Origin: an uncultured Bacteroidaceae bacterium
GTDB taxonomy: Bacteria; Bacteroidota; Bacteroidia; Bacteroidales; Bacteroidaceae
Assembly (NCBI GenBank): GCA_905234605.1
Contig: CAJOIE010000010.1
Location: 62,001 to 126,000 of the forward strand
Reading direction: 5' to 3'
DNA length: 64,000 nt
This document shows, one piece after another, positions 1-64,000 of the stretch (positions are counted from its first letter, which is position 1; every line of letters starts with the position of its first letter). The notes beneath the pieces are model-generated. The model saw only the letters and a list, made by a program, of their open reading frames with translations, made no database searches and had not been told where the DNA came from. The position numbers and the translations under genes are program-made.

Positions 1-1
1 C

Positions 2-1042
2 GAGCGCGCGCAGCATGGCGCGTTTGGCTATACCTTAGTGCCCGAAAGCTTCTACCAGAGCATCATCGACTGGAACGCACGCCGCCACGGCTGGCGGCCG
101 CAGCGTGAGTGGATGCTCTACACATCGGGTGTGGTGCCGGCCGTCTCGGCCATCATCAAGGCCATCAAGGGCGCGGGCGACACCGTGTGCACCCTCACGC
201 CGGCCTACAACTGCTTCTTCTCGAGCATACGCAACAACGGGTGCCGCCTCGTGGAGGAGCCTCTGCGCTGGCACCCTGCCACGGGTGCCTACGATATCGA
301 CTTCGACCACCTCGCCACGGTGCTTGCCGACGAGCGCGTGACCATATTCCTGCTGTGCAACCCCCACAACCCGTCGGGCCGCGTGTGGCGCCGCGATGAG
401 CTCGAGCGCATAGCCGCCATCTGTGCCGAGCACGGTGTCGCGGTGCTCTCCGACGAGATACACTGCGAGTTTGTCCGTCCCGACCTGGGGCGACCCTACC
501 TGCCTTTCGCCCCGATAGCTGCCGAGGCCGGCTGCGACTGGGTGGTGGCCAACGCGCCCAACAAGGCATTCAACACTGCTGGCTTGCAGACGGCCTACAT
601 CGTCTGTCCCGACGCCACGCGCCGCGCCGCCATAGACCGTGCCATCAACGACAACGAGGTGTGCGACATCAACGTGTTCAGCCACGTGGCCCTGCGTGCC
701 GCCTACACGGCCGAGGGCGAGGAGTGGCTCGACCAGCTCGTGGCATACATTTATGAGGGCTACAGCCGTTTCCGCCAGATGATGGCAGAGGCACTGCCGC
801 AGCTCCCTGTGGCCGACCTCGAGGGCACCTACCTGCCGTGGGTCGACGTGAGCTCGGTCACCACCGCCACGAGCGCGCTGGCACAGAGCATCCGCAAGCA
901 CCACCATGTGTGGGTCAACGGCGGCGAGATGTACGGGCAGGCCGGTTTCCTGCGCGTTAACATAGCCTGTCCGCACGCACTCATGGAGGAGGGCACACGC
1001 CGCCTCATAGCAGGACTCCGCGAAGCCATGGCCAAGGGCTGA
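2..1042 (+). CDS. MalY/PatB-family PLP aminotransferase (cystathionine beta-lyase-like), 5' truncated by window edge
   Basis: Frame is open from base 2 (ERAQHGAFGYTLVPESFYQS...), so the listed start at 38 is internal; NPHNPSGRVW, SDEIHCEF and APNKAFNTAGL PLP motifs. Confidence 0.88.
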   Translation, partial: ERAQHGAFGYTLVPESFYQSIIDWNARRHGWRPQREWMLYTSGVVPAVSAIIKAIKGAGDTVCTLTPAYNCFFSSIRNNGCRLVEEPLRWHPATGAYDIDFDHLATVLADERVTIFLLCNPHNPSGRVWRRDELERIAAICAEHGVAVLSDEIHCEFVRPDLGRPYLPFAPIAAEAGCDWVVANAPNKAFNTAGLQTAYIVCPDATRRAAIDRAINDNEVCDINVFSHVALRAAYTAEGEEWLDQLVAYIYEGYSRFRQMMAEALPQLPVADLEGTYLPWVDVSSVTTATSALAQSIRKHHHVWVNGGEMYGQAGFLRVNIACPHALMEEGTRRLIAGLREAMAKG

Positions 1043-1068
1043 GGCACACGCATGCACACACAGCAGCA

Positions 1069-1136
1069 ACACCCTGCACGGTGAACGCACATCACCCTGC
1101 ACGGTCAACGGCATCACCCTGCAGGGTGATGCCGTT
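1069..1136. repeat. Three ~22-bp tandem units (CACCCTGCACGGT...) ending in a 30-bp perfect palindrome
   Basis: CCCTGCA at 1072, 1095 and 1117; aacggcatcaccctgcagggtgatgccgtt (1107-1136) is self-complementary. Confidence 0.8.
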
Positions 1137-1208
1137 CACCTACATGCATGTGTGCTGCACAGCCGATGCACCCACACAGTGAAGCAACTGCAATAGCAAC
1201 CCCAAAAA

Positions 1209-1239
1209 TTGGCATCTTGGGCGAAATAGGATAACTTTG
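1209..1239 (+). promoter_or_regulatory. Bacteroidetes-type promoter of recR
   Basis: TTGG at 1209 and TAACTTTG at 1232-1239 (TAnnTTTG). Confidence 0.6.
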
Positions 1240-1247
1240 TGCGCTTT

Positions 1248-1856
1248 ATGACGGATATACCATCACAACATTTGGAGCGTGCCGTGCGCGAGCTCTCGCG
1301 GCTGCCAGGCATCGGGCGCAAGACAGCCATGCGCCTCGCACTCCACCTGCTGCGCCGCGACCGCAAGGAGATACAGGCCTTCGCCGACAGCATAGTGGGC
1401 ATGGCCGACGGTGTGCGCTACTGCCACGTATGCCACAACATATCCGACCAGGACACGTGCCCCATCTGTGCCAACCCTGCGCGCGACCACACCACGGTGT
1501 GCGTGGTGGAGACCGTGGAGGATGTCATCGCCATCGAGGCCACCAACCAGTATCGCGGCGTCTACCATGTGCTCGGAGGAGTCATCTCGCCCATCGACGC
1601 CGTGGGCCCGCAGGACCTGGAGATACAGAGCCTCGTGGAGCGTGTGGCTGCCGAGGTGCCGCAGGAGATTATCCTTGCCCTGAGCCCGACGATGGAGGGC
1701 GACACCACGGCCTACTACATCTACCGCAAGCTGCAGCCTACGCCTGCACGCATCACCACCATAGCACGCGGCATTGCGCAAAATGACCAACTGCACTATG
1801 CCGACGAGCTGACACTGGGACGCTCCATACTCGACCGCCATCCATTCACCATTTGA
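1248..1856 (+). CDS. recR: Recombination protein RecR
   Basis: [20 protein letters not shown], zinc finger [16 protein letters not shown], Toprim [12 protein letters not shown]. Confidence 0.95.
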
Positions 1857-1876
1857 CCCTTTGACCTTTTACTACC

Positions 1877-2299
1877 ATGCAGCGTCTTCTTCGCACAGCT
1901 TTCATAGCAGAGATAATCACCGAGTTGCTGCTCGTCGGCATCATGCAGTTTGCCGTGGCCGACGATGCCCTGGCAGCTCCCGACGGCAACGCCCTGACGC
2001 TCTATGTGGCGCAGGTGGCAGGCGTGGCACTGGTGCTCGTGTGCGTGCCATTAGCCTTCCGCATGATGCGGCTGTGCTTCGTGGCACGCAGCATAGCCGG
2101 GAGCCGGCAGGCCTACACGCGCTGGGCATTGGTGCGACTGTCGGTGCTGGCAGTGCCCATGCTCTTCAACACTCTGGCCTACTACCTGCTAACGGGCGAA
2201 GCCACGTCGGCCTACCTGGCTCTGATTTCCTTCGTGGCAATGCTCTTCTTCTGGCCTACAGAGACACGCTGTGACCACGAGATGCGCGGCGACGACTGA
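1877..2299 (+). CDS. Small multi-TM membrane protein of unknown function
   Basis: 140 aa with ~4 hydrophobic segments, in the recR cluster. Confidence 0.7.
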   Translation: MQRLLRTAFIAEIITELLLVGIMQFAVADDALAAPDGNALTLYVAQVAGVALVLVCVPLAFRMMRLCFVARSIAGSRQAYTRWALVRLSVLAVPMLFNTLAYYLLTGEATSAYLALISFVAMLFFWPTETRCDHEMRGDD

Positions 2300-2363
2300 C
2301 GCGGACACGCTAATCTACAACCATGCCGCAGGCACACTCTAACCATCACCCACCATTCAGACA

Positions 2364-3599
2364 GTGAAGCTATCGGTTGTCATAGTCAGCTACAACGTGC
2401 GCCACCTGCTGGCACAGTGTGTGGACAGCGTGCTGCGTGCCACAAAGGACATGGAGGCAGAGGTGTGGGTGGTGGACAACGCCTCGACCGACGGCTCGCT
2501 GCCCTACCTGCAGAGCCTCTTCCCGAGGGTGCACGTCATAGCCAACGAGGAGAACGTGGGCTTCGCGCGAGCCAACAACCAGGCCATACGCCTCTCGCAA
2601 GGGCACTACGTGCTGCTGCTGAACCCTGACACTATCGTGGCCGAGGACACCCTCAGCACCGTGGTCGGCTTCATGGAGGAGCACGCGCGGGCAGGGGCGG
2701 CAGGCGTGCACATGCTCAACCGCGACGGCTCGTTTGCCCTCGAGTCAAGGCGCGGAATGCCTAAGCCATCCACGGCACTATACAAACTGTCGGGACTGGC
2801 CGCACGCTACCCGCAGCACCGCCGCTTCGGCCGCTACTACATGCAATATCTCAACGAGCACGAAGCCGCACAGGTCGAGGTGCTCTCGGGGGCCTTCATG
2901 CTCCTGCGCCGTGAAGCCTTGCTGGAGGCCGGACTGCTCGATGAGGACTACTTCATGTATGGCGAGGACATAGACCTCTCATACCGTGTCATGCAGGCCG
3001 GATGGGACAACTACTACGTGCCTGCCAGCATACTGCACTACAAAGGAGAGAGTACGCGCAAGACCAACTTCCGCTATGTCTACAACTTCTACAACGCGAT
3101 GCTCATCTTCTTCCGAAAGCACTACGCACGCCGCTACAGACTGGCATCGCTGGTGGTGCAACCAGCACTGGTGGCTCTCGGCTTGTGGCAGTACTTGCGC
3201 CGTAAGCTACAGCAGGCGTGGCACTGGGTGCGCGTCAGCAGCTACCGCATAGTGCACAATGGCGACGCACCGGCCGATGCCCCCGAACATGTGGTGTTCG
3301 TGGGCTCGTATGAGGGATGGGCATGCCTGCAACCACTGCTTGCCAAGGCGCGGCTCGTGCCCGACAGGCATGTGGACGTGGACAGCCAGCCCGACCTCGT
3401 GGTGGAACTGACACAGCGGCCGCCAGCCCGTCTGGACGAAACAACATACGTGGTGTTCCAGACTGACTGCGACGTGCTCACATACTCATACGTCCTCCAC
3501 CAAATGGAAGCTCTGCACGAGGCTGGAGTGGTGGCCATAATAGGCACCTACAACCTCGGGCGGGGAACTCTGATACTGCCCGGTGCAGCATTCGCATAG
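2364..3599 (+). CDS. Family 2 glycosyltransferase
   Basis: KLSVVIVSYNVRHLLAQCVDSV, VDNASTDGS, LLLNPDTIV, LLDEDYFMYGEDIDLSYR. Confidence 0.92.
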   Translation: MKLSVVIVSYNVRHLLAQCVDSVLRATKDMEAEVWVVDNASTDGSLPYLQSLFPRVHVIANEENVGFARANNQAIRLSQGHYVLLLNPDTIVAEDTLSTVVGFMEEHARAGAAGVHMLNRDGSFALESRRGMPKPSTALYKLSGLAARYPQHRRFGRYYMQYLNEHEAAQVEVLSGAFMLLRREALLEAGLLDEDYFMYGEDIDLSYRVMQAGWDNYYVPASILHYKGESTRKTNFRYVYNFYNAMLIFFRKHYARRYRLASLVVQPALVALGLWQYLRRKLQQAWHWVRVSSYRIVHNGDAPADAPEHVVFVGSYEGWACLQPLLAKARLVPDRHVDVDSQPDLVVELTQRPPARLDETTYVVFQTDCDVLTYSYVLHQMEALHEAGVVAIIGTYNLGRGTLILPGAAFA

Positions 3600-3672
3600 C
3601 GGCACCTGTATCATTAAGACTTACACCATAACCCTTGAATAGTTAACCCTTACCCATCACCGCTTCCTGCCC

Positions 3673-4218
3673 ATGAACTCCAAGGCAAGCCACGTGCATC
3701 TGAGGGCTCTCGAACCTGCCGACCTGCAGCTCGTGTATGACATAGAGAACGATGTGGGACTGTGGCCATGGGGCGAGCAGACGGTGCCATACTCAAAGGA
3801 TGTCCTGACCGACTACATAGCTCACAGCCACTGGGACCTGTATGCCGACCGCCAGGCACGGCTCGTGGTGGAGGTGGCCGATGAGAGCGGATGCGTGGAT
3901 GCCGGTGGTGCAGGCACTGCCGTGGGACTGGTGGACCTCTGCAACTTCGACCCCCGACATCGCAGGGCTGAGATGGCAGTGGCTATACTGAGCGGATGGC
4001 GCGGACGCGGCATTGCCCGTCGGGCTCTGGCGCAGATGGAGCAGATAGCCCATGCGGATGGTGTGGAACTGGTGTACGCAATAACGGCAGATGCCAACAT
4101 AGCTGCCGGACGGCTCTTTGCTGCCGCCGGATATGAGCGGGCATGCTGTCTGGCTGGGTGGCTGGCGGCTGCACAGGGCCAACGTCAGGATGCCACGCTG
4201 TGGATTAAGCGTTTGTAG
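3673..4218 (+). CDS. GNAT N-acetyltransferase (RimJ/RimL-like)
   Basis: VHLRALEPADLQLVYDIEND...; acetyl-CoA loop GWRGRGIARRAL. Confidence 0.85.
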   Translation: MNSKASHVHLRALEPADLQLVYDIENDVGLWPWGEQTVPYSKDVLTDYIAHSHWDLYADRQARLVVEVADESGCVDAGGAGTAVGLVDLCNFDPRHRRAEMAVAILSGWRGRGIARRALAQMEQIAHADGVELVYAITADANIAAGRLFAAAGYERACCLAGWLAAAQGQRQDATLWIKRL

Positions 4219-4453
4219 GGCACAATGACTGCTTCAGGGCAAGGGTGCGATGTCAGCATGTCATGCCGTTTAGTGCAGGAAAAACACAGGACACGGTGCC
4301 GGCGGCATCGCACGGAGAGGCTTAACGCCTATGCTTGGGTGCCGACAGGGTCGGTCACGGTGTGCGCACAAGTGTGGCAAGCAGCTGGCAGTCGTCAATG
4401 TCGGCAATGAATGCCACAAGACTGTGGTATATGCCAAAAGAAGTAACAGGAAA

Positions 4454-4488
4454 GGGGCGCATTGCCACGCGACATGGCGATGCGCCCC
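4454..4488 (-). terminator. Strong hairpin at the 3' end of the arabinose operon
   Basis: ggggcgcattgcca-cgcgaca-tggcgatgcgcccc, one mismatch; weak U-tract on the minus strand. Confidence 0.5.
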
Positions 4489-4511
4489 ACACTGGCAATG
4501 CCGTGTGCCGG

Positions 4512-6104
4512 TTATGCCTTATGCTCTACGGCAGCCTGCTCAATGGGCAGTGATGCCTTGTAGGCGGCAATGTAGCGGTTGAAACCTTCGACGTCCTCGG
4601 CTGTGGGGGCCACTTCGATGCCCGTGTTGCCGGCAAAGACCACCTGGTCGAGATAGTCGGCGAGGTTGAGCTTCTGCGGGTTGTTGACCACATAGTTGGC
4701 CAGGAGGGCGATGCCCCAGGCACCACCTTCACCTGCCGTCTCCATCACGGAGATGGGCGAGTTGAGGGCGGCAGCAAGCATGCGCTGGCCCACCTTGGGC
4801 GTGGTGAAGTAGCCGCCGTGACCTGTGATGCGGTCCACCTTGACGTGCTCTTCCTTCAACAGTATGTCGTTGCCTATCTTGAGCACACCGATGGCTCCAT
4901 AGAGCTGGGCACGCATGAAGTTGGCAAGCGTGAACTTGTCGGAAGCGGAGCGGACGAAGAGTGGACGGCCGTCGGAGAGACCTGTGACAGGCTCGCCGGA
5001 GACATAGTTGTATGCCATCAGACCGCCGCAGTCGGCATCGCCGCTCATGGCAACGTTGAAGAGGGTGGAGTAGAGGTCGTTGGTGCTTTGCTTCACACCC
5101 AGCAGTTCCTGATATTCCTTGAACAGTTTCACCCAGGCGTTGATCTCGCTGGTGCAGTTGTTGCAGTGCACCATGGCCACGAGTGAGCCGTCGGGCGTGG
5201 TGACAATATCGATGGGCTCGTAGGGCTTGGAGAGCGGCTTCTCGAGCACAATCATGGAGAACGACGACGTGCCGGCACTGACATTGCCCGTGCGCTGCTT
5301 GACGGCGTTGGTGGCTGCCATGCCTGTGCCTGCGTCGCCCTCGGGCGGGCAGACGGGGATGCCAGGCTTGAGGTGACCGGAGACATCGAGCTTGAGGGCA
5401 CCCTCGGGGGTGATGAAGCCGGCATTCTCGCCAGCCACAAGCACACGTGGCAGGATGTCGAGCAACTTCCATGAGAAACCACGTGGAGCAATGAGCTTGT
5501 CGAACTTGGCCACCATGGTGGCATCGTAGGTCTTGGTGAAGGGGTCGACGGGTATCATGCCCGAGGCATCGCCCACGCCGAGCACCTTCTGTCCGGTGAC
5601 CTGCCAGTGCACATAGCCGGCCAGGGTGGTGAGGAAGGTGATGTCCTGCACATGCTCCTCGTTGTCGATGATGGCTTCATAGAGGTGGGAGATGCTCCAT
5701 CGCAGGGGGATGTTGTAGTTGAAGAGTGAGGAGAGCTCGGCGGCAGCCTTGGCGGTGTTGGTGTTGCGCCATGTGCGGAACGGCACGAGTATGTCGCCGC
5801 TCTCGTTGAAGGGCATGTAGCCGTGCATCATGGCCGAGAAGCCGATGGCGGCAAGCGTCTCTATCTCGGTGTCATACTCCTTGAGCACGTTCTTGCGGAG
5901 GTCGGCATAGCAGTCCTGAAGACCATACCAGATGGCCTCGGTGCTGTAGGTCCACAGACCGTCCACCAACTGGTTCTCCCATGTGTGGGAACCCTGGGCT
6001 ATGGGCTTGTTGTCTGGGTCGATGAGGACAGCCTTGATGCGGGTGGAGCCAAACTCGATGCCGAGAATGGCGCGGCCGCTGGAGATGATTTCTTTAGCGT
6101 TCAT
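4512..6104 (-). CDS. FGGY-family carbohydrate kinase (ribulokinase/xylulokinase-like) of the arabinose operon
   Basis: [31 protein letters not shown]; adjacent to araA/araD. Confidence 0.9.
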
Positions 6105-6111
6105 GTTTCAA

Positions 6112-6165
6112 CCCCTCTAACTCCCCCAGGGGGGAGGACCATAATGGGGTATGGGTCTCTGTTAT
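6112..6165. repeat. Intergenic repeat copy A (CCCCTC...GGGGGARGACC...GGGTATGGGTC)
   Basis: Aligns by eye with 7782-7840 and 11054-11110. Confidence 0.75.
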
Positions 6166-6173
6166 ACATAAAT

Positions 6174-6221
6174 CCCCAAAGTGGAGGAGCTCCAACAGGA
6201 AGGAACTCCTCTCCTTTGGGG
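6174..6221. repeat. Inverted repeat next to copy A
   Basis: ccccaaagtggaggagct ... aactcctctcctttgggg. Confidence 0.65.
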
Positions 6222-6240
6222 CGATAGGGAGGGGCGTTGT

Positions 6241-7773
6241 TTACTTCAGTGCCTTGTTGAGCATGAAGTAGACCTCGTTGTTGCGGAGCTGCTGCTTGAA
6301 CTCGCTGGTCTGGGTGTCCTTGTTGATGCGCACATACTCGATGCCTGTCATCTCGGCGAAGTCTTCCCAGTACTCCTCGGTGATGTCGTAGGAGAAGGCA
6401 CTGTGGTGAGTGCCGCCGGCGAGTATCCATGCGCCGGCACCAATCTCGAATGTGGGCTGTGGCACCCAGAGGGCCGATGCCACGGGGAGGTTGGGCATGG
6501 GCATGGGCTCGATGCATTCCACCTCCTGCGAGATGAGGCGGAAGCGGTTGCCCAGGTCAACGACTGTTGCCTTGATGCCACGGCCTACCTTGGATGTGAA
6601 CACGAGGCGTGCTGTCTGCTGCTTGCGTATGCCGATGCCGAGGAAGTGCACCTCGAGCTTGGGCTTGTCGGTAGCGATGAGGGGGCACACCTCAAGCATG
6701 TGGCTCTGGAGGCATGAGCTGCGGTCGCCGGCAAAGTTGAGTGTGTAGTCCTCAAGGAAAGAGCAGCCTGTGGGCAGGCCCTGAGAGATGACCCAGAGGG
6801 TGCGGTAGAGGCAGGCCGTCTTCCAGTCGCCCTCGGCACCGAAGCCTATGCCTTCGGCCATCAGGCGCTGTGAGGCCAGGCCTGGTATCTGGTCGAAGCC
6901 GCAGAAGTCGGGAGCATCGATGTCGGCATCGCCAAGGTCGTCGAAGTTGGTGGTGAAGGCTGTGGCACCCTCGTCCTTGAGCACGCGGCGGATGGCAATC
7001 TCTGCCTTGGCGGCGTTGTGCACCTTCTCCCAGTATACCTTCTCGCCGCTCTCGTCGATCTTAATGGTGTAGAGCTTCTTGTACTCCTCAACGAGGGCAT
7101 CGGCTTCGGCATCGGTGACCTTCTTGAAGTAGTCCATGAGCGAGCTCACGGGGTAGTAGTCTACATGGTAGCCCAGACGCTGCTCGAACTCTACGCGGTC
7201 GCCGTCGGTCACGGCCACGTTGTTCATGTTCATGCCGAACATGAGGCAGCGCACGTTGTGTGCGTCGGCAACGCCGGCAGCCACGCGAGCCCATACGGCA
7301 ATCTGCTTCTGGGCCTGCTCGTCCTTCCAGTAGCCGCAGACCACCTTGCGTGCAACACGCATGCGGGTGCAGATGTGACCGAACTCGATGTCGCCGTGTG
7401 CGCTCTGGTTGAGGTTCATGAAGTCCATGTCCATGGTGGCCCAGGGTATCTCGGCGTTGTACTGTGTGTGGAAGTGAAGCAGGGGCTTCTCTAATGCCTG
7501 AAGGCCCTTGATCCACATCTTGGCGGGCGAGAAGGTGTGCATCCATGTGATGATGCCCACGCACTTCTCGTCGTTGTTGGCAGCCTTCATCACGGCTTCC
7601 ACTTCCTTGCTGCTGTTGGCTGTGCCTTTGTAGACAATCTTCACGGGGATGTTGCCGCTGTTGTTGAGGCCTGCCACCATCTCCTTGGAATGAGCGTCGA
7701 CGGCAACGACGGCATCGCCGCCATAGAGCAACTGTGCGCCAGTCACCCACCAGAGTTCAATGTCTTTGAACAT
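6241..7773 (-). CDS. araA: L-arabinose isomerase
   Basis: WWVTGAQLLYGGDAV, WMHTFSPAKMWIKGL, AEGIGFGAEGDWK, GGTHHSAFS. Confidence 0.95.
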   Translation of the reverse strand: MFKDIELWWVTGAQLLYGGDAVVAVDAHSKEMVAGLNNSGNIPVKIVYKGTANSSKEVEAVMKAANNDEKCVGIITWMHTFSPAKMWIKGLQALEKPLLHFHTQYNAEIPWATMDMDFMNLNQSAHGDIEFGHICTRMRVARKVVCGYWKDEQAQKQIAVWARVAAGVADAHNVRCLMFGMNMNNVAVTDGDRVEFEQRLGYHVDYYPVSSLMDYFKKVTDAEADALVEEYKKLYTIKIDESGEKVYWEKVHNAAKAEIAIRRVLKDEGATAFTTNFDDLGDADIDAPDFCGFDQIPGLASQRLMAEGIGFGAEGDWKTACLYRTLWVISQGLPTGCSFLEDYTLNFAGDRSSCLQSHMLEVCPLIATDKPKLEVHFLGIGIRKQQTARLVFTSKVGRGIKATVVDLGNRFRLISQEVECIEPMPMPNLPVASALWVPQPTFEIGAGAWILAGGTHHSAFSYDITEEYWEDFAEMTGIEYVRINKDTQTSEFKQQLRNNEVYFMLNKALK

Positions 7774-7781
7774 AATATGTA

Positions 7782-7840
7782 GCCCTCCTCATATCCCCAG
7801 AGGGGAAGACCAAAAAAGGGTATGGGTCTTAGTTAGTAAT
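7782..7840. repeat. Intergenic repeat copy B
   Basis: gccctcctcatatccccagaggggaagaccaaaaaagggtatgggtcttagttagtaat. Confidence 0.75.
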
Positions 7841-7867
7841 GTTTATGTATTATGTAGTAAGTTCAGC

Positions 7868-8578
7868 TTAGTGTTGCTGTCCTTTCTGGCCGTAGTAGGC
7901 ATTGGGTCCATGCTTGCGCATGTAGTGCTTCTCCACGAGCAGGGGGTTCATGGTCGTGTCGGGGTTGACGCAGAAGGAGATGAAGGCCATCTTGGCACAC
8001 TGCTCCATGACCTTTGCGTTGTAGACGGCGTTGTCGGGCGATGTGCCCCATGAGAACGGGCCGTGGTTCTTCACCAGCACAGCGGGTGTGTGGTCGGGGT
8101 TGATGCCGCGGCGGTTGAGTATCTCGTCGACGATGACGTTGCCGGTCTCCAGTTCATACTGTCCCTTGACTTCGGCTTCGGTCATGTCGCGTGTGCAGGG
8201 TATGTCCTTGTAGAAGTAGTCGGCGTGGGTGGTGCCGATGTTGGGAATGTCGCGACCGGCCTGCGCGAAGGCTGTGGCGTAGGTGGAATGGGTATGCACC
8301 ACGCCCTGTATGTTGGGGAAGGCGCGGTAGAGCACAAGGTGTGTGGGTGTGTCGCTCGAGGGGTTGAGGTCGCCTTCGACCACCTTCCCGCTCTCGAGGT
8401 CTACGACCACCATATCGGAGGCTTTCATCTCGTCGTAGCTGACGCCGGAGGGCTTGATGACCACGAGGCCTTTCTCACGGTCGATGCCTGAGACGTTGCC
8501 CCATGTGAAGATGACGAGGCCTTGACGCACGAGGTCGAGGTTGGCCTTGAACACTTTTTGCTTCAGTTCGTCTAACAT
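7868..8578 (-). CDS. araD: L-ribulose-5-phosphate 4-epimerase
   Basis: [40 protein letters not shown]; start trimmed to MLDELKQKV. Confidence 0.94.
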
Positions 8579-8609
8579 ATCCTTGGTGTTTGTTGTATTG
8601 GGTTGAGGT

Positions 8610-9287
8610 CTATAGTCTGAATGCCTGCTCGCACAGGGCGAAGTCCTTATAGTTGAAGCGGTACAGGGCTGCACCGCGGCGTGAGTTCTGCTTGTCCACG
8701 AACTCTGTCTTCTCTATGAAGGGCATCTCGCTGATGCGTTTGCGGAAGTTGCGCTTGTCGAGCTGAGTGCCGATGATGGCTTCATAGAGTGCCTGGAGCT
8801 GTGACAGGGTGAAGAGCGTAGGCAGCATCTGGAAGCCTACGGGTTTCGACCCGATGGAGTCGCGCAGGTACCGGTGTGCTTTGCTCACCATCTGGTTGTG
8901 GTCGAACAGCAGGGCGGGCAGGTCGTTGATGTCGGCCCAGTGGGCGTTGTTCTGGCGGTTCACCTCGCTGTCCACACGGTCTATGTCAAGCAGAGCGAGA
9001 TAGGCCACCGAGATGACGCGGTCTCCACTGTCGCGGCTCACTGAGCCGAAGGTCCCTATCTGCCGCATGTATACGTTGCTGAGGCCGGTGAGCTCGGTGC
9101 ATACGCGGGTGGCTGCGGTGTTGAGGTCCTCGTTGGCCTGCACAAAGCCTCCCATGAGCGACCATTCGCCTTCGTGTGGAGGGAATGGCCGCTGCTGGAG
9201 GAGCACTTTGAGGGCTCCACGTTGGAAGCCGAAGATGATGCAGTCTACGGCTACGTGGAACTTGGGATTATTACTATAATAGGTCAC
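8610..9287 (-). CDS. araR: Nudix-fold transcriptional regulator, AraR type of Bacteroidetes
   Basis: Degenerate Nudix domain ([25 protein letters not shown]) plus C-terminal winged-helix-like region; embedded in ara operon. Confidence 0.85.
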
Positions 9288-9314
9288 GCGTGTGCGAGGA
9301 TTATGGCGTCGGCT

Positions 9315-11045
9315 TTACCAGAAGTACCAGTAGAAGCATGCGCAGAGGCCTACGACGACGAGGGTGCCCACGATGTCCCAGACGCCCCAGCTCTCGCGGA
9401 TGCTCTTCTTGAAGTCCGCGGAGAAGGTGATGGCTTCTACCTGCTCCTTGGAGGGTGCTGGCGTGACGAAGCTGACGACCACCATCAGGGCTATGATGAA
9501 CACAAGCAGCCAGCATTCGAACACGAGCCAGTTGGTCTGCCAAAACCATGTGGTGTGCTCCCAGAGCCAACCGTCCATTGTGGCTTTGCCTGTGTCGGTG
9601 ATGACGTTGGTCACCAGACGGAGCATGCCAACGCAGAAGCCGCCGATGAGGCCCCATTCGCCAGCCTTCGGGGTTATCTTCTTCGAGAATATGCCGAGGG
9701 TGAACACTGCCACCATGGCGGGTGCCAGCAGCGACTGTATGCCCTGCAGGTAGCTGTAGAGTGAGCCGAGGCTCATCATCACGGGCATCCATATCAGGCC
9801 GAGGAGCACGACGACAACGGTGGCTATGCGGCCAACGAGCACGTAGTGGGCTTCGCTCATGCCTTTCTTCATGGGCTTGTAGAAGTCCTCGGTGAAGAGG
9901 GTGGCGCAGCTGTTGAAGAATGCTGCGAGCGAGGCCACGAGGGCGCACACGAAGCCGATGGTCACAATGCCCTTGATGCCGGCAGGCAGTATGTTCTTCA
10001 CCATGAGGGCGAAGGCTGCGTCGGTGTCGTCCATGACGAAGCCGCCCACGTTCTTCTGTGCCATGGCTGCTGCTATCATGCCAGGGATGAGGAACATGAA
10101 GCAGGGCAGGATCTTGAAGAAGCCTGCGGCGATGGTGCCGCGGCGGGCGCGTGCCATCACCTTGGCGTTGTCCTCGCCAGGCACCTGGCCGAGCACACGC
10201 TGAACGATGTGCTGGTCGGTGCACCAGTACCAGAATCCTATGATGCATGCTCCGAGGAAGACCACGTAGCCTGGATACTCAGCATACATGGGGTCGCCCG
10301 GGTCGGTGTGGAACATGTGGTTGATGCCGTAGCCGTCGTGCATGGAGCGGGCGGTGTCCATCATGGTGGTCCAGCCTTCTGCCACGCTGCCGCCGCCGAG
10401 GGTGGCCAGGCCGAGGAAGAGCACGAGGAACGAGCCTATGATGAGGATGGGTGTCTGGATGGAGGAGAGGGTCATCACGCCTTTCATGCCGCCAAAGACG
10501 GTGAAGACTGCCGTGACGGCAATCAGGCCGATGGCTCCCACCCAGAAGTTTAGGCCGAGCAGGTACTCAAAGAAGATGCCGCCGGTGAAGGCTGTCACGG
10601 AGACCTTGGTGAGGACGTAGGCCACGAGGGTGATGATGCTGAGCCACGAGCCTGTGCGCTGGGTGTAGCGGAACTTGAGGAAGTCGGGCATGGTGATGAT
10701 TTTGCCCATCTTGTTGATGAGCAACTGGTAGAAGGGCACGAAGAGCCAGCCCAGGATGAGTATCATCCAGCCTTGCATCTCCCAGTGGGCCATGCCGACG
10801 CCGTCCTTGGCTCCTGTGCCGGCGAGGCCTACGAGGTGCTCCGAGCCTATGTTGGCGGCGAAGATGGCCATGCCGATGACGTACCACGGCTCGCCCTTGC
10901 CGAAGAGGTAGGCGCTCGAGTCCTCGCCCTCTTGTGCTTTCTTGTCTTTCCAGATGGCATACCAGACAGCTGCTATGACACCGATGAGGCCGACGGCGAG
11001 TATCGCCCAGTCAAGCCAGATGAATTCATGTGATGTCCAATTCAT
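9315..11045 (-). CDS. Sodium:solute symporter (SSS), probable arabinose transporter
   Basis: ~14 TM; YVIGMAIFAANIGSEHLVGLAGTGAKDGVGMAHWEMQGW. Confidence 0.9.
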   Translation of the reverse strand: MNWTSHEFIWLDWAILAVGLIGVIAAVWYAIWKDKKAQEGEDSSAYLFGKGEPWYVIGMAIFAANIGSEHLVGLAGTGAKDGVGMAHWEMQGWMILILGWLFVPFYQLLINKMGKIITMPDFLKFRYTQRTGSWLSIITLVAYVLTKVSVTAFTGGIFFEYLLGLNFWVGAIGLIAVTAVFTVFGGMKGVMTLSSIQTPILIIGSFLVLFLGLATLGGGSVAEGWTTMMDTARSMHDGYGINHMFHTDPGDPMYAEYPGYVVFLGACIIGFWYWCTDQHIVQRVLGQVPGEDNAKVMARARRGTIAAGFFKILPCFMFLIPGMIAAAMAQKNVGGFVMDDTDAAFALMVKNILPAGIKGIVTIGFVCALVASLAAFFNSCATLFTEDFYKPMKKGMSEAHYVLVGRIATVVVVLLGLIWMPVMMSLGSLYSYLQGIQSLLAPAMVAVFTLGIFSKKITPKAGEWGLIGGFCVGMLRLVTNVITDTGKATMDGWLWEHTTWFWQTNWLVFECWLLVFIIALMVVVSFVTPAPSKEQVEAITFSADFKKSIRESWGVWDIVGTLVVVGLCACFYWYFW

Positions 11046-11053
11046 GGGTTAAA

Positions 11054-11110
11054 GCCCCTCTCTTATCCCTCTTCCGGGGGAAGACCTCACAGGGGCATGG
11101 GCCTGTTGTT
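11054..11110. repeat. Intergenic repeat copy C
   Basis: gcccctctcttatccctcttccgggggaagacctcacaggggcatgggcctgttgtt. Confidence 0.7.
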
Positions 11111-11175
11111 TGATTTGAATAGGAGTTTGTCTTGTGGTTGCCGCTCTCGCACGGGCAGCGGGAGGCGGAGGTGGC

Positions 11176-12342
11176 TTACTTCACTGAGAACTTATAGGCG
11201 CAGTGGCTGGTGTAGCGCTCGCCGGGGTTGAGTGTTGCCGAGGGCCAGCCGGGGAGGTTGCTCTTGTTGGGGGTGTCGGGGTACTTCTGTGTCTCGAGGC
11301 AGATGCCGGCGTGCTGCTCGTAGGCGATGCCTTGCTTGCCTGTCTCGCTGCCGTCGAGGAAGTTGCCGCTGTAGACCTGTATGCCGGGCTCGTCGGTGAA
11401 CACCTCCACGAGGATGCCTGTCTTGGGGCTGTAGATGCTGGCGGCCACCTGTGTGTCGTCGCCGCGGGTGTTGAGGCACCAGTTGTGGTCGAAGCCGTTG
11501 CCGTTGCGTATCTGCTCAAATTCGAAGTTGCGCACGTCCTGCTCCACGGCGTGTGGCGTGCGGAAGTCCATCGGTGTGCCTTCCACGGGCACGATGGCAC
11601 CTGTGGTCATGTAGGTGGTGTCGACGGGTGTGTAGGCGTCGGCGTTGATGTAGAGCTGATGGTTGGTGATGGGCTCGGCGGGGTTGCCGTTGAGGTTGAA
11701 GTAGCTGTGGTTGGTCATGTTGATGACGGTGGGGCGTGTGGTGGTGGCTTCATAGCAGATGTCGAGCGTGCCGTCGTCCGTCAGTGTGTAGGCCACGATG
11801 GCTGTCACCTCGCCGGGGAAGCCTTGGTCGCCGTCGGGGCTCACGCGCTTGAGGATGAGCTGTGACGAGTCGGCGGCTACGACCTCGTAGGGCTGATATT
11901 GCCATCCTTCGGGGCCGCCGTGCAGGCAGTGACCGAAGTTGTTCTGCGGCAGCTGTATCTCCTCGCCGTCGACGGTGATGCGCCCCTGGTTGATGCGGTT
12001 GGCATAGCGGCCGATGGCTGCGCCGAAGTCGCTGGGCGTCTCTTCCTTGTTGATGTAGTCCTGCACGTTGTCGAAGCCGAGCACCACGTCGGTGGGATTG
12101 CCGTCGCGGTCGGGCGTGACGATGCTCACTATGCGTCCGCCGAAGTTGGTCACGCACACTTCCATGCCGCCCGTGTTGGTCAGCGTGAAGAGCTGTGTCG
12201 GGATGCCGGCCACGGTGTCAACGAAGAGCTCGGGGTCGAGGCCGCTGGCGGTGAGCTGCGGCGTGGTGGCCTGTGGTGCGTTGCATGCCGTGAGGGCAGC
12301 AGCGAAGGCTGCCGCGCATGCGCCTTGAAGAAGTTTGTTCAT
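11176..12342 (-). CDS. galM: Aldose 1-epimerase, lipoprotein
   Basis: MNKLLQGACAAAFAAALTAC lipobox; NFGGRIVSI, IGRYANRI, NHSYFNLNG, FDHNW. Confidence 0.92.
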   Translation of the reverse strand: MNKLLQGACAAAFAAALTACNAPQATTPQLTASGLDPELFVDTVAGIPTQLFTLTNTGGMEVCVTNFGGRIVSIVTPDRDGNPTDVVLGFDNVQDYINKEETPSDFGAAIGRYANRINQGRITVDGEEIQLPQNNFGHCLHGGPEGWQYQPYEVVAADSSQLILKRVSPDGDQGFPGEVTAIVAYTLTDDGTLDICYEATTTRPTVINMTNHSYFNLNGNPAEPITNHQLYINADAYTPVDTTYMTTGAIVPVEGTPMDFRTPHAVEQDVRNFEFEQIRNGNGFDHNWCLNTRGDDTQVAASIYSPKTGILVEVFTDEPGIQVYSGNFLDGSETGKQGIAYEQHAGICLETQKYPDTPNKSNLPGWPSATLNPGERYTSHCAYKFSVK

Positions 12343-12439
12343 GGGTAATTGGGTTGTTGGGTTGTTAATGGCCAAAGATAGTGTTTTTTTCTTGCGGGGT
12401 GTATGTGCTACACTTTTTTTTGCCTTTCAGCAGCTTAAG

Positions 12440-13213
12440 TTACTCGTAGAGGTCGCGAATAGTATGCGCTCCAGCCAGTTCGCACAATAGCTGTGCGTAG
12501 CGCGCAGCCACGGCGGCAGCGAAGCGCTTACCTTTGTCGGCAGTGGCGCGGCGTGGGTCGCCTATGCCTGTGTCGCTGCTCACCATGTCCCAGTGGCGTG
12601 GCATCCAGGCCACACCGTCGCGCAGGGTGGGCAGGGCAAAACGGCGTGAGGCACCGTCGCCGGCCTCGTCGGGATGCACGAGCTCCGGGTGGTAGTGCAT
12701 CATCACCGACGTCTCGAGCTCGTCGGCATGGTCGCCCGGCTGCTCGAAGTAGTCGCGTGCCGGCACTACCTTGAACCACTCGCTCGTCAGGATGATGAAG
12801 TCAGGGTATGCCACGGCCAGGTCGCGCACCATGCTCTTGAAGGTGTTGCCGCCGTGGCCGTTCACAATCAGCAGGCGGCGTAGACCCTGGTGGTGCAGCG
12901 AGGCCACGGTGTCGGTGAGTATGCTGCGCTGTGTGTCGTAGCTGTAGTGCAGGCAGAAGGGCAGGTCGCGCTGCCCGGGGTTTTGCGAGCCCATGCTCAC
13001 GGGCGGCAGCACCATTGCGCGTACATCATATAGTCTGAGAGCGAGCTCGGCGGCGTCGCGTGCCACGGCGTGTGCCAGCAGCGTGTCGGTGAGGTAGGGC
13101 AGATGCAGGTTGTGGGGCTCGGTGGCTCCCCATGGCAGGATGGCGGCAGAGTAGTCGTGCCGGCGCACGCGTCCGTAGGTGGTTTGGCTTAGGTCGGTGG
13201 GAGAAGTAGTCAT
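12440..13213 (-). CDS. Creatininase/creatinine amidohydrolase-family protein
   Basis: ILPWGATEPHNLHLPYLTDTLL, LLIVNGHGGNTFK, DHADELETSVM. Confidence 0.9.
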   Translation of the reverse strand: MTTSPTDLSQTTYGRVRRHDYSAAILPWGATEPHNLHLPYLTDTLLAHAVARDAAELALRLYDVRAMVLPPVSMGSQNPGQRDLPFCLHYSYDTQRSILTDTVASLHHQGLRRLLIVNGHGGNTFKSMVRDLAVAYPDFIILTSEWFKVVPARDYFEQPGDHADELETSVMMHYHPELVHPDEAGDGASRRFALPTLRDGVAWMPRHWDMVSSDTGIGDPRRATADKGKRFAAAVAARYAQLLCELAGAHTIRDLYE

Positions 13214-13324
13214 CGGGGATAGAGGATGCAGGATGCAAAATGGAGAAAGGGAAACGGATGAGTGTGCAACAGGCAAAAATAGCCACATTCCACATTCCGC
13301 ATGCCACATTCTGCATATTAATGC

Positions 13325-13332
13325 TATCTTTG
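13325..13332 (+). promoter_or_regulatory. TAnnTTTG -7 box upstream of the deaminase gene
   Basis: TATCTTTG. Confidence 0.5.
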
Positions 13333-13395
13333 CCACTGTAACAGACTCTCCGCCCGACTGTCATTATGGTGTCGGGCGCACCGTTGCCTCCAAAT

Positions 13396-13475
13396 CACCC
13401 TGCACCCACGGCACAGCCACCCTGCACCCACGCCAGCAGCTGCCCTGCACCCATATCATCAACACCCTGCACCCT
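13396..13475. repeat. Four-copy tandem CCCTGCACCC array, period 22-23 bp
   Basis: CCCTGCA at 13398, 13420, 13443 and 13465. Confidence 0.8.
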
Positions 13476-13479
13476 GATT

Positions 13480-13974
13480 ATGACATACACAGCAAGCAAT
13501 AGCACAGAACAAGACCGCACATTCATGCGCGAGGCCATACGTCTGGCCTCGGAGAGCGTGGAGCGCGGCGGCGGCCCCTTCGGTGCCGTTGTCGTCAAGG
13601 ACGGTAAGATAGTAGCCGGCAGCTCCAACAGCGTCACCATCGACATGGATCCCACGGCTCATGCCGAAGTCAATGCCATACGCCAGGCATGCCGCAGCCT
13701 CGGCACCTTCAATCTCACAGGCTGCACCATCTACACGTCGTGTGAGCCGTGCCCCATGTGCCTCGGAGCCATCTACTGGGCGCACATCTCACGCATCTAC
13801 TACGGCAACACGCGCAAGGATGCACGCGACATCGACTTTGCCGACGACTTTATCTATCAGGAGTTGGAACGCCCCCTCGAGGCCCGCACCGTGCCCATAT
13901 TGCCGCTGCTGCACGACGAGGCACAGCAGACCTTCAGGCAGTGGCGAGCCAAGGCCGATAGGGTGGCGTACTGA
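13480..13974 (+). CDS. Nucleoside/guanine deaminase (CMP/dCMP deaminase fold)
   Basis: HAEVNAIRQA, TSCEPCPMCLGAIYWA; start trimmed to MTYTASNS. Confidence 0.92.
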   Translation: MTYTASNSTEQDRTFMREAIRLASESVERGGGPFGAVVVKDGKIVAGSSNSVTIDMDPTAHAEVNAIRQACRSLGTFNLTGCTIYTSCEPCPMCLGAIYWAHISRIYYGNTRKDARDIDFADDFIYQELERPLEARTVPILPLLHDEAQQTFRQWRAKADRVAY

Positions 13975-14025
13975 GCGGCCGCAGCGTCAGCTTGCCGACA
14001 TGGCAACGAAAAAAGTGGGCTAATG

Positions 14026-14057
14026 TTTGGCATCTTGGCGGCAAAGCCCTACTTTTG
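14026..14057 (+). promoter_or_regulatory. Promoter of tRNA-His
   Basis: TTTGG (14026) and TACTTTTG (14050-14057). Confidence 0.6.
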
Positions 14058-14098
14058 CGCTCGCAAACAGGCAGAAGCACTGCTTCGCGCCTCGCGAT

Positions 14099-14176
14099 GG
14101 TGACCATAGTTCAGTTGGTTAGAGCGTCAGATTGTGGTTCTGAATGTCGTGGGTTCGAGTCCCACTGGTCACCCCA
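14099..14176 (+). tRNA. tRNA-His (anticodon GTG), encoded G-1 and CCA
   Basis: GTGACCA/TGGTCAC acceptor, TCAGA-TTGTGGT-TCTGA anticodon arm, GTGGG-TTCGAGT-CCCAC T arm, C73 + CCA. Confidence 0.95.
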
Positions 14177-14444
14177 CAGCAAACCCCTGCAACTCCGAGA
14201 GCGGCAGGGGTTTGGCTTGTTATGTGGCGGGGCTCTGCCTCCCTGCATGCAGGTGCACGTCACGTGCTTGCTGCCCATGCATAGCGCATCGCTCAGCAGC
14301 AGCCTCCCAGGGTGCTGCAAACGGCTTTGTGCTATGGCTACTGTCTGCCATCGCACCAGGGAGAATATGGTTGCTCCGCCCTGTTCGGGGGACTCTCATC
14401 TTGGAGAAAAAGGTGCAAGGACAGTTTTATATAGCCCGATGCAG

Positions 14445-14900
14445 TCAGATGTTTATTGTTAGTTTATTGTGATAGATGTTTTTATAGGCATACAAGCCAC
14501 TATGTTCAGTCACTCCGACAAACACAATCCTGTCTGCCATTTCACATACATATCTGTTCCTGACCATTGCTGTCATCTTTGACTGCCGCGCGGCGTTGCT
14601 GACAGAGATAATCAACAGACGGTTCTGAGCCAACGGCTCTTTTAATTCGTCAGGAATAACCTTATACATCCTTCGGGCAAGCACAATGATAATGGGCTGA
14701 CTGCCCTTCAGAAGGAAGTGAAGCACATCTTGTTCCAACTTGCTACTGAAACCGCTGACCACACACTCCCCACGATTGCGCATCGCCGTTGCCCAGTCAT
14801 AGCACCTCAGTACCGTTTCTGAAGAAATGGTACTCGATGCCAAGAATGCAGTCTTCTTCAGTTCCAGCAGACCCTGATTGCCAAGATACTCCACTTTCAT
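14445..14900 (-). CDS. Short DprA/SMF-like (SLOG Rossmann) protein
   Basis: VVSGFSSKLEQDVLHFLLKGSQPIIIVLARRM...LLIISVSNAA...RIVFVGV; 151 aa; no DprA C-terminal domain. Confidence 0.6.
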   Translation of the reverse strand: MKVEYLGNQGLLELKKTAFLASSTISSETVLRCYDWATAMRNRGECVVSGFSSKLEQDVLHFLLKGSQPIIIVLARRMYKVIPDELKEPLAQNRLLIISVSNAARQSKMTAMVRNRYVCEMADRIVFVGVTEHSGLYAYKNIYHNKLTINI

Positions 14901-14915
14901 GGTCTCTAATATCAG

Positions 14916-15962
14916 TCATTCCTTATTTTGTAGTTCAAAGATAGCTTTTTGTTTTTCTATCTCCCTTTGCAATTCCTCTTGCGAAGGCAAGAAGGTCAAA
15001 TATTTTGAGGCAAACAATTGCTTGCTGTCGTGAAGCACGGAATAGCGGGCAATGTCCTCACTTGTCTCAGAACACAGCAGAAGACCAATAGTTGGATTGT
15101 CACCCTCCGTGCGTTTTAGGTCATCAAACATCCGCACATACATATCCATCTGTCCTACATCTTGGTGTGTCACCTTCTGTGTCTTCAAGTCTATCAAGAC
15201 ATAGCACTTCAACACCACATTATAGAAAACAAGGTCTATGAAGAAATCGCCCGCATCTGTCTTCACATGGTATTGTTCAAACATAAAAGCAAAACCGCGT
15301 CCCAATTCCAGCAAGAACGCCCTGAGATGCTTAATGATAGACCTCTCAAGGTCGCTTTCCGTATAGTCGCTATTAGATTGTAGTTGCAAGAACTCTGCTA
15401 CTACAGGGTCTTTCAAGAATCCTCTTGCATCTTCCTGCAGTGGTGCCGTCAATGCCTGCATTTCCGCAATGACAGCCTCTTTCTTCGGTGATTGCAGCAG
15501 ACGATGATAATATTGCGAGCCAACATTGCGTGCTAACGTACGAACACTCCACATCTCTCTCGATGCTTCTTTCACATACCAGTATCTGGCATCATCGCTT
15601 GTCACAGAGAGCAAGGTACGAAAGTGAGTCCACGTAAGATTTGGCACTCGCGAGTACCAAATCTCTAAGTCATTGAAACACAAGTAGAACTGTCTATATG
15701 CTCGTAAGTCACGAGGCGTATATCCTTTGGCATAAGTCTTACATAAATCAGCAGAAAGCATATTGATTATCTGTGCCCCATATTCTGCTCTTTTCTCTCC
15801 TTGCTGTTCCTCTTCTACAATGCGTTTCCCCACTTGCCAATATGTGAACACAGTTATAGCATTCACATTTTGATATGCCTTTTTCAGTCCACTCTCAACA
15901 ATGCCTCTCACATCATTAATGAGAGCCGACATCGTTGTCTGTATTGCATACTTATCGTCCAT
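14916..15962 (-). CDS. DUF1016/YhcG-type PDDEXK nuclease, paralogue 1
   Basis: VFTYWQVGKRIVEEEQQGEKRAEYGAQII; GFAFMFEQYHVKTDAGDFFIDLVFYNVVLKCYVLIDLKTQK. Confidence 0.88.
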   Translation of the reverse strand: MDDKYAIQTTMSALINDVRGIVESGLKKAYQNVNAITVFTYWQVGKRIVEEEQQGEKRAEYGAQIINMLSADLCKTYAKGYTPRDLRAYRQFYLCFNDLEIWYSRVPNLTWTHFRTLLSVTSDDARYWYVKEASREMWSVRTLARNVGSQYYHRLLQSPKKEAVIAEMQALTAPLQEDARGFLKDPVVAEFLQLQSNSDYTESDLERSIIKHLRAFLLELGRGFAFMFEQYHVKTDAGDFFIDLVFYNVVLKCYVLIDLKTQKVTHQDVGQMDMYVRMFDDLKRTEGDNPTIGLLLCSETSEDIARYSVLHDSKQLFASKYLTFLPSQEELQREIEKQKAIFELQNKE

Positions 15963-15967
15963 ATCGT

Positions 15968-16018
15968 TTGCAAAAACTACACATTCTTAATTATGATGAA
16001 CCAATCATAGCCCCGTGC
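15968..16018 (-). promoter_or_regulatory. Repeated promoter/operator module copy 1
   Basis: TATGAT-GAACCA-ATCATA inverted repeat (15992-16009) upstream of the DUF1016 start. Confidence 0.6.
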
Positions 16019-16075
16019 AGTCCTTGGTTTTATATTAAGCACCTCTTTTCGGGTTGCCCACGAAGGATATTGTTA

Positions 16076-17074
16076 TTACCTGTTAACATGAGCCTGTAGT
16101 TTTACCTCGTCTATTTCTTTGATCAGTTCTTCTGTTGTTGGCAAATAGAGTTGGTATTTGCTGGCAAGAATCGTCGTGTTATTCTCTGGCAGAGCCATCT
16201 TTACTACCGTGTCATTCTTGTCAGTACACAATAGGATGCCAATAGTCGGGTTCTCATCTTCCTGTTTCTCACAGCGGTCATAATAGTTAACATACATTTG
16301 CAACTGTCCAAGATCTTGGTGTGTCAACTTTTCCGTTTTCAGTTCCACTATTACAAAGCAGCGCAGCAGACGATTGTAGAAAACCAAATCTGCAAAGAAC
16401 TCATCATCTTCTAATAGAATTCGCTTTTGTCTCGTTACAAACGAGAAGCCTTTACCCATTTCCAGCAAGAAGTCTGCGATGTGAGAGATGATGGCACTCT
16501 CCAAGTCTTTCTCATAATAAGACGCTTTTCGCTCCAGGCCCAGAAACTCCAACACCATCGGGTCTTTGATAATCTCGACAGTCTTTTCTGGTATTCTCTC
16601 TTTTCGTGCAACAGCCAACACCGATTCTTTGTCATTGCTCAGCAACAATCGCTCATAGAGCATCGAATTAATCTTCCGCTCCGTTTCCCTCGCCGTCCAT
16701 GCATTGTTCACAGATTCCAATTCGTAGTATTCCCGCTTGTCGGGATCTGGTATCTGAATCAGCAACCGATATTGACTCCAGTTCAATTGTGAACGCAGTG
16801 TGTTCCCAATTGGGTAAGTTCTATAAAATTGACGACAGAATTTCAATTGTCGCTCACCAAATCCGCTGCCATATTCAGGTTCCAATTCTTTGGCAAGGTT
16901 CTTGATGAGGTACGCACCATAGTCAGCCCGCTCCTTGCCCTGTTGTTCCTCTTCAAATATTCGCTTGCCGATATTCCAATACATCTGTACACGGCAGAAG
17001 TCCACACTTCGTACTGCCGTAGAGCGAGCTTTGTCGATAATGGACCTGATTATCTTCTTTGCTTCTTTCTTCAT
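16076..17074 (-). CDS. DUF1016/YhcG-type PDDEXK nuclease, paralogue 2
   Basis: MYWNIGKRIFEEEQQGKERADYGAYLI; RILLEDDEFFADLVFYNRLLRCFVIVELKTEK. Confidence 0.88.
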   Translation of the reverse strand: MKKEAKKIIRSIIDKARSTAVRSVDFCRVQMYWNIGKRIFEEEQQGKERADYGAYLIKNLAKELEPEYGSGFGERQLKFCRQFYRTYPIGNTLRSQLNWSQYRLLIQIPDPDKREYYELESVNNAWTARETERKINSMLYERLLLSNDKESVLAVARKERIPEKTVEIIKDPMVLEFLGLERKASYYEKDLESAIISHIADFLLEMGKGFSFVTRQKRILLEDDEFFADLVFYNRLLRCFVIVELKTEKLTHQDLGQLQMYVNYYDRCEKQEDENPTIGILLCTDKNDTVVKMALPENNTTILASKYQLYLPTTEELIKEIDEVKLQAHVNR

Positions 17075-17080
17075 ATCGTT

Positions 17081-17121
17081 TGCAAAATTACACATTCTCA
17101 TTATGATGAACTAATGTCTTT
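17081..17121 (-). promoter_or_regulatory. Repeated promoter/operator module copy 2 (one half-site degenerate)
   Basis: gcaaaattacacattctcattatgatgaactaatg; TAATTTTG on the minus strand. Confidence 0.55.
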
Positions 17122-18278
17122 TAGTCATCAAACTCTTCTGTATCCATTAGTTTCTTCAGTTCTTCAATGTCGGGGAGTGTTTTTTGCATCTCTACAGGCA
17201 TATCTGATATGGTTTTGTAGGTAGCGACACCCATAGGCTTGTTATAGTCGCGCACTGCATATTCAGCGTATGCTTGATTAGCACTTTTGCACAGCACTAT
17301 GCCTATGCTTGGATTCTCATGTGGCTTTCGCACCTTGTCATCAAGCACTTGCAGATATGCATATAGCTGCCCAAGATAAGCTGGTTTAAACTTACCCACC
17401 TTAAGTTCAATGGCTACTAAAGCATTCAGTTCGCGGTTGAAGAACAGTAAGTCGCTCCACATTTCCTCACCGTATATCTCCAGATGATATTGGTTTCCCA
17501 CAAATGTAAAGTCACGCCCCAGTGTCATGACAAACCGCTTGATATTATGAATAATGCGCTGCTCTACCAAGCGTTCATCCACATCCTCTTCTTGAGCGTC
17601 AATATCTTCCACATTAATATAGTCAAGCAGATATTCATCCTTGAACATTCTGATGGCTTTCATTGCCTCTTTTGTCGAGGCCATTGTCTGGGCAAAGTTA
17701 TTGGGTGCGACGTGTTCGGGCTGTGGAATTCCAGCTTTCAGCACATCCCTTAATGTATATTTGTCCCATTGGTGTATCACGGTTTCGTGGATGCAGAAAA
17801 GCACTTCGCGGATGTCTTTAGTCTTATGCAATATCTCCATGTGGTGGGAGAAACTGATGCCAAGAAACTCATCGCGAACAATTTCGCTCGCCGTCGGCGA
17901 CCATTTTGACAAGGCAAATCTGTCATATTCTATTTCTCTGTGCAGGTTCTCAAATTCTAATTTACTCGCCGACGGCGAGCAAATTAGGTATGGCTGCCAA
18001 AATTCGGCAAACTGTCGCATATTACGAATGCTTTGGGCTGAAAAGCCACGCAGTCCAGGAAGTTCTCTTTGCAGTTGTTCGCTGATGGTGTCAATGGTGC
18101 TCGTCCCCCATGTCCCTTTGCGTGAATTGGCAGAAACATAAAGTCCAACACCAAAATACAAAGACAACTGGGTGCCACTTATCATTCTTGCAGCGCGACC
18201 CTGACTCTGCAATATAGCCGTTTTGATTGTTTTCACTGCCTGTTTCAAATCCGCAGCCAACATGTTATCTTCTTTCAT
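17121..18278 (-). CDS. DUF1016/YhcG-type PDDEXK nuclease, paralogue 3 (divergent)
   Basis: RGFSAQSIRNMRQFAEFW; HLEIYGEEMWSDLLFFNRELNALVAIELKVGK; start chosen at MKEDN. Confidence 0.85.
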   Translation of the reverse strand: MKEDNMLAADLKQAVKTIKTAILQSQGRAARMISGTQLSLYFGVGLYVSANSRKGTWGTSTIDTISEQLQRELPGLRGFSAQSIRNMRQFAEFWQPYLICSPSASKLEFENLHREIEYDRFALSKWSPTASEIVRDEFLGISFSHHMEILHKTKDIREVLFCIHETVIHQWDKYTLRDVLKAGIPQPEHVAPNNFAQTMASTKEAMKAIRMFKDEYLLDYINVEDIDAQEEDVDERLVEQRIIHNIKRFVMTLGRDFTFVGNQYHLEIYGEEMWSDLLFFNRELNALVAIELKVGKFKPAYLGQLYAYLQVLDDKVRKPHENPSIGIVLCKSANQAYAEYAVRDYNKPMGVATYKTISDMPVEMQKTLPDIEELKKLMDTEEFDD

Positions 18279-18291
18279 ATCTTCTTGTGAT

Positions 18292-18341
18292 AGCAAAATT
18301 ACACTTTCTATTATGATGAACTAATCATAGACCTGTGCATG
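18292..18341 (-). promoter_or_regulatory. Repeated promoter/operator module copy 3
   Basis: TATGAT-GAACTA-ATCATA (18312-18329), TAATTTTG on the minus strand. Confidence 0.6.
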
Positions 18342-18393
18342 ATTTTAAAGTTACGCAAATCTTGCCTGACTTGCGACAAGTCATAGCATGTAG

Positions 18394-19403
18394 TTATTTC
18401 GCTCCAAACAGTCCCCGTATTTCTTTGTCAAAGTCTGAGTCTATCCTTTGGGTAGGATTAAACAGCCTATATTCTTCTTCGGCCTTTCGGTCTGCTCTTC
18501 CCAGCTTATTTTTCCTTTGTCTGGAAGCAGTGCGTATCTCCTGAAAGTCAGGAACTCGTTGACGGAAGCGGCAAACTGCTCCATGTTGAAAGCATTCTCA
18601 CGCTCAATCAAGTCCTCGATATAGTCGAAATAGCATGTCACGGCTCTTTCCAGTTGCCGTATCTCCTTTTCAGGCAAATTGTTCTTCGCCACCTTCGTGT
18701 CACTCAGTAATATCCGCCCGTCGGGAGCATTCTTCCACGTCTGCAGCCCCATGTGTTCCTTGCTGTGGTCTGCACGGGAGTATATAATTTCGGGAGCCGT
18801 CTGTCCTGTGATAGCATAGTGGAAGCGATTCTGTATCATCTGATAGAACTCTCGCGTTGTTGGGGATTTCCGGTCGTAGTCGTATGAACATTCTGCATAG
18901 ATGTCTGTTATCTGCTGCCAGATACGGCGCTCACTGGCACGGATGCTCCTGACTCTCTCCAGCAACTCGCGGAAATAGTCTTTCCCAAAAACGGCCTTGC
19001 CTTGCTTCAGCCGCTCGTCGTCCAGCACAAACCCTTTGCGAATATACTCATTCAGTATCTTTGTAGCCCAGATGCGGAACTTCGTAGCACGTGCTGATGA
19101 TACACGATAGCCAACAGCGATAATGGCATCAAGGGAATAGAATGCCGTTTCATTCGTCTGTGTCTTGCCTTCAATAGCACCATGCCGAGTGGTTATTTCC
19201 ATTTTGGAAACAGCCACATCCTTGTCCAGTTCTCCCTCGTCAAATATATGGGCCAGGTGTTTGCTGATGGCAGGCACCCCTACACCAAAAAGCTGTGCCA
19301 TCGCTTTCTGCGTAGCCCATATCGTTTCGTCCTTGATAACCACTTGCACCCTTCCTTCTTCATCCGGCAACTGGTATAATATGAATTGTATCTCGTTGTT
19401 CAT
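18394..19403 (-). pseudogene. RhuM-family (virulence RhuM) protein, frameshifted near the 3' end
   Basis: ORF 18441-19403 is RhuM-like; after KISWEEQ the conserved tail KAEEEYRLFNPTQRIDSDFDKEIRGLFGAK* continues in another frame. Confidence 0.8.
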
Positions 19404-19490
19404 TGTTTATTATTAAGTTCCTTGTCTTTCCAGAGTTACCCATTATATGTGTTATAGTTACCCACTAACTCGCGAGGGTTAAGCAGTAAC

Positions 19491-20122
19491 TCATTCTTTG
19501 GGATTATTGGGCTGATTGGGCAGTTGCCCATTAGTGCCATATCGCCCACCGTACCCATTCCTCTGTTGCCAGTCTCTCCTGGCTCGGTACATCTCCTCCT
19601 TGATGCCGCCCTTCTCCTTGAAGTCACGCTTCTTCCATTCTATGAGACCTCTAATGAGCACATCACACTGGTGAATAAGCGTATGGCGATGTTGGCTATC
19701 GTCTCGTCGGAACGCTCCTTGATTTTCTCCCGATAGACGGCAGAGTCAAGATGAGCCTTGCAGAAAGCACGTGTCTGAACACAGCGAGGGTCATCATACT
19801 TCCATTGCTCCAGGTCTCGGACACGCAGATAGTCCTCGTAGTCGAGCAGCAGCTCGTGGAGTGATGCACGGTTCACGTTGGTCAGTTTCAGCTCCATCTC
19901 TCGCGATGTGATGCCGTCAATGTTCCCCTCTGCCAAGTTCTGCTTACCCGACCGTGCCGCCTGCACCATTTGGTCAATGGTACGGTCGCCGGTCTTCAGG
20001 TACTTATGGGCAAAATAGTACGTCACATCATAGATGCACTCCGCTTTCTGGAATGCCTTCAACGAACGGTAGTTGTTATCTTGCCTTAGAAAATCTTTGT
20101 CTTCTTCCATCTTATTCTTCAT
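19491..20122 (-). pseudogene. Four-helix-bundle suffix-type protein, frameshifted
   Basis: ORF ends ...ANIAIRLFTSVMCSLEVS*; shifted frame reads LIHQCDVLIRGLIEWKKRDFKEKGGIKEEMYRARRDWQQRNGYGG...NPKE*. Confidence 0.72.
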
Positions 20123-20195
20123 TTAATTGAACTACGCTCGACTTTCCTCATGCTCGACAGAGAAAGCAAACTTATTCTGCTCTCGCTTATTCGTT

Positions 20196-20318
20196 TAATT
20201 CATCACCCATACGATATTTGATGTCGTAGTTCTTCGCAAGCGAAGCGGCAGAGCCGAGCGGATGATGAAGTCTAATTCTTCATCGGTGAAACCGTAATGA
20301 GAGGCGAGGAGTTTGTCC
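20196..20318 (-). repeat. Partial duplication of the 3' end of the adjacent MTase gene, carrying a 29-bp palindrome-containing insert
   Basis: Near-identical to 20703-20806 apart from the inserted cttcgcaagcgaagcggcagagccgagcg. Confidence 0.8.
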
Positions 20319-20636
20319 CTTAAGATTTACAGCCTTGGCCCATTGTTCAATGAGTTGTTCCTGCAACTCATCTATTTCCCAATTTGCAGGGCTTCCTTCG
20401 CGGCTTTCAGCATTTCCACTTGCTGTAAGGCTTGCTGTCGCGTAGCATGCGACGATGGACGCCCCAATGAGAGGCGCACCTGCCGTGCAGAGTCCTGCAT
20501 GCTCTGATAGATTGAATCTATAAAAATCTTCTGTCCCATTTTGTATATCTTTTATGTAGTTGTTAATTGCTTGTATAGCTATGTTTGAAAAGCCTTCATG
20601 GGCTATCACATTGAATATGTGTTGTAACTTGTTCAT
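20280..20636 (-). CDS. Small hypothetical protein; C-terminus reads out of frame into the duplicated MTase fragment
   Basis: 118-aa ORF; last ~12 aa come from the duplicated segment in the wrong frame. Confidence 0.4.
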   Translation of the reverse strand: MNKLQHIFNVIAHEGFSNIAIQAINNYIKDIQNGTEDFYRFNLSEHAGLCTAGAPLIGASIVACYATASLTASGNAESREGSPANWEIDELQEQLIEQWAKAVNLKGQTPRLSLRFHR

Positions 20637-20699
20637 ATTGCATTATCTCATTATGTTGATACGGAAGTTGTATAAATCTTCTGAAAGTTAACCTGCAAC

Positions 20700-23600
20700 T
20701 CATTCATTCAACTCATCACCCATACGATATTTGATGTCGTAGTTGATGATGAAGTCTAATTCTTCTTCGGTGAAACCGTAATGAGAGGCGAGAAGTTTGT
20801 CAATCTCGTCAATGATAGGTTTGGATTTCCGTACATAGTATTGCTTCTGTACTACGACGCCATGTTTAGCAGATATCTCTTTTGAAATAGCATTATCCTC
20901 TAATGACTGTATATATTCTCTTCCCAATTTCTCAAGTTTTTGTTCTTCATCCAAAGATTTCGTATTGAATCGGAAGGCAAAAATCATATAGTCTTTAAGG
21001 TTAAACATATCAAAATGAAGCGAGTAATACCACCAAAACACGTCACTGCTCAACACACAAATAGTAACATAATTACTAATTGGATATATAATCGCACTCT
21101 TTTCGCTTGCATTATTTGTTCCGAAAGTTTTATCCAGAAAAACTTTCCAGTACCTTCCTCCTGCAGTTCGATAATAAATGCTATTATCTATGCTGGAAAC
21201 GATAGAAGACTTATAACAACTAATCGCGCAATCCTTATAGAATTTGTTTATCATCTTCATTTCTATTGAAGATTTAAACTTGAGAATTGATGTTGTTAGC
21301 CCAATTGCATCATCTGAGTTTTTTGTATATACAAGAGTATTAAACAAAAGGATTCTGTTTTCAGAAAGCCATCTTCTTATACCTGTTGTAAATAGTTCTT
21401 TTTCAATACCTTTTGCTAATAGTTCAATAATTAAGCGTTGGTCAACTCCACTAAATAATCCACTCGGTCTCTCATCATAGCATGAAATCCATACTTTGTT
21501 GCATAATTTTGGTTTAATTATATTCTGCAAGGATTCCATTCGTTGAGTATTCATAGAAGGCAGAGGCACAATAAGTCCCGTTCTTGCAATGCTCATTCCA
21601 AGAAGAACTGTTCGTTCAGCAACGTAAGCATGAAGATTACCACAATTCAACGTTTTATACAAACCTTCCTGTATTTGATATGTTGCTTTTACTTTCTTAT
21701 ACTCCACATACGGCGGATTACCAATAATCACATCAAAGCCCCCGTGGTCGTTGATAATCTCGTAGAACTCGGCCAGCCAGTGGAAGGGCTGGTGGGAACT
21801 GAGCCAGACATCGTAATCGACGGTGGAGGAGATAGAGCCGTACATCTGACGGTTCAGTAGGTCGTTGAGGGTAGCGAGGCGGACTTTCAAGTCGTGCTTG
21901 GCACGCTTGAAGGCTGCCATATCCTCGGCTTGCGTCAGTTGAACGGTCTTGAAGACATCGTAGGTCAGTGCCACCTTCTCCATTTCCTCCGTCACTGTAT
22001 TGCGGAACTCCTCTGCCGTGAAAAAGTCGGAATAAGCAATGCCAGCCTCTAACTCTTTCTGCGTGGCATAGCCTACAAGGGTGTTGCCACAACGGATGTT
22101 GAAGTCGATGTCGGGGAGCGGGTCGAGACCTAAGTTGCGGTCGCGCTTGTCCACATCTACCACAGCCACCATCTTCAGGAACAGGCGGAGTTTGGCAATC
22201 TCAGTAGCCTCCACCATAATGTCAACGCCATAGAGGTTGCGCAGGATGATGCTCTTGTAGATGAAGTATTGGATGTTCTTGCCGATGCAAGCGTCCCCTT
22301 GGACCGAGCGGGAGCGGTATTTGTTTTGTATCTCCTGCAACTGACGGGTGAAAAGGTGCTGGTTCTGCTCGTGGAACTCCTGCATACGGGAAATGCACAC
22401 CTCGTAAAGCGGTTCAAGGATGTTAAGGGCAGCAAAGAGGAAAGCGCCTGAGCCGCAAGTGGGGTCGAGGATAGTGACACGCTGCAAAGCGTCGTAAAAA
22501 TACTCCACAAACAAGTGGTTCTGCGTATGAGAAAGATAGTCGTAGGCAAACTGCCGGATGTCCAGATTGTAGGTGATGAAATCGTTGATGGCAGTAATCT
22601 CACCGTTCTCTATCTTTGCCTTGATGCTACGATAGCGTTGCAGTCGCTCAATGGTCTCACGCCAAATCTCGGTAGGCAGTGCCAAGGCATCAGGTGTACG
22701 CTCGTTCCAATGGCTGCGACGCTCCAAGAGGTTAGGTTGTGTGGTGTCGATGCCAACGGCAATTTCCTCTGGGATGGGCTGGTCGTGACCTTTCTTTACT
22801 GCGTCAAAGATGTATCGGTCGCCGCTGTCACGGAGGAACTGCCACAGTTCGCCATTGGTCTTGAAGAGTTTTTCGTCTTTCTGCTTCACAGCATCCATCA
22901 GATAAGGGATGATGGTGTTGCGACCTATGTACTCCGTGATGTCTTCCTTGGTGTAGTAGGCTCCCATCTGGGCACGGTCGTTGATGTACTGCTCGAAGAT
23001 ATAGCCCAGCACGTCGCCGTCATGCGGTCGTCGAGATGCCAGTGCCACTTGTCGAAGAAGTCGAAGAGACTGCGGAAAGCCTCGTCGGCTATGTCAAGTC
23101 CGGCATAGTCCTGCTCTATCTGGTGAACGTCGAACATACCACCGTTCAGATAGGGGATGCGCCCATAGACGGTTTCAAATGCCTGGTCGTGGTGAGGCGC
23201 GTTCAGTCCGTCGTGGAACAGGCTGACGAGGAAGCCTTTGTAGAACTTGTTGAAGAAGCGGTCCTCTCCCTCGTTCTCCTGGGTCCACTCCAACTTATGG
23301 CGCAAGTAATCGACATCGCCATCGAGGAAGCCTTTCTTCTGAATGAAGTAGCAGAACATGAGGCGGTTGAGCATAACGCTGGTGTACCACTGCTTGTTCT
23401 TGTTGTCCTTGTCGGCCAGGTGGTCGTCAATGCCTGTGATGAACTTGGCGAAGTTGGTGTGCTCCTTCTTGAATCCAGCATAAAAGTCCTTGGTGATTTT
23501 CTCGGAGTTGATGAGGAAAGCCGCCTGTACCTTCTCGATGATGTCAAGGATGGTAGGCGTTTCGTCGTCGAGCGAGAAAGAGAGGCCCTCCATCTTCTCA

Positions 23601-23977
23601 AACAGGAAACTGGCCTTATCGACCGTATCGTATTCCACCAACACCAAGTCACGCTTCTCCACTTTCTTGACAGGGGCTACCCAGAGGTGGTGCATCGTAT
23701 CAGGCACCACGAAGATGCAGATATAGTTCTCGGCATTCTTGCGGAGTTTGGTGTCCAGTTTCTTGCAGATGGACGAGACAGGTATCTCGTCAACCTTGCA
23801 TTGCAGAATCTGGAAGCCGCTACGCTCGGCTATCTGCTCTATCTGGAAGGTTCGCTCATCAATGGTATATTCGGGCAGCAGGGTAGCACCCGAAGGATTG
23901 TTCCATCCCATTTCTGTGATGAACAACTCGCGGAAATTACTCTCAGACAGATATTGGTTAAATACGTTTCTTTTCAT
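20700..23977 (-). pseudogene. Eco57I/PglX-like N6-adenine DNA methyltransferase split by a frameshift near 23020-23035
   Basis: ORF 22925-23977 (N-terminus) and ORF 20700-23048 (DPTCGSGAFLFAALN, VIIGNPPYVEYKK); frames join at ...HWHLDDR/HDGDVLGYIFEQYINDRAQMGAYYTKEDITEYI. Confidence 0.85.
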
Positions 23978-23982
23978 GGTTC

Positions 23983-25002
23983 TTATGATTTTATTTCCCA
24001 GTATCCTGTTTTTTCAGAACCAATACGGGTAATAAGTCCTTTTCCTTTTAATGCTTCTATGTCTCGCAGTATGGTGCGTTTGGTTACGCCAAGCTTTTCT
24101 GCCATTTGTGTAGTGGAAATGGCAGGAGTTTGCTTGACCATGTTGATAATGGTATGTTGTCTATCGGTGACATCGGTAACATCATCAGATTTGTCACCGA
24201 TAACATCTTGCTCCATTGACCTCTTAAACTGCTCAATCTCCTGCTGAAGATTCCTGATGTGCAAGTCGAACATGACACGACGGAAAACGTCTATGTCATC
24301 TTTCTCACGGGCATCAACCAGAGCCTGAATATACTCAGCCTTTTGCTCTTTCATCACTTTCGTCGGAATGAGCTGGTATTCATATTGCAGATGGTTCATC
24401 AGCAGGCGCGACATACGGCCATTGCCGTCTGCCCATGGATGAATGGTGACAAGACGGAAGTGAGCATCGAAACTCAGTGCGTAGGCCTTCATGACGTTTT
24501 CCTTTTCTGTCTTGGCCCGTTGTTCATTCAGCCATTCGCAGAACTCTTTCAGCCGTGCTGGTACCTTCTGGAAATTCAGATAGGATTTTCCTTCCGTTCC
24601 TGCCCTCACATTCAGTAATCGAAGATCACCATTAGCCGAAGAGAAATCACCAAGTATGGTTTTGTAAGTGCTACCTGTGTTTCTCATGACAATCGCGGCC
24701 AGCGACTTCAGTAAGTCAATGGTAATGGGTACATGCTGCCCTGCCAGCTTTCGGCTTCGCTCGTATGCAGCTTTCAGGTCGAGGTTCATCAATAATTCCT
24801 GCATGGTGCGTCCTTCGGCCGTTATGCCCTCATCGAACAGCAATTGGTTCTCTATCTCTGTCACCGTACTTCCTTCGATTGCCGTGGAATGTGTAATCAG
24901 TGAGTAGAGATAGAACTTTTCATAGTCTATCTGTTCGGCAATGCCTAAAGACAAGTATTCTTTAAGTACAGCCAACAGTTGATGTCTGGATTCCTGCTTC
25001 AT
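23983..25002 (-). CDS. Fic-domain protein with C-terminal HTH
   Basis: HPWADGNGRMSRLL Fic motif; STAIEG matches [S/T]xxxE[G/N] inhibitory motif; C-terminal TQMAEKLGVTKRTILRDIEALKGKGLI. Confidence 0.9.
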   Translation of the reverse strand: MKQESRHQLLAVLKEYLSLGIAEQIDYEKFYLYSLITHSTAIEGSTVTEIENQLLFDEGITAEGRTMQELLMNLDLKAAYERSRKLAGQHVPITIDLLKSLAAIVMRNTGSTYKTILGDFSSANGDLRLLNVRAGTEGKSYLNFQKVPARLKEFCEWLNEQRAKTEKENVMKAYALSFDAHFRLVTIHPWADGNGRMSRLLMNHLQYEYQLIPTKVMKEQKAEYIQALVDAREKDDIDVFRRVMFDLHIRNLQQEIEQFKRSMEQDVIGDKSDDVTDVTDRQHTIINMVKQTPAISTTQMAEKLGVTKRTILRDIEALKGKGLITRIGSEKTGYWEIKS

Positions 25003-28000
25003 ATATCAGTATTCTTCAGTCCCATCGAGCAAATGATGGTGGGGTCTTTATGTTTTGTTTTGTCTTCGTCAACACGGCAGAGATTGGCATTCTCATACAT
25101 CTCAATGACAGTATCTACAATGTCGTCGTGGGTGCTGCCAGTACGCATCATACGGCCCAGGATAAACTTGGAGTTCTCCAACAACGGATAGTTATAAATC
25201 TGGTCGATGGCAAACTTCAACAGTCTTTTCTTCTCTTGAGTGTAGAAGAGGTTCAGGGGTTGCTCGTAGTAGTGATTCAGCAGGTCGTAGATCTTACGCT
25301 TCGTGCTGAAACGACTACCGAGAATGCCACCGACATTGGTGTTTTCGTTCTTGATGCCCTTGATGGCTTTCTCGACTAATGCCAAATGGTTGTCCTGCGG
25401 CTCTAATCTTGGTTCGTTGAGCGGACAGACCATAGCCTGAAGGATGCGCTTCTGCGACTGGCTGACAATCTCACCCTTGGAGTTGAACCACGTCAGCACG
25501 TCAAAATCATTATAGGTCCGGGCATACGTGATGACCCCATCCTCGATGGCACTATTGGCCTGTTTGGTGGAATAAGCGATATTGGGTATCTCGGGAATGA
25601 TGCGCTTCAACTCCGGGTTGGCATCGGTGGCGTTCTTCCAGATTTGGAAAGCCTGTGATCCGAGATCCACATCCACATCGTCCTCGTCTTCGTCCAGACT
25701 GCCGCTCTTCTCGTTATACATATCGCGGAGGTTCTGCTCATTGCCCTCGAAGAACACTTCGTCGCTGCCCACAATGCCCGCATTCTCATTGATACGGGCA
25801 TTCAGACGGGTTCGCAAATGAATGATTTCTTCCACTTTATTGGCAGGGAAGAACGAGTAGCAATAGATTTGCTCAGAACTCTGGTCGATACGGTCCACAC
25901 GTCCGGCACGCTGAATGAGGCGGATGATGGCCCAAGGCAGGTCGTAGTTCACAATGACGTGAGCATCCTGCAAGTTCTGTCCTTCACTGAGGACGTCGGT
26001 AGCAATCAGCACCCGCAGTTCGTTGTCTGCTGAGACATCCGCCTGGTTGCTCAGTGGCGAGAAGCGTTCAACTATGGCCGTAGGATTCTTGCTGCCTCCC
26101 GTTGCTTTGTCTATGTGCTGTATGCCACGCTTCTTCAACTGGTGATAAACGTAGTTGGCGGTATCAGAATACTGTGTGAACACAATGACTTTATCGCTGG
26201 GGTGTTTCGTGCAGAGCAGTTCTTGCAGTTCGTTGAGTTTCTGGTCGGTCTGCGGGTTCCAGGCATCACAGAGGTTGATCATGGCAATCAACTGCTCACA
26301 GTCCTTCTTCAACTGCTGCTTCAAGGTGCGCTTAAAGTATTTGGCATCTATCCATTGCACATTGTTCTTGCCTATCAGTCCGTTGTAATACTCCTCGGCC
26401 TTCTTCATATAGACGGCCATGTCGTTGGGAACCTGTATGAGATTGTCGCCGGATGCTTCTTCTTCCTGTTCATCGTCGTTGGAGAAGATGTCGTTGATGT
26501 CAGCGTCGTCAATGAAGTCTTCAGGGAAAGTGTTCTCGTCGCTGATAGGCAACTTGAGTTTGTTGTCAATGGCATAGATAAACACCGCATTGCGCAGAAT
26601 ATGGCGGTACAGCGTCAGCAAGAAAGAAAAACCGCTGCTATCAATACGCTTGAAGAAAGTGCTTTTGCAGAACCCCATCATACGCTCGCCAGCACGGGAG
26701 AGATTAGCAATCAGGTCACTTTCATATTTGGAAGCGTCTTCTGCTTTCTTCTCGTCCAAATAATGAATCAGTCCGTAGCGGGGCAGTTTCAGACTTTCCA
26801 TCAAGCCAATCATCTCTACAGAATAGAGACGGCTATATTGGTCGCCATCAACCGTAGTGAACTTCACGGCCTTTGGCACACGGTCAGGGAAATATGACTT
26901 ATGCCCATCCTTAAACTCCAAGTACTTACGCCCGCTCTTGGGGTCAGTCTTGGCATAGTTATCTTTGATGAATGTTCGGGTACGGCGAACCAAGAAAAGT
27001 TTCATCAGTTCCTGCCAGTCTTCCTGACATTCACTACGCTCAAATGCCTTGATACTTCTGATGAAGTCCTCATGCTTCTCGGCAAACTTGCGTTCACCGC
27101 CAATTTCGCGAATGTAGGCTTCGGGGCGAATGCCTAAATCAGTGTCATCATCGACGAACAGGCGCAGTTGACTGCTCAAGTCCTTGTATTGCTTATTATA
27201 GGGGGTTGCCGTCAGCAGCAGCACCTTGCAGTCCTGCTTCTGAATAAGGTCTCGGATGTTGCGATAGCGTGTGCCCTGACTGTTGCGAAGGTTGTGGCTT
27301 TCATCAACGATAATCAGTTTGTAGTATCTGGCATTGTCCACATCAATGGGTTTAGCCATCGACATAATGTCGGCCTTCAAGTCATACTGCCGACGATACT
27401 TAGCCCACATGTCTTGCAGATTAGCAGGACAGATAATCAGAGTATTGCTGCCAAAGGTATTTTCATACATCTTGGCAATGGCACAGGCGGTGATGGTTTT
27501 TCCCAGTCCCACCACATCGCCAATCATTGCACCGCCACGTTTCTCGTTGTTCAGATGGCGGGCGGCTATCTTGACGGCTGTCTGCTGGAAATCGAAAAGG
27601 CTGCTCCTGAACTCTGGCGGAATGGTGAACTCCTTAATGCCGGTACGAGCCTCTTCGCTCAGATGGTAGGCTGTCTTCAAGTAAATATAATAAGGTGGTA
27701 TCTCCCGTTCTCCTGCCCAGCTGTTGTCAATAATCTCTATCAGCTCTTTGGTGATGTCAAGGCAGAACTTATCTTCCCATCGGTCATCAAACCAACGGGA
27801 TAGTTTCTCGGCACTGTCGCTGTCGCCAAACTCTGCATTCAGCTCACCTTGTTTAGTCAATCCCGAATAAGTAAGATTGCTGCTACCCATGATAGCCTGA
27901 ATCTTATTGAAGTTGTCGTCAGGACGATGGGCAAGGTACAACTTGGCGTGAAGTGGTTCACGCAGATATAACTTCACACAGACCTTCTCGTCTTTCATCT

Positions 28001-28385
28001 GTGCCGAGAGGCGACGAAGGGTAAACTCGTCTTGCTTGGTTGGCAGGCCCAACTGGAGCTGACGCTTAAAGTCACGGGCTATCTCCAGTTTGCACTGACT
28101 GACATAGTTGGCATCAGGTAGAACCTGCTCTGTGTATAGTTGTCGGATTAATTCTTCCGCAGGACGGTGCATACCAATCAACAAGCGGCATTTGCGGAAG
28201 ATGCGCTTGTCATTTTCATAAACGTAATCACCCGTGAGGGTGTCTATCTGTTCTACTGCGAGGTTCCACCCCCGCAGATTAAAATAGCCGACGCAGAAGT
28301 CCACACGTTTCACGCCCACATTGGTGATGATACCCTGTAGTCCTTCTGCGAATGTGGTATCTATGTTATCATATATCCTTGCCAT
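24999..28385 (-). CDS. SNF2/SF2 helicase with N-terminal phospholipase D-like nuclease domain
   Basis: HAKLYLAHRPDDNFNKIQAIMGSSNLTYSGL (PLD); GDVVGLGKTITACAIA, VDESHNLRN, LLLTATPYNK, RAGRVDRIDQ. Confidence 0.9.
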   Translation of the reverse strand: MARIYDNIDTTFAEGLQGIITNVGVKRVDFCVGYFNLRGWNLAVEQIDTLTGDYVYENDKRIFRKCRLLIGMHRPAEELIRQLYTEQVLPDANYVSQCKLEIARDFKRQLQLGLPTKQDEFTLRRLSAQMKDEKVCVKLYLREPLHAKLYLAHRPDDNFNKIQAIMGSSNLTYSGLTKQGELNAEFGDSDSAEKLSRWFDDRWEDKFCLDITKELIEIIDNSWAGEREIPPYYIYLKTAYHLSEEARTGIKEFTIPPEFRSSLFDFQQTAVKIAARHLNNEKRGGAMIGDVVGLGKTITACAIAKMYENTFGSNTLIICPANLQDMWAKYRRQYDLKADIMSMAKPIDVDNARYYKLIIVDESHNLRNSQGTRYRNIRDLIQKQDCKVLLLTATPYNKQYKDLSSQLRLFVDDDTDLGIRPEAYIREIGGERKFAEKHEDFIRSIKAFERSECQEDWQELMKLFLVRRTRTFIKDNYAKTDPKSGRKYLEFKDGHKSYFPDRVPKAVKFTTVDGDQYSRLYSVEMIGLMESLKLPRYGLIHYLDEKKAEDASKYESDLIANLSRAGERMMGFCKSTFFKRIDSSGFSFLLTLYRHILRNAVFIYAIDNKLKLPISDENTFPEDFIDDADINDIFSNDDEQEEEASGDNLIQVPNDMAVYMKKAEEYYNGLIGKNNVQWIDAKYFKRTLKQQLKKDCEQLIAMINLCDAWNPQTDQKLNELQELLCTKHPSDKVIVFTQYSDTANYVYHQLKKRGIQHIDKATGGSKNPTAIVERFSPLSNQADVSADNELRVLIATDVLSEGQNLQDAHVIVNYDLPWAIIRLIQRAGRVDRIDQSSEQIYCYSFFPANKVEEIIHLRTRLNARINENAGIVGSDEVFFEGNEQNLRDMYNEKSGSLDEDEDDVDVDLGSQAFQIWKNATDANPELKRIIPEIPNIAYSTKQANSAIEDGVITYARTYNDFDVLTWFNSKGEIVSQSQKRILQAMVCPLNEPRLEPQDNHLALVEKAIKGIKNENTNVGGILGSRFSTKRKIYDLLNHYYEQPLNLFYTQEKKRLLKFAIDQIYNYPLLENSKFILGRMMRTGSTHDDIVDTVIEMYENANLCRVDEDKTKHKDPTIICSMGLKNTDI

Positions 28386-28470
28386 ACTAATTCATTTTAT
28401 AATTACGCATCCTTTATCTCTCACTGGGCTAAATCATACTGTCACTCACGCCCAATCCTTTTTGATGAAA

Positions 28471-28737
28471 TTACCGGTGCTGCCGCCAAGCTTGCTGTGT
28501 GGGGCAGGTCGGCTTCAAGCGTGGCGTGCTCCAAGGCGTTAAGAGACATAGTAGTGCTGCACCACTCCAAGGGAGTGACATGCGCTCGTCGCTCTTCGCG
28601 GCATAGCCAGTGAGGTCGGGTTCAGGGCAATATGCAATATACATCTCGCCTGCAGGGTAGCTATCGTCTTTGTAGATGAAAACAGCAACGCGGCCGCAGA
28701 CGCTATGCTCTTTCGGCCCAGTGATATGACTTATCAT
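28471..28737 (-). pseudogene. Decayed HicB-like/small antitoxin-type protein remnant
   Basis: N-terminus ...VAVFIYKDDSYPAGEMYIAYCPEPDLTGYAAKSDE; downstream VVQHYY and LEHATLEADL fall in different frames. Confidence 0.55.
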
Positions 28738-28844
28738 GGCGCATACTGCTGTCGTGAAAACGCTACAAAGCTACGCAGAAAAACAATAGTATGTAGTCAT
28801 TCCATACTCATTAGCTTTTCTCATGGGGCCCGGTGATGTTGCTC

Positions 28845-29969
28845 CTACTTGCTCCCTTTCCTGCGGTTGCATTCGCGGCACAGCATCTGGCAGTTCTCGA
28901 CGACCGTCCGCCCTCCGTCGCGCCAAGGGGTGATGTGGTCGCCCTCCATGAACTCCAGGTCGAACTCCTTGCCGCAGTGAGCACAGTGGTGTTCCTGTCG
29001 TTCCCACACGGTCAGCTTGATGTCGTCGGGGAAGGCACGCAGGTCGAGACAGTGCTCATCGCCAGTGAGAACGTAGGGGATGATGCCTGCAGGCCGCTGT
29101 ATCTCGCTGTCGCGCATGAGGGCGGAGATGCGCTGGCCTATAGCTGCGGTGTCCAACGCCTTGCAGCCGTATTTGTCGTAGAGTTCGGCCCAGTCCAGAC
29201 CCTTCATAATCTTCTTGAAGCGCTTCATGTCGAAGTTTGTGATGGCCCAGTTCAGCACGGCCTGGAAGTACGACCATAGCAGGTTGGCATTAGGATCGTG
29301 CTGGTGAGTGGCCATATATCCGACCGCCGTCTGCCGTTTGCCTTGCCGCGTTTCGTGGTCGGCCATCCATTCCAATGCCTTCTTGAGGAAGTCCTGACGG
29401 ATGGGTGTACCAACGACGAGGTCCTTGCCCAGCCGGTATGCCCCACAATTTGACTTAGAGAAGTGCCGCTTGGCATCGCTCACGAATGGTCCTGCATAGA
29501 CGGCATTGTTAATTTCCTGCTCGTTGAGCGGCTTGCCTGCAATGTTGATAGTTCGGAACCACTCCAGCTTCTCCGACGCCTCGCCCTCGCAGACATAGAT
29601 GGTCAGCCGGTAGTCGAGGATGCGGCGCTGGATGTCCTCGGGCTGGTTGAAGAAGTTCTTGAAGTCGTAGGCGAACTTGCCTGCCACGTATTCACACAGT
29701 GAGAGCGTGCGCTGCTGTCCGTCCATCACCTCGTAGGGGCATTCTGCATCGTCCGAACGCCGCACCCAGTACATCACGTTAAGCGGGTAGCCGCTGAGCA
29801 CGGTCGTAATCACCGCCTGCTGCTCACGCTCGTTGTAGATGAACTCGCGCTGGTAGGGAGGACGTATGTCCAGCTGTCCGCCATAGCCTCGCACGCCTTG
29901 CTCGTCGTTGTTCACATAGTCACGGGTGATCTCGCCGACGGTCACATCTATTTGCCTGATTGTCATCAT
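28845..29969 (-). CDS. DUF262 (GmrSD/ParB-like) protein with C-terminal HNH endonuclease domain
   Basis: DIRPPYQREFIYNEREQQAVI, VMDGQQRTLSL; C-terminal HHCAHCGKEFDLEFMEGDHITPWRDGGRTVVENCQMLCRECNRRKG. Confidence 0.9.
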   Translation of the reverse strand: MMTIRQIDVTVGEITRDYVNNDEQGVRGYGGQLDIRPPYQREFIYNEREQQAVITTVLSGYPLNVMYWVRRSDDAECPYEVMDGQQRTLSLCEYVAGKFAYDFKNFFNQPEDIQRRILDYRLTIYVCEGEASEKLEWFRTINIAGKPLNEQEINNAVYAGPFVSDAKRHFSKSNCGAYRLGKDLVVGTPIRQDFLKKALEWMADHETRQGKRQTAVGYMATHQHDPNANLLWSYFQAVLNWAITNFDMKRFKKIMKGLDWAELYDKYGCKALDTAAIGQRISALMRDSEIQRPAGIIPYVLTGDEHCLDLRAFPDDIKLTVWERQEHHCAHCGKEFDLEFMEGDHITPWRDGGRTVVENCQMLCRECNRRKGSK

Positions 29970-30072
29970 ATCTTTTGGGGCTGTTTGTTGCGGATGAAGA
30001 TTCTTGCATATTTGCGCACACCATTGATGTAGGGGCGGTCGTACTTAGCGTAGCCTGGGATTTGCAGTCGCA

Positions 30073-31200
30073 CTAAGATTTCTTCCGAATCAAGATACGG
30101 GCATAGGTTTGCACGTATGTCCTGCCGTCCACTTTGTAGTACGTCTTGCCAATTGGGGGGGGCAATACTTCAAGGACAGGGCCGTCGTTGAGTTTTGATA
30201 CCCGCGTTTCCCGTCCGTTTTTGTCTACTTGAATCTGCTCGCCATAAACTTTGCAGGCCATACCGTACCATGTTTTTGTAATTCCCAATATCTCGAATTG
30301 GTCGGGGTTGTACTTGTCGAGGAAGGTGATGGGAACGCCCATTATGCCGTCGTAGTCGAAGGGGATGTCAGAGGTTTTACCAACTTCTATTGCGTTGTAA
30401 TTGTCATAAGTCGGATAATCCTTGGGTGAGTATTTACATACTAAGACCAACTCCTCGTGCCGGCGTTTGTGGTCAAGGTTTGTGAACCAGCATATATTAC
30501 CGAACTTTGCAAATCTCTTGCCGTGTTCCATGTATGTGTTATTTCTGTCATAATCCTGTGGAACTTGAAACTGTTGGCTACCCGAATTTATGCCAAACCA
30601 TATTTCGTTATGTTGTAGTAGTGGAAAGAACTCCTTATATGAAACAGCGTTGATATTACCTATTATTAAGAACTTCTTCCCGTACTCCATCAGCTGGCCG
30701 ACGTACTCACGGAACAGCGAGAACGGTGGATTGGTGACAACGATGTCGGCCTGTTTGAGCAGTTCGATGCATTCCGTGGAGCGGAAGTCGCCAGTCTGGA
30801 GTATGCTCAACACATTCTTGTCGTTCTGGAGCAGGTAACGTACATCCGAGAGGTCAACTGCACCGTCGCCGTTCATGTCGCGTACCTCAGTAATCTCCAC
30901 CTTGTATGCTATCTTCTTAGGTGTGCTGGTGAAGTCGCCGAAGTCTAAGAGCAACTCGTTGCCCTGCACAGGCGAGCCATTGTAGCAGGTGCAGATGAGT
31001 TTCTTCAATCCCAACTGATTGAAGCGCAGGGCAAAGTACTTGAAGAAATTGCTCTCGTAAGGGTCGTCGCAGTTGCAGAGCACCACCATGTTGCGGAAGT
31101 GCGGCCAATAGTGCTGCAATTCACGCTCGATGTCAGTAAGCTGTGTGTAGAACTCATCTTTCTTTGCCGTCTTGGCTGCGTTCAGGTTCTTGTTGGCCAT
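30073..31200 (-). CDS. Adenine-specific DNA methyltransferase, EcoRI-methylase-like family
   Basis: AKKDEFYTQLTDIERELQHYWPHFRNMVVLCNCDDPYESNFFKYF; IVVTNPPFSLFREYV. Confidence 0.88.
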   Translation of the reverse strand: MANKNLNAAKTAKKDEFYTQLTDIERELQHYWPHFRNMVVLCNCDDPYESNFFKYFALRFNQLGLKKLICTCYNGSPVQGNELLLDFGDFTSTPKKIAYKVEITEVRDMNGDGAVDLSDVRYLLQNDKNVLSILQTGDFRSTECIELLKQADIVVTNPPFSLFREYVGQLMEYGKKFLIIGNINAVSYKEFFPLLQHNEIWFGINSGSQQFQVPQDYDRNNTYMEHGKRFAKFGNICWFTNLDHKRRHEELVLVCKYSPKDYPTYDNYNAIEVGKTSDIPFDYDGIMGVPITFLDKYNPDQFEILGITKTWYGMACKVYGEQIQVDKNGRETRVSKLNDGPVLEVLPPPIGKTYYKVDGRTYVQTYARILIRKKS

Positions 31201-31752
31201 GGATGCGTGGATGGGATGGTTGAGGTGAACAACGTGCACTCAACTATCAATCACGCCGTGACGCAAACATCGTGCAAGGCCTTCATGCAGCGAAGGCATG
31301 AAAAAGGCGTGATGCACCTTATTTGCGTTCAGCTTTGAGGCAGCGTAGGAAAGGGAGCCTCAGTCTCCAAAACAAGTAATGCATCACGCTTGTTGCGTGA
31401 GTGCATTGCTATAATGATGGAGACAGAAGATGCCCGCTACGGCCACTTCTATCACGTATTATCTCGTTGCGTTGTTATTCCCAATAAGTTTCCTACGCTT
31501 TTGGCTGAACGCGAAATAATAGCGAATGCTTTACCGATATGTCTGCGGCTGGGGCTGTGCAAGCCTCAGCCAGCAGCAAAGGTAGAGAAAGCTGCTTAAT
31601 TGACACCGATGCGGGCAGGCAAAAACAGGTTCCCTTCCATAAAAACATGTGGTTTCAGGAGGGGAGGGTGTGAGACAGTGGCTGCGGTAACACCAGCAGG
31701 TGTGCTACTTTTTCATGGGCAGAGTGACATGATTGAAGGATGGATGTTTCAT

Positions 31753-32664
31753 TCAGCGACTATGGCTGCTGTTGGCCAGGTATACTCCGAGCAGCACCAT
31801 GGCCAGGCCGCAAACGGCAATGGGTGTGATGGGCTCACCAAGGACGGCGGCACTGGCAAAGCATGTGGCTACGGGGTTGAGGTAGATGTAGTTGGAGCTG
31901 CTGAGCGCACCCAGCTCTTTCACCACCCAGCTCCACAGCACAAAGCATGTGAACGATGCCACGAGGCTGAGGAAGAGTATGTTGAAAACTATGGTAGGCG
32001 ATGCCAGCACCGAGCCGATGCCTGTCTGCCACGGTCGCCAGGCGAAGAGGGGAACAATGGTGATGAGGCCGTAGGCAAACACTTTGCGGGAGATGAACAC
32101 GGCACTGTAGCGCGCCGACACGGAGCGTATGAGCAGGCTGTAGGCAGCCCAGGAGAGAGCGGCCGTGAGGGCAAGCATGTCGCCGCGTGGACTCAGGTGC
32201 AGCACGAAGTGTCCGTTGAAGATGATTGCGGCCATGCCGGCTATGGCTGTCAGCGAACCGGCGAGCAGGCGGTGTGTGGCACGCACGCCCGGCAGCAGCA
32301 CCAGAGCCATGAGGACAGTGAAGAGAGGTGCAGTGCACACGATGAACGACACGTTGTTGGCCATGGTCCGGCGCAGAGCCTCGTTCTCGGCAGCGAAATA
32401 GAGACTGCCGCCTGTGATGCCGAGCAGGAGCATGCGTAGCTCGTCGCGCCACGTGTGGCACCACAGCTGTCGGGGGCTGATGGTCCAGATGCACACGTAG
32501 GCTATGGCGAAGCGCATCACGAAAATCTCTTCCGGAGTGAGGCCGGAAGAGAGCAACAGTTTGGTGTTGATAAACGTGATGCCCCACACGAGCACCACGC
32601 ACACTGCTACTATGTGGGCCAGGACGGATGTGTGCCTGCGCATGTCGTGCCTTGATAGTTGCAT
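31753..32664 (-). CDS. EamA/DMT-family transporter
   Basis: ~10 TM; VVLVWGITFINTKLLLSSGLTPEEIFVMRF; LNPVATCFASAAVLGEPIT. Confidence 0.88.
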   Translation of the reverse strand: MQLSRHDMRRHTSVLAHIVAVCVVLVWGITFINTKLLLSSGLTPEEIFVMRFAIAYVCIWTISPRQLWCHTWRDELRMLLLGITGGSLYFAAENEALRRTMANNVSFIVCTAPLFTVLMALVLLPGVRATHRLLAGSLTAIAGMAAIIFNGHFVLHLSPRGDMLALTAALSWAAYSLLIRSVSARYSAVFISRKVFAYGLITIVPLFAWRPWQTGIGSVLASPTIVFNILFLSLVASFTCFVLWSWVVKELGALSSSNYIYLNPVATCFASAAVLGEPITPIAVCGLAMVLLGVYLANSSHSR

Positions 32665-32765
32665 ATTTATGCTGCAAATGTACGTTGTTCTCGCCAAATA
32701 GGGTTACCTTAGCACGTGGCTTTGCTTTATGAGCATAGAGAACGTTACACCTTATAATATATAAT

Positions 32766-33707
32766 ATGGAAAACAAGGAATTCACCTATCAGGGCACCAC
32801 GCTGAGTGGTTTTGCCATGCTGTTCTTCAATCTGGCACTCACCGTCGGTTCCATCGCCATGTTGGTCGCAGCCATAACCTACGAGAGTTGGCAGTGTGGA
32901 GCGGGCTGTGCTGTGGCCCTCATCGTGTCGTCGTTCATTTGGCCCGGTTTCATGATGCTGGAGCCTGGCGAGGCGCGTGTAGTGATGTTCTTCGGCAAGT
33001 ATGTCGGCACCTTCACCCGCACGGGCTACTATTGGATTAACCCCTTCACCACAACCAAGCGGCTGTCGCTGCGCGCACGCAACCTGGACGCCGAGCCTAT
33101 CAAGGTCAACGACAAGGAAGGCAACCCCGTGATGATAGGCCTCGTGCTCGTGTGGCGCTTGCGCGACACCTACAAGGCACTCTTCGAGATAGACTCCCAG
33201 ACCATGGCAGCCAACAACAACCCTCAGGTGAACGGCGCCGATGTCAAGTCGATGATGGCAGCTTTCGAGCGCTTCGTGCGTGTGCAGAGCGATGCCGCCT
33301 TGCGGCAGGTGGCCGGCCAGTATGCCTACGACGACACCGAGACACGCTCACACGCCATCACGCTGCGCAGCGGTGGCGATGAGATCAACGAACAGTTGGA
33401 GCAGAAACTCACCGAGCGACTGGCCATGGCCGGCATCGAGGTCGTTGAGGCCCGCATCAACTATCTGGCATACGCTCCCGAGATAGCTGCCGTGATGCTG
33501 CGCCGTCAGCAGGCAACGGCCATCATTGCTGCCCGCGAGAAGATCGTGGAGGGTGCGGTGTCCATGGTGAAGATGGCTCTCGATGAGCTTGCCTCGCAGG
33601 AGATAGTGCGTTTAGACGACGACCGCAAGGCACAGATGGTGTCGAACCTCCTTGTGGTGCTCTGCGGCGAGGACAACGCACAACCTATAGTCAACACAGG
33701 ATGCTGA
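32766..33707 (+). CDS. SPFH/Band 7-family membrane protein
   Basis: N-terminal TMs; GEARVVMFFGKYVGTFTRTGYYWINPF; YAPEIAAVMLRRQQATAIIAAREKIVEGAV. Confidence 0.88.
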   Translation: MENKEFTYQGTTLSGFAMLFFNLALTVGSIAMLVAAITYESWQCGAGCAVALIVSSFIWPGFMMLEPGEARVVMFFGKYVGTFTRTGYYWINPFTTTKRLSLRARNLDAEPIKVNDKEGNPVMIGLVLVWRLRDTYKALFEIDSQTMAANNNPQVNGADVKSMMAAFERFVRVQSDAALRQVAGQYAYDDTETRSHAITLRSGGDEINEQLEQKLTERLAMAGIEVVEARINYLAYAPEIAAVMLRRQQATAIIAAREKIVEGAVSMVKMALDELASQEIVRLDDDRKAQMVSNLLVVLCGEDNAQPIVNTGC

Positions 33708-33711
33708 TATT

Positions 33712-34164
33712 ATGCAAATAGGCGACAAGGCTCCGGAACTGCTGGGGCATGATGAGAACGGACAGACTGTGACGCTCTCACAATTCAAGGGGCAGAAGCT
33801 CGTGCTATATTTCTATCCCAAGGACAACACGAGTGGATGCACGGCCGAAGCTTGCAGCATACGCGACAACTATGCCGCGCTGCGGCGCAAGGGATATGCC
33901 GTTGTCGGTGTGAGCGTCGACTCACCCGAGAGCCATGTGCGCTTCAAGAAGAAACATGCCCTGCCGTTCACCCTCATAGCCGACACCAGCCACGAGCTTG
34001 TGGAGCAGATGGGCGTATGGGCAGAGAAGTCCATGTACGGGCGCAAGTATATGGGCACGCTCCGCACCACATTCATCATCGATGAGAATGGCGTCATCGA
34101 GGATATCATACAGCCACGGCAGATAAAGACCAAGAGCCACGGCGAGCAGCTGCTGGCGAGATAA
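33712..34164 (+). CDS. bcp: Thioredoxin-dependent thiol peroxidase
   Basis: YFYPKDNTSGCTAEACSIRDNY; SMYGRKYMGTLRTTFIID. Confidence 0.94.
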   Translation: MQIGDKAPELLGHDENGQTVTLSQFKGQKLVLYFYPKDNTSGCTAEACSIRDNYAALRRKGYAVVGVSVDSPESHVRFKKKHALPFTLIADTSHELVEQMGVWAEKSMYGRKYMGTLRTTFIIDENGVIEDIIQPRQIKTKSHGEQLLAR

Positions 34165-34212
34165 GATGTAAACGAGGAAGATGTGTGTGATGATTAATGA
34201 GCGAGCATAACC

Positions 34213-34760
34213 ATGTGTATCAAAGATTATATCAGCACCGTCAATCAGAAATATCGTGCAGGAAACTCAGGCGGAACACACCTATAGAGGTGCGCTGGAG
34301 CAACTGATACAAACGCTACCAGCCTAAACTCCGCATTGTGAATGAGCCCAAAAGGGAGAAGTGTGGTGCGCCAGACTATATTGTCAGTCGTAAGGATGGC
34401 ATGTCGGTGTTCTATATCGAGGCAAAAGATATTGGCGACAACGACCTTGACGGACTTGGCAAGAATGCCCACAAGGAGCAGTTTGACCGATATAGGCAAG
34501 CACTCGACTATATCATCTTCACAGACTATCTGGACTTCCATCTTTATGAGCATGGCGAGGCGCGCCGGCAGCGTAAGGATTGCAGAGGTCAAAGGCGACA
34601 GGATTGTTGGTATAGCCGAGGCAGAAGATAAGTTCATTGGAATGATGCAGCATCTTGGCTCGTCTGCCATTCAGCGCATCACATCTGCCCCACGTCTGGC
34701 AAAATTGATGGCGGGCAAGGCTCGTCTGCTTGCCGCCATCATTGAGACGGCATCCGTCGG
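34213..34760 (+). pseudogene. Remnant of the N-terminal region of an N6-DNA methylase/type II R-M protein
   Basis: MCIKDYISTVNQKYRAGNS / HTYRGALEQLIQTL / LRIVNEPKREKCGAPDYIVSRKDGMSVFYIEAKDIGDNDLDGLGKNAHKEQFDRYRQALDYIIFTDYLDFHLY / IAEVKGDRIVGIAEAEDKF in successive frames. Confidence 0.75.
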
Positions 34761-35126
34761 CCAGCTCGGCCACACGCCCGGGTGCTATGGCTATGCCCGC
34801 GTGGCGGGCCGGCTGCCCGGGTGCGGGTGAATGGAATGTCTGCCGCGGCGGCAGACAGCTCACTGAAGGTGCGTGGCGGTGTGTCGATGAACGGAGGCGC
34901 TCGGCATCATGGCGTGTGAGCAGGCGTATGTTCTCGCACACGCACGGCGGTGAGCACGGCGGCGGGGCGGTGTGGGGAGTGCTCGCCGGCCACACCGCAA
35001 GCGCACGCCGCGCTTGGGTGTCAGGGTGCGCAGGGGGTCGTAGTTGCCCCCTGAAGCGCGCAGGCGGCAGTAGTGGTCGCCAGAGCTGTCCGAACTCGCT
35101 TCCGTTATTTCGTACTCTCTCGCTTG

Positions 35127-36479
35127 TTAGTGGACTTCCCTCTCAGCCACCACGAGGCTGTCAGCTTGTGTGCGTGCCTTGAGCCATGCGGTGAGAGTGC
35201 GCTGCTCCGCCTGTGTGAGTGCGGCGTCGGTGTCGGTCAGGGTTATTATGGCCACGGTGTAGGCTACCGTGGCGGCGGTGTCGGTGCGTGCCTCCACGAC
35301 GGGAGCCAGCGCGAGCGAGCCTATCTTCGGGAAGAGTGCCTGCAGCTCCGTGCGCAGGTCGGCGGCGAGGTGGTCGTAGCGTGTGCGCCCCTCCAGCTCG
35401 TGCCGCAAGGCGGCCAGCTGCGCCGTCTGCTCGGCGGCCAGCTTGCGTGTGTCCTCGCCCGCGGAGCTCACGCGCGAGTATGCGGCCATGAGGCTGTCGT
35501 TGGCACCGCCCTGTATGACCACTAAGCTGTAGTCTTTCAGGCCGTAGGATGGCAGCAGGAGGCTGGCTCGTTCCTGTGTCTGTGTCGTAAGCTCCTTGCC
35601 CACGGCCACCACGCTCAGCTGATGCTGCCGGCGGTCGGTGGATGTGGATAGCACCTGTGTGCCAGGCTGTGTGAGCTCTTCGCGCACGAAGCGGCGCACG
35701 CGGCCCTCGAAGATGCTCTGGTCCACGATGCGCACTGTCATCACGCCGGCAGGTATCATGGTCACCACCACCACGCCAATCATGATGCGCCGGGCCTTGC
35801 GGGCGCGTGCCGGCGACTGGAACTCATGGCGGCGGAAGCCCATGAGGCGCACGCCGGCTGTGGTGGCCAGGGCGATGAACACGGTGTTGATGAAGAAGAG
35901 GTAGAATGCGCCGAGGAAGTAGAGCAGGTGGCCGGTGGCCAGCCCGTAGCCGGCGGTGCACAGCGGCGGCATCAGTGCCGTGGCGATGGCCACGCCCGGC
36001 AGCACATTGCCGCCCTTGCTCTTGGTGCACAGTGCCACGATGCCGGCTGCGCCGCCGCAGAAGGCTATGAGCACGTCGTAGAGGGTGGGCGAGGTGCGTG
36101 CCAGCAGTTCAGACTGGGCCTCGCCAAGCGGCGACAGCAGGAAGAACACCGTGGCCGTGGCAACGCTGATGACGGTGGCCACGCCGAAGTTGCGCGCCGA
36201 GAGGTTGAGCAACTCGGTGTCGTTGGTGCCCACGGCCATGCCCATGCCTATGATGGGGCCCATGAGCGGAGATATGAGCATGGCACCTATGATGACGGCT
36301 GTGGAGTTGACGTTGAGGCCTAATGAGGCTGTGAAGATGGCGAAGATGAGCACCCACAGGCTGGAGCCGCGGAACTGGGCTCCGGCATATATCTGCTGCA
36401 CGGTGGTCTGTTCGTCCTCGCGCTCGGCGGCGAGGCTCAGGCGACGGCGGAAGGCTCGCCATAGTGAAGTGGGGGACAT
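35127..36479 (-). CDS. DUF389-family membrane protein
   Basis: FAIFTASLGLNVNSTAVIIGAMLISPLMGPIIGMGMA; GVAIATALMPPLCTAGYGLA. Confidence 0.9.
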   Translation of the reverse strand: MSPTSLWRAFRRRLSLAAEREDEQTTVQQIYAGAQFRGSSLWVLIFAIFTASLGLNVNSTAVIIGAMLISPLMGPIIGMGMAVGTNDTELLNLSARNFGVATVISVATATVFFLLSPLGEAQSELLARTSPTLYDVLIAFCGGAAGIVALCTKSKGGNVLPGVAIATALMPPLCTAGYGLATGHLLYFLGAFYLFFINTVFIALATTAGVRLMGFRRHEFQSPARARKARRIMIGVVVVTMIPAGVMTVRIVDQSIFEGRVRRFVREELTQPGTQVLSTSTDRRQHQLSVVAVGKELTTQTQERASLLLPSYGLKDYSLVVIQGGANDSLMAAYSRVSSAGEDTRKLAAEQTAQLAALRHELEGRTRYDHLAADLRTELQALFPKIGSLALAPVVEARTDTAATVAYTVAIITLTDTDAALTQAEQRTLTAWLKARTQADSLVVAEREVH

Positions 36480-36641
36480 GCTGTTAATTAGGAGATTATT
36501 AAATAGTGAGGCTGCTGTGATGAAGAAATTGGGTAAGGTGGTGGCGAGGAGATGGTAAATGGCAGATTGTCAAAAAGGCAAGCGGTGCGTTTACCGCGCG
36601 AAGAAAAGACGAAAAGATGAAATAGTCAAATCGTGAAATGG

Positions 36642-36649
36642 TAATTTTG
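36642..36649 (+). promoter_or_regulatory. TAnnTTTG -7 box of glycerate kinase
   Basis: TAATTTTG just upstream of the start codon. Confidence 0.5.
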
Positions 36650-36654
36650 CGGGC

Positions 36655-37731
36655 ATGATGCAGCAGTCGCCGTTTCAGCCGCGCCGTATGGTCGTGGCCA
36701 TGGATTCCTTCAAGGGCTCGCTCACCTCGGCAGAGGCTGGCGAGTCCGTAGGGCGCGGTGTGCGGCGGCGGTGGCCTGACGCCGGGGTCACGGTGCTCAC
36801 GGTGAGCGACGGCGGCGAGGGTTGGCTGGATGCCTGCCGGGCTGCCATGGGCGGCGAGGTGGTGGGCGTGGCGGTGAGCGACCCCCTGCTGCGCACGGTA
36901 GGCGCACGCTATCTGCTGTCGGGGCACACGGCGGTCATCGAGGTGGCTCAGGCCTGCGGGCTCATGCTCGTGAGGCCCGAGGAGCGGCGGCCGCTGCAAG
37001 CCACGTCGCGCGGCGTAGGTCAGATGGTGGCTCATGCCATAGGGCGTGGTGCCCGCTCTATGCTTGTGGGGCTTGGCGGCACGGCCACCAGCGATGCCGG
37101 GCGTGGCTTTGCCGAGGCTATGGCCGAGGCCTTCGGCGAGCGGTGGTGGGAGAGCGAGGCTGTGAGGCGCGTGCGCTTCACCATAGCCACCGATGTTCGC
37201 GCCCCGTTGTGCGGCGAGCAGGGAGCGGCACGCGTCTTCGCTCCACAGAAAGGTGCCACGCCAGCCGAGGTCGTCGAGCTGGAGCGGCAGGCGGCCGCTT
37301 TTGCCGCAGTATCGGCACGGCTGACGGGCCGCGACAGCAGCCGTGTGCCTGGCGCGGGAGCCGCCGGCGGACTGGGCTATGTCTTCATGCAATACCTGAA
37401 TGCCCACTGCCGCATGGGGCTCGATGTGCTGTGGGAGGCTTACGGCGGCGACGCTCTCCTGCGGCAGACCTCGCTGCTCATCACGGGCGAGGGTGCTGCC
37501 GACGCTCAGACGCTCATGGGCAAGCTGCCGCACGCACTGCTCCGCCATGCCATGCCGCAAGACGTGCCGGTGTGGCTCCTGGCCGGCAAGGTGGAGCAGG
37601 CCGACCGTCTGCTTGCGGCAGGCTTCGACCGCGTGGCGTGCATTCACCGGCATCCGCTGCCGCTGGCAGAGGCCATGCGCCCCGACGTGGCGTGCAGAGC
37701 CTTGGAGGAATGTGTGTGCCATATCTGTTGA
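36655..37731 (+). CDS. Glycerate kinase (GlxK/GarK family)
   Basis: AMDSFKGSLTSAEAGE, SDGGEGWLDA, GLGGTATSDAGRG, TGEGAADAQTLMGK. Confidence 0.93.
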   Translation: MMQQSPFQPRRMVVAMDSFKGSLTSAEAGESVGRGVRRRWPDAGVTVLTVSDGGEGWLDACRAAMGGEVVGVAVSDPLLRTVGARYLLSGHTAVIEVAQACGLMLVRPEERRPLQATSRGVGQMVAHAIGRGARSMLVGLGGTATSDAGRGFAEAMAEAFGERWWESEAVRRVRFTIATDVRAPLCGEQGAARVFAPQKGATPAEVVELERQAAAFAAVSARLTGRDSSRVPGAGAAGGLGYVFMQYLNAHCRMGLDVLWEAYGGDALLRQTSLLITGEGAADAQTLMGKLPHALLRHAMPQDVPVWLLAGKVEQADRLLAAGFDRVACIHRHPLPLAEAMRPDVACRALEECVCHIC

Positions 37732-37741
37732 TACTCTTGCC

Positions 37742-38830
37742 ATGAAGCCTGCCACCACATACGGTCACAATCTGCTGCGCCGGCTCCACGCGGGTGCTGC
37801 GGCCAAGCTTGCCGTGTGCCTCGTGCTGACGCTTGTCATGCCTGCTGCATGCCGCAAGACACCTGCCACGCTGCCGCCGTCCAAGGGACTGCCCTATGAA
37901 CTGGTGGTCATAGTGCCGCGCGTGGCCTGCGAGGGCGCGCTTGCCGACAGCATAGACGCCGTGCTGCGGGCATCCACGCCTGTGCTGCCGCAGCACGAGC
38001 CTCTCTTTCGTCTGGACATAGTCAAAGCCGACGCCTTCGGCACCGACGGCTACCCGCAGGGGCGGCATCTGACGCCCTGGCGCACCTTCCGCCTGCGCCT
38101 CATCCTGACGGTGGACCGCACGGCCGGGGCACCCTCCATGGGCATTGCCACCAACGTCTATGCCCGTCCGCAGACAGAGGTGTGCGTCAAGGCACGCAGC
38201 GTGGCCGAGCTGGCCGTGTATCTGGGTCAGGTGCGGGAGCGCGTGGTGGAGATTTTCACCGAGGCCGAACTTGCTCATGAGAGTGCAGGGTTACGCCGCA
38301 GACACAGCAGGGTCACGGCAGAGACCATGCAGGGTGTGGGCCACAGAGTCTGCACCCCCACGGAGCTCAACGCGCGGAAGGTGGGCGTTGACTTCGTGTG
38401 GACCGGCACCAACCGTGGCGACCGCGACCAGAACTTCGTGTACTACACTTATCCGTGGGACGGGCGCGCACTAACAATTGCAGGCTTCGTGGCGAAGCGC
38501 GACAGCGTGATGCGAGCCAACATCCCCGGCTCCACCCCAGGGCAGTGGATGCAGACAGCCCGCCTGCACGGCAAAGATGGCTCGCCGGCGGATGCCACTC
38601 CTCTTGCCATGGAATGCTGGCGTGTCATAAATAATAATGTACGCGTGCACGAGGTGCGAGGCCTGTGGGAGCTGCACGCCGGTGCCATGGGCGGGCCGTT
38701 CATTGCCCATGAGCGGGTGGACACTGTGGCGCGCCGCGTCGTGGTGGCAGAGGTGTTCATATTCTCGCCACACAGCCCCAAGCGCAACCTGTTGCGGCAG
38801 ATGGAGGCCGCACTGCGCACGTTTGAGTGA
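37742..38830 (+). CDS. DUF4837-family lipoprotein
   Basis: MKPATTYG...VLTLVMPAACRK lipobox; Bacteroidetes-type architecture. Confidence 0.75.
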   Translation: MKPATTYGHNLLRRLHAGAAAKLAVCLVLTLVMPAACRKTPATLPPSKGLPYELVVIVPRVACEGALADSIDAVLRASTPVLPQHEPLFRLDIVKADAFGTDGYPQGRHLTPWRTFRLRLILTVDRTAGAPSMGIATNVYARPQTEVCVKARSVAELAVYLGQVRERVVEIFTEAELAHESAGLRRRHSRVTAETMQGVGHRVCTPTELNARKVGVDFVWTGTNRGDRDQNFVYYTYPWDGRALTIAGFVAKRDSVMRANIPGSTPGQWMQTARLHGKDGSPADATPLAMECWRVINNNVRVHEVRGLWELHAGAMGGPFIAHERVDTVARRVVVAEVFIFSPHSPKRNLLRQMEAALRTFE

Positions 38831-38892
38831 GGCATGCTGCAGGGCGAGGCGCAGCATGTTGTATTGCACATTTTGCCACCACGTGTGCAATA

Positions 38893-38933
38893 AATTTGGA
38901 GGTTATGCATATCCGTGCTACCTTTGCGGCCGA
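38893..38933 (+). promoter_or_regulatory. Promoter of the FadL-like gene
   Basis: TTTGG and TACCTTTG in aaatttggaggttatgcatatccgtgctacctttgc. Confidence 0.6.
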
Positions 38934-38979
38934 AAAGATGAAAACACAGGAAAGACAAACCAAAAAAAGTAGTACTAAC

Positions 38980-40638
38980 ATGAAGAGAACCCTGCTCCTG
39001 ACATCCACCTTCGCCGTGGTCACATCGGCGGCATACGCCGGCGGCTACCTGACGAACACGAACCAGAATGCCGCCTTCGGCCGCAACCTCTCGCAGGAGG
39101 CACGCATCGACATCACGAGCACGTATGCCAACCCTGCCGGCGTGGGCTTCCTCGCACCAGGGTGGCACTTCAGTTTCAACAACCAGAGTGCCTTCCAGAC
39201 GCGCACCATCGACTCGTCGTATGGCGACAACCTCTTCGGCGTGGGCACAGTGAACGGCGTGCACAACGGCAATGGCACCAAGCGCTTCAAGGGCACGGCC
39301 AAGGCACCCATACTGCCGTCGTTTGACCTGGCCTACGTGCGCGACCGTTGGAGCGTGGCACTGCATTTCGGCATCACAGGCGGCGGTGGCAAGTGCACCT
39401 TCGACGACGGACTGGGCAGCTTCGAGAGCCAGGTGGCCCTGCTGCCCGTGCTGAGCGAGGTGCTGCGACCCGGTGCCGTGAGCGGCTACCAGATGGACAC
39501 CTACCTCAAGGGACGACAATACTACTTCGGCACACAGCTGAACGCCACGTACCGCGTGCTGCCTGATGTCAGTGTAGCCCTCGGCCTCCGCATGGTGAAC
39601 GCCTCGTGCGCCTACGACGGGTATGTGAAGAACATTGCCGTGGTCACGCCGCAGGGCACCATGCCGGCTGCCGACTTCCTCACTGCCGCCGGCATGGGCA
39701 GCATGGCCGCCCTGGTGGGCGACCGTGTGCTCGACAACACGCAGTCGGGCATGGGCTTCACACCAATCATCGGCGTGGACTGGCGCATCAACGACCACTG
39801 GAACGTGGCTGCCAAGTATGAGTTCAAGACACGCCTCCGCCTGAAGAACTCCACCGAGAGCGTCACCGACGCCAACGGCAACACCACAGAGCTCAACGCG
39901 GGACTGGAAGCATACAGCGACGGGGTCTCCCAGAAGGCCGACATACCGGCCATACTCTACGTGGGTGCACAGTACAGCCCCGTGGAGCGTGTGCGCATCA
40001 ATGTGGGCGGACACATCTACTTCGACAAGCAGGCCACACAGCACAACGAACGTCACCACCGTCTTGACGGTCAGGGCTGGGAGCTGCTGGCAGGTGCCGA
40101 GTACGATGTCAACAGTGTGCTCACAGTGAGTGCCGGATGGCAGAACACCAACTACGGACTGGGCAAGAACAGTGAGTTCATCACCGACATGAGCTTCGTC
40201 ACCAACTCCAACTCCGTGGGCCTTGGCGCACGTGTGCATGTGAGCAAGAAAGTGGCTCTCGACGTGTCATACTTCAAGACCTTCTACTCACACTACCACC
40301 GCACACAGGCCGACTACAACGGCAACTGGGCTACCATGAGCGCAAAGCTTGCCGGCGGCGTGGCACAGCTGCAAGGTGCAGTAGGGCAGCTCAATGCAGG
40401 CATAGAACAGCTCAACGCCGCACTGACCAACACGGAGCTGCCGGCCGCACAGGCAGAGCAGCTGGGCATGGAGTTGCAGCGGTACACCGCACAGCGCGAC
40501 GGCTACCAGGCACAGCTGCTCAGCCTCGGACAGATGGCGCAGGCTGCCGGTGCCACGGTGCCGCAGAAGGTGTACGGCAGCGACAACTTCACCCGCACCA
40601 ACGACGTCTTCGGCATAGGCGTGGTAGTGAGCTTCTGA
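38980..40638 (+). CDS. OmpP1/FadL-family outer membrane protein with C-terminal coiled-coil insertion
   Basis: Signal peptide; GGYLTNTNQNAAFGRNLSQEARIDITSTYANPAGVGFL; terminal FGIGVVVSF beta-strand. Confidence 0.88.
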   Translation: MKRTLLLTSTFAVVTSAAYAGGYLTNTNQNAAFGRNLSQEARIDITSTYANPAGVGFLAPGWHFSFNNQSAFQTRTIDSSYGDNLFGVGTVNGVHNGNGTKRFKGTAKAPILPSFDLAYVRDRWSVALHFGITGGGGKCTFDDGLGSFESQVALLPVLSEVLRPGAVSGYQMDTYLKGRQYYFGTQLNATYRVLPDVSVALGLRMVNASCAYDGYVKNIAVVTPQGTMPAADFLTAAGMGSMAALVGDRVLDNTQSGMGFTPIIGVDWRINDHWNVAAKYEFKTRLRLKNSTESVTDANGNTTELNAGLEAYSDGVSQKADIPAILYVGAQYSPVERVRINVGGHIYFDKQATQHNERHHRLDGQGWELLAGAEYDVNSVLTVSAGWQNTNYGLGKNSEFITDMSFVTNSNSVGLGARVHVSKKVALDVSYFKTFYSHYHRTQADYNGNWATMSAKLAGGVAQLQGAVGQLNAGIEQLNAALTNTELPAAQAEQLGMELQRYTAQRDGYQAQLLSLGQMAQAAGATVPQKVYGSDNFTRTNDVFGIGVVVSF

Positions 40639-40674
40639 GCAGACACACACCGGACGGCGAGGCGGCAGGCAGAG

Positions 40675-41160
40675 TCAAGCCCCGCCACACAGTTCAGCAT
40701 AGGCGGGCACCCGTGGGACAAACTCACAGGTGCCCGCTGCCAGATCTAAGCGGCACACCGCATGCTGCATGCCGTTGCTCATGACGAGCCACTCCACACG
40801 CATCACGATGTTGTAGCGCATAACCTGGTCGAACACCTTCTGCGTCAAAGCCACCGCGGGTGCCTTGTACTCCACAATGAGGCGCGGCTGACGGTCGAGC
40901 CCGTAGAGGACAGTGTCGCAGCGGCGTGTCATGCCGTTGAGCGACAGCGACACCTCGTTGGCAAGAAGGCCGGAGGGATAGCCGCAGCTATTTACAAGGT
41001 AGGACGTGAAATGCTGCCGGACCCACTCCTCGGGAGTGAGAGCCACGTGGCGGCGGCGCAGAGGGTCGAACACAACCAAGCGACCCTCGCGACGTGACAC
41101 ATGCAAGGATGCCGGCGGCAGATTGAGTGCCGGAAAGGATGGGGGCAGGAGTGTACTCAC
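40675..41160 (-). CDS. HsdR-N-type (type I restriction N-terminal-like) single-domain protein
   Basis: RQHFTSYLVNSCGYPSGLLANEVSLSLNGMTRRCDTVLYGLDRQPRLIVEYKAP; start uncertain. Confidence 0.75.
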   Translation of the reverse strand: MSTLLPPSFPALNLPPASLHVSRREGRLVVFDPLRRRHVALTPEEWVRQHFTSYLVNSCGYPSGLLANEVSLSLNGMTRRCDTVLYGLDRQPRLIVEYKAPAVALTQKVFDQVMRYNIVMRVEWLVMSNGMQHAVCRLDLAAGTCEFVPRVPAYAELCGGA

Positions 41161-41237
41161 GCCACAAATGTAGCCCGAAAACAGCAGACGCGGACACAAA
41201 AGTGATGCCTATTCCCGACGTGCCGCACGAAAACAGC

Positions 41238-41245
41238 TATCTTTG
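41238..41245 (+). promoter_or_regulatory. TAnnTTTG -7 box of AMP nucleosidase
   Basis: TATCTTTG. Confidence 0.5.
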
Positions 41246-41270
41246 CGCAACACCTAATGCTGACATGCTT

Positions 41271-42047
41271 ATGAAAACCAAGAGAGAGATTGTTGAAAAC
41301 TGGCTGCCACGCTACACCAAACACCCCTTGGAGGACTTCACCAACCTGGTGCTGCTGACCAACTTCAACAACTATGTCGACATCTTCTGCAACCACTTTG
41401 GCATAGCGTGTCCGCCCTACGATGCCAACATGCGCATGGCATCGGCCGACGGCATCACCATAATCAACTTCGGCATGGGCTCGCCAAACGCTGCCATCAT
41501 CATGGACCTGCTCAGTGCCATTCAGCCAAAGGCTTGCCTGTTCCTCGGCAAATGCGGAGGCATACCGGCAAAGGTGAAGATGGGCGACCTCATTCTCCCG
41601 CTGGCAGGCATACGAGGCGAGGGAACATCAAACGACTACTATCCGCCAGAAGTGCCTGCGCTGCCTGCATTCATGCTACAGCGTGCCGTGAGCTCTGCCA
41701 TACGCGATGCCGGACACGACTACTGGACGGGAACCGTATACACCACAAACCGGCGCATCTGGGAGCACGACGAGACATTCAAAGACTACCTGCGCACCAC
41801 ACGCGCCATGGCCGTGGACATGGAGACGGCAACGCTCTTCACCACGGGCTTCGCCAACCATATCCCGACGGGAGCACTGCTGCTCGTGTCAGACAACCCC
41901 ATGACGCCCGACGGCGTGAAGACTGCCGAGAGCGACCGACACGTCACGTCGGAGTTTGTACATGACCATGTGCTCATAGGCATACAGAGCCTCGAGAAAA
42001 TCAAGAAAGAGGACAAGACGGTGAAGCACCTCAAGTTCGACTGGTAA
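41271..42047 (+). CDS. amn: AMP nucleosidase (Bacteroidetes short form)
   Basis: ADGITIINFGMGSPNAAIIMDLL, FLGKCGGIP, AVDMETATLF. Confidence 0.9.
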   Translation: MKTKREIVENWLPRYTKHPLEDFTNLVLLTNFNNYVDIFCNHFGIACPPYDANMRMASADGITIINFGMGSPNAAIIMDLLSAIQPKACLFLGKCGGIPAKVKMGDLILPLAGIRGEGTSNDYYPPEVPALPAFMLQRAVSSAIRDAGHDYWTGTVYTTNRRIWEHDETFKDYLRTTRAMAVDMETATLFTTGFANHIPTGALLLVSDNPMTPDGVKTAESDRHVTSEFVHDHVLIGIQSLEKIKKEDKTVKHLKFDW

Positions 42048-42367
42048 AGGCATGTCACTGCCGCCAGAGAGACCGCTGGTGCAGCAGAAGTCTGTGACTG
42101 CGTGCAGCATGAGTAGGTAGCAGCGTGCCGTAGCACAGTCCACGGCATGAAGGGATGGCTTGTGAAAGGCATGCGCCACAGACACATGAACTGCATTGTG
42201 CCAGCGAAAGGACTGCGTCGCTATCGCAAAGGACGTGCATTGCAACACCGGCGTGACCGCATGGCAACGGCGAAAGGGCTGCGTCGTTCTGACGAGGGCT
42301 GTGCAAGGCTTTTATGTCAGGAATGCAGTACCACATAAAACACAAAACGCAATAATACGAAAAGAAC

Positions 42368-43393
42368 GTGGCAAAGAAAGCAACAGGGCCTTCATACGAG
42401 GATGTCGTCGCACAGGTGAGGGCACACAGTTTCATGCCCATATACTACCTCATGGGCGAGGAGGCATACTACATCGACCGCATAGAGGAAACCATCACCA
42501 ACGAGGCTCTCACGGCCGATGAGCGTGACTTCAACCTTACCATTCTCTATGGGCCACAGACAAACGGAGTGGAGGTGGTCAACGCTGCCAAACGCTATCC
42601 CATGATGGCAGAGAGGCAGGTGGTGGTGGTGCGCGAGGCACAGAGGCTTGACCAACGCGAGGCTCTCATGTTCTATGCACAGCACCCGCTGCAAAGCACC
42701 GTCCTCGTGGTGTGTCACAAGGAGGGCACACTCGACCGCCGCACCAAGCTCATGGCTGAGATGCAGAAGGTGGGCGTTGTCTTTGAGTCACGCCGCCTCT
42801 ACGACCGCGAACTGCCTGCCTTTGTCAATAGCTATGCCAGGCAAAAGCAGATGGAAATGGCACCGGAGGCTGTACAGATACTCTGTGAGCATGTGGGCTC
42901 CGACCTCTGTCGCCTCGCAACGGAGATGGATAAGCTCGCCATAGCTGCTGGCAAGACCAAACAGCGCATCGACGCAGCACTCATCGAGGCATGCACAGGC
43001 ATCAGCAAAGACTACAACAGCTTTGAGCTCGTCGGTGCACTGGTGGAACGCGATGTGATGAAAGCCAATCGCATTGTGAATTACTTTGACTCCAATCCGA
43101 AGGGCTTCGCTCTTCAGCCTACGCTGGCAACGTTGTTCAAATTCTTCTCCGACCTGATGCTCGCACACTACGCCCCAGACAAGTCAGAGCGTGGTCTGGC
43201 TGCCTGGCTGGGGCAGTCGGAGTGGCAGGTGAGGAAGGGGGTGCTGCCTGCCATGCGTGCTTTCTCAGCAATGAAGGTGTTCAACATAATTGCTGAGATA
43301 CGCCGAACTGATGCCACAGCAAAAGGGGTTGGCAACGTAAAAGCCACCGATGGAGACCTCCTGAAGCAGCTCGTTTTTTACATTTTGCACTGA
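42368..43393 (+). CDS. holA: DNA polymerase III delta subunit
   Basis: YYLMGEEAYYIDRIEETI, GTLDRRTKLMAEMQ, GSDLCRLATEMDKL; GTG start. Confidence 0.93.
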   Translation: MAKKATGPSYEDVVAQVRAHSFMPIYYLMGEEAYYIDRIEETITNEALTADERDFNLTILYGPQTNGVEVVNAAKRYPMMAERQVVVVREAQRLDQREALMFYAQHPLQSTVLVVCHKEGTLDRRTKLMAEMQKVGVVFESRRLYDRELPAFVNSYARQKQMEMAPEAVQILCEHVGSDLCRLATEMDKLAIAAGKTKQRIDAALIEACTGISKDYNSFELVGALVERDVMKANRIVNYFDSNPKGFALQPTLATLFKFFSDLMLAHYAPDKSERGLAAWLGQSEWQVRKGVLPAMRAFSAMKVFNIIAEIRRTDATAKGVGNVKATDGDLLKQLVFYILH

Positions 43394-43474
43394 ACACACA
43401 TCCGTTTCCTGCCGCCTTCGCTTCTATTTTGCACCAATAAGGCGACAAGAAAATCGATGCCTATACCACTTAAA

Positions 43475-43499
43475 GAAAGCCCGTTAGGGGCTTTTTTTA
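43475..43499 (+). terminator. Rho-independent terminator downstream of holA
   Basis: aaagccc-gttag-gggctttttttat. Confidence 0.8.
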
Positions 43500-44174
43500 T
43501 GCGCTGAGATTTGCGCAAAAACCAGTGCTCGGTTTGTCGTCGGGGTGGGCTCGATTTATTCTCAAAATGCAGCGGGGTGGTTCGCGTAAAGATATTTTAA
43601 GGTTTGTATCCCTGCATGGTTTGGATTAGCGATGTTCACAAAGACGAATTTAATGGAGCGGGCAGGTGTGGTTTGTTTCCCGTGAATATTGATTTGGGTC
43701 TGCAAATACGAGATTTGAAACACTGAATGTTGATGTTTGAAATCTTGCATGAATGCATTTGCAAGGGTGCATATTTAATGATAAGTAGGTATAAATCTAC
43801 TGTTTAGTGGTGAAAGGGGTAGCTTTAACGTTTCGGGTATTGTCAAAGATGCGGAATAAGGGGTTCGCGGGTTTTGAAGCAGCGGGAATAATGGGTGATA
43901 ATATGGATAATAGTCAGTAATTTAGGAATGCTAAAGTGGAGTGTGTTGGTGAAGTTAAAGGTAATAGGAGGTGGTGAATTTGAGTTCGCGAAGGCGAAAT
44001 GCGAGATGTTGTCGGATTTGCAACTATGAATACAGGGTTGCGAATGTGAACTTTGCTGCGTGGAATGATTTTCTTGGGCAAATGTTTGGAGGGTCGAAGC
44101 AAATGGTTTTCCTTTGTGGTGTCGAATAGGAGCACAAGTCTCCGTTATCCCTCGGCAAGTATCACTTAAAGGAG

Positions 44175-44669
44175 ATGAAAGAGCGCATACAGCTGATTAT
44201 GCAGGAGCAGGCAATGAAGCAACGCGACTTCGCGGCGGCTATCGGCATATCGGCTTCATCGCTCTCCAGTCTTCTTAATGGTCACACGTCGCCGACCACA
44301 TATACAGTTCAAGCCATCCACCGCCGTTTCCCAAAGATCCGTTTGGAGTGGCTCATGTTTGGTGAAGGACCGATGCTGGTTGATGACAGTGCCGAGGACG
44401 ATAGCAATGGACATGGCGATGACGCTGCAGCGGCAGTATCGTCGGTAAGTGCTCCTTCTCACGATGGCGTAGGCCTCAATGGCGGGACATCGGTTCCTGT
44501 CGTCGCTTCTGCCTCCACCTCAGCCCCATCGGAGTCGTTGCCGCAAGGGCAGCTGGTGATACGTGAGATTGTGAAATATGTTGACAAGCCGCAACGGCGC
44601 ATTACTGAGATACTCGTTCACTACGATGACGGCACCTTTGAGACATTCCCTGCGCGAAAGGATGTCTGA
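44175..44669 (+). CDS. XRE-type HTH regulator
   Basis: MKERIQLIMQEQAMKQRDFAAAIGISASSLSSLLNGHTSPTTYTVQAIHRRFPKIRLEWLMFGEGPM. Confidence 0.88.
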   Translation: MKERIQLIMQEQAMKQRDFAAAIGISASSLSSLLNGHTSPTTYTVQAIHRRFPKIRLEWLMFGEGPMLVDDSAEDDSNGHGDDAAAAVSSVSAPSHDGVGLNGGTSVPVVASASTSAPSESLPQGQLVIREIVKYVDKPQRRITEILVHYDDGTFETFPARKDV

Positions 44670-44987
44670 GGCTCTGCTGACGGACAGTGGTCGCTCCTCA
44701 CATAGGAGTCAGGCTTCAGGCTAATGCCTCTCGAAGTCCTCTGTATGTGTCGCTCACATTTCTGGCTATGTGAGTTCGCCGCCTCTGCTGAGGTTATGCA
44801 AGCTCCGTGCAGATGGAGTTCGCTGTCCATGTCAAGAGTCTTTGCCGCATCAGTAGACCATAGAGAATAACCTTACAAGCCAATAGCTGACCTATAGCCT
44901 TATATCTAACTACACATATCACTTTTACCATTCTTAGGCCGCCTTGTTCCTATTGTTCCTTCTACTCCTTAATAACTTATAGCGGCC

Positions 44988-45025
44988 AAAAGAGGCAACA
45001 ATCCGTGAGGATGATTGCCTCTTTT
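44988..45025 (+). terminator. Rho-independent terminator
   Basis: aaaagaggcaacaatccgtgaggatgattgcctctttt. Confidence 0.75.
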
Positions 45026-45089
45026 ATTGTTCTCTGACATTGGCTTAAAAAAACGACCCGCCACATGGCGGCCGTTACAGAATAACCAC

Positions 45090-45097
45090 TACCTTTG
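45090..45097 (+). promoter_or_regulatory. TAnnTTTG -7 box, candidate promoter of the cytoskeletal operon
   Basis: TACCTTTG; first clear box after the terminator. Confidence 0.45.
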
Positions 45098-45170
45098 AGG
45101 CGACTTCCCAATGCCCGCAAGGAAGGCGATGTCCCCTTGCATCATGGCCAGCATGCTGGCCTGACAAGTT

Positions 45171-45237
45171 AGGGCACTCCGCGCAATAGCAGAGCACCCC
45201 TCGCAATGACAGGGGCACCCCGCGCCGATGGCAGGGT
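45171..45237. repeat. Three imperfect ~21-bp tandem units (GGGCACYCCGCGCAATAGCAG)
   Basis: gggcactccgcgcaatagcag/agcacccctcgcaatgacag/gggcaccccgcgccgatggcag. Confidence 0.65.
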
Positions 45238-45637
45238 GGGGAGTCGCTACCGACATAGGAAGGCGTTACTTGACGCCTTGTGCTTGACGCTCGTGAATCT
45301 GGCAGTTCCCGAACATTTCGTCAGACAACAAGGCAACAATGACGCCCATGGGTATGTTATAGTCATGCCGCAGCCCGCGCCGTGCGGGCTGGTGGTGCTA
45401 TATACATACGGCGTGGGTATCGGCGTTGCTCGTTTCGACGAAAGAGGCAATGCCAGAGCCAACGAGCGTGAGACGGGCAGCAGGTCTGACTCTCACGCTT
45501 TTCTTTTCGGTAGCAGCCATCCATGGCAAGACGGCATCTGTGCCTGTCAGCCCAAGCCATGGCTGTCATCACATGTCACCTCGTCACAGGCCGCACGTGA
45601 GAGTCCGCCGGTCGCAAAGCATTTGTTTCTTGAAGCT

Positions 45638-46909
45638 ATGCGTGTACCATGTGGATTAGCAGCTATGCTCATGGGTGTGGCCATGCCGGTGTGCCTTTCG
45701 TGCGGCGGCAGGCCGTCGTTGTCTGATGCGGAAGCCGGGGATGGCGGCGGAGATGTGGGTGCAATTCCGGAGCAGAGTGCACCCGTTAGTGCACCCGTTG
45801 TGGATGTCTATTTTGAGAACTCGGGCAGCATGTATGGCTATGTCAATGGTGCCACGGAGCTGAAGGACATAGTCTACGACTACCTCACAAGCCTGGAGAC
45901 CAGTGGTGCCGTGTCCGCCATCAGACTGTCCTACATCAACTCTAAGGTGCTTCCTGCGGGAGGCGACATCGGTTCTTTCGTCAAGACGCTGACTCCTGCA
46001 TCGCTCAGGCGTAAGGGCGGCGACATGGGCACGTCGGACTTGGCCTCCATGCTTGGGCGCATCATTGCTGCATGCGGCGACACTGCTGTAGCGGTGTTCA
46101 TCTCCGACTGCATATTCTCGCCCGGCAAGGGTGTCGATGCTGCCGCCTATCTGGCTCGGCAGCAGATAAGCATCAGGCGCGCCTTTGCCGCCGGTGTGCG
46201 CACGCAGCCCCGTCTGTCTGCCGTTGGCTACCTGTGCTACTCCATGTTCGACGGCACGTACTACGATGCTGGCGACAGGCCTTCGGCTTTCAAGGGGCAG
46301 CGTCCGTTCTACATCTGGCTGTTCGGTGCGGAGTCGGCTTTGCGCCGTGTGGCCGGTGCCGTGCCGGCCGGTGGTTTCTTCGGCGATGGTGTCAGGGATA
46401 GTGTCGTCATCGCAGGCGGCGGCCGTGAGCTGTCTGCCAGGCAGTATGCCATCCATCCCGGTTCCGGCCACTTCGACCTGTCGCATGCTGATGCCCGCCA
46501 CACGCTTGAACATCTGGGCCGCGACCGTGGTGGCAAGTATGTCTTTGCCGTGGATGCCGACTTCTCGTCTGTCTTCGTGTCCGAGGCGTTCCTGGCTGAC
46601 ACTGCCAACTATCATACAGACAATGCCGCTTACCGTGTCGTCGGCGTGAAGGCATTGCAGGAGGCCTCTGCCATGTTCACGCATCGGGTTAGGCTTGAGG
46701 CCACGCATGTCGTGCCCGGACGCCTGACCGTCAGCCTGCGCTCATGCCTGCCGCCATGGGTCTGGCGTGTGAACGATGCGACAGGCGATGCTCTCACCGA
46801 CTCGACTGCGGCCATGACCTTCGGTATCGCCAGCATGGTGCGTGGCATTGCCGACGGCATCTGGCGTGACAGCGACAGGCAGGTGAGCTTCACGGTCAAT
46901 ATCAAGTAA
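45638..46909 (+). CDS. Lipoprotein with vWA-like domain (variant MIDAS)
   Basis: MRVPCGLAAMLMGVAMPVCLSCGG lipobox; VDVYFENSGSMYGYV (ExSxS), GTSDLASMLG, AVFISDCIFSP. Confidence 0.75.
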   Translation: MRVPCGLAAMLMGVAMPVCLSCGGRPSLSDAEAGDGGGDVGAIPEQSAPVSAPVVDVYFENSGSMYGYVNGATELKDIVYDYLTSLETSGAVSAIRLSYINSKVLPAGGDIGSFVKTLTPASLRRKGGDMGTSDLASMLGRIIAACGDTAVAVFISDCIFSPGKGVDAAAYLARQQISIRRAFAAGVRTQPRLSAVGYLCYSMFDGTYYDAGDRPSAFKGQRPFYIWLFGAESALRRVAGAVPAGGFFGDGVRDSVVIAGGGRELSARQYAIHPGSGHFDLSHADARHTLEHLGRDRGGKYVFAVDADFSSVFVSEAFLADTANYHTDNAAYRVVGVKALQEASAMFTHRVRLEATHVVPGRLTVSLRSCLPPWVWRVNDATGDALTDSTAAMTFGIASMVRGIADGIWRDSDRQVSFTVNIK

Positions 46910-46944
46910 CCATCGTCACACACATATATATAATCCGATAGTCT

Positions 46945-47418
46945 ATGAACTTAAGCGAGATTGCAGGCACCGTCTGCGACTTCATCAACCGCCTGGGGCT
47001 CTACTCCCAGCCTCTGAGCTTGTATCTGTGGGGCTACGACTGTTCCACGGGAGAGTACTCACTGCCCATTCTCTACAACCTGTATGGCTTCATCGCCTTA
47101 GTTGTGGCCTTGGTGCTTGCGGCAATCTACTACTATGCCTGGAAGCCTGTGCGCCGGCAGCGCATGTGGTGGTTCGTGCTGCTTGGGGCTAATGGTTTGG
47201 TGCAGTGGTGTGTAGCCTATTTCTGTCTTACGGCCCGCCTTGATGCCGGCCGCATTGGCGAGTGTCTGGTGTTCAATGACAGCGGCACGCAGGTCATCGA
47301 CCGTGCCGACATCGCCATGTTTGGAGTTGTCAACGCTGTAGTGGCCATGCTCCTGTTCTTCGTCCTGTCGTTGGTGTTTAAGTCGTTTAGCAGCACATGC
47401 AGGCACTATCCTTTCTGA
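46945..47418 (+). CDS. Small multi-TM membrane protein of the cytoskeletal operon
   Basis: LYLWGYDCSTGEYSLPILYNLYGFIALVVALVLAAIYYYAW; ~3-4 TM. Confidence 0.75.
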   Translation: MNLSEIAGTVCDFINRLGLYSQPLSLYLWGYDCSTGEYSLPILYNLYGFIALVVALVLAAIYYYAWKPVRRQRMWWFVLLGANGLVQWCVAYFCLTARLDAGRIGECLVFNDSGTQVIDRADIAMFGVVNAVVAMLLFFVLSLVFKSFSSTCRHYPF

Positions 47419-47456
47419 GATAACATCCTTCTACCTCACCATCTACAATATCCGAT

Positions 47457-48863
47457 ATGAGCAAACTCTATGTCTTCGGCATTGGCGGCACAGGAGCCCG
47501 AGTGCTGCGCTCGCTCACCCATCTGCTGGCCTGCGGCGTGGCGTGCCGCGACACAGTCGTGCCGGTGCTTATCGACCCCGATGTGAGCAATGGCGACCTG
47601 TCGCGAACCGTGACTCTGATGCAGCATTATGCCAGTGTGCGCGGCTCCCTCTCGTTTGGCAACGACACCTCAAGCCGCTTCTTTGCCACCGAGTTGATGG
47701 AAATAGGCCATTTCCGCCTGCCTGTTCAGGACACGCAGGATCTCGTGTTCAAGGACTTCATGGCTGTTGACCAGGGCATGTCGCGCCCCTCGCAGGCTCT
47801 GCTGCACATGCTCTTCTCGGAGCGCAACATGCAGGCCGACATGTCGGTGGGCTTCAAGGGCAATCCTAACATGGGCATCATAGTGCTCAACCAGTTTGCC
47901 ACCACGCCGGAGTTCATCGACTTGGCCAACATCTTCCAACAGGACGACCGCGTCTTCATCGTCAGCTCCATCTTCGGCGGCACGGGGGCCAGCGGTTTCC
48001 CCTTGCTGCTCAACACCTTGCGCGACAACCACACGCTGCCCAACTTTGGCCTGCTCAACGAGGCCGTGGTGGGAGCCGTCTCGGTGCTGCCCTATTTCAA
48101 GGTCAAGGCCACGGAGAGCAGCAGCATCGAGTCCGACGCGTTCATCGCCAAGACGCGCTCGGCACTGGCCTACTACGACAAGAACCTCCAGGGCAAGCTC
48201 CAGGCCATGTACTACATTGGCGACAATGCCACGGCCCACCGTTCCTACCCCAACATCGAGGGCGGGCGCGAGCAGCGCAACAATGCCCATCTCGTGGAGC
48301 TGCTGGCGGCACTGGCCGTGCTCGACTTTGCCAACCACGACTTCCAGCCTCACGGCAAGACCGTCTACAAGGAGTTCGGCATGGAGGTCGACAAAGAGCA
48401 GACCGTCATCTTCGGCAACTTCGCTGCCACCACGCGCAACATCCTGCGCCGTCCGCTCACTCAGGCCATGCTCATGGCCAACTATATGGACAACGTCGGT
48501 CTCGACCTGCGCCTGGCACAGCAGTGGAGCCGTGACAACGGCCTCGGTGCTACATTCTTCGCCGGCGACTTCTTCGGCCACCTACAGGCATGCCTCAAGG
48601 ACTATGTGGCCTGGCTGCATGAGATGGAGGACAACCAGCTCTCGTTTGCCCCATTTGAGCGCAACGCGCAGGATGCTTTCGCAATAGTGAGAGGCGTGAC
48701 TCCCGCGCGCAGCTTCTTAGGCAAGAAGAACTACCAGCTCTTCGACGCCACCCTCGACGACGTGAGCCGTAGCTTCAAGAAAAGGCCGAGCCCGGAGCGG
48801 GCCTTCATGGAGCTCTTCTCGGCCGCCACGGCCAAGCTCGTGGCACAGAAACTCAAGTACTGA
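47457..48863 (+). CDS. Tubulin/FtsZ-superfamily-like GTPase
   Basis: N-terminal FGIGGTGARVLRSLTHLL; tubulin-signature-like VSSIFGGTGASGFPLLLNTLRD. Confidence 0.82.
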   Translation: MSKLYVFGIGGTGARVLRSLTHLLACGVACRDTVVPVLIDPDVSNGDLSRTVTLMQHYASVRGSLSFGNDTSSRFFATELMEIGHFRLPVQDTQDLVFKDFMAVDQGMSRPSQALLHMLFSERNMQADMSVGFKGNPNMGIIVLNQFATTPEFIDLANIFQQDDRVFIVSSIFGGTGASGFPLLLNTLRDNHTLPNFGLLNEAVVGAVSVLPYFKVKATESSSIESDAFIAKTRSALAYYDKNLQGKLQAMYYIGDNATAHRSYPNIEGGREQRNNAHLVELLAALAVLDFANHDFQPHGKTVYKEFGMEVDKEQTVIFGNFAATTRNILRRPLTQAMLMANYMDNVGLDLRLAQQWSRDNGLGATFFAGDFFGHLQACLKDYVAWLHEMEDNQLSFAPFERNAQDAFAIVRGVTPARSFLGKKNYQLFDATLDDVSRSFKKRPSPERAFMELFSAATAKLVAQKLKY

Positions 48864-48884
48864 CCTTTACAGCAACACAGCATT

Positions 48885-51800
48885 ATGTCAAAAGTGTTTC
48901 GCATATACTCTTCCGGCAGCGACACGCTGCTTGACTGGCAAGGTAGCACCGAGAACCCCTACGGAGCCAAGGCCATAGGCGAGATTATAGACCCCGATGC
49001 CAAGGATTCCAAGCGTGAGATAACATCCATCCCGTCGCCCTTTGCACGCATCGACCTGGTGAAGAACGCATACGCCGAAGTCGTCAGGTCTGGCCGGCTG
49101 CGGGGCGACACCATCTTCCACAAGATTGTGTCCGACTCGCTCGACATCGCACAGATTTTCTTCCGCCTGCCCAAACTCAGGGGCAAGGTGGAAGTGATAG
49201 CCTGGCACCGCGAGCATGAGCTCAACCAGCTGCTTAGTGGCACGAGCGCGGCCCACCGGCGTGTGGGCGCGACGCTGAGCATGTTTCTCCGTCAGGATGC
49301 ATTGCCCGACAATGATAAGCCAGGCGTGTCGCGTGGCGATGATAAGGTGACGCCCTACAATTTCGAGCTCATGCAGGCCATCTACCTGCTGCGCTACTGT
49401 GGCAGCGCGCGGCGCACACAGATGGATATCATCGGGGCCACATCGCCTGCCACGCTCTTCTTCAGCACAGCCAACGACCTGAGCTACCTCTCGGCCGACC
49501 TCCAATTCGGCACCGACCGTGCCTTCGACAGTGAGTATGCCTCGCTCGGACAGCGCGAAGAGCAGTTCATACGCTTCTATTTCGCCTTCAGCAAGGCATA
49601 CCCCGATTTCTCCCGTCGCTTCAAGGAGGTGAACGAATATCTGAACCTCGTCTATCGCTACGACCTCACGCCGGAGCAGAAGGACATGGTCGATGCCCTC
49701 ACGCCAGACAGCGTGCGCGACTATCCCGAGCTCACGGCCAATCAAGACCGTGTGGAAATCAACGGCGTGGCCTATCGCAGCTGCGGCGTCAGCACAGGCG
49801 TGGTGAGCGACTTCGAGATACGCTCACAGGCTGCATGCGACGACGGCCGCCGCCCGCTGGTGTTGCCGGTGGAGTGCGGCACGCTCTACACCAGCCTCAC
49901 ATACGTCAGCGGCAAGTGGGAGCGCACCTACAAGGCACCGCAGACCGACGCGCGCCCTGTGGAGAAGCGCGACCTGCCCTTTGCCAACGAGGCATATCCC
50001 TATCTCACCATCAGCGACTTTCTTGAGGACAGCCTGGTCAGAGTGAAGCGCGAGGGGCGCATCGACGACAAGGCCTTCTACACCGCGGCCGCTGCCGACA
50101 GTGCCTACTGCTATCTCCTCCCGCTGCGGCCCTTGTTCTTCAGCTACTTCACACCAGAGCAGCTGCGGGCAGACCACATGCTCGACATCGAGGAGACAGT
50201 CACGGGACATGTGCGCGTGCGGCTGCGCATTCCCGTCAAGGGCGGCGTCAACATCGACTATGAGCGCAGCTACATCGACGGGCAGCCGTCCATCGAGGGC
50301 AATGGACGCCTGCTCACCTGCGACTTTGCCGTGGCACTGTTCACCAACATGGCCTTCACCAGCCAGCGGCAGGCTTACTATCGTGCCGGCATCGTGACCG
50401 AGTTCGAGCAGTGCGACGACTATTCGGCCACGTTCTGGCATGCCGGCAGGCAGGTGCCGGTGGCGGGCGAGGTGGTGCGCAACAAGGAGCACGATGCCTA
50501 CGTGAGCTGCCGCACCTACGTGCTTGAGCAGCAGTGCTTCGACCTTATGCGTATACGTTGCCGCGCCGACGGCCGCGATGCCGAGGGCGTGCTCGTGCCG
50601 CTGTTCAGGCATGGAGGCAGCAGCGGCGGCGACAGCAAGAGCATCGTCTTCGCCATCGACCTTGGCACCACCAACACGCATGTGGAATACCGGCTTGACG
50701 GAGGCACGTCGCAGCCCTTTGACATGGATGCCGACGACGCCATGCTGAAGCTCTGGGGCGACGTAGACCCCTTCAGGGCCAACACGTTGGCATACGACAT
50801 GCTCCCCGCTGTGATTGGCGGGCACACCCTATATCATTTCCCTATGCGCACAGCCCTCTGTGTGGGCTCCGCCACAAACTGGCACCGTGCCGTCTATGCC
50901 CTGGCCGATGCTAACCTGCCGTTCCCCTACGGGAAAAAGGTAGGTTATGCCTACGACCGTGTCCATACCAACCTCAAGTGGAGCTCCGACGGAGAGGCCG
51001 AACAGCGTGTGAGGGCATACATCGACTCGCTGTTCATGTTGCTGCGCATCAAGACCATGCAGATGGGTTGCCCGTTAGAGCAGACGCGCATAGTGTGGTT
51101 CTACCCCATAAGCATGATGCGCAACCGCTACGACACCTTCTCCCGAGCATGGGCGGAAGCCTACGCGAAGTACTTCGGCGGCGAGCCGGCCAATGTCCAG
51201 GCCATGACAGAGTCGGTGGCTCCCTACGAGCATTTCCGAGCTGACAACAGTGCCGTGAACAACATCGTGACCATCGACATCGGAGGCGGCACCACCGACA
51301 TCGTCGTGGCTGCCGGCGGACGGGTGACCGACATCACCTCGTTCCGCTTTGCTGCCGACGCCATCTTCGGCGACGCCTACACCACCGCCGGCACCACCCT
51401 CAACAGGCTCCTCTGCGCATACGAGAGCCCTTTCAGAAGCATACTCAGTGACAACGGCCTCAAGGACCTCACCGACATCATGGACGTGCTGGTCAAGGCC
51501 AAGTCGTCGGCCAACCTGGCATCGTTCTTCTTCTCACTGCGCGACAACCAGGACGTGCGCGACAAGCACGTTAGCAGGAATGTCGACTGGGGTGAGATGC
51601 TCCAGAGCGACGAGCGCTTCAAGCTCGTGTTCGTCATCTTCTACACGGCCATCGTCTACCATCTTGCCACACTCATGCTCTCACGCGGCCATCGCCTGCC
51701 GCGCCACATAGCCTTCTCGGGCAACGGTTCGAAGGTGATACGCGTGCTCTCGGCAAGCAACGCCACCCTGGAGGCCTTCACCAAACACATCTTCGAGGCT

Positions 51801-52289
51801 GTCTATGAGCGCCCCTACGATGCCGACGGCCTCACCATACTCCAGAACGCCGATTGCCCGAAGGAGGCTACGTGCAAGGGAGGTCTCGCGGCGAGCGAGG
51901 CCGAAGCCTTCGACAGCGTGCATGCTGCTCGCGCCGTGCTCCGTGGCGACGGCACGCACGAGTGGTTCACAACGGAGACATACGCGCAGGTCGACGATGC
52001 CATGAAGGAGCGGACGGCCGAGGAGGCACGCCGCTTCCTGGACTTCGTGATACGGCTGGGCTGCACTTTCTCACTGAAGAAGAACTTCGGCGTCAGCGAT
52101 GCCACTATCCGCATAGCGCAGAAGGAGTGCGCACGCGACCTGCTCACCTACGTGAACAAAGGGCTCGCCGAGAGGCTGCGTGAGGACGCACTGTCCGACA
52201 GTGTCGAAGAGACGCTCTTCTTCTACCCGCTGAGAGGCATGCTCTCCGCGCTCATCACTGCTATATACGACAACATCATCTGCAAGTAA
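48885..52289 (+). CDS. Large protein with C-terminal actin/Hsp70-fold ATPase domain
   Basis: phosphate-1 IVFAIDLGTTNTHVEY, phosphate-2 IVTIDIGGGTTDIVV, adenosine-like HIAFSGNGSKVIRV; ~590 aa N-terminal region of unknown function. Confidence 0.85.
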   Translation: MSKVFRIYSSGSDTLLDWQGSTENPYGAKAIGEIIDPDAKDSKREITSIPSPFARIDLVKNAYAEVVRSGRLRGDTIFHKIVSDSLDIAQIFFRLPKLRGKVEVIAWHREHELNQLLSGTSAAHRRVGATLSMFLRQDALPDNDKPGVSRGDDKVTPYNFELMQAIYLLRYCGSARRTQMDIIGATSPATLFFSTANDLSYLSADLQFGTDRAFDSEYASLGQREEQFIRFYFAFSKAYPDFSRRFKEVNEYLNLVYRYDLTPEQKDMVDALTPDSVRDYPELTANQDRVEINGVAYRSCGVSTGVVSDFEIRSQAACDDGRRPLVLPVECGTLYTSLTYVSGKWERTYKAPQTDARPVEKRDLPFANEAYPYLTISDFLEDSLVRVKREGRIDDKAFYTAAAADSAYCYLLPLRPLFFSYFTPEQLRADHMLDIEETVTGHVRVRLRIPVKGGVNIDYERSYIDGQPSIEGNGRLLTCDFAVALFTNMAFTSQRQAYYRAGIVTEFEQCDDYSATFWHAGRQVPVAGEVVRNKEHDAYVSCRTYVLEQQCFDLMRIRCRADGRDAEGVLVPLFRHGGSSGGDSKSIVFAIDLGTTNTHVEYRLDGGTSQPFDMDADDAMLKLWGDVDPFRANTLAYDMLPAVIGGHTLYHFPMRTALCVGSATNWHRAVYALADANLPFPYGKKVGYAYDRVHTNLKWSSDGEAEQRVRAYIDSLFMLLRIKTMQMGCPLEQTRIVWFYPISMMRNRYDTFSRAWAEAYAKYFGGEPANVQAMTESVAPYEHFRADNSAVNNIVTIDIGGGTTDIVVAAGGRVTDITSFRFAADAIFGDAYTTAGTTLNRLLCAYESPFRSILSDNGLKDLTDIMDVLVKAKSSANLASFFFSLRDNQDVRDKHVSRNVDWGEMLQSDERFKLVFVIFYTAIVYHLATLMLSRGHRLPRHIAFSGNGSKVIRVLSASNATLEAFTKHIFEAVYERPYDADGLTILQNADCPKEATCKGGLAASEAEAFDSVHAARAVLRGDGTHEWFTTETYAQVDDAMKERTAEEARRFLDFVIRLGCTFSLKKNFGVSDATIRIAQKECARDLLTYVNKGLAERLREDALSDSVEETLFFYPLRGMLSALITAIYDNIICK

Positions 52290-52300
52290 CATCAGTGCAC

Positions 52301-52942
52301 ATGACAGAGAACAACAACATCTATACACCCTGGCTGCTGCTCGCGGCATCGTGTATTGCAATCCTGATACTGGCCCTGTGGGTCTGCAAGCTGCTCAAGG
52401 AGAAGGATGAACTGCTCAAGGAGAGCAGGGAGCCAGACAGACAGCAGAGCCGACACGTCGGCAAGAAGCAGCCGGCCAATGGCATGCCAAAGTCATCAGA
52501 CAAGCGGAAGTCCTCCAAAAAGAGCCGTCAGGGTCAGCCAGCTTCAGAGACACCATCCCAAGAGCAAGCGGTGAGCCCCCAGCCGCACGCCGGTCAGGCA
52601 CTGCCGCAGCCAGCGGAGCCATTGCAGCCCGTGGAGCAGCCTACAGAGAGAGAGTATGCCTTTCTCCGCTGTGCCACAGACGGGCGTTTCGCTGTTCCCG
52701 CCGCCGAGGCCGACGGCAAGACCTTCTTCCGCGTATGGGACGAGGATGGGCAGAAACGTTTTGAGTTTCATGGCAATGAGCGCAAGGCTCTGGCAAACCC
52801 CAATGCCGTGTTCGACGGCGTGTGTGAGCTGCACGGACGGCGTGAGGGAGCAACGGCCATTGAGAACGTGACGCCAGGCGTGCTCACCAGCGACTACGCC
52901 GTGCAGACACCGGCTGTGCTGCGTCTGCACCCGATTATGTGA
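52301..52942 (+). CDS. Single-TM protein with K/Q/P-rich linker and small C-terminal domain
   Basis: WLLLAASCIAILILALWVCKLL; charged/proline linker; C-terminal FLRCATDGRFAVPAAEADGKTFFRVWDEDGQKRFEFHG. Confidence 0.75.
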   Translation: MTENNNIYTPWLLLAASCIAILILALWVCKLLKEKDELLKESREPDRQQSRHVGKKQPANGMPKSSDKRKSSKKSRQGQPASETPSQEQAVSPQPHAGQALPQPAEPLQPVEQPTEREYAFLRCATDGRFAVPAAEADGKTFFRVWDEDGQKRFEFHGNERKALANPNAVFDGVCELHGRREGATAIENVTPGVLTSDYAVQTPAVLRLHPIM

Positions 52943-52965
52943 AACAAAGCAATAAGCATATTATA

Positions 52966-54468
52966 ATGTTTGAGATTATTGAGATTATAGTTACTGCCGG
53001 ATGCATTGCCCTGGAGCTAATCAGCTTTCTCCGGACAATGCGCCTGATACACAGCTACGGGCATATCTTCCCCCAATCGACCGACAGCATCACGCTGACA
53101 GCGGAGCAGGGACGCATCAGCATAGAGGCCGTCAGTCCGTCGCCTACACTCAAGGCGATACTGCTCACGCTCAACCGTTATCTGCACAGCAATGCCAATC
53201 AGGTGAACGACTACCACCTCATGCGCGACGTGGTCGAGCGCAACCGCTCCACGCGAGAGGTTGAGATAGTCACCCTGCTGCCATTCCCGCAGTACATCGG
53301 TCTGGCTGGCACCATGATTGGCATCATCATCGGCGTGGCGACATTCGTCTTTGGCGGCGGCCTCGAGGCACTGGTCACCACGGCGGCTGGCCACAGCGAT
53401 GTCCGCGGCGGCATACGCATCCTGCTGGGAGGAGTGGCGATAGCGGTGGCAACGAGTGCCTGCGGGTTGGTGTTCACGGCGTTGAACAGCTGGTTATTCA
53501 AAAGAGCGCGCACGCAGACGGAGCAGAGGGAGAATGACTTCCTGAGCTGGATACAGGCCGAGCTCTTGCCCAACATCGCCACAGGCCTCAGCTCGGCACT
53601 CAGCCGCATGACCGACAACCTGAACCGCTTCAATGCCGCCTTCTCCGTCAATGCCGACAAGCTCGCCAGCGTGTTGGCCAATGTGCGCTCATCCTACCGC
53701 GACCAGGCCGAGGTACTCCGTCTGTTGCAGAGCACGGATGTCATCCGTGTGGTGACGGCCAACGCCACCATCTACGACAAGCTCAAGAACTGCACCGAGG
53801 AGATTGGCCTCCTCGCCGAGGGGCTGTCGAGCTCACGCCAGTATCTCGCCACGGTGCGCGAGGTGACGGCAAAGCTCGACGATGCCGACCGGCGGGCCCG
53901 CACATGGGAGCGCATGGGGCGTTTCTTTGAGCAGGAGGCCAAGCAGTTAGAGCGGCGCAAGGGTGCCATCACCGAGGCCGTGGGCGAGGTGGACAAGCGT
54001 CTCACGGAGGCTCTCACGGCACTGCGCGAGAGAGCCGACGCGCAGATAACAAGCACCGCTGAAGTCATGCAGGAACACAGGCGCAGCCTCGATGCCTCGC
54101 TCGCACAGCAGGAGCAGGTGTTCACCGAGAGGCTCGGGCAGATGTCGGAGACGATAGGCAAGCGCACACAGACCCTGGAGCGCGTCTTCGCCGAGCAGGA
54201 GAAGCTCTCCGCGGCGGCAGCCCAGGAGCTGCACCGCTACGCGCGACAGCTCGACAACCTGAGCGACATACGTCAGGGCATACGTGAGTTGCAGGCCGCG
54301 GTGGCACAGCAGAGCCAACGGCCGCTGACCGACGCGCCCATCACCGTGACCAGCCGAGTGGCATGGCCGCTGCAAGCTGCCGTATATGTCATTGCCCTCT
54401 TCTGCCTGATAGTTCTGGGCGGTGAGGCCGTGGCATTGTATCACTTCATAGTGTCGGTACTGTCATGA
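52966..54468 (+). CDS. MotA/TolQ/ExbB-like (ZorA-like) membrane protein with long coiled-coil
   Basis: LPFPQYIGLAGTMIGIIIGVATFVF...GGIRILLGGVAIAVATSACGLVFTALNSWLF; ~250 aa helical region. Confidence 0.85.
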   Translation: MFEIIEIIVTAGCIALELISFLRTMRLIHSYGHIFPQSTDSITLTAEQGRISIEAVSPSPTLKAILLTLNRYLHSNANQVNDYHLMRDVVERNRSTREVEIVTLLPFPQYIGLAGTMIGIIIGVATFVFGGGLEALVTTAAGHSDVRGGIRILLGGVAIAVATSACGLVFTALNSWLFKRARTQTEQRENDFLSWIQAELLPNIATGLSSALSRMTDNLNRFNAAFSVNADKLASVLANVRSSYRDQAEVLRLLQSTDVIRVVTANATIYDKLKNCTEEIGLLAEGLSSSRQYLATVREVTAKLDDADRRARTWERMGRFFEQEAKQLERRKGAITEAVGEVDKRLTEALTALRERADAQITSTAEVMQEHRRSLDASLAQQEQVFTERLGQMSETIGKRTQTLERVFAEQEKLSAAAAQELHRYARQLDNLSDIRQGIRELQAAVAQQSQRPLTDAPITVTSRVAWPLQAAVYVIALFCLIVLGGEAVALYHFIVSVLS

Positions 54469-55154
54469 GCCAGCAGGGCAACAGCGAGTCGCATTTCTGG
54501 CCGAGCTACTCCGACCTGATGACCAGCATGTTCTTCATCATGCTCGTCATGTTCGTGCTCACGATGGTGTCGCTGCGCTTCTCGTTGCTCGAGGCCGAGA
54601 AACTGCGCAGGGCCTCGGAGGAGCAGTTGGAGAAGATACGTGAGATACAAGAAGCCGTCCGACAGCTGCCGCAGCAGTATTTCGAGGAGGATACGGCCAA
54701 CAAGCGGTGGATGATACGCAGCGAGTATGCCCCGCATTTCAACATCATGAGCTCCGACATTACCCTGTGCAACGACACCGTGAGCCTGCTCCGTGTGGGG
54801 TCGTCGCTGATGGATGTGGTGGACCGTCTCAATGCCATGAAGGCCGACCCCAAATACAGCAACATGCACATCAGCTACCTCGTGGTCATTGAGGGGATGG
54901 CATCTAACGACAGCTACGTGGACAACGATGCCCTGAGCTACCGGCGTGCCCTGTCGCTCTACTACCTGTGGCGGCGCAACGGCATCTCGTTTGAGCAGTC
55001 GCAGTGCGAGGTGCAGGTGGCGGGCAGCGGCACGCGCGGCATAGGACGCTACAACGCCGGAGGCCGCCACCCGGAGCAGGAGGTGCTCAACCAGCGCATC
55101 ATCATACAGATAGTGCCTAAGATAGGCAACATACCTAAGATAGGCGACATATAG
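54465..55154 (+). CDS. MotB/OmpA-like (ZorB-like) protein
   Basis: WPSYSDLMTSMFFIMLVMFVLTMV single TM with Asp; C-terminal OmpA-like VVIEGMASND...LSYRRALSLYYLWRRNG; 4-nt overlap with upstream gene. Confidence 0.85.
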   Translation: MSQQGNSESHFWPSYSDLMTSMFFIMLVMFVLTMVSLRFSLLEAEKLRRASEEQLEKIREIQEAVRQLPQQYFEEDTANKRWMIRSEYAPHFNIMSSDITLCNDTVSLLRVGSSLMDVVDRLNAMKADPKYSNMHISYLVVIEGMASNDSYVDNDALSYRRALSLYYLWRRNGISFEQSQCEVQVAGSGTRGIGRYNAGGRHPEQEVLNQRIIIQIVPKIGNIPKIGDI

Positions 55155-55170
55155 GCCTCCCGCCGCCCAA

Positions 55171-55953
55171 TCACCACTCTGTCAGGCTGGCCGAGGCCTC
55201 CACGCGACGTTCCAGGGTGTCGGGCAGGGTGGGGAAGAAGTCCATGCCCGTGATGCGCTCCACCTCGTCGACGGTTCTGACATAGAGATCCTTGCGGATG
55301 TTGTCGCCAGTGTTGAGGCATACGAAGCCTATGGCCTTGGCCTTGCCTGTGAGGCAGAGCACGACCTTGAAGAATGCCTCAGGCACGGGTATGCGGTGCG
55401 CACCGATGCTGTCGTGCTCCTGCCGCAGAAAGACGGGGCCGCCCACGATGTAGATGTCGCCATAGCGGCGTGCCCAGCGGCGGCAGTCGAGCTCGATGGC
55501 GTTCCACAAGCCGTTGTTGAGGCGTGGGTGCTGCGGGCATATATTGGTGAGCATGAAGGTTTCTGCCATGGCCGTGGAGTCCCACTTGTTGTCGCCGGCA
55601 GGGCATATATGGCCGCGCGACCAGCCGCTGCCCGCATAGTCAGCATTGGAAGCACGAGGCGCGGGCACGCTGGTGTCCTCGCTGAAGCGGACCGAGCGTG
55701 ACACCTCGCCCGTGGTGTGCTCTCCCGTCAGGTGCCACGCCACCCAGTTGGGCTGCATGCGGGTCGGGTTGTAGCTCACGGTGTAGCTCTTGCGGATGAG
55801 CATCACCTCGTCCTGGCCCGCAAGCGGGGCGGGCTGCTCCAGGGGAGCGGTGCGCGGCGTGAGGTGGCGCGAGCGCGGGCTTGTGCAGCAGGTGCATACG
55901 AGGAGCATGGCAGAGAGGCAGAGTGCCCCGACAGTGGGCTTGAGGGTGACCAT
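55171..55953 (-). CDS. DNA/RNA non-specific endonuclease (NucA family), predicted lipoprotein
   Basis: LLVCTC lipobox; YAGSGWSRGHICPAGDNKWDSTAMAETFMLTNICPQHPRLNNGLW. Confidence 0.92.
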   Translation of the reverse strand: MVTLKPTVGALCLSAMLLVCTCCTSPRSRHLTPRTAPLEQPAPLAGQDEVMLIRKSYTVSYNPTRMQPNWVAWHLTGEHTTGEVSRSVRFSEDTSVPAPRASNADYAGSGWSRGHICPAGDNKWDSTAMAETFMLTNICPQHPRLNNGLWNAIELDCRRWARRYGDIYIVGGPVFLRQEHDSIGAHRIPVPEAFFKVVLCLTGKAKAIGFVCLNTGDNIRKDLYVRTVDEVERITGMDFFPTLPDTLERRVEASASLTEW

Positions 55954-56414
55954 AGTTGCGTGCAGTGGCTGTTTGTCGGGTCAAAGATAGCCATAAATGC
56001 CTCAGTAGCCCTGCCTCGTGCCGTCAAAAAGCAGGTGCAGCACCCTCTCTTCGCGATGCTCGCCAAAAGGGGCACTGTGGCATGCGTGCAGACTGCTGTC
56101 CCACAATGCTTTGCGCAAGCTGCCTGCCACCATGCAGGGTGGTTGGCACGCACACTGCCGCAGCTCATCTCTCTCCCTGCCGCCTCAAGGCCGGAGGCCT
56201 GGCATGTCAGCACTGCAGGGGCGGGCCGGCGGCCCGGTGATGTAGAATAATACACTCTTCCCTCATGCCCGCAGAGAATGACACATAGCCGACATGCGGA
56301 TTTTCATGCTTCCTGTCATGGGAAGCCTCATCGTTTTGCCTATGCTAATCCGGTTCCTTGTGTGTTGCAGATAGTTTTTTCGGGCGAGCAAGTGGCTCGG
56401 TAGCCAAAAACAGC

Positions 56415-56422
56415 TACCTTTG
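56415..56422 (+). promoter_or_regulatory. TAnnTTTG -7 box
   Basis: TACCTTTGC. Confidence 0.45.
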
Positions 56423-56609
56423 CAGCCAGATTAAATAGTCAGGGCAAGACCAATCAGAGAGCCCCCGTACTGAAGGGCGAGGACGCTTGATGTACTTCGA
56501 CATGATGGAGATTGCCCGATGCCCCCCCACGAGAAGATGCCCCGCAGAGAGTTGCACATAGCCAACAGAGTAATGCCCAAATCCCTTGGCCATTACGATA
56601 TTTTTGTTA

Positions 56610-56634
56610 CTCTCTCTCTCTCTCTCTCTCTCTC
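56610..56634. repeat. (CT)12 dinucleotide microsatellite
   Basis: Uninterrupted ctctct... run of 25 nt. Confidence 0.95.
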
Positions 56635-56829
56635 CTTCTAATCTTCGGTTCACCTTAATATAGCACGACGCGCGCACATGCGTCGTCATATACGGCTTTT
56701 CTTGTATTCACACAAGAGAAGTCGGCTTGTTTTTTGTCCCCGTCGGACTACGGCGGCGGGGACAGCGAGAAGGAATAACAAATACCTAAACACTCATTTA
56801 TAAATCATTCAAACAAAGTATTTAAGAAC

Positions 56830-56970
56830 ATGAAAAGAAAAGACTATCTGAAACCGACGATGGAAGTCGTCAAGTGTGAATCCACCGTAGAACTGCTCGC
56901 GGCAAGCAGCAAGACGAGAGTGAGTGCGACAATGAATAGCACGTGGGAGGAGGAGGACATAGACGAATGA
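56830..56970 (+). CDS. 46-aa small protein upstream of the fimbrillin-like gene
   Basis: MKRKDYLKPTMEVVKCESTVELLAASSKTRVSATMNSTWEEEDIDE*; below the supplied ORF-track cutoff. Confidence 0.65.
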   Translation: MKRKDYLKPTMEVVKCESTVELLAASSKTRVSATMNSTWEEEDIDE

Positions 56971-57016
56971 CCCCGCAGTCAACCTGCGTATTGACAACAA
57001 AATACAGGAGAAGACA

Positions 57017-58450
57017 ATGAAAACAAAGAATATCTTCAAGACGTTGGCCGCTGCCATGCTGATGCCAGTCATGCTGCTGACCACATCGTGCAGCAGCGAG
57101 GACGATTTACTCAACACCGAGAGCACCGCAAAGAAAGGCTACACCATTCCCGTCACCGTCAACGTGACCCGTCAGGGCGATGCCACCGCCACTCGCGCCA
57201 CGTACAACAGCGATAGCAAGAAACTGGAGTTCAGCGAGGGTGACAAGCTATTTGTGAGCGGGTGTTATAATGATGGTGAATACAATTATGCCGGTACGCT
57301 GGATTATGACGCTGTGTCTGGAACGTTCAGCGGCACCATTACTACCGCAACTAAGTGGACAGGCACAGCCGAAGAGCTTCTCTCAGCAGATGGTGGTGCT
57401 AATGCCACACTGTTGCCTGCGGGTTACGGAGTCTATGGGTATTTATCTATTGATGAAGAAGGTACTTCTGAAGCTTTTCTGGACGTAAATCCTGGCAAAG
57501 CTTTTGCTACCTCTAAGTCTGCAGCCGTGGAGCAGTTCAGCTGGGAGTATTGTGATTCATATTCTGATGGCTTTACCCTGATGCCTTCCAATTCCGTCCT
57601 CAACTTCACCATCAACGGCTTGGAGGCCAGCTCTGATGTCGATGTGGCATTCTCATTTCCCAATTATCCTGACCCTATTGTCATTTCAGGGAATGTAAAA
57701 ACCGACGGTTCGGGCACCGCTATATTTGCTATCGGCATCATATATGCCAATGACTTAAAAGACTGCACCCTGACGGTGGACGGCAATGACATCACTCTCG
57801 TCAGCGAAAGTAAGGTGGTCGAGGCCGGCATGATTTACAACATCACGAGGAGTGTGGCTCCGGCTAATCCCTTTGCCGGTGTCCGGGCCGAGGACATTGG
57901 CAAGGTGATTGGTGCCGATGGCAAAATCTACGTCGACGCTGCAGCTGCTGCCGCTGCCAACACCACCGCCGTGGCTAAGATTTGCTACGTGGGCAGCGAC
58001 AACGGCGAGGATGCACCATACAACCACGGTCTGGCTCTCGCCTTGAGCGATGCGAATGGCGGTGGCACATGCAAGTGGAAGAATGCGGCCAGCGCAGATG
58101 CAAGCCATATCAGTCAGAATAACCCCAGCAGTTTCGCCAAAGAGAGCGGCCTGCAGTACAACGAGACTCACAACAATGACACTTATCCTGCTTTCAAGGC
58201 TGCGATAGCCAATAATGGTACAGCAGTGCCCACAGGCTGCTCCGACTGGTTCCTGGCCAGTGGCTATCAGTTGACGAAGATGGCTGGTGCTGTAGGTGGC
58301 TATGGTAATTTGGGCTTGAATTCGTCGTCAAAGTACTGGTCCAGTACGGCGTACATGAAAGTCTTCGCGTGGTACTACGACTTCAGCAATGGCTGGAAAA
58401 ACAATCTTAAGCAAGATAAATACCTTGTCCGTGCCTGCATCGCATTCTGA
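57017..58450 (+). CDS. Fimbrillin-family (Mfa-like) lipoprotein with C-terminal DUF1566/C-lectin-like domain
   Basis: MLLTTSCSSEDD lipobox; YTIPVTVNVTRQGDATATRATY; C-terminal YWSSTAYMKVFAWYYDFSNGW...YLVRACIAF. Confidence 0.8.
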   Translation: MKTKNIFKTLAAAMLMPVMLLTTSCSSEDDLLNTESTAKKGYTIPVTVNVTRQGDATATRATYNSDSKKLEFSEGDKLFVSGCYNDGEYNYAGTLDYDAVSGTFSGTITTATKWTGTAEELLSADGGANATLLPAGYGVYGYLSIDEEGTSEAFLDVNPGKAFATSKSAAVEQFSWEYCDSYSDGFTLMPSNSVLNFTINGLEASSDVDVAFSFPNYPDPIVISGNVKTDGSGTAIFAIGIIYANDLKDCTLTVDGNDITLVSESKVVEAGMIYNITRSVAPANPFAGVRAEDIGKVIGADGKIYVDAAAAAAANTTAVAKICYVGSDNGEDAPYNHGLALALSDANGGGTCKWKNAASADASHISQNNPSSFAKESGLQYNETHNNDTYPAFKAAIANNGTAVPTGCSDWFLASGYQLTKMAGAVGGYGNLGLNSSSKYWSSTAYMKVFAWYYDFSNGWKNNLKQDKYLVRACIAF

Positions 58451-58710
58451 TATATAGCAATGTGTTCTCTCCCCGCACTGCGCGGACAGGTCCGTAACGC
58501 TGCGGTGTGGGCGAAATCCCCTCATGGCGGTCTTGCGGCCCGCCGCGAGTGTCAAGAGAATTGCTCACAGGGGACAGCCCCCTGTGAGGCCATGAACCCA
58601 AGGGAGGGCGGCTCAGCGGTGCACCGTGGCATCGGGGGTCGCTCTCCTTCTTCTCTCCCTGCGCGGCGGTGGGCGGTGCCGCTCGCCTGGCGGCCGGCCT
58701 GCCCGCGCTG

Positions 58711-58737
58711 CATGCGCCAGGCTCTGTCTGGCGCATG
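58711..58737. terminator. Strong hairpin upstream of pyrK
   Basis: catgcgccag-gctctgt-ctggcgcatg, perfect 10-bp stem. Confidence 0.5.
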
Positions 58738-58794
58738 TTTGCGGGCATTCTGGTTTTTATGCCGCCGCCGGCAGCTTTGTTTGCGTGGAGGTGC

Positions 58795-58802
58795 TTATCT
58801 TT
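58795..58802 (+). promoter_or_regulatory. TAnnTTTG -7 box of pyrK
   Basis: TATCTTTG immediately upstream of ATG 58809. Confidence 0.5.
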
Positions 58803-58808
58803 GCGGCA

Positions 58809-59624
58809 ATGAAGAAGTATCAACGTGAACTTGTCGTGGCGGCAGCCGAGGTGCTGCGTGCCGACTATACGCTGCTGCGGCTCAAGGCGCCTGCCGGCCC
58901 GTTGCCCGAGATGTGGCCGGGGCAGTTCGTCCAGGTGCGGGCAGATGCCTCGCCCTCTACATTGCTGCGCCGCCCCATCAGCATCAATTTCGTGGACACG
59001 GCGGCAGGCGAGCTGTGGCTCCTTGTGCATGCCGTGGGCTCCGGCACCCGTGCCTTGTGCGCTTTGCGCGAGGGTGAGCGGGTGGATGTCGTGTTGCCTC
59101 TCGGCACGGGCTTTCCGCTGTGCAGCGGCGGGGAGCGTGTGTTGCTCGTGGGTGGCGGCGTGGGCTCTGCGCCCTTGTTGTATCTGGGCTCACGGCTGGC
59201 TGCCCGTGGCTGCGACGTGACGTTCCTGCTTGGCGGGCGCCGGGCTGCCGATGTGTTGCAGGCCGACTGCTGCAAGCGTTATGGGCGCGTGTGCATTACC
59301 ACCGAGGACGGCAGTGCCGGCGAGCGCGGCGTCGTCACCGACCATTCGCTGTGGACTGAGGCCTCGTTTGCCACGGTCTACACCTGCGGGCCTCGCCCCA
59401 TGATGCGTGCCGTGGCCGCCCGTGCCGCGGCCATGGGGGCGCGCTGCTATGTCTCCCTGGAGAACACGATGGCCTGCGGTCTCGGTGCCTGTCTGTGCTG
59501 TGTGCAGCAGACCACGGAGGGGCATGTCTGTGTGTGCACCGACGGTCCGGTGTTCGAGGCCGACGCGGAGTTCTCACTGCGCCCCCTGCCGTCTGCCACC
59601 GACTATAGCGGCACTAATCTCTGA
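58809..59624 (+). CDS. pyrK: Dihydroorotate dehydrogenase B electron transfer subunit
   Basis: LRRPISINFVD, LLVGGGVGSAPLLYL, TCGPRPMMRAV, MACGLGACLCCVQQT. Confidence 0.93.
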   Translation: MKKYQRELVVAAAEVLRADYTLLRLKAPAGPLPEMWPGQFVQVRADASPSTLLRRPISINFVDTAAGELWLLVHAVGSGTRALCALREGERVDVVLPLGTGFPLCSGGERVLLVGGGVGSAPLLYLGSRLAARGCDVTFLLGGRRAADVLQADCCKRYGRVCITTEDGSAGERGVVTDHSLWTEASFATVYTCGPRPMMRAVAARAAAMGARCYVSLENTMACGLGACLCCVQQTTEGHVCVCTDGPVFEADAEFSLRPLPSATDYSGTNL

Positions 59625-59641
59625 CCACTGTCGATTGATAT

Positions 59642-60592
59642 ATGAATAGCAACACCAATGCGGGTGCATCGCTGTCGCCCGACCTCACCACGCACGTGGG
59701 CTCGCTCACGTTGCGCAACCCTGTGCTCACGGCTTCCGGCACCTTTGGCTACGGATTGGAGTATGCCGACCTTGTCGACCTTTCGCGCCTTGGCGGCATC
59801 ATTGTCAAGGGCACCACGCTTGAGCCGCGACAAGGCAATCCATACCCCCGCATGGCTGAGACGGCAGGCGGCATGCTCAACTGCGTGGGCTTGCAGAACA
59901 AGGGTGTCGACCATTTCTGCCGGCACATCTACCCCGAGGTGCGCCAGTTGCCCACGGCTGTGCTGGTGGGCGTCAGCGGTTCCACCATCGAGGCCTACGC
60001 CGAGTGTGCCCGCCGGATAGGTGAGCTTGCTGACGTGCCTGCTATAGAGCTGAACATCTCGTGCCCCAACGTGAAACATGGCGGCATGGCCTTCGGTGTC
60101 ACTGCCGATGGGGCTGCAGCCGTGGTGCGTGCTGTGCGCAAGGTGTACCCCAAGACGCTGATAGTCAAGCTGTCGCCCAACGTCACCAGCATTGCCGACA
60201 TTGCGCGAGCCGTCGAGGCCGAGGGTGCCGATGCCGTGTCGCTCATCAACACTCTCATGGGCATGGCCATTGATGCCGAGCGCCGTCGTCCTGTGCTCAG
60301 TATCGGCACCGGCGGGCTCTCGGGGCCTGCTGTCAAGCCGGTGGCACTGCGCATGGTGTGGCAGGTGTACGAGGCTGTGCGTGTGCCCGTTGTGGGCTTG
60401 GGTGGCATCATGACGGCCACCGATGCCGTGGAGTTCCTGCTGGCAGGAGCCACTGCCATTGAGGTGGGTACGGCCAATTTCGTCAATCCGCGTGCTTCGC
60501 AGGAGATTGCCGACGGCATCGAGGCCTACCTCTCCCGCCACGGTTTCGCCTCAGTGAGCGAGATCGTGGGAGCGGCGCACAGCGCAGGGTGA
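59642..60592 (+). CDS. pyrD: Dihydroorotate dehydrogenase B catalytic subunit
   Basis: [74 protein letters not shown]. Confidence 0.95.
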
Positions 60593-60629
60593 GCACTGAG
60601 AAGGACAGTCGCCGGTCCATTCTGGACAA

Positions 60630-63482
60630 TCACCTTCCGTCCTTCAGTTCAAGCCTATAGTGTCCTGAGCCGCAAAGAAGGCTGACATAGCCATTGGCGT
60701 AGCTGATGGCATGAATGCCTTTGGTGCGCGCTGTCACGACACGCCCCTGCTCAAACAGCTGCCTGCCTGCTGCAACAGGCAGGCATATTACGGCAGGTTC
60801 GCCGGCAGGAATCTCTATCTCTATATGCCGTGTGGCTGCCTTGCCTGCGGCTTGTTGCTGCCGTTTCCATGCTATTCGGATGCGTCCGCGGGGGCACCGT
60901 GTGGCCACGTCGAGGCTGTCTAAGTCGGGCGGGAAGTATGGACTGATGTTTATGGCGAGGGCTCTGTCGGAGTGGTGTGGTTGTGCTGTCGCGGCTGTGT
61001 GCGTCGTGGGTATGCTTGCTCCCCATGTTATGCCGGCCAGTGCAGTGTAGAACCACTCCTCGATGTGGTCCATCATGCAGTGGTTCTGTGAGAAGCGTCC
61101 CACGTCCCAATACTCGGGCGTGGTGGTGTAGCCTTGGCGCACCCAGTAGCCGTATGACGGGCAGTCGGTCTGATTGGCCATCTGCCATACTATGTCGTTG
61201 TGGCCGTAGCGTGCGAGCGACATCAGCACGGGCTTCAGTGCTATCTCTCCCGTGCGTACCTTGTAACCGTCGGCCACCACCCGTGCCGCCAGAGCCTGGC
61301 CCACGCGCTCCTCCTCGCCGTCGGGCACGAGACCGTAGTACAGCGGCATGGCCAGTTCGCTCTGGCGTCCCAGTGCATATATGCCCTGTCCGCGGTAGAA
61401 CTTGGTGTTGAATGCCTGACGTGTGGCGGCAGCCTGTGTGGCAAAGGCCTGTGCGTCGGCCTCGTGGCTAAGCTCTGCGGCCATCTCGCTCATAGCGCAC
61501 AGCAGGTGGTAGTAGGTGGTAGTCTCGGTGAATTCGGTCGTCACAGGCGGCTCCACACCAGCCGTCTCCTGTCCCCAGTCGGAGAGCACGCTGAGGCTGT
61601 TGTCTATGAGGTGGCCAGAGGTGTGGCGCGCGTAGTGTTCCATGAGGCGGCACATGTCCTTGTAGTAGCGGCGCATGAGGGTGGTGTCGCCATAGTAGCG
61701 CCAGCAGCGGTAGGGCACGAGTATTGCTGCTCCACCCCAGTTGGGGTCGTCCACGTAGACGCGCATGTAGAATGGTGCCACCGATGGTACCATGCCGTCG
61801 GCCTGCTGAGCGTCGAAGCAGTCTGTGACCACCTTATGCCAGTATGCCTGCATGTCGTAGTTGGCTATGAGGGAGACAAACATCTCGTTGGGCACATCGA
61901 GCCATCCCAGCTTTTCGCGGTGCGGACAGTCGGTGATGCAGTTGTAGAGCTGCGAGGCTATGGCGTCGCGGCAGATGGTATGTATGTCGTTGACGAGTTG
62001 GTTGCTTGTGGCGAAGTGTCCTGCCTGCTCCACATCGGCACGTATGCGCATGGCCGTGAATGCCGAGGCGTCGGGCACGTAGTCCAGGCCTACTATCTGC
62101 AGGTAGCGCAGGCCGTGGTACATGAACTCGGGTCCCCAGACTTCGTCCTGTCCGGTGGTGCCGAAGGTGTAGCAGTCGTAGGTGTCGGCGGTGCCGGTGT
62201 AGAACTCCTCCATGAGCACCGAGCCGTCGGTGTTGAGGCTCTCGCCTGCACGCAGGCTTATCTGCTGTCCACGCCGTCCGTGCAGGCGGAAGCGGTATTG
62301 TCCGGCATAGTTGCGCCCGAAGTCGACCATCACCAAGTCGTGCCCGCCGCTGCGTGTCGTGGACACTTTCACGGCCGGCCATTGCTCCACGACGCGCAGA
62401 TGCTCATGCATACGGCTGCGCAGTGTGCCGTGGCCGCTCACCTGGGCGTGTGGCGAAGTGAAATGGGGTGTCACCACGGTGGCCTGTGCTTGCGGGCATG
62501 GCTGTCTGTCCATGCCGGTGGCTGTCAGGAGGGTGGCATCGTAGTCCTCGCCGCCCCACCAGTTGCTGCCGGTGGTGGCTGTGGGGCGTGCGGTCCATGT
62601 GGTGTCGGTGCGTAGCGTGTCGGTTGTGCCGTCGGTGTAGGCCACGTGCAACTCGGCCATCAGTGCCGTCTGTCCGTTGTTAGTAACCTCGCCCTTGGAG
62701 AAGCGTCCTGGCAGGAGGTCTATGTCATAGATGCCTCCGGCCAGACGTGCCGTGATTGTGTTGACAGCCTTGCCGGCGGATGCTGTGTCGCCCGTGTTAG
62801 GGTGCATGAGAGCGGTCACGTCGTAGGTGGAGTAGAGCACGGTGTGCTCATACTCGCTTTCGCCTGGCTCCAGCACGGCATCCGTCACAGGCTGCCCGCT
62901 CAGGCTGATGGCTGCCACTCCGAGTGCCGAAGCGTAGAGACGCGCCCTGCTCACGGTCTTGCCCTCTTGCAGCGTGAATGTGCGCTCCAAGGCCGGCACG
63001 GTGTGCATGTGGCCTATGGTGTCTGGTGCGGCTATCCATTGTGCCTGCCAGTCGGTGGGTGAGAGCATGGCGGTGCCGAAGTGTGCCGATGCCGTGGCAG
63101 TGTGCCTGTGGCTGTCGGTAGCGGTGAGTGTCCACGTGTAGTCTGTGCAGCTTTGCAGCGGCGCACCGGCGTAGGTGGTTGCCGTGCGGCTGCCGTCGGC
63201 CTGCTGCGTGCTGTGCCAGAGGGTGCGCCCGTAGCTGTCGGTCACGGTGATGGTGAAGCGTGTCAGGCGGCAGTCGCGCTCGTCGCAGTCCATTTGCCAA
63301 CTGAAGGTGGGGGTCGCGATGTCTATGCCGAGGGGCTCATGCAGCGAGCACACCCGCAGGCAGCTGAGGCGCAGGTGTGTGCCGGCCGCGCTGGCCGTGG
63401 ACCCGGGCATGGGGCTGACAGCGTGCAGGGTGGTTGTTGCCATCATCAGTGGCAGCGTGCAGATGGCTATGGTGTGGCGCAT
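60630..63482 (-). CDS. Alpha-L-rhamnosidase-like glycoside hydrolase (GH78)
   Basis: FSWQMDCDERDCRLTRFTITV; DCPHREKLGWLDVPNEMFVSLIANYDMQAYWHKVVTDCFDAQQADGMVPSVAP; signal peptide. Confidence 0.88.
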   Translation of the reverse strand: MRHTIAICTLPLMMATTTLHAVSPMPGSTASAAGTHLRLSCLRVCSLHEPLGIDIATPTFSWQMDCDERDCRLTRFTITVTDSYGRTLWHSTQQADGSRTATTYAGAPLQSCTDYTWTLTATDSHRHTATASAHFGTAMLSPTDWQAQWIAAPDTIGHMHTVPALERTFTLQEGKTVSRARLYASALGVAAISLSGQPVTDAVLEPGESEYEHTVLYSTYDVTALMHPNTGDTASAGKAVNTITARLAGGIYDIDLLPGRFSKGEVTNNGQTALMAELHVAYTDGTTDTLRTDTTWTARPTATTGSNWWGGEDYDATLLTATGMDRQPCPQAQATVVTPHFTSPHAQVSGHGTLRSRMHEHLRVVEQWPAVKVSTTRSGGHDLVMVDFGRNYAGQYRFRLHGRRGQQISLRAGESLNTDGSVLMEEFYTGTADTYDCYTFGTTGQDEVWGPEFMYHGLRYLQIVGLDYVPDASAFTAMRIRADVEQAGHFATSNQLVNDIHTICRDAIASQLYNCITDCPHREKLGWLDVPNEMFVSLIANYDMQAYWHKVVTDCFDAQQADGMVPSVAPFYMRVYVDDPNWGGAAILVPYRCWRYYGDTTLMRRYYKDMCRLMEHYARHTSGHLIDNSLSVLSDWGQETAGVEPPVTTEFTETTTYYHLLCAMSEMAAELSHEADAQAFATQAAATRQAFNTKFYRGQGIYALGRQSELAMPLYYGLVPDGEEERVGQALAARVVADGYKVRTGEIALKPVLMSLARYGHNDIVWQMANQTDCPSYGYWVRQGYTTTPEYWDVGRFSQNHCMMDHIEEWFYTALAGITWGASIPTTHTAATAQPHHSDRALAINISPYFPPDLDSLDVATRCPRGRIRIAWKRQQQAAGKAATRHIEIEIPAGEPAVICLPVAAGRQLFEQGRVVTARTKGIHAISYANGYVSLLCGSGHYRLELKDGR

Positions 63483-63491
63483 GGCGGCGGG

Positions 63492-64000
63492 CTACTTTAT
63501 CTCGAGTACAGGTGCGATGTCGTTGCATGGTGTCGGCGGCAGGGTTACGATGAGACCCTGTGCTGTCTGGCGGAAGGGCACACGGCCGTGCCCGAGCAGG
63601 CGCACGCGTCGCACGCGTCGGTCGCAGTGTGGCGAGTCGGTGCCGAGGGAGCGTATGGTCGCCTCCTGCGTTTCTGGCCAGCGCAGGATGGTGGCATATA
63701 GCAGCCGGCCTTTCCGTGTGAAGCGTATGTCCTGTGCCGAGTAGTTGTTGCGCTCGTTGAAACCCTGTGCCGTGAGCGGAGTGGCATTGTCGGCCAACGG
63801 CCCCTCGCCGAAGGTGCGCCAGGGGCGTGTGCCGTAGATGCTTGCGCTGTTCTGATCCATCCACGCCTTGATGCCGTGGAGCACGTGGCGCTCACGCTCG
63901 TCGATGCTGCCATCGCCGCGCATGGGCACACTCAGGAGCAGGTTGCCGTTCTTGCTGACCACGTCCACCAGCATGTCCACCACTTGCTGTGCCGTCTTGT
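63492..64000 (-). CDS. GH29 alpha-L-fucosidase-like, C-terminal part only (5' end beyond window)
   Basis: VDMLVDVVSKNGNLLLSVPMRGDGSIDERERHVLHGIKAWMDQNSASIYGTRPW. Confidence 0.88.
   Translation of the reverse strand, partial: KTAQQVVDMLVDVVSKNGNLLLSVPMRGDGSIDERERHVLHGIKAWMDQNSASIYGTRPWRTFGEGPLADNATPLTAQGFNERNNYSAQDIRFTRKGRLLYATILRWPETQEATIRSLGTDSPHCDRRVRRVRLLGHGRVPFRQTAQGLIVTLPPTPCNDIAPVLEIK

What the first reader, a model, noticed from the sequence alone, without database searches (positions are those of the whole stretch)
45638..55154. Seven-gene operon combining a tubulin-like GTPase, an actin/Hsp70-like ATPase and a MotA/MotB-like motor pair
Seven co-directional genes with gaps of 0-38 bp encode: vWA-like lipoprotein, small membrane protein, tubulin/FtsZ-like GTPase, 1134-aa protein with actin-fold ATPase, TM-linker protein, MotA/TolQ/ZorA-like protein with long coiled-coil, and MotB/OmpA/ZorB-like protein (4-nt overlap with its predecessor). 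Two cytoskeletal NTPase folds plus an ion-driven stator-type pair and a lipoprotein suggest one envelope-spanning machine. From memory, Makarova & Koonin (Biol Direct 2010) predicted a membrane-remodelling system around an FtsZ-like family with a vWA protein, a GTPase and OmpA-family proteins. This locus may be a relative, with the actin-like subunit and TolQ/MotA-type stator as distinctive additions. Function (remodelling, defence or secretion) is inference.
Basis: partly seen in the sequence, partly recalled or inferred. Interest (0 to 1): 0.95.

Follow-up and report, generated by a model that had tools for sequence, protein, structure and literature searches.

The report
Tubulin–actin–motor operon, probable defence machine
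A gut-type bacterium carries, on an inserted stretch of DNA, a conserved set of genes for a tubulin-like GTPase, an actin-like ATPase, an ion-driven wall-sensing motor and a secreted DNA-cutting enzyme, which together look like an undescribed defence machine spanning the cell envelope.

Summary
Seven co-directional genes (45638-55154) are real and conserved as a unit. Structure predictions match FtsZ/tubulin (gene 3, nucleotide domain only) and MreB/Hsp70 (gene 4) better than any other fold. Genes 6-7 are a ZorAB-type motor pair, closer to ZorB than to flagellar MotB.

(1) There is an eighth part. A lipoprotein DNA/RNA endonuclease lies 16 bp downstream on the opposite strand. In 36 of 44 motor-bearing relatives, lipoprotein or secreted proteases (trypsin- or retropepsin-like) and/or nucleases (Endonuclease_NS, SNase, EEP) sit in this slot. 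They are often paired, once fused into one protein, and swapped at least 11 times on the tubulin tree. (2) The operon is an insertion. 64 of 72 informative congeners have an empty holA-HTH-pyrK site; one carries CRISPR-Cas9 there and another an MksBEFG/Wadjet-like operon. (3) The vWA-tubulin-actin core also occurs without a motor, including on cyanobacterial plasmids.

Best reading: an envelope-spanning conflict/defence machine that works like Zorya but fails Zorya membership (no ZorC-G). The 2010 FtsZl1/vWA/OmpA prediction is the nearest description of the core. Function is inferred; no phage test exists.

The parts
45638..46909 (+). g1: vWA-like lipoprotein (signal + lipobox C22; MIDAS-like ENSGS, conserved D157)
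   Evidence: ORF; homologues in 76 of 88 loci; invariant S62, S64, D157; motif list; no Pfam match
46945..47418 (+). g2: small membrane protein, 3 predicted TM helices
   Evidence: 3 TM in 61 of 81 homologues; 81 of 88 loci
47457..48863 (+). g3: tubulin/FtsZ-superfamily GTPase (T1-like GIGGTG, T4-like FGGTGA), Tubulin_2/FtsZl1-related, no coiled-coil extension
   Evidence: AF2 pLDDT 91, Foldseek to FtsZ/tubulin E 1e-5; G174-A178 invariant in 76 sequences; Pfam below cut-off
48885..52289 (+). g4: 1134-aa protein with actin/Hsp70-type ATPase at about 585-1000 (DLGTTN, DIGGGTTD, SGNGS) behind a large N-terminal region
   Evidence: AF2 pLDDT 88, Foldseek to MreB/Hsp70 E 3e-9; D592, G594, T595, D798, G800, G801, T803, D805, S945, G946 invariant in 66 sequences
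52295..52942 (+). g5: one TM helix + polar linker + conserved C-terminal domain (starts GTG)
   Evidence: homologues in 69 loci; TM; C-terminal similarity seen
52939..54468 (+). g6: MotA/TolQ/ZorA-type channel subunit with about 300-aa coiled coil and a C-terminal TM helix
   Evidence: PADLOC ZorA2 2e-6; invariant G121, G128, A169, G176; C-terminal TM in 38 of 51 homologues
54465..55154 (+). g7: ZorB/MotB-type plug + OmpA-like peptidoglycan-binding domain; invariant TM aspartate D17
   Evidence: PADLOC ZorB1 5e-12, all 34 family members match ZorB1; PDB profile best hit 8vvn_B, ZorAB deposition, 3.5e-15 over full length
55171..55953 (-). Candidate effector: lipoprotein DNA/RNA non-specific endonuclease (Endonuclease_NS/NUC1), convergent with g7, 16 bp apart
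   Evidence: Pfam PF01223 5e-54; 58% identical to the nuclease downstream of g7 in L037; same slot filled by hydrolases in 36 of 44 motor-bearing loci
44175..44669 (+). Flanking HTH gene of the ancestral holA-HTH-pyrK site; left border of the insertion (not proposed as part of the machine)
   Evidence: present between holA and pyrK in congeners
44670..58625 (.). Inserted segment relative to congeners (operon + endonuclease + fimbrillin-like ORF 57017-58450)
   Evidence: 64 of 72 congeners have holA and pyrK 1.3-2.3 kb apart

Best explanation
The locus encodes an envelope-spanning defence/conflict machine of 7+1 genes. Shown by sequence or model: a cytosolic tubulin-superfamily GTPase (g3) and actin-superfamily ATPase (g4) are encoded with a vWA-like lipoprotein (g1), two small membrane proteins (g2, g5), a ZorAB-type ion-channel/peptidoglycan-binding pair (g6, g7) and a lipoprotein endonuclease on the opposite strand. 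Relatives carry proteases and/or nucleases in the same slot, and the unit is an insertion. Inferred: g7, like ZorB, senses or anchors to peptidoglycan disturbed by an incoming phage or conjugation apparatus. Ion flow turns or strains g6. Its coiled coil, tethered back to the membrane by a C-terminal TM helix, passes the signal to the g3/g4 NTPases, which assemble or switch state. The complex then licenses hydrolases on the outer face (directly, or through a protease that activates the nuclease) to cut nucleic acid in the periplasm during entry, or to kill the infected cell.
For: Operon conservation. Folds and invariant NTPase residues. ZorAB kinship with invariant D17. Hydrolase slot: 36 of 44 motor-bearing loci against 9 of 32 without a motor, and 0 such genes upstream in any locus; Pfam identities. 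A trypsin-Endonuclease_NS fusion in L084 and repeated protease+nuclease pairs argue for coupling. The hydrolase class changes at least 11 times on the g3 tree, against a minimum of 3. Insertion: empty in 64 of 72 congeners. The same site holds Cas9-Cas1-Cas2 in G013 and an MksE/DUF3584/JetD-like operon in G527. Patchy distribution: 6 of 101 relatives, 23 of 395 in the class. Tyrosine recombinase homologues in 10 loci, directly upstream in several. Zorya precedent: PG binding, ZorA tail and ion flux are all required for defence (PMC11890865).
Against: No phage or plasmid assay exists, and no known defence gene of the ZorC-ZorG type is present. One clade of rumen Prevotellaceae keeps the core without motor or hydrolase in a fixed chromosomal context, which looks like housekeeping. 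Defence genes are only a minority of sampled flanks. Other occupants of the insertion site are metabolic genes. Endonuclease_NS lipoproteins also occur alone in congeners lacking the system, and in the window this gene is inverted. Hydrolase families were picked from the downstream genes themselves, so the 36/44 figure is descriptive. A periplasmic effector is hard to reconcile with cytosolic NTPases unless force or signal crosses the membrane.
Confidence: 0.52

Rival explanations
1. Envelope/membrane-remodelling or maintenance machine (the Makarova & Koonin hypothesis): the two NTPases form a membrane-associated scaffold powered or positioned by the PG-anchored motor; the lipoprotein proteases and nucleases are surface or periplasmic housekeeping enzymes.
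For: The 2010 prediction for FtsZl1+vWA+OmpA operons. Motor-less cores retained vertically in one rumen Prevotellaceae clade. All parts are envelope-associated. Cyanobacterial cores without motor or hydrolases.
Against: Patchy presence and insertion at a variable site shared with Cas9 and MksBEFG. Turnover of terminal nuclease/protease families is not typical of housekeeping.
Confidence: 0.22
2. Export or activation machine for surface hydrolases used in competition or nutrition: the motor and NTPases drive delivery or activation of lipoprotein nuclease/protease against neighbours or environmental macromolecules.
For: Almost all terminal hydrolases carry lipoprotein or secretion signals. A protease-nuclease fusion exists. 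ExbB/TolQ-type motors power transport elsewhere (general knowledge; PMC11890865 lists related motors).
Against: No outer-membrane channel, TonB-like arm, immunity gene or toxin-delivery part was found in the conserved set. Lipoproteins reach the surface without such a machine.
Confidence: 0.13
3. The seven genes are a functional unit but the convergent endonuclease in the window is an unrelated neighbour.
For: It is on the opposite strand, and homologues occur alone in congeners without the system.
Against: Its closest relative (58%) sits downstream of g7 in L037, ahead of the best standalone congener (51%). The nearest tubulins on the tree are mostly those with the same nuclease in the same slot, though that grouping has low support (54). 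It lies within the inserted segment.
Confidence: 0.25

Closest known systems
Zorya anti-phage systems (ZorAB core; types I-III)
   Same: MotA/MotB-derived pair with long ZorA coiled coil, PG-binding ZorB-like domain, invariant TM Asp, associated nuclease, patchy distribution, modular effector (PMC11890865, PMC8565338)
   Different: No ZorC, D, E, F or G. g6 has an extra C-terminal TM helix. Nuclease is a lipoprotein outside the cytosol. Obligate tubulin-, actin- and vWA-like partners.
FtsZl1 (Pfam Tubulin_2) / vWA / OmpA systems predicted by Makarova & Koonin 2010
   Same: Tubulin-superfamily GTPase with vWA and OmpA-type partners; the paper's alignment includes Bacteroides and cyanobacteria
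   Different: Typical FtsZl1 proteins have a long coiled coil and helical C-terminal domain; g3 is 468 aa without it. No P-loop GTPase or kinase here. Actin-fold ATPase, motor and hydrolase slot are not described in the main text (its supplements could not be read).
GTPase-centric (GAP1-N2) conflict systems with tubulin or HSP70 (Kaur et al. 2020)
   Same: Tubulin and vWA partners, and HSP70-superfamily partners in a separate subset, within predicted NTP-dependent conflict systems with membrane parts (PMC7159879)
   Different: No TRAFAC GTPase/GAP1, no FNIII or GrpE here. The paper treats the tubulin and HSP70 themes as non-overlapping; here tubulin- and actin/Hsp70-fold proteins are in one operon.
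SrfB (PF07520) family
   Same: About 1000-aa protein with an actin/Hsp70-like phosphate-2 motif
   Different: Pfam match is only to that motif and below cut-off (13.2 vs 27.1 bits); no SrfA/SrfC-like neighbours recognised.

Membership tests
Tubulin/FtsZ superfamily (g3) | GTP-binding T4 signature GGGTG[ST]G and tubulin nucleotide-domain fold | tested here: met
   FGGTGA invariant; every Foldseek hit at E<=0.001 is from an FtsZ/tubulin-family or microtubule entry. Caveat: TM 0.22-0.41, so the second half is not shown to be tubulin-like
FtsZl1 / Tubulin_2 (PF13809) | Score above Pfam gathering threshold | tested here: not met
   19.6 vs 27 bits for the window protein; a seed-alignment member reaches E 2e-7 and all 7 match weakly
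FtsZl1 / Tubulin_2 (PF13809) | Long coiled coil plus helical C-terminal domain after the GTPase domain | tested here: not met
   468 aa, globular model, secondary structure without long coiled coil
Actin/Hsp70/MreB ATPase superfamily (g4) | Phosphate-1, phosphate-2 and adenosine motifs with matching fold | tested here: met
   Invariant residues in 66 sequences; Foldseek MreB/BeeR/Hsp70 E 3e-9
Zorya | ZorA-ZorB motor pair | tested here: met
   ZorB1 in 34 of 34 members, ZorB-type structure 3.5e-15; ZorA2 2e-6 for g6
Zorya | ZorC+ZorD, ZorE, or ZorF+ZorG accessory proteins | tested here: not met
   No PADLOC match among the other five operon genes above noise
Zorya | Demonstrated anti-phage activity dependent on ion flux and PG binding | not testable with these tools
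   No experiment; D17 and OmpA-like motifs are conserved
vWA domain (g1) | MIDAS DxSxS...T...D in a Rossmann-like fold | tested here: inconclusive
   ExSGS with conserved D157; no Pfam or PDB profile hit; fold not predicted
GAP1-N2 GTPase-centric conflict systems | TRAFAC GTPase + GAP1 core | tested here: not met
   No P-loop GTPase in the operon
Mobile defence system (general) | Patchy presence, insertion at variable site, exchange with known defence systems | tested here: met
Mobile defence system (general) | Enrichment in defence islands | tested here: inconclusive
   136 sampled flanking proteins: several R-M, RtcR-CARF, mad2 and PDC matches, each in 1-2 members; no background rate measured

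The most novel reading that the evidence does not exclude
A previously undescribed class of immune machine in which a ZorAB-type wall-sensing ion motor is mechanically coupled through paired tubulin- and actin-superfamily NTPases to exchangeable periplasmic protease/nuclease effectors, attacking invading DNA while it crosses the envelope.
Probability: 0.38. Interest if true: 0.96.

Novelty: new variant of a known kind. Interest (0 to 1): 0.86.

Why it matters
If true, tubulin- and actin-family proteins would work together in one bacterial immune machine, and a Zorya-type motor would be shown to drive effectors outside the cytosol. It also gives the 2010 FtsZl1/vWA prediction a concrete, testable function and identifies a roughly 1100-aa partner as an actin-fold ATPase.

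Tried and rejected
A single-sequence scan of genome contigs with g3 found nothing; the alignment scan worked.

Phages: no homologue of g3 or g4. Plasmids: only cyanobacterial cores and one Prevotella record typed as a plasmid.

SrfB membership was considered for g4 and dropped: motif-only match below cut-off. Generic flagellar MotB for g7 was dropped in favour of ZorB. No PDB match for g1. The PDB profile of g6 is dominated by coiled coils; only 8vvn_C (ZorA-type) at E 0.02 is informative.

The MksBEFG-like operon in G527 was not recognised by PADLOC at 1e-5; Pfam identified MksE and DUF3584. Promoter/terminator scans were uninformative. Literature searches found no paper describing this gene combination, but only open-access papers were searchable and supplements could not be read.
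Full report
WHAT IS THERE. Seven + strand ORFs at 45638-55154 are separated by 35, 38, 21, 5, -4 and -4 bp. The window lies on a 147-kb contig of a 2.36-Mb genome. Direct Pfam matches are weak, so each gene was studied through its relatives. The best 80 loci with flanks, plus seven others and the window, were annotated by own ORF calls and iterative profiles. g1 is found in 76, g2 in 81, g3 in 88, g4 in 84, g5 in 69, g6 in 52 and g7 in 48 of 88 loci, in the order g1-g2-g3-g4-g5-(g5)-g6-g7, usually with overlaps or gaps of a few bases. Many loci are truncated by contig ends, so these are minimum counts, and the 80 are the nearest relatives, not a random sample.

FOLDS. The g3 model (76-sequence alignment, pLDDT 91.3, pTM 0.93) matches FtsZ best (8h1o, E 9.7e-6). 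The 42 hits at E<=0.001 are all from FtsZ/tubulin-family or microtubule entries. TM-scores are 0.22-0.41 with high rmsd, so only the nucleotide-binding half is secure, as Makarova & Koonin noted for FtsZl1. The g4 model (66 sequences, pLDDT 87.9, pTM 0.76) matches MreB, BeeR and Hsp70 (E 2.8e-9, target TM about 0.5). Its phosphate-1, phosphate-2 and adenosine residues are invariant across 66 sequences, so it is probably an active ATPase. g1 carries a MIDAS-like motif but its fold was not tested.

MOTOR. The g7 profile hits 8vvn_B at 3.5e-15 over its full length (annotated MotB-related; chain C of the same entry is a 696-aa MotA/TolQ/ExbB protein, the length of the Shewanella ZorA in PMC11890865, so this is read as ZorB). 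Another MotB-like chain (8qyd_F, taken from memory to be E. coli ZorB) gives 6e-8, and flagellar MotB 5e-6 or weaker. All 34 members match PADLOC ZorB1. The motif FWxSYSDLMTSxFF has an invariant D17, and R161 of the OmpA-like domain is invariant too. g6 has the ExbB/TolQ/ZorA glycine and alanine positions, a coiled coil and, unlike the ZorA tail described in PMC11890865, a C-terminal TM helix in 38 of 51 homologues.

THE MISSED PART. Downstream of g7, motor-bearing loci carry secreted or lipoprotein hydrolases: Trypsin_2, retropepsin-like gag-asp_proteas, Endonuclease_NS, SNase, and Exo_endo_phos. 36 of 44 motor-bearing loci with downstream sequence have one within three genes, against 9 of 32 motor-less loci; none lies upstream in any locus. 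The families were chosen from these genes, so this is descriptive, but the zero upstream is a fair internal control. Protease and nuclease often occur side by side, and in L084 they are one 467-aa protein. On the g3 tree the first hydrolase changes at least 11 times where 3 would suffice. In the window an Endonuclease_NS lipoprotein gene (55171-55953, minus strand, E 5e-54) faces g7 across 16 bp. It is 58% identical to the nuclease of the L037 system, against 51% for the best standalone congener. The window tubulin's nearest tubulins include the four loci with Endonuclease_NS in this slot. Membership of this gene in the system is therefore likely but not proven.

INSERTION AT A VARIABLE SITE. 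In 64 of 72 congeners with both genes on one contig, holA and pyrK are 1.3-2.3 kb apart with only the HTH gene between in those inspected (tally). In the window they are 15.4 kb apart. Of the other large intervals, G013 holds Cas9, Cas1, a Cas2-like ORF and a repeat array, and G527 holds an MksE (2e-40), DUF3584 SMC (1e-69) and JetD-like operon of Wadjet/MksBEFG type. The other intervals inspected hold metabolic, transport or unknown genes; the 52-kb interval of G020 was not read. The system is found in 6 of 101 relatives and 23 of 395 class members, the window's genome included. A tyrosine recombinase family recurs beside ten loci. About 14 kb upstream in the window, a low-GC segment next to tRNA-His carries genes that look like restriction-modification and DUF1016 nuclease genes (by eye).

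CORE VERSUS ELABORATION. Cyanobacterial plasmids carry g1, g3 and g4 homologues without motor or hydrolases. A rumen Prevotellaceae clade keeps g1-g5 only, in a fixed context. So vWA-tubulin-actin is the ancient core; the ZorAB-type motor and hydrolases are the elaboration, seen mainly in Bacteroidota.

MECHANISM. Shown: components, conservation, location signals, insertion, effector turnover. Inferred: wall disturbance sensed by g7; ion flow through g6/g7; signal through the g6 coiled coil to g3/g4 assemblies; licensing of outer-face proteases and nucleases against entering DNA or the infected cell. The Zorya precedent (PG binding, ZorA extension and ion flux all required; PMC11890865) makes the sensing half plausible. 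The coupling to a periplasmic effector has no direct support.

COMPARISON. It works like Zorya but is not Zorya (accessories tested and absent). It is kin to the FtsZl1/vWA/OmpA prediction but g3 lacks the FtsZl1 architecture and misses the Pfam threshold. It resembles the tubulin and HSP70 conflict systems of Kaur et al. but lacks their GTPase core. I found no paper describing this combination, within an open-access library only.

Noticed in passing
L127 (G013, congener): holA-HTH-pyrK site: A Cas9 (1374 aa), Cas1, Cas2-like and repeat array occupy the same chromosomal site as the window operon.
   Followed up: yes
L135 5539-11852 (G527, congener): Four-gene MksF/MksE/MksB/JetD-like operon at the same site; MksE and SMC confirmed by Pfam, not recognised by PADLOC at 1e-5.
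   Followed up: yes
L084 17815-19218: Single 467-aa lipoprotein fusing a trypsin-like protease to an Endonuclease_NS nuclease downstream of g7: a natural protease-nuclease fusion.
   Followed up: yes
window 14100-31239: Low-GC (0.40-0.54) segment beside tRNA-His with genes that look like DUF1016 nucleases, RhuM-like, Eco57I/EcoRI-type methyltransferases, a helicase and DUF262: probably a restriction-type defence island (read by eye, not searched).
   Followed up: no
window 57017-58450: Fimbrillin-like lipoprotein ORF inside the inserted segment, unrelated to the operon in other loci.
   Followed up: no
L022, L028, L037, L040, L049, L084, L090 downstream of g7: Recurrent small membrane protein of family DUF6804 next to the hydrolases; role unknown.
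   Followed up: partly
L056, L057, L059, L060, L062, L064, L071, L074, L080: Rumen Prevotellaceae clade with the g1-g5 core only, several in a fixed context near metA, peptidase M13 and U32 genes: a possibly domesticated version.
   Followed up: partly
L029, L032, L081: Hits labelled Acetatifactor, Oscillibacter and Williamsia MAGs carry near-identical or nested Bacteroidota-type loci; probably mis-binned contigs.
   Followed up: no
L118, L119: Cyanobacterial plasmids carry vWA, tubulin-like and actin-like genes of this family with coiled-coil neighbours instead of the motor.
   Followed up: partly

What the first reader, a model, noticed from the sequence alone, without database searches (positions are those of the whole stretch)
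48885..52289. 1134-aa protein: unknown ~590-aa N-terminal region fused to an actin/Hsp70-fold ATPase
DLGTTNTHVEY, IDIGGGTTDIVV and FSGNGSKVIRV occur in the right order and spacing for an actin-superfamily ATPase, only in the C-terminal half. The N-terminal half has no motif I recognise. It could be a scaffold linking the two filament systems. Virulence factor SrfB-like proteins are one family to compare against.
Basis: partly seen in the sequence, partly recalled or inferred. Interest (0 to 1): 0.78.

Follow-up and report, generated by a model that had tools for sequence, protein, structure and literature searches.

The report
Actin-fold hub of motor-driven envelope machine
The 1134-residue protein really is a bacterial actin relative carrying a large extra front part, and it is the central piece of a seven-gene, patchily inherited machine (a tubulin relative, an actin relative and a Zorya-like membrane motor) whose neighbouring exported proteases and nucleases are swapped between species, which makes it a plausible but untested anti-phage or conflict system.

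Summary
In detail: window 48885-52289 (+) is one intact 1134-aa gene, residues 585-1013 have the actin/MreB/Hsp70 fold (AF2 pLDDT 88; MreB Z 12.4), and the nucleotide-loop residues are invariant across the family. The N-terminal ~545 residues are equally conserved, confidently folded, and have no convincing PDB match. It is not SrfB by Pfam's cut-off.

The gene is the hub of a conserved operon: vWA-like lipoprotein, 3-TM protein, tubulin-like, actin-like, TM/linker protein, ZorA/MotA-like, ZorB/MotB-like. The order recurs in nearly all of about 80 loci across Bacteroidota. Core genes co-diverge (r 0.66-0.93). Directly downstream lies an exchangeable cassette of mostly exported hydrolases: trypsin-like or retropepsin-like protease (nearly mutually exclusive) and/or Endonuclease_NS or SNase. 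The window copy sits on a ~13.9-kb insertion missing from congeners; one congener has Cas9-Cas1-Cas2 at that site.

Best reading: an envelope-spanning, ion-motor-coupled NTPase machine (FtsZ/FtsA-like pair on a Zorya-like motor) controlling exported hydrolases, most likely a conflict/anti-phage system. Defence is inferred, not shown; defence-island enrichment was inconclusive. FtsZ-like/vWA/OmpA operons were reported in 2010; the actin partner, motor and hydrolase cassette appear undescribed.

The parts
45638..46909 (+). vWA-like exported lipoprotein (E-N-S-G-S MIDAS-type motif, lipobox Cys); the listed ORF start at 45206 is probably 144 codons too early
   Evidence: Alignment A5: E204, S208, M209, G211, D301 and the lipobox Cys invariant in 17 homologues; homologues lack the upstream 144 aa. 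No Pfam vWA hit, so 'vWA-like' rests on the motif only
46945..47418 (+). small membrane protein, mostly 3 TM segments, C-terminal Pro-Phe tail
   Evidence: Family in 82 loci; 3 TM in 58 of 82; PF within the last 6 residues in 60 of 82
47457..48863 (+). tubulin/FtsZ-like GTPase-fold protein (GIGGTG and FGGTGASG loops)
   Evidence: Weak Tubulin_2 PF13809 and Tubulin PF00091 hits; G10 G11 G13 and G174 G175 T176 G177 invariant in 39 homologues; best PDB profile hit 3zid Tubulin/FtsZ, E 0.022
48885..52289 (+). the finding: 1134-aa actin-fold protein with large N-terminal region
49002..50636 (+). N-terminal region, residues 40-584: alpha/beta and helical part (40-430) then beta-sandwich part (433-572)
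   Evidence: Predicted alone: pLDDT 91.6, pTM 0.85; only weak Ig-like matches, Foldseek E 1.4e-4, VIA best Z 5.4; invariant T47, I49-F53, S187-P188 etc.
50637..51923 (+). actin/MreB/Hsp70-fold ATPase domain, residues 585-1013
   Evidence: VIA Z 12.4 to MreB 2wus_A, 3.6 A over 287 residues
51924..52286 (+). C-terminal helical extension, residues 1014-1134, with conserved FFYP motif at 1112-1115
   Evidence: AF2 secondary structure; F1112 and P1115 invariant in A3
52301..52942 (+). TM plus low-complexity linker protein with a small conserved C-terminal domain ('C6'); fast-evolving
   Evidence: Family in 83 loci; 1-2 TM; no Pfam hit; part of the region is unalignable as DNA between loci whose core genes are 74-79% identical
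52939..54468 (+). MotA/ZorA-like ion-channel subunit with long coiled-coil-like C-terminal tail
   Evidence: PADLOC ZorA2 E 1.8e-6; in homologues MotA_ExbB PF01618 E 0.002; weak profile hit to solved ZorA 8vvn_C; alignment A7
54465..55154 (+). MotB/ZorB-like subunit: one TM with invariant Asp17 and OmpA-like peptidoglycan-binding domain
   Evidence: PADLOC ZorB1 E 4.8e-12; profile hit to solved ZorB 8vvn_B E 1.1e-12 over nearly the whole length, well above MotB 6ykp_F E 0.0015; D17, N154, L157, S158, R161, A162 invariant
55171..55953 (-). Endonuclease_NS-type DNA/RNA nuclease with N-terminal export signal; candidate output enzyme (convergent here, same-strand downstream in most relatives that have it)
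   Evidence: PF01223 E 5e-54; WSRGHICPAGD motif; 11 of 17 family members lie same-strand within 4 genes downstream of the operon
44996..58916 (.). insertion carrying the system, between an HTH regulator gene and pyrK-pyrD
   Evidence: HolA-PyrD spacing 16.3 kb here, 2-2.7 kb in most congeners; empty sites and junction alignments

Best explanation
The protein is the actin-fold, ATP-binding hub of an envelope-spanning machine. A ZorA/ZorB-like ion-driven motor is anchored to peptidoglycan by its B subunit and reaches into the cytoplasm with the A subunit's coiled-coil tail. In the cytoplasm the actin-like protein and the tubulin-like protein act as a nucleotide-controlled pair, as FtsA and FtsZ do, with the large N-terminal region as the docking surface. 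Two small membrane proteins and a vWA-like lipoprotein carry the signal to the periplasm or outer-membrane face, where exported hydrolases (a trypsin-like or retropepsin-like protease and/or a nuclease) are the output. The most likely purpose is biological conflict: sensing an envelope breach by a phage or mobile element and destroying the incoming DNA or protein at the envelope. Shown here: the fold, nucleotide-loop conservation, operon conservation and co-divergence, the motor-type residues, linkage and exchange of the hydrolase cassette, and the accessory island status. Inferred: ATPase activity, the partnership with the tubulin-like protein, signal direction, and the defence role.
For: Actin/MreB fold with invariant nucleotide loops. 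Same gene order in nearly all of about 80 Bacteroidota loci; profiles find ACT in 89, TUB 88, vWA 82, TM 82, MotA 77 and MotB 69 of the loci. Core genes co-diverge: ACT-TUB r 0.93, ACT-MotA 0.89, ACT-MotB 0.74, 0 of 500 permutations as high. The B subunit resembles ZorB more than any other solved protein (8vvn_B E 1.1e-12, 8qyd_F E 4.6e-9) and keeps the channel Asp and peptidoglycan-binding residues that Zorya defence needs (PMC11890865). Trypsin_2, retropepsin and SNase families lie almost only within 4 genes downstream on the same strand (28, 23 and 7 members), with catalytic motifs kept. The two protease types are nearly mutually exclusive (1 of 65 loci has both; Fisher p 8e-5) and change type at least 7 times on the tree; between L082 and L079/L112, DNA homology ends at the end of the MotB gene and the cassette differs. 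Accessory: absent from 36 congeners, on an insertion; one congener has Cas9-Cas1-Cas2 at the same site (L125), and L099 has Cas9-Cas1-Cas2 one small gene downstream. About 3-4% of Bacteroidales and of Bacteroidota genomes.
Against: No phage-protection data exist. PADLOC hits among flanking genes (131 proteins) against a control set from the same kind of contigs (88 proteins) gave no clear enrichment. Known Zorya effectors act in the cytoplasm, whereas these hydrolases look exported. 13 of 65 complete loci have none of the four hydrolase families. The window copy has no protease, and its nuclease is on the opposite strand. No direct evidence for ATPase activity, filaments or protein-protein contact. 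The tubulin-like protein is below Pfam's cut-offs and a profile comparison with local FtsZ matched only the G-box.
Confidence: 0.5

Rival explanations
1. It is an envelope-remodelling or transport machine with a housekeeping-like role: the tubulin-like/actin-like pair organises the membrane and the motor delivers force through the periplasm, with the exported hydrolases acting on the cell's own envelope or on nutrients.
For: Makarova and Koonin 2010 (PMC2875224) proposed membrane remodelling for FtsZ-like-1/vWA/OmpA operons, including a Bacteroides caccae member; motor proteins of this superfamily also drive TonB, Tol-Pal and type 9 secretion.
Against: Absent from all 36 congeners and about 96% of the order; single copy on an insertion; repeated exchange of hydrolase type; nucleases are odd tools for remodelling one's own envelope.
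Confidence: 0.28
2. It serves antagonism of neighbouring cells: the motor-driven machine displays or releases lipoprotein proteases and nucleases that damage competing bacteria.
For: Exported protease/nuclease cassettes that swap by type; many carriers live in dense gut, rumen or oral communities (record titles).
Against: No immunity gene was seen to pair with the cassette; no secretion-system structural genes (tube, spike, sheath) were seen in the operon; lipoproteins would tend to stay on the producer.
Confidence: 0.1
3. The actin-like and tubulin-like proteins are two filament systems and the 1134-aa protein is a cytoskeletal scaffold linking them; the hydrolases are unrelated neighbours.
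For: Tightest co-divergence in the operon is actin-like with tubulin-like (r 0.93); fold neighbours MreB, BeeR and MamK form filaments.
Against: Hydrolases are positioned too consistently to be chance; fold alone does not predict filaments (Hsp70, GppA and EutA share it); N- and C-terminal additions could block actin-type polymerisation; the tubulin-like protein lacks identifiable C-terminal FtsZ/tubulin domains.
Confidence: 0.15

Closest known systems
FtsZ-like 1 (FtsZl1, Tubulin_2 PF13809) / vWA / OmpA operons (Makarova and Koonin 2010, PMC2875224)
   Same: Tubulin-like G-box protein next to a vWA-type exported protein and an OmpA-domain protein; a Bacteroides member was in their alignment; patchy distribution alongside ordinary FtsZ.
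   Different: That paper names no actin-fold partner, MotA/ZorA subunit, protease or nuclease. Here there is no kinase or P-loop GTPase, and the tubulin-like protein is short (468 aa against about 1000 aa with coiled coil) and below the Pfam cut-off.
Zorya anti-phage systems (ZorA-ZorB motor plus ZorCD, ZorE or ZorFG)
   Same: A/B motor pair; the B subunit is closest to ZorB among solved proteins; channel Asp and peptidoglycan-binding residues kept; long cytoplasmic A-subunit tail; accessory distribution; associated nucleases.
   Different: No ZorC, D, E, F or G recognised; adds tubulin-like, actin-like and vWA-like proteins and two membrane proteins; associated hydrolases look exported; below NCBIfam Zorya cut-offs.
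FtsA-FtsZ
   Same: Adjacent actin-fold and tubulin-fold genes that co-diverge; FtsA (PF14450) is the Pfam family most family members touch, 12 of 17, all weakly.
   Different: Accessory, additional to the genome's own FtsZ (G000:C9); large N-terminal region; no amphipathic tail shown.
SrfB, virulence factor family PF07520 (srfABC operons)
   Same: Large protein with an unknown N-terminal part and an actin/Hsp70 phosphate-2 motif.
   Different: 13.2 bits against a 27.1 cut-off over 51 residues; no SrfB found in 148 Bacteroidota genomes; different operon.
MreB / BeeR / DnaK
   Same: Fold of residues 585-1013 and nucleotide loops.
   Different: Single-domain or chaperone proteins; sequence identity about 10-19% over the fold; no 545-aa N-terminal region.

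Membership tests
Actin/Hsp70/MreB ATPase superfamily | Two-lobed actin fold | tested here: met
   VIA Z 12.4, 3.6 A over 287 residues to MreB; Foldseek E 7e-9
Actin/Hsp70/MreB ATPase superfamily | Phosphate-1, phosphate-2 and adenosine loops in order | tested here: met
   D592, G594, D798, G800, G801, D805, G946 invariant in 61 and in 17 diverse members
Actin/Hsp70/MreB ATPase superfamily | ATP binding or hydrolysis, polymerisation | not testable with these tools
   needs biochemistry
SrfB (PF07520) | Pfam score over the curated cut-off | tested here: not met
   13.2 against 27.1 bits; 3 of 17 members match at E<=0.1, best E 0.021
SrfB (PF07520) | srfABC operon context | tested here: inconclusive
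   Neighbours are tubulin-like, motor and lipoprotein genes; no SrfA or SrfC named by Pfam in the window operon, but their profiles were not searched one by one
FtsZl1 / Tubulin_2 (partner gene) | Pfam Tubulin_2 cut-off | tested here: not met
   19.6 bits (window), 24.3 (L104), cut-off 27
FtsZl1 / Tubulin_2 (partner gene) | GGGTG-type GTP loop | tested here: met
   FGGTGASG: F173, G174, G175, T176, G177, A178, G180 invariant in 39 members
FtsZl1 / Tubulin_2 (partner gene) | Extended coiled coil plus alpha-helical C-terminal domain (about 1000 aa protein) | tested here: not met
   468 aa in the window; family mostly about 430-530 aa
FtsZl1 / Tubulin_2 (partner gene) | Operon with vWA and OmpA-family proteins | tested here: met
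   vWA-like and OmpA-domain MotB-like genes in most loci
Zorya | ZorA-ZorB motor pair with membrane Asp and peptidoglycan-binding domain | tested here: met
   Invariant Asp17 and OmpA-like residues; ZorB profile and structure-sequence hits; ZorA similarity weaker
Zorya | ZorC/D, ZorE or ZorF/G effector genes | tested here: not met
   None found by PADLOC or NCBIfam in the operon
Zorya | NCBIfam curated ZorA/ZorB cut-offs | tested here: not met
   ZorB1 29.1 against 400 bits; ZorA 12.3 against 100 bits
Zorya | 5:2 stoichiometry, ion-driven rotation, anti-phage activity | not testable with these tools
   needs cryo-EM and phage assays
vWA domain proteins (partner gene) | DxSxS MIDAS motif in a vWA fold | tested here: inconclusive
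   Motif is ENSGS with a later conserved SD; no Pfam or PDB profile hit; fold not predicted

The most novel reading that the evidence does not exclude
A new class of bacterial immune system in which a Zorya-type membrane motor is read out by a tubulin-like/actin-like nucleotide-switch pair and controls exchangeable exported proteases and nucleases, so that phage DNA or capsid-delivered proteins are attacked at the envelope during entry; the 545-aa N-terminal region of the actin-like protein would be a new cytoskeletal adaptor domain.
Probability: 0.38. Interest if true: 0.9.

Novelty: new variant of a known kind. Interest (0 to 1): 0.72.

Why it matters
Actin-like and tubulin-like proteins are known together mainly from cell division. 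Here such a pair is wired, gene by gene, to a Zorya-like ion motor and to swappable exported hydrolases, in a single-copy module with at least 568 related genome stretches across Bacteroidota, including gut commensals. No core protein of the window copy passes a Pfam cut-off, so annotation pipelines do not see the system. If it is immune, it would show defence acting at the envelope and would suggest why some motor-based systems need NTPase switches. If it is not, it gives the 2010 FtsZ-like/vWA/OmpA 'membrane remodelling' proposal a concrete, testable machine with a motor and defined output enzymes.

Tried and rejected
SrfB membership: rejected on Pfam scores; PF07520 rang in none of 148 Bacteroidota genomes nor in the 14 control genomes, so no SrfB sequence was available for a direct profile comparison. 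Single-sequence scans of viral and genome contigs found nothing; the family alignment found at least 568 stretches. Defence-island enrichment: PADLOC hits in flanks (73 families over 131 proteins, including type I restriction, PDC-S01, RtcR) against control (11 families over 88 proteins); families overlap and few proteins carry them, so inconclusive. GH25 lysozymes (x5) were first counted as part of the cassette but are not positioned with the operon (1 of 6 in the downstream slot), so dropped. hhalign of the tubulin-like family against local FtsZ: only the G-box aligned, not significant. Folds for the N-terminal region: best matches are immunoglobulin-like beta-sandwiches (Foldseek E 1.4e-4; VIA Z 5.4, below the level to trust), reported only as a weak resemblance of residues 433-572; the absence of a match for residues 40-430 does not prove a new fold. 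vWA profile: no PDB hit. The hydrophobic stretch at 914-933 of the actin-like protein is a helix inside the predicted fold, so a membrane anchor there was not claimed. Literature: no paper found on this operon; the library is open-access only, without bioRxiv as a collection.
Full report
1. The observation. The ORF at 48885-52289 (+) encodes 1134 aa without interruption and occurs once in the genome. The three motifs lie at residues 592, 797 and 944. In 61 homologues the loop residues D592, G594, N597, D798, G800, G801, D805, S945 and G946 do not vary; in a 17-member set reaching down to 15% identity D592, G594, D798, G800, G801, D805 and G946 still do not. An AlphaFold2 model from 61 sequences has pLDDT 88.1 and pTM 0.76. 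Foldseek against the PDB puts MreB and BeeR first (E 7e-9), then DnaK, actin and ParM. VIA-align gives Z 12.4, 3.6 A over 287 residues to MreB for model residues 585-1010.

2. The N-terminal region. Residues 40-583 predicted alone give pLDDT 91.6, pTM 0.85, so this is a folded region, not a linker. It is as conserved as the whole protein (mean column identity 36% in both alignments), with an invariant T-x-I-P-S-P-F block at 47-53. No Pfam, NCBIfam or PDB profile match was found. Foldseek finds only immunoglobulin-like beta-sandwiches for about residues 433-572 (E 1.4e-4; VIA Z at most 5.4), too weak to name a family. Residues 1014-1134 form a further helical extension.

3. Context. The gene is the fourth of seven same-strand genes (about 45638-55154). 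Profiles built from each window protein find the actin-like family in 89 loci, the tubulin-like in 88, the vWA-like lipoprotein in 82, the small membrane protein in 82, the MotA-like in 77 and the MotB-like in 69, nearly always in the same order; some loci end at contig edges. A scan of GTDB genomes found at least 568 stretches encoding relatives of the actin-like protein. Among 65 complete loci the proteins' distance matrices correlate strongly (actin-like/tubulin-like 0.93, actin-like/MotA 0.89, actin-like/MotB 0.74, lowest pair 0.66; no permutation of 500 reached any value). This is one inherited module. No core protein of the window copy passes a Pfam cut-off, and the homologues tested do not either.

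4. What the other core genes are. The B subunit starts with a W-x-S-Y/F-x-D transmembrane segment with invariant Asp17 and has an OmpA-type peptidoglycan-binding domain. Its profile hits solved ZorB (8vvn_B E 1.1e-12; 8qyd_F E 4.6e-9) far better than MotB (6ykp_F E 0.0015), and PADLOC ZorB1 at E 4.8e-12. The A subunit resembles ZorA/MotA/ExbB weakly and has a long coiled-coil-like tail. In Zorya, the ZorB Asp, peptidoglycan binding and the ZorA tail are each needed for defence (PMC11890865). The tubulin-like protein has conserved GIGGTG and FGGTGASG loops and weak Tubulin_2/Tubulin matches. The vWA-like lipoprotein has a conserved E-N-S-G-S-M MIDAS-like segment (E, second S and M invariant) and an invariant lipobox Cys; its fold was not tested. 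The window ORF for it is probably over-extended; the likely start is near 45638.

5. The exchangeable cassette. Directly downstream of the MotB-like gene lie short, mostly lipoprotein-like hydrolases: Trypsin_2, retropepsin (gag-asp protease), Endonuclease_NS, SNase (Pfam). By position, 28 trypsin-like, 23 retropepsin-like and 7 SNase genes sit within four genes downstream on the same strand, with almost none elsewhere in the flanks; Endonuclease_NS has 11 there and 6 elsewhere. Catalytic motifs are kept: GxSG in 29 of 29 trypsin-like, DTGA/S in 25 of 25 retropepsin-like, DGDT in 7 of 7 SNase, RGH in 13 of 17 Endonuclease_NS, several of the rest being fragments. A simple pattern finds lipobox-like signals in 21 of 29, 14 of 25, 10 of 17 and 6 of 7 (trypsin-like, retropepsin-like, Endonuclease_NS, SNase), probably an undercount because ORF starts were taken mechanically. 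The two proteases are nearly mutually exclusive (1 of 65 loci with both, Fisher p 8e-5) and change type at least seven times on the actin-like tree. In the pair L082 and L079/L112, DNA homology of 74-79% stops at the end of the MotB gene and the cassette differs, trypsin-like against retropepsin plus endonuclease. This looks like exchange of output enzymes on a fixed machine. The window copy has only the Endonuclease_NS gene, convergent at 55171-55953.

6. Mobility. None of 36 congeners has the gene. HolA and PyrD are 16.3 kb apart here but about 2-2.7 kb apart in most congeners with both on one contig; sequence comparison places the insertion between about 44996 and 58916, between an HTH gene and pyrK. 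Congener G013 carries Cas9-Cas1-Cas2 at the same site, and G016 and G032 carry other inserts there (Cas9 of G013 named from its sequence start and its Cas1/Cas2-like neighbours, not by a profile). Each of 17 carrier genomes has one copy. About 4% of Bacteroidales and 3% of Bacteroidota genomes carry the family.

7. How it most likely works. Shown: fold, loop conservation, module integrity, motor-type residues, linked and swapped hydrolases, island status. Inferred: the actin-like and tubulin-like proteins form a nucleotide-controlled cytoplasmic pair (FtsA/FtsZ logic), docked by the N-terminal region to the motor tail and membrane partners; motor engagement of peptidoglycan on envelope damage changes the pair; the signal passes through the small membrane proteins and the vWA-like lipoprotein to exported proteases and nucleases. 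A conserved Pro-Phe tail on the 3-TM protein (60 of 82) is a candidate docking peptide. I put 0.5 on this overall reading and 0.38 on its strongest form, a new immune system.

8. Rivals and limits. Makarova and Koonin (PMC2875224) described FtsZ-like/vWA/OmpA operons and proposed membrane remodelling; that remains a live rival (0.28), weakened by accessory distribution and cassette exchange. The test for defence-island enrichment was inconclusive. There are no functional data. The tubulin-like and vWA-like assignments rest on motifs and sub-threshold matches.

9. Novelty. Parts are related to known kinds (FtsZl1 operons; Zorya motors). The actin-fold partner with its 545-aa N-terminal region, the join to a Zorya-like motor, and the exchangeable exported hydrolase cassette were not found in the literature searched. 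I rate it a new variant of a known kind, with a real chance of being a new class.

Noticed in passing
L125 2429-7838 (congener G013, between pyrK and the HTH gene): Cas9-Cas1-Cas2-like genes occupy the same chromosomal site that carries the actin/tubulin/motor operon in the window genome; other congeners (G016, G032) have different inserts there, so the site looks like an insertion hotspot.
   Followed up: partly
L121 8210-17257: A viral-collection contig has the operon up to the C6 gene, followed on the opposite strand by phage tail, baseplate and DNA methyltransferase genes where MotA/MotB would be; a prophage seems to abut or interrupt the operon.
   Followed up: partly
L038 7046-15951 and L039 6617-10045: Very distant (15-16% identity) 1138-1142-aa relatives of the actin-like protein; in L038 one is next to a tubulin-like gene and two histidine kinases, with no motor genes seen. 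Possibly a second, motor-less type.
   Followed up: no
window 46945-47418 and homologues: The 3-TM protein ends in Pro-Phe in most homologues (49 of 82 exactly at the end, 60 of 82 within the last 6 residues), like a docking peptide.
   Followed up: no
window 52295-52942 and the 3' end of 52939-54468: In homologues, part of the C6 linker region and of the C-terminal tail of the MotA-like gene does not align as DNA between loci whose other core genes are 74-79% identical: fast evolution or exchange inside the operon.
   Followed up: no
window 45206-46909: The listed ORF start of the vWA-like lipoprotein is probably about 144 codons too early; homologues and the lipobox point to a start near 45638.
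   Followed up: yes
window 57017-58450: 477-aa putative lipoprotein inside the insertion; its C-terminal part matches phrog_4245 of unknown function (E 2e-6) and no Pfam family.
   Followed up: no
L099 16694-22009: Cas9 (Pfam RuvC_III, HNH_4), Cas1-like and Cas2-like genes follow the operon one small gene downstream in Flavobacterium akiainvivens.
   Followed up: partly
L089 17063-17380 and relatives: DUF6804 small membrane proteins recur next to the cassette (8 of 13 within four genes downstream on the same strand).
   Followed up: no

Follow-up and report, generated by a model that had tools for sequence, protein, structure and literature searches.

A Zorya-like motor pair joined to tubulin- and actin-fold NTPases and exported hydrolases in Bacteroidota: a cassette that may be an envelope defence machine of a kind not yet described

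Zorya systems rely on a motor with a transmembrane (TM) Asp, a Thr/Ser ring, a coiled-coil tail and an OmpA-like head, and they have an accessory, defence-like distribution (PMC11890865, PMC8565338). The motor requires its Asp, its tail and its peptidoglycan-binding head, and mutations in the OmpA-motif region abolish both peptidoglycan binding and phage defence (PMC11890865). From another direction, Makarova and Koonin (2010) linked FtsZ-like 1 (FtsZl1) proteins, one from Bacteroides caccae being among those listed, with vWA, OmpA-family and exported components and suggested a role in membrane remodelling (PMC2875224). Kaur et al. (2020) described DO-GTPase/GAP1-N2 conflict systems in which tubulin, HSP70 and vWA components occur with effectors that vary and lie near the membrane; sister systems have effectors of trypsin-like and NucA endonuclease type (PMC7159879). 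In this article I describe a cassette that appears to bridge two of these kinds by joining a Zorya-like motor to a tubulin/HSP70/vWA conflict system, a gene set on which a search of open-licence PMC text, preprints excluded, found no paper.

The cassette lies in the window, by which I mean the whole 64,000-nucleotide stretch analysed, a portion of the 2.36-Mb draft genome (26 contigs) of an uncultured, gut-type Bacteroidaceae bacterium. Seven plus-strand genes, A to G, run head to tail from 45.6 to 55.15 kb, never more than 38 bp apart and overlapping by 4 nt at E/F and F/G. They encode in turn a vWA-like lipoprotein (A), a three-TM protein (B), a protein of FtsZ/tubulin fold (C), an ATPase of actin/Hsp70 fold (D) and a TM linker (E), and the operon ends with the motor pair, F (motor A) and G (motor B) (Table 1).

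Table 1. Features of the cassette and its flanks, in window coordinates.
Feature	Position	Strand	Basis or remark
XRE-type regulator gene	44175-44669		left flank of insertion
Insertion, ~14 kb	44670-58700 (boundaries approximate)	.	between XRE-type regulator gene and pyrK
Gene A, vWA-like lipoprotein, lipobox Cys, variant MIDAS ExSxS	45638-46909	+	alignment; start inferred from it
Gene B, 157-aa three-TM protein	46945-47418	+	homolog hydrophobicity, conserved position in core loci
Gene C, FtsZ/tubulin superfamily, 468 aa, FGGTGASG loop	47457-48863	+	Pfam, model, structure match
Gene D, 1134 aa, actin/Hsp70-type ATPase domain in C-terminal half	48885-52289	+	profile, model, Foldseek
Gene E, N-terminal TM, polar linker, conserved C-terminal ~100-aa domain	52295-52942	+	profile link to other E genes
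Gene F, ZorA/TolQ-type motor A, coiled-coil tail, C-terminal TM	52939-54468	+	PADLOC, TM-pair alignment, profile
Gene G, ZorB/MotB-type motor B	54465-55154	+	PADLOC, PDB profile, column counts, tree
Endonuclease_NS (NucA-type) lipoprotein, candidate effector	55171-55953	-	PF01223, 5.1e-54
477-aa signal-peptide lipoprotein	57017-58450	+	within insertion, between endonuclease and pyrK
pyrK	58626-59624		right flank of insertion

The cassette is an accessory, patchily distributed insertion. Five genomes of the same genus have pyrK, usually with pyrD after it, immediately next to the regulator gene, while here regulator and pyrK are separated by the operon, the Endonuclease_NS gene and one further lipoprotein gene; the GC content of this extra DNA is 0.585, that of the flanks 0.548 and 0.633. 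A search of the insertion ends found neither terminal nor inverted repeats, and no integrase was seen at the insertion; another copy of G was not found in the 100 nearest genomes, own-genus relatives included, nor were relatives of G found among viral contigs. The further lipoprotein, which begins MKTKNIFKTLAAAML..., does not recur beside the system and is probably cargo unrelated to it.

Of the five genes upstream of the motor, A, B and E were given no name by Pfam, PADLOC or NCBIfam. An alignment of gene A (A5, 11 homologs) has Cys166, E204, S206 and S208 invariant, in the numbering of the long ORF from 45206, and the aligned proteins carry ExSxS instead of the MIDAS DxSxS; since gene A matches nothing in Pfam, its vWA assignment rests on motif and context, and the A5 profile found no homolog in the PDB either. 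Gene C has PF00091 in 17/18 homologs (best 3e-9), PF13809 in 16/18 and an AlphaFold model (pLDDT 84.6, pTM 0.90) that matches FtsZ with Z 14.4 and an rmsd of 3.5 over 203 residues. For gene D the A4 profile finds MreB at 1.2e-5 and Foldseek, run on a model of pLDDT 79, finds MreB (1e-7), Hsp70/DnaK (1.5-2e-7) and ParM (4e-7); its Pfam matches to SrfB and FtsA fell below cut-off, reflect the shared phosphate loop only and were rejected. The motor's partners had been called cytoskeletal NTPases in an earlier note on this DNA, and these matches confirm them as NTPase folds: C and D have the folds of filament-forming families, polymerisation not being implied. Gene E is tied by profile to the E genes of other loci with the tubulin/actin core, its length being variable, and its matches to LYRIC and PD-T4-6 were dismissed as matches of the low-complexity linker.

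This gene set is like the FtsZl1 operons in combining an FtsZ/tubulin-fold protein with vWA-like, TM and OmpA-family proteins. It differs in that the typical FtsZl1 layout has an extended coiled coil after the FtsZ domain, whereas a long coiled coil sought in the model of C was absent, and in that no P-loop GTPase was found in the operon; MotA/TolQ, Hsp70/DnaK and exported effectors go unmentioned in the main text of PMC2875224. The tubulin versions of the DO-GTPase/GAP1-N2 systems belong to Firmicutes and Actinobacteria, with no stator pair described (MotA, ExbB and TolQ are unmentioned in PMC7159879), and the operon proteins gave no DO-GTPase or GAP1 match in Pfam or NCBIfam, libraries that may not contain such models.

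Gene F starts at a GTG at 52939, with an alternative ATG at 52966 that the earlier note had taken as the start. That note ascribed to the product TolQ/MotA-type TM motifs followed by a ZorA-like coiled coil, and this is borne out by a PADLOC match to ZorA2 (1.8e-6) and by a TM pair alignable with ZorA, TolQ and ExbB through GLxGTxxGI, with ring positions T125 and S173 kept. In the PDB the F profile finds ZorA (8vvn_C) at E 0.005; apolipoprotein and other coiled coils top its matches there and were disregarded. Hydrophobic segments lie at residues ~6, 113 and 157, and a fourth, overlooked earlier, near the C-terminus at ~473. A C-terminal TM of this kind is present in 38/60 core F proteins, as against 0/12 of those linked to DarT (see below) and 0/5 ZorA, so that in most core F proteins the tail probably goes back to the membrane.

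The second protein had been read as having one TM with an Asp and an OmpA-like domain, and this holds. PADLOC places G with ZorB1 (4.8e-12) and a profile built from eight G proteins matches ZorB in the PDB, 8vvn_B over its whole length (2e-12) and 8qyd_F at 6e-9, the first flagellar MotB coming in below the solved ZorB at 1.8e-3; Pfam offers only MotB_plug at 0.05 and OmpA at 0.015. Asp17, whose codon is 54513-54515, is invariant in 88/88 members of the G family. The head is another matter. In OmpA-like domains an Asp and an Arg are the pair that holds diaminopimelate. The Asp of the GHTD motif is kept in 6/6 ZorB and 32/32 MotB but in 0/88 of the G family, where it is Ser (78), Ala (7) or Gln (3), and the window's G has Ser147 where the ligand Asp is usual. 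Elsewhere in the motif the His is absent, the Thr survives in 5/88 and NRR has become NQR in 78/88; among the residues of GHTD...LSxxR...NRR, mapped onto G by motif spacing from those needed in Zorya (PMC11890865), only L157 and R161 are kept across all 88.

A B-subunit tree of 80 rows, in which ZorB is represented by six sequences only, mostly type I, gathers all G-type rows in one group (98/93) and MotB in another (99/97) that contains no G-family row, while TolR/ExbD split off (100/99) on a long branch and ZorB does not enclose the G family. Topology tests reject neither G with ZorB (p-AU 0.40) nor G with MotB (p-AU 0.28). A single clade of core G, on the other hand, was rejected (p-AU 9e-38), which implies that the motor module has been swapped between settings. 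In this tree, of the kind that the earlier note had proposed as a check on canonical placement, G lies outside both sampled groups, MotB and TolR/ExbD, supporting the view that the B subunit is not a canonical MotB or TolR; from TolR and ExbD it differs also by its OmpA-like head. The MotAB, TolQR and ExbBD stators are like the present pair in the A-subunit TM motif and the B-subunit TM Asp, and unlike it in standing apart from the G family in the tree and in their setting, there being no flagellum, Tol or Ton context here. Of the ZorA/ZorB-like reading itself, then, the ZorAB-type stator stands, qualified by a B clade of its own and an altered OmpA ligand motif.

Homologs of C were found in 22/393 genomes of the order, and the 20 neighbourhoods inspected had the motor pair in seven and D in most. 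A scan of named genomes with the G profile gave 80 loci, the best 80 of 278 and hence a biased sample, in which A, B, C, D, F and G were all present in 39/80, C or D plus the motor in 52/80, and F and G only in 24/80, several of these truncated by contig ends. Carriers include Bacteroides, Parabacteroides, Flavobacterium, Myroides, Hymenobacter and Thermonema and MAGs of Ignavibacteriales and Fibrimonadaceae. The gene set thus spans several families of Bacteroidota, and since dozens of genomes in the phylum combine the motor pair with these partners, a chance association is excluded. The tubulin/actin core also stands without a motor, in 14 loci. Loci with the core and no motor pair (L030, L032, L040, L042, L045-L048) have contents of their own, such as two E-type genes and a retropepsin lipoprotein in L030 and a PP2C-like phosphatase in L045.

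In many loci the gene 3' of G encodes an exported hydrolase, often a lipoprotein, usually on the same strand and frequently with a 4-nt overlap with G, and its fold varies among Pfam-confirmed families: Trypsin_2, retropepsin-like aspartyl protease, SNase and Endonuclease_NS, the last directly 3' of G in five loci besides the window's. Hydrolases make up 58/446 genes at most three genes from the operon versus 2/354 at least five away (odds ratio 26, p 1.5e-13), a test that is partly circular, the clusters of effectors having been drawn up from the very loci tested, which are themselves not independent. At least one effector accompanies 38/59 core-plus-motor loci, and 21/59 are without a recognised effector nearby, contig ends explaining some of these. 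The unrelated trypsin-like, retropepsin-like and Endonuclease_NS effectors have in common a basic linker after the lipidated Cys, with a mean charge of +2.1 to +2.65 in the three kinds versus -0.2 in the other lipoproteins of the loci; the SNase effectors (n=3) are without it. As an observation on the side, a ~98-aa hydrophobic protein (cluster 8) is the second gene after G, behind the hydrolase, in seven loci.

The window's endonuclease gene is 16 bp downstream of G and convergent to it, and Endonuclease_NS genes are frequent in Bacteroidales (44/61 genomes), the nearest copy, 56% identical, sitting outside any such system. Although inverted and of a common family, it is argued into the effector class by its lipobox and basic linker, in which it is like the system-linked effectors and unlike the stand-alone copies in relatives (up to 56% identical). 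The idea that it is resident chromosome was rejected, as it lies inside the insertion and its N-terminus differs from that of resident copies.

The same kind of motor occurs in other company. A four-gene module at twelve loci, one of them in Bacteroides xylanisolvens XB1A, consists of a ~450-aa protein with a C-terminal DarT (PF14487, 1.6e-23), a DUF6939 protein (7e-78, with a weak NADAR-DarT1 match), an F-type gene and a G-type gene, with no tubulin/actin core; the pairing of a motor with a DNA ADP-ribosyltransferase is apparently undescribed so far. At five loci in Bacteroidia an F gene (~440 aa) and a G gene (~270 aa) stand by themselves with ordinary chromosomal neighbours; these pairs form a subclade of their own (99/97) and are possibly housekeeping relatives. 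At two further loci, on partial contigs, the motor pair is followed by a TM protein (weak DUF4407), a STAND/AAA-like P-loop NTPase and a ~520-aa protein, an arrangement that looks like a further variant of the module.

What, then, might the cassette do? When 98 proteins flanking core loci were compared with PADLOC, matches included AbiEii (3e-115), type I restriction subunits, RtcR-CARF, PD-T4-6 and others, versus a best of 7e-20 for 90 control proteins, a comparison that rests on this one small control set; the trypsin-like effector, moreover, is similar to the protease of the defence RT-Protease XI (3e-21), and the motor family is shared with the DarT module. Such likenesses support a role in defence and are not proof of it. 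No PADLOC Zorya match was obtained for the other operon genes or the endonuclease, in line with the earlier statement that no ZorC, ZorD or ZorE is adjacent, and the further suggestion of a stator reused for another output holds in outline, with the motor wired to NTPases in place of Zorya effectors. That output, however, is probably still conflict or defence, because exported hydrolases of variable fold adjoin motor B and the cassette is a patchy insertion. The anatomy is well supported, and the function is what I infer from it: a biological-conflict system of the tubulin/HSP70/vWA kind that spans the envelope, is most likely directed against phages and draws its energy through a Zorya-like motor, a reading for and against which I find myself evenly divided. 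The more specific proposal, that an ion-driven rotary motor and tubulin/actin-type NTPases control interchangeable periplasmic lipoprotein proteases and nucleases, docking through an Asp-less OmpA-like domain, and so constitute a new class of envelope immunity, I put forward tentatively, as somewhat short of an even chance.

Every part of the cassette is at or near the envelope and the folds of C and D are those of filament-forming families, so one could picture a membrane-remodelling or envelope-maintenance machine instead, much as was proposed when FtsZl1, vWA, OmpA-family and exported components were linked (PMC2875224), with NTPases that shape or scan the inner membrane, a motor that gives force and hydrolases for housekeeping processing; yet a patchy cassette, which the 100 nearest genomes lack and for which five empty sites were mapped, with swapped effector folds and defence-type neighbours, makes this unlikely. 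That F and G are simply ZorA and ZorB, with C, D or the endonuclease replacing ZorC/D/E in the published mechanism, is more doubtful still. G's best HMM and PDB matches are ZorB, the A-subunit tail is long and the grouping of the G family with ZorB is tolerated by the topology tests, but the family forms a clade apart, most core F proteins have a C-terminal TM not seen in ZorA, the H, T and D of GHTD are replaced family-wide along with the change to NQR, in a motif whose residues are needed in Zorya (PMC11890865), and, beside tubulin, actin/Hsp70 and vWA partners, an exported hydrolase replaces the cytosolic effectors, ZorC/D/E/F/G. Because effectors and canonical peptidoglycan residues, two of the Zorya features compared, are not those of Zorya, I do not file the cassette as a member. 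Least probable, with only a slim chance, is an energiser of envelope transport or secretion in the manner of ExbBD, TolQR or GldLM, moving lipoproteins or other substrates across the envelope: GldLM is used for secretion in Bacteroidota, the effectors are exported lipoproteins and the F TM pair is by motif equally close to TolQ/ExbB and to ZorA, whereas the G head is OmpA-like and not that of ExbD/TolR, which are far outside in the tree, and neither TonB-dependent receptors nor secretion genes are recurrent neighbours of the operon.

Were the conflict-system reading correct, F and G would rest in the inner membrane as a closed F5G2 complex with G Asp17 facing the Thr125/Ser173 ring of F, the residues being there to be seen and the 5:2 stoichiometry and closed state being what I infer. 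The OmpA-like head of G, with its Asp lost in 88/88, may for that reason bind a periplasmic partner, be it vWA lipoprotein A or an effector lipoprotein, and not peptidoglycan as is usual. A, B, E or G might then sense a disturbance of the envelope, such as phage entry, upon which the channel would open and, by analogy with Zorya, ion flow would rotate the F ring and its coiled-coil tail; the cytoplasmic tail and E could couple this to the NTPases C and D, setting a threshold or localising the complex. Finally the exported hydrolase, here Endonuclease_NS, would be released or activated on site to degrade DNA or protein of the invader, or else the envelope of the cell itself, presumably conferring protection, a step suggested by enzymes that are exported, interchangeable and equipped with catalytic motifs.

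Since there are cultured carriers (Parabacteroides distasonis An897, Bacteroides sp. 224, Flavobacterium, Myroides, Hymenobacter), these ideas can soon be tested. Ion-driven motors of the 5:2 type have only a few known outputs, and a family in which such a motor is joined to NTPases and exported enzymes would be an example of how this module recombines. That all 88 sampled members have lost the peptidoglycan Asp bears on how general peptidoglycan sensing is among Zorya-like motors and, if the proposal is true, the cassette would exemplify immunity that operates beyond the cytoplasm.
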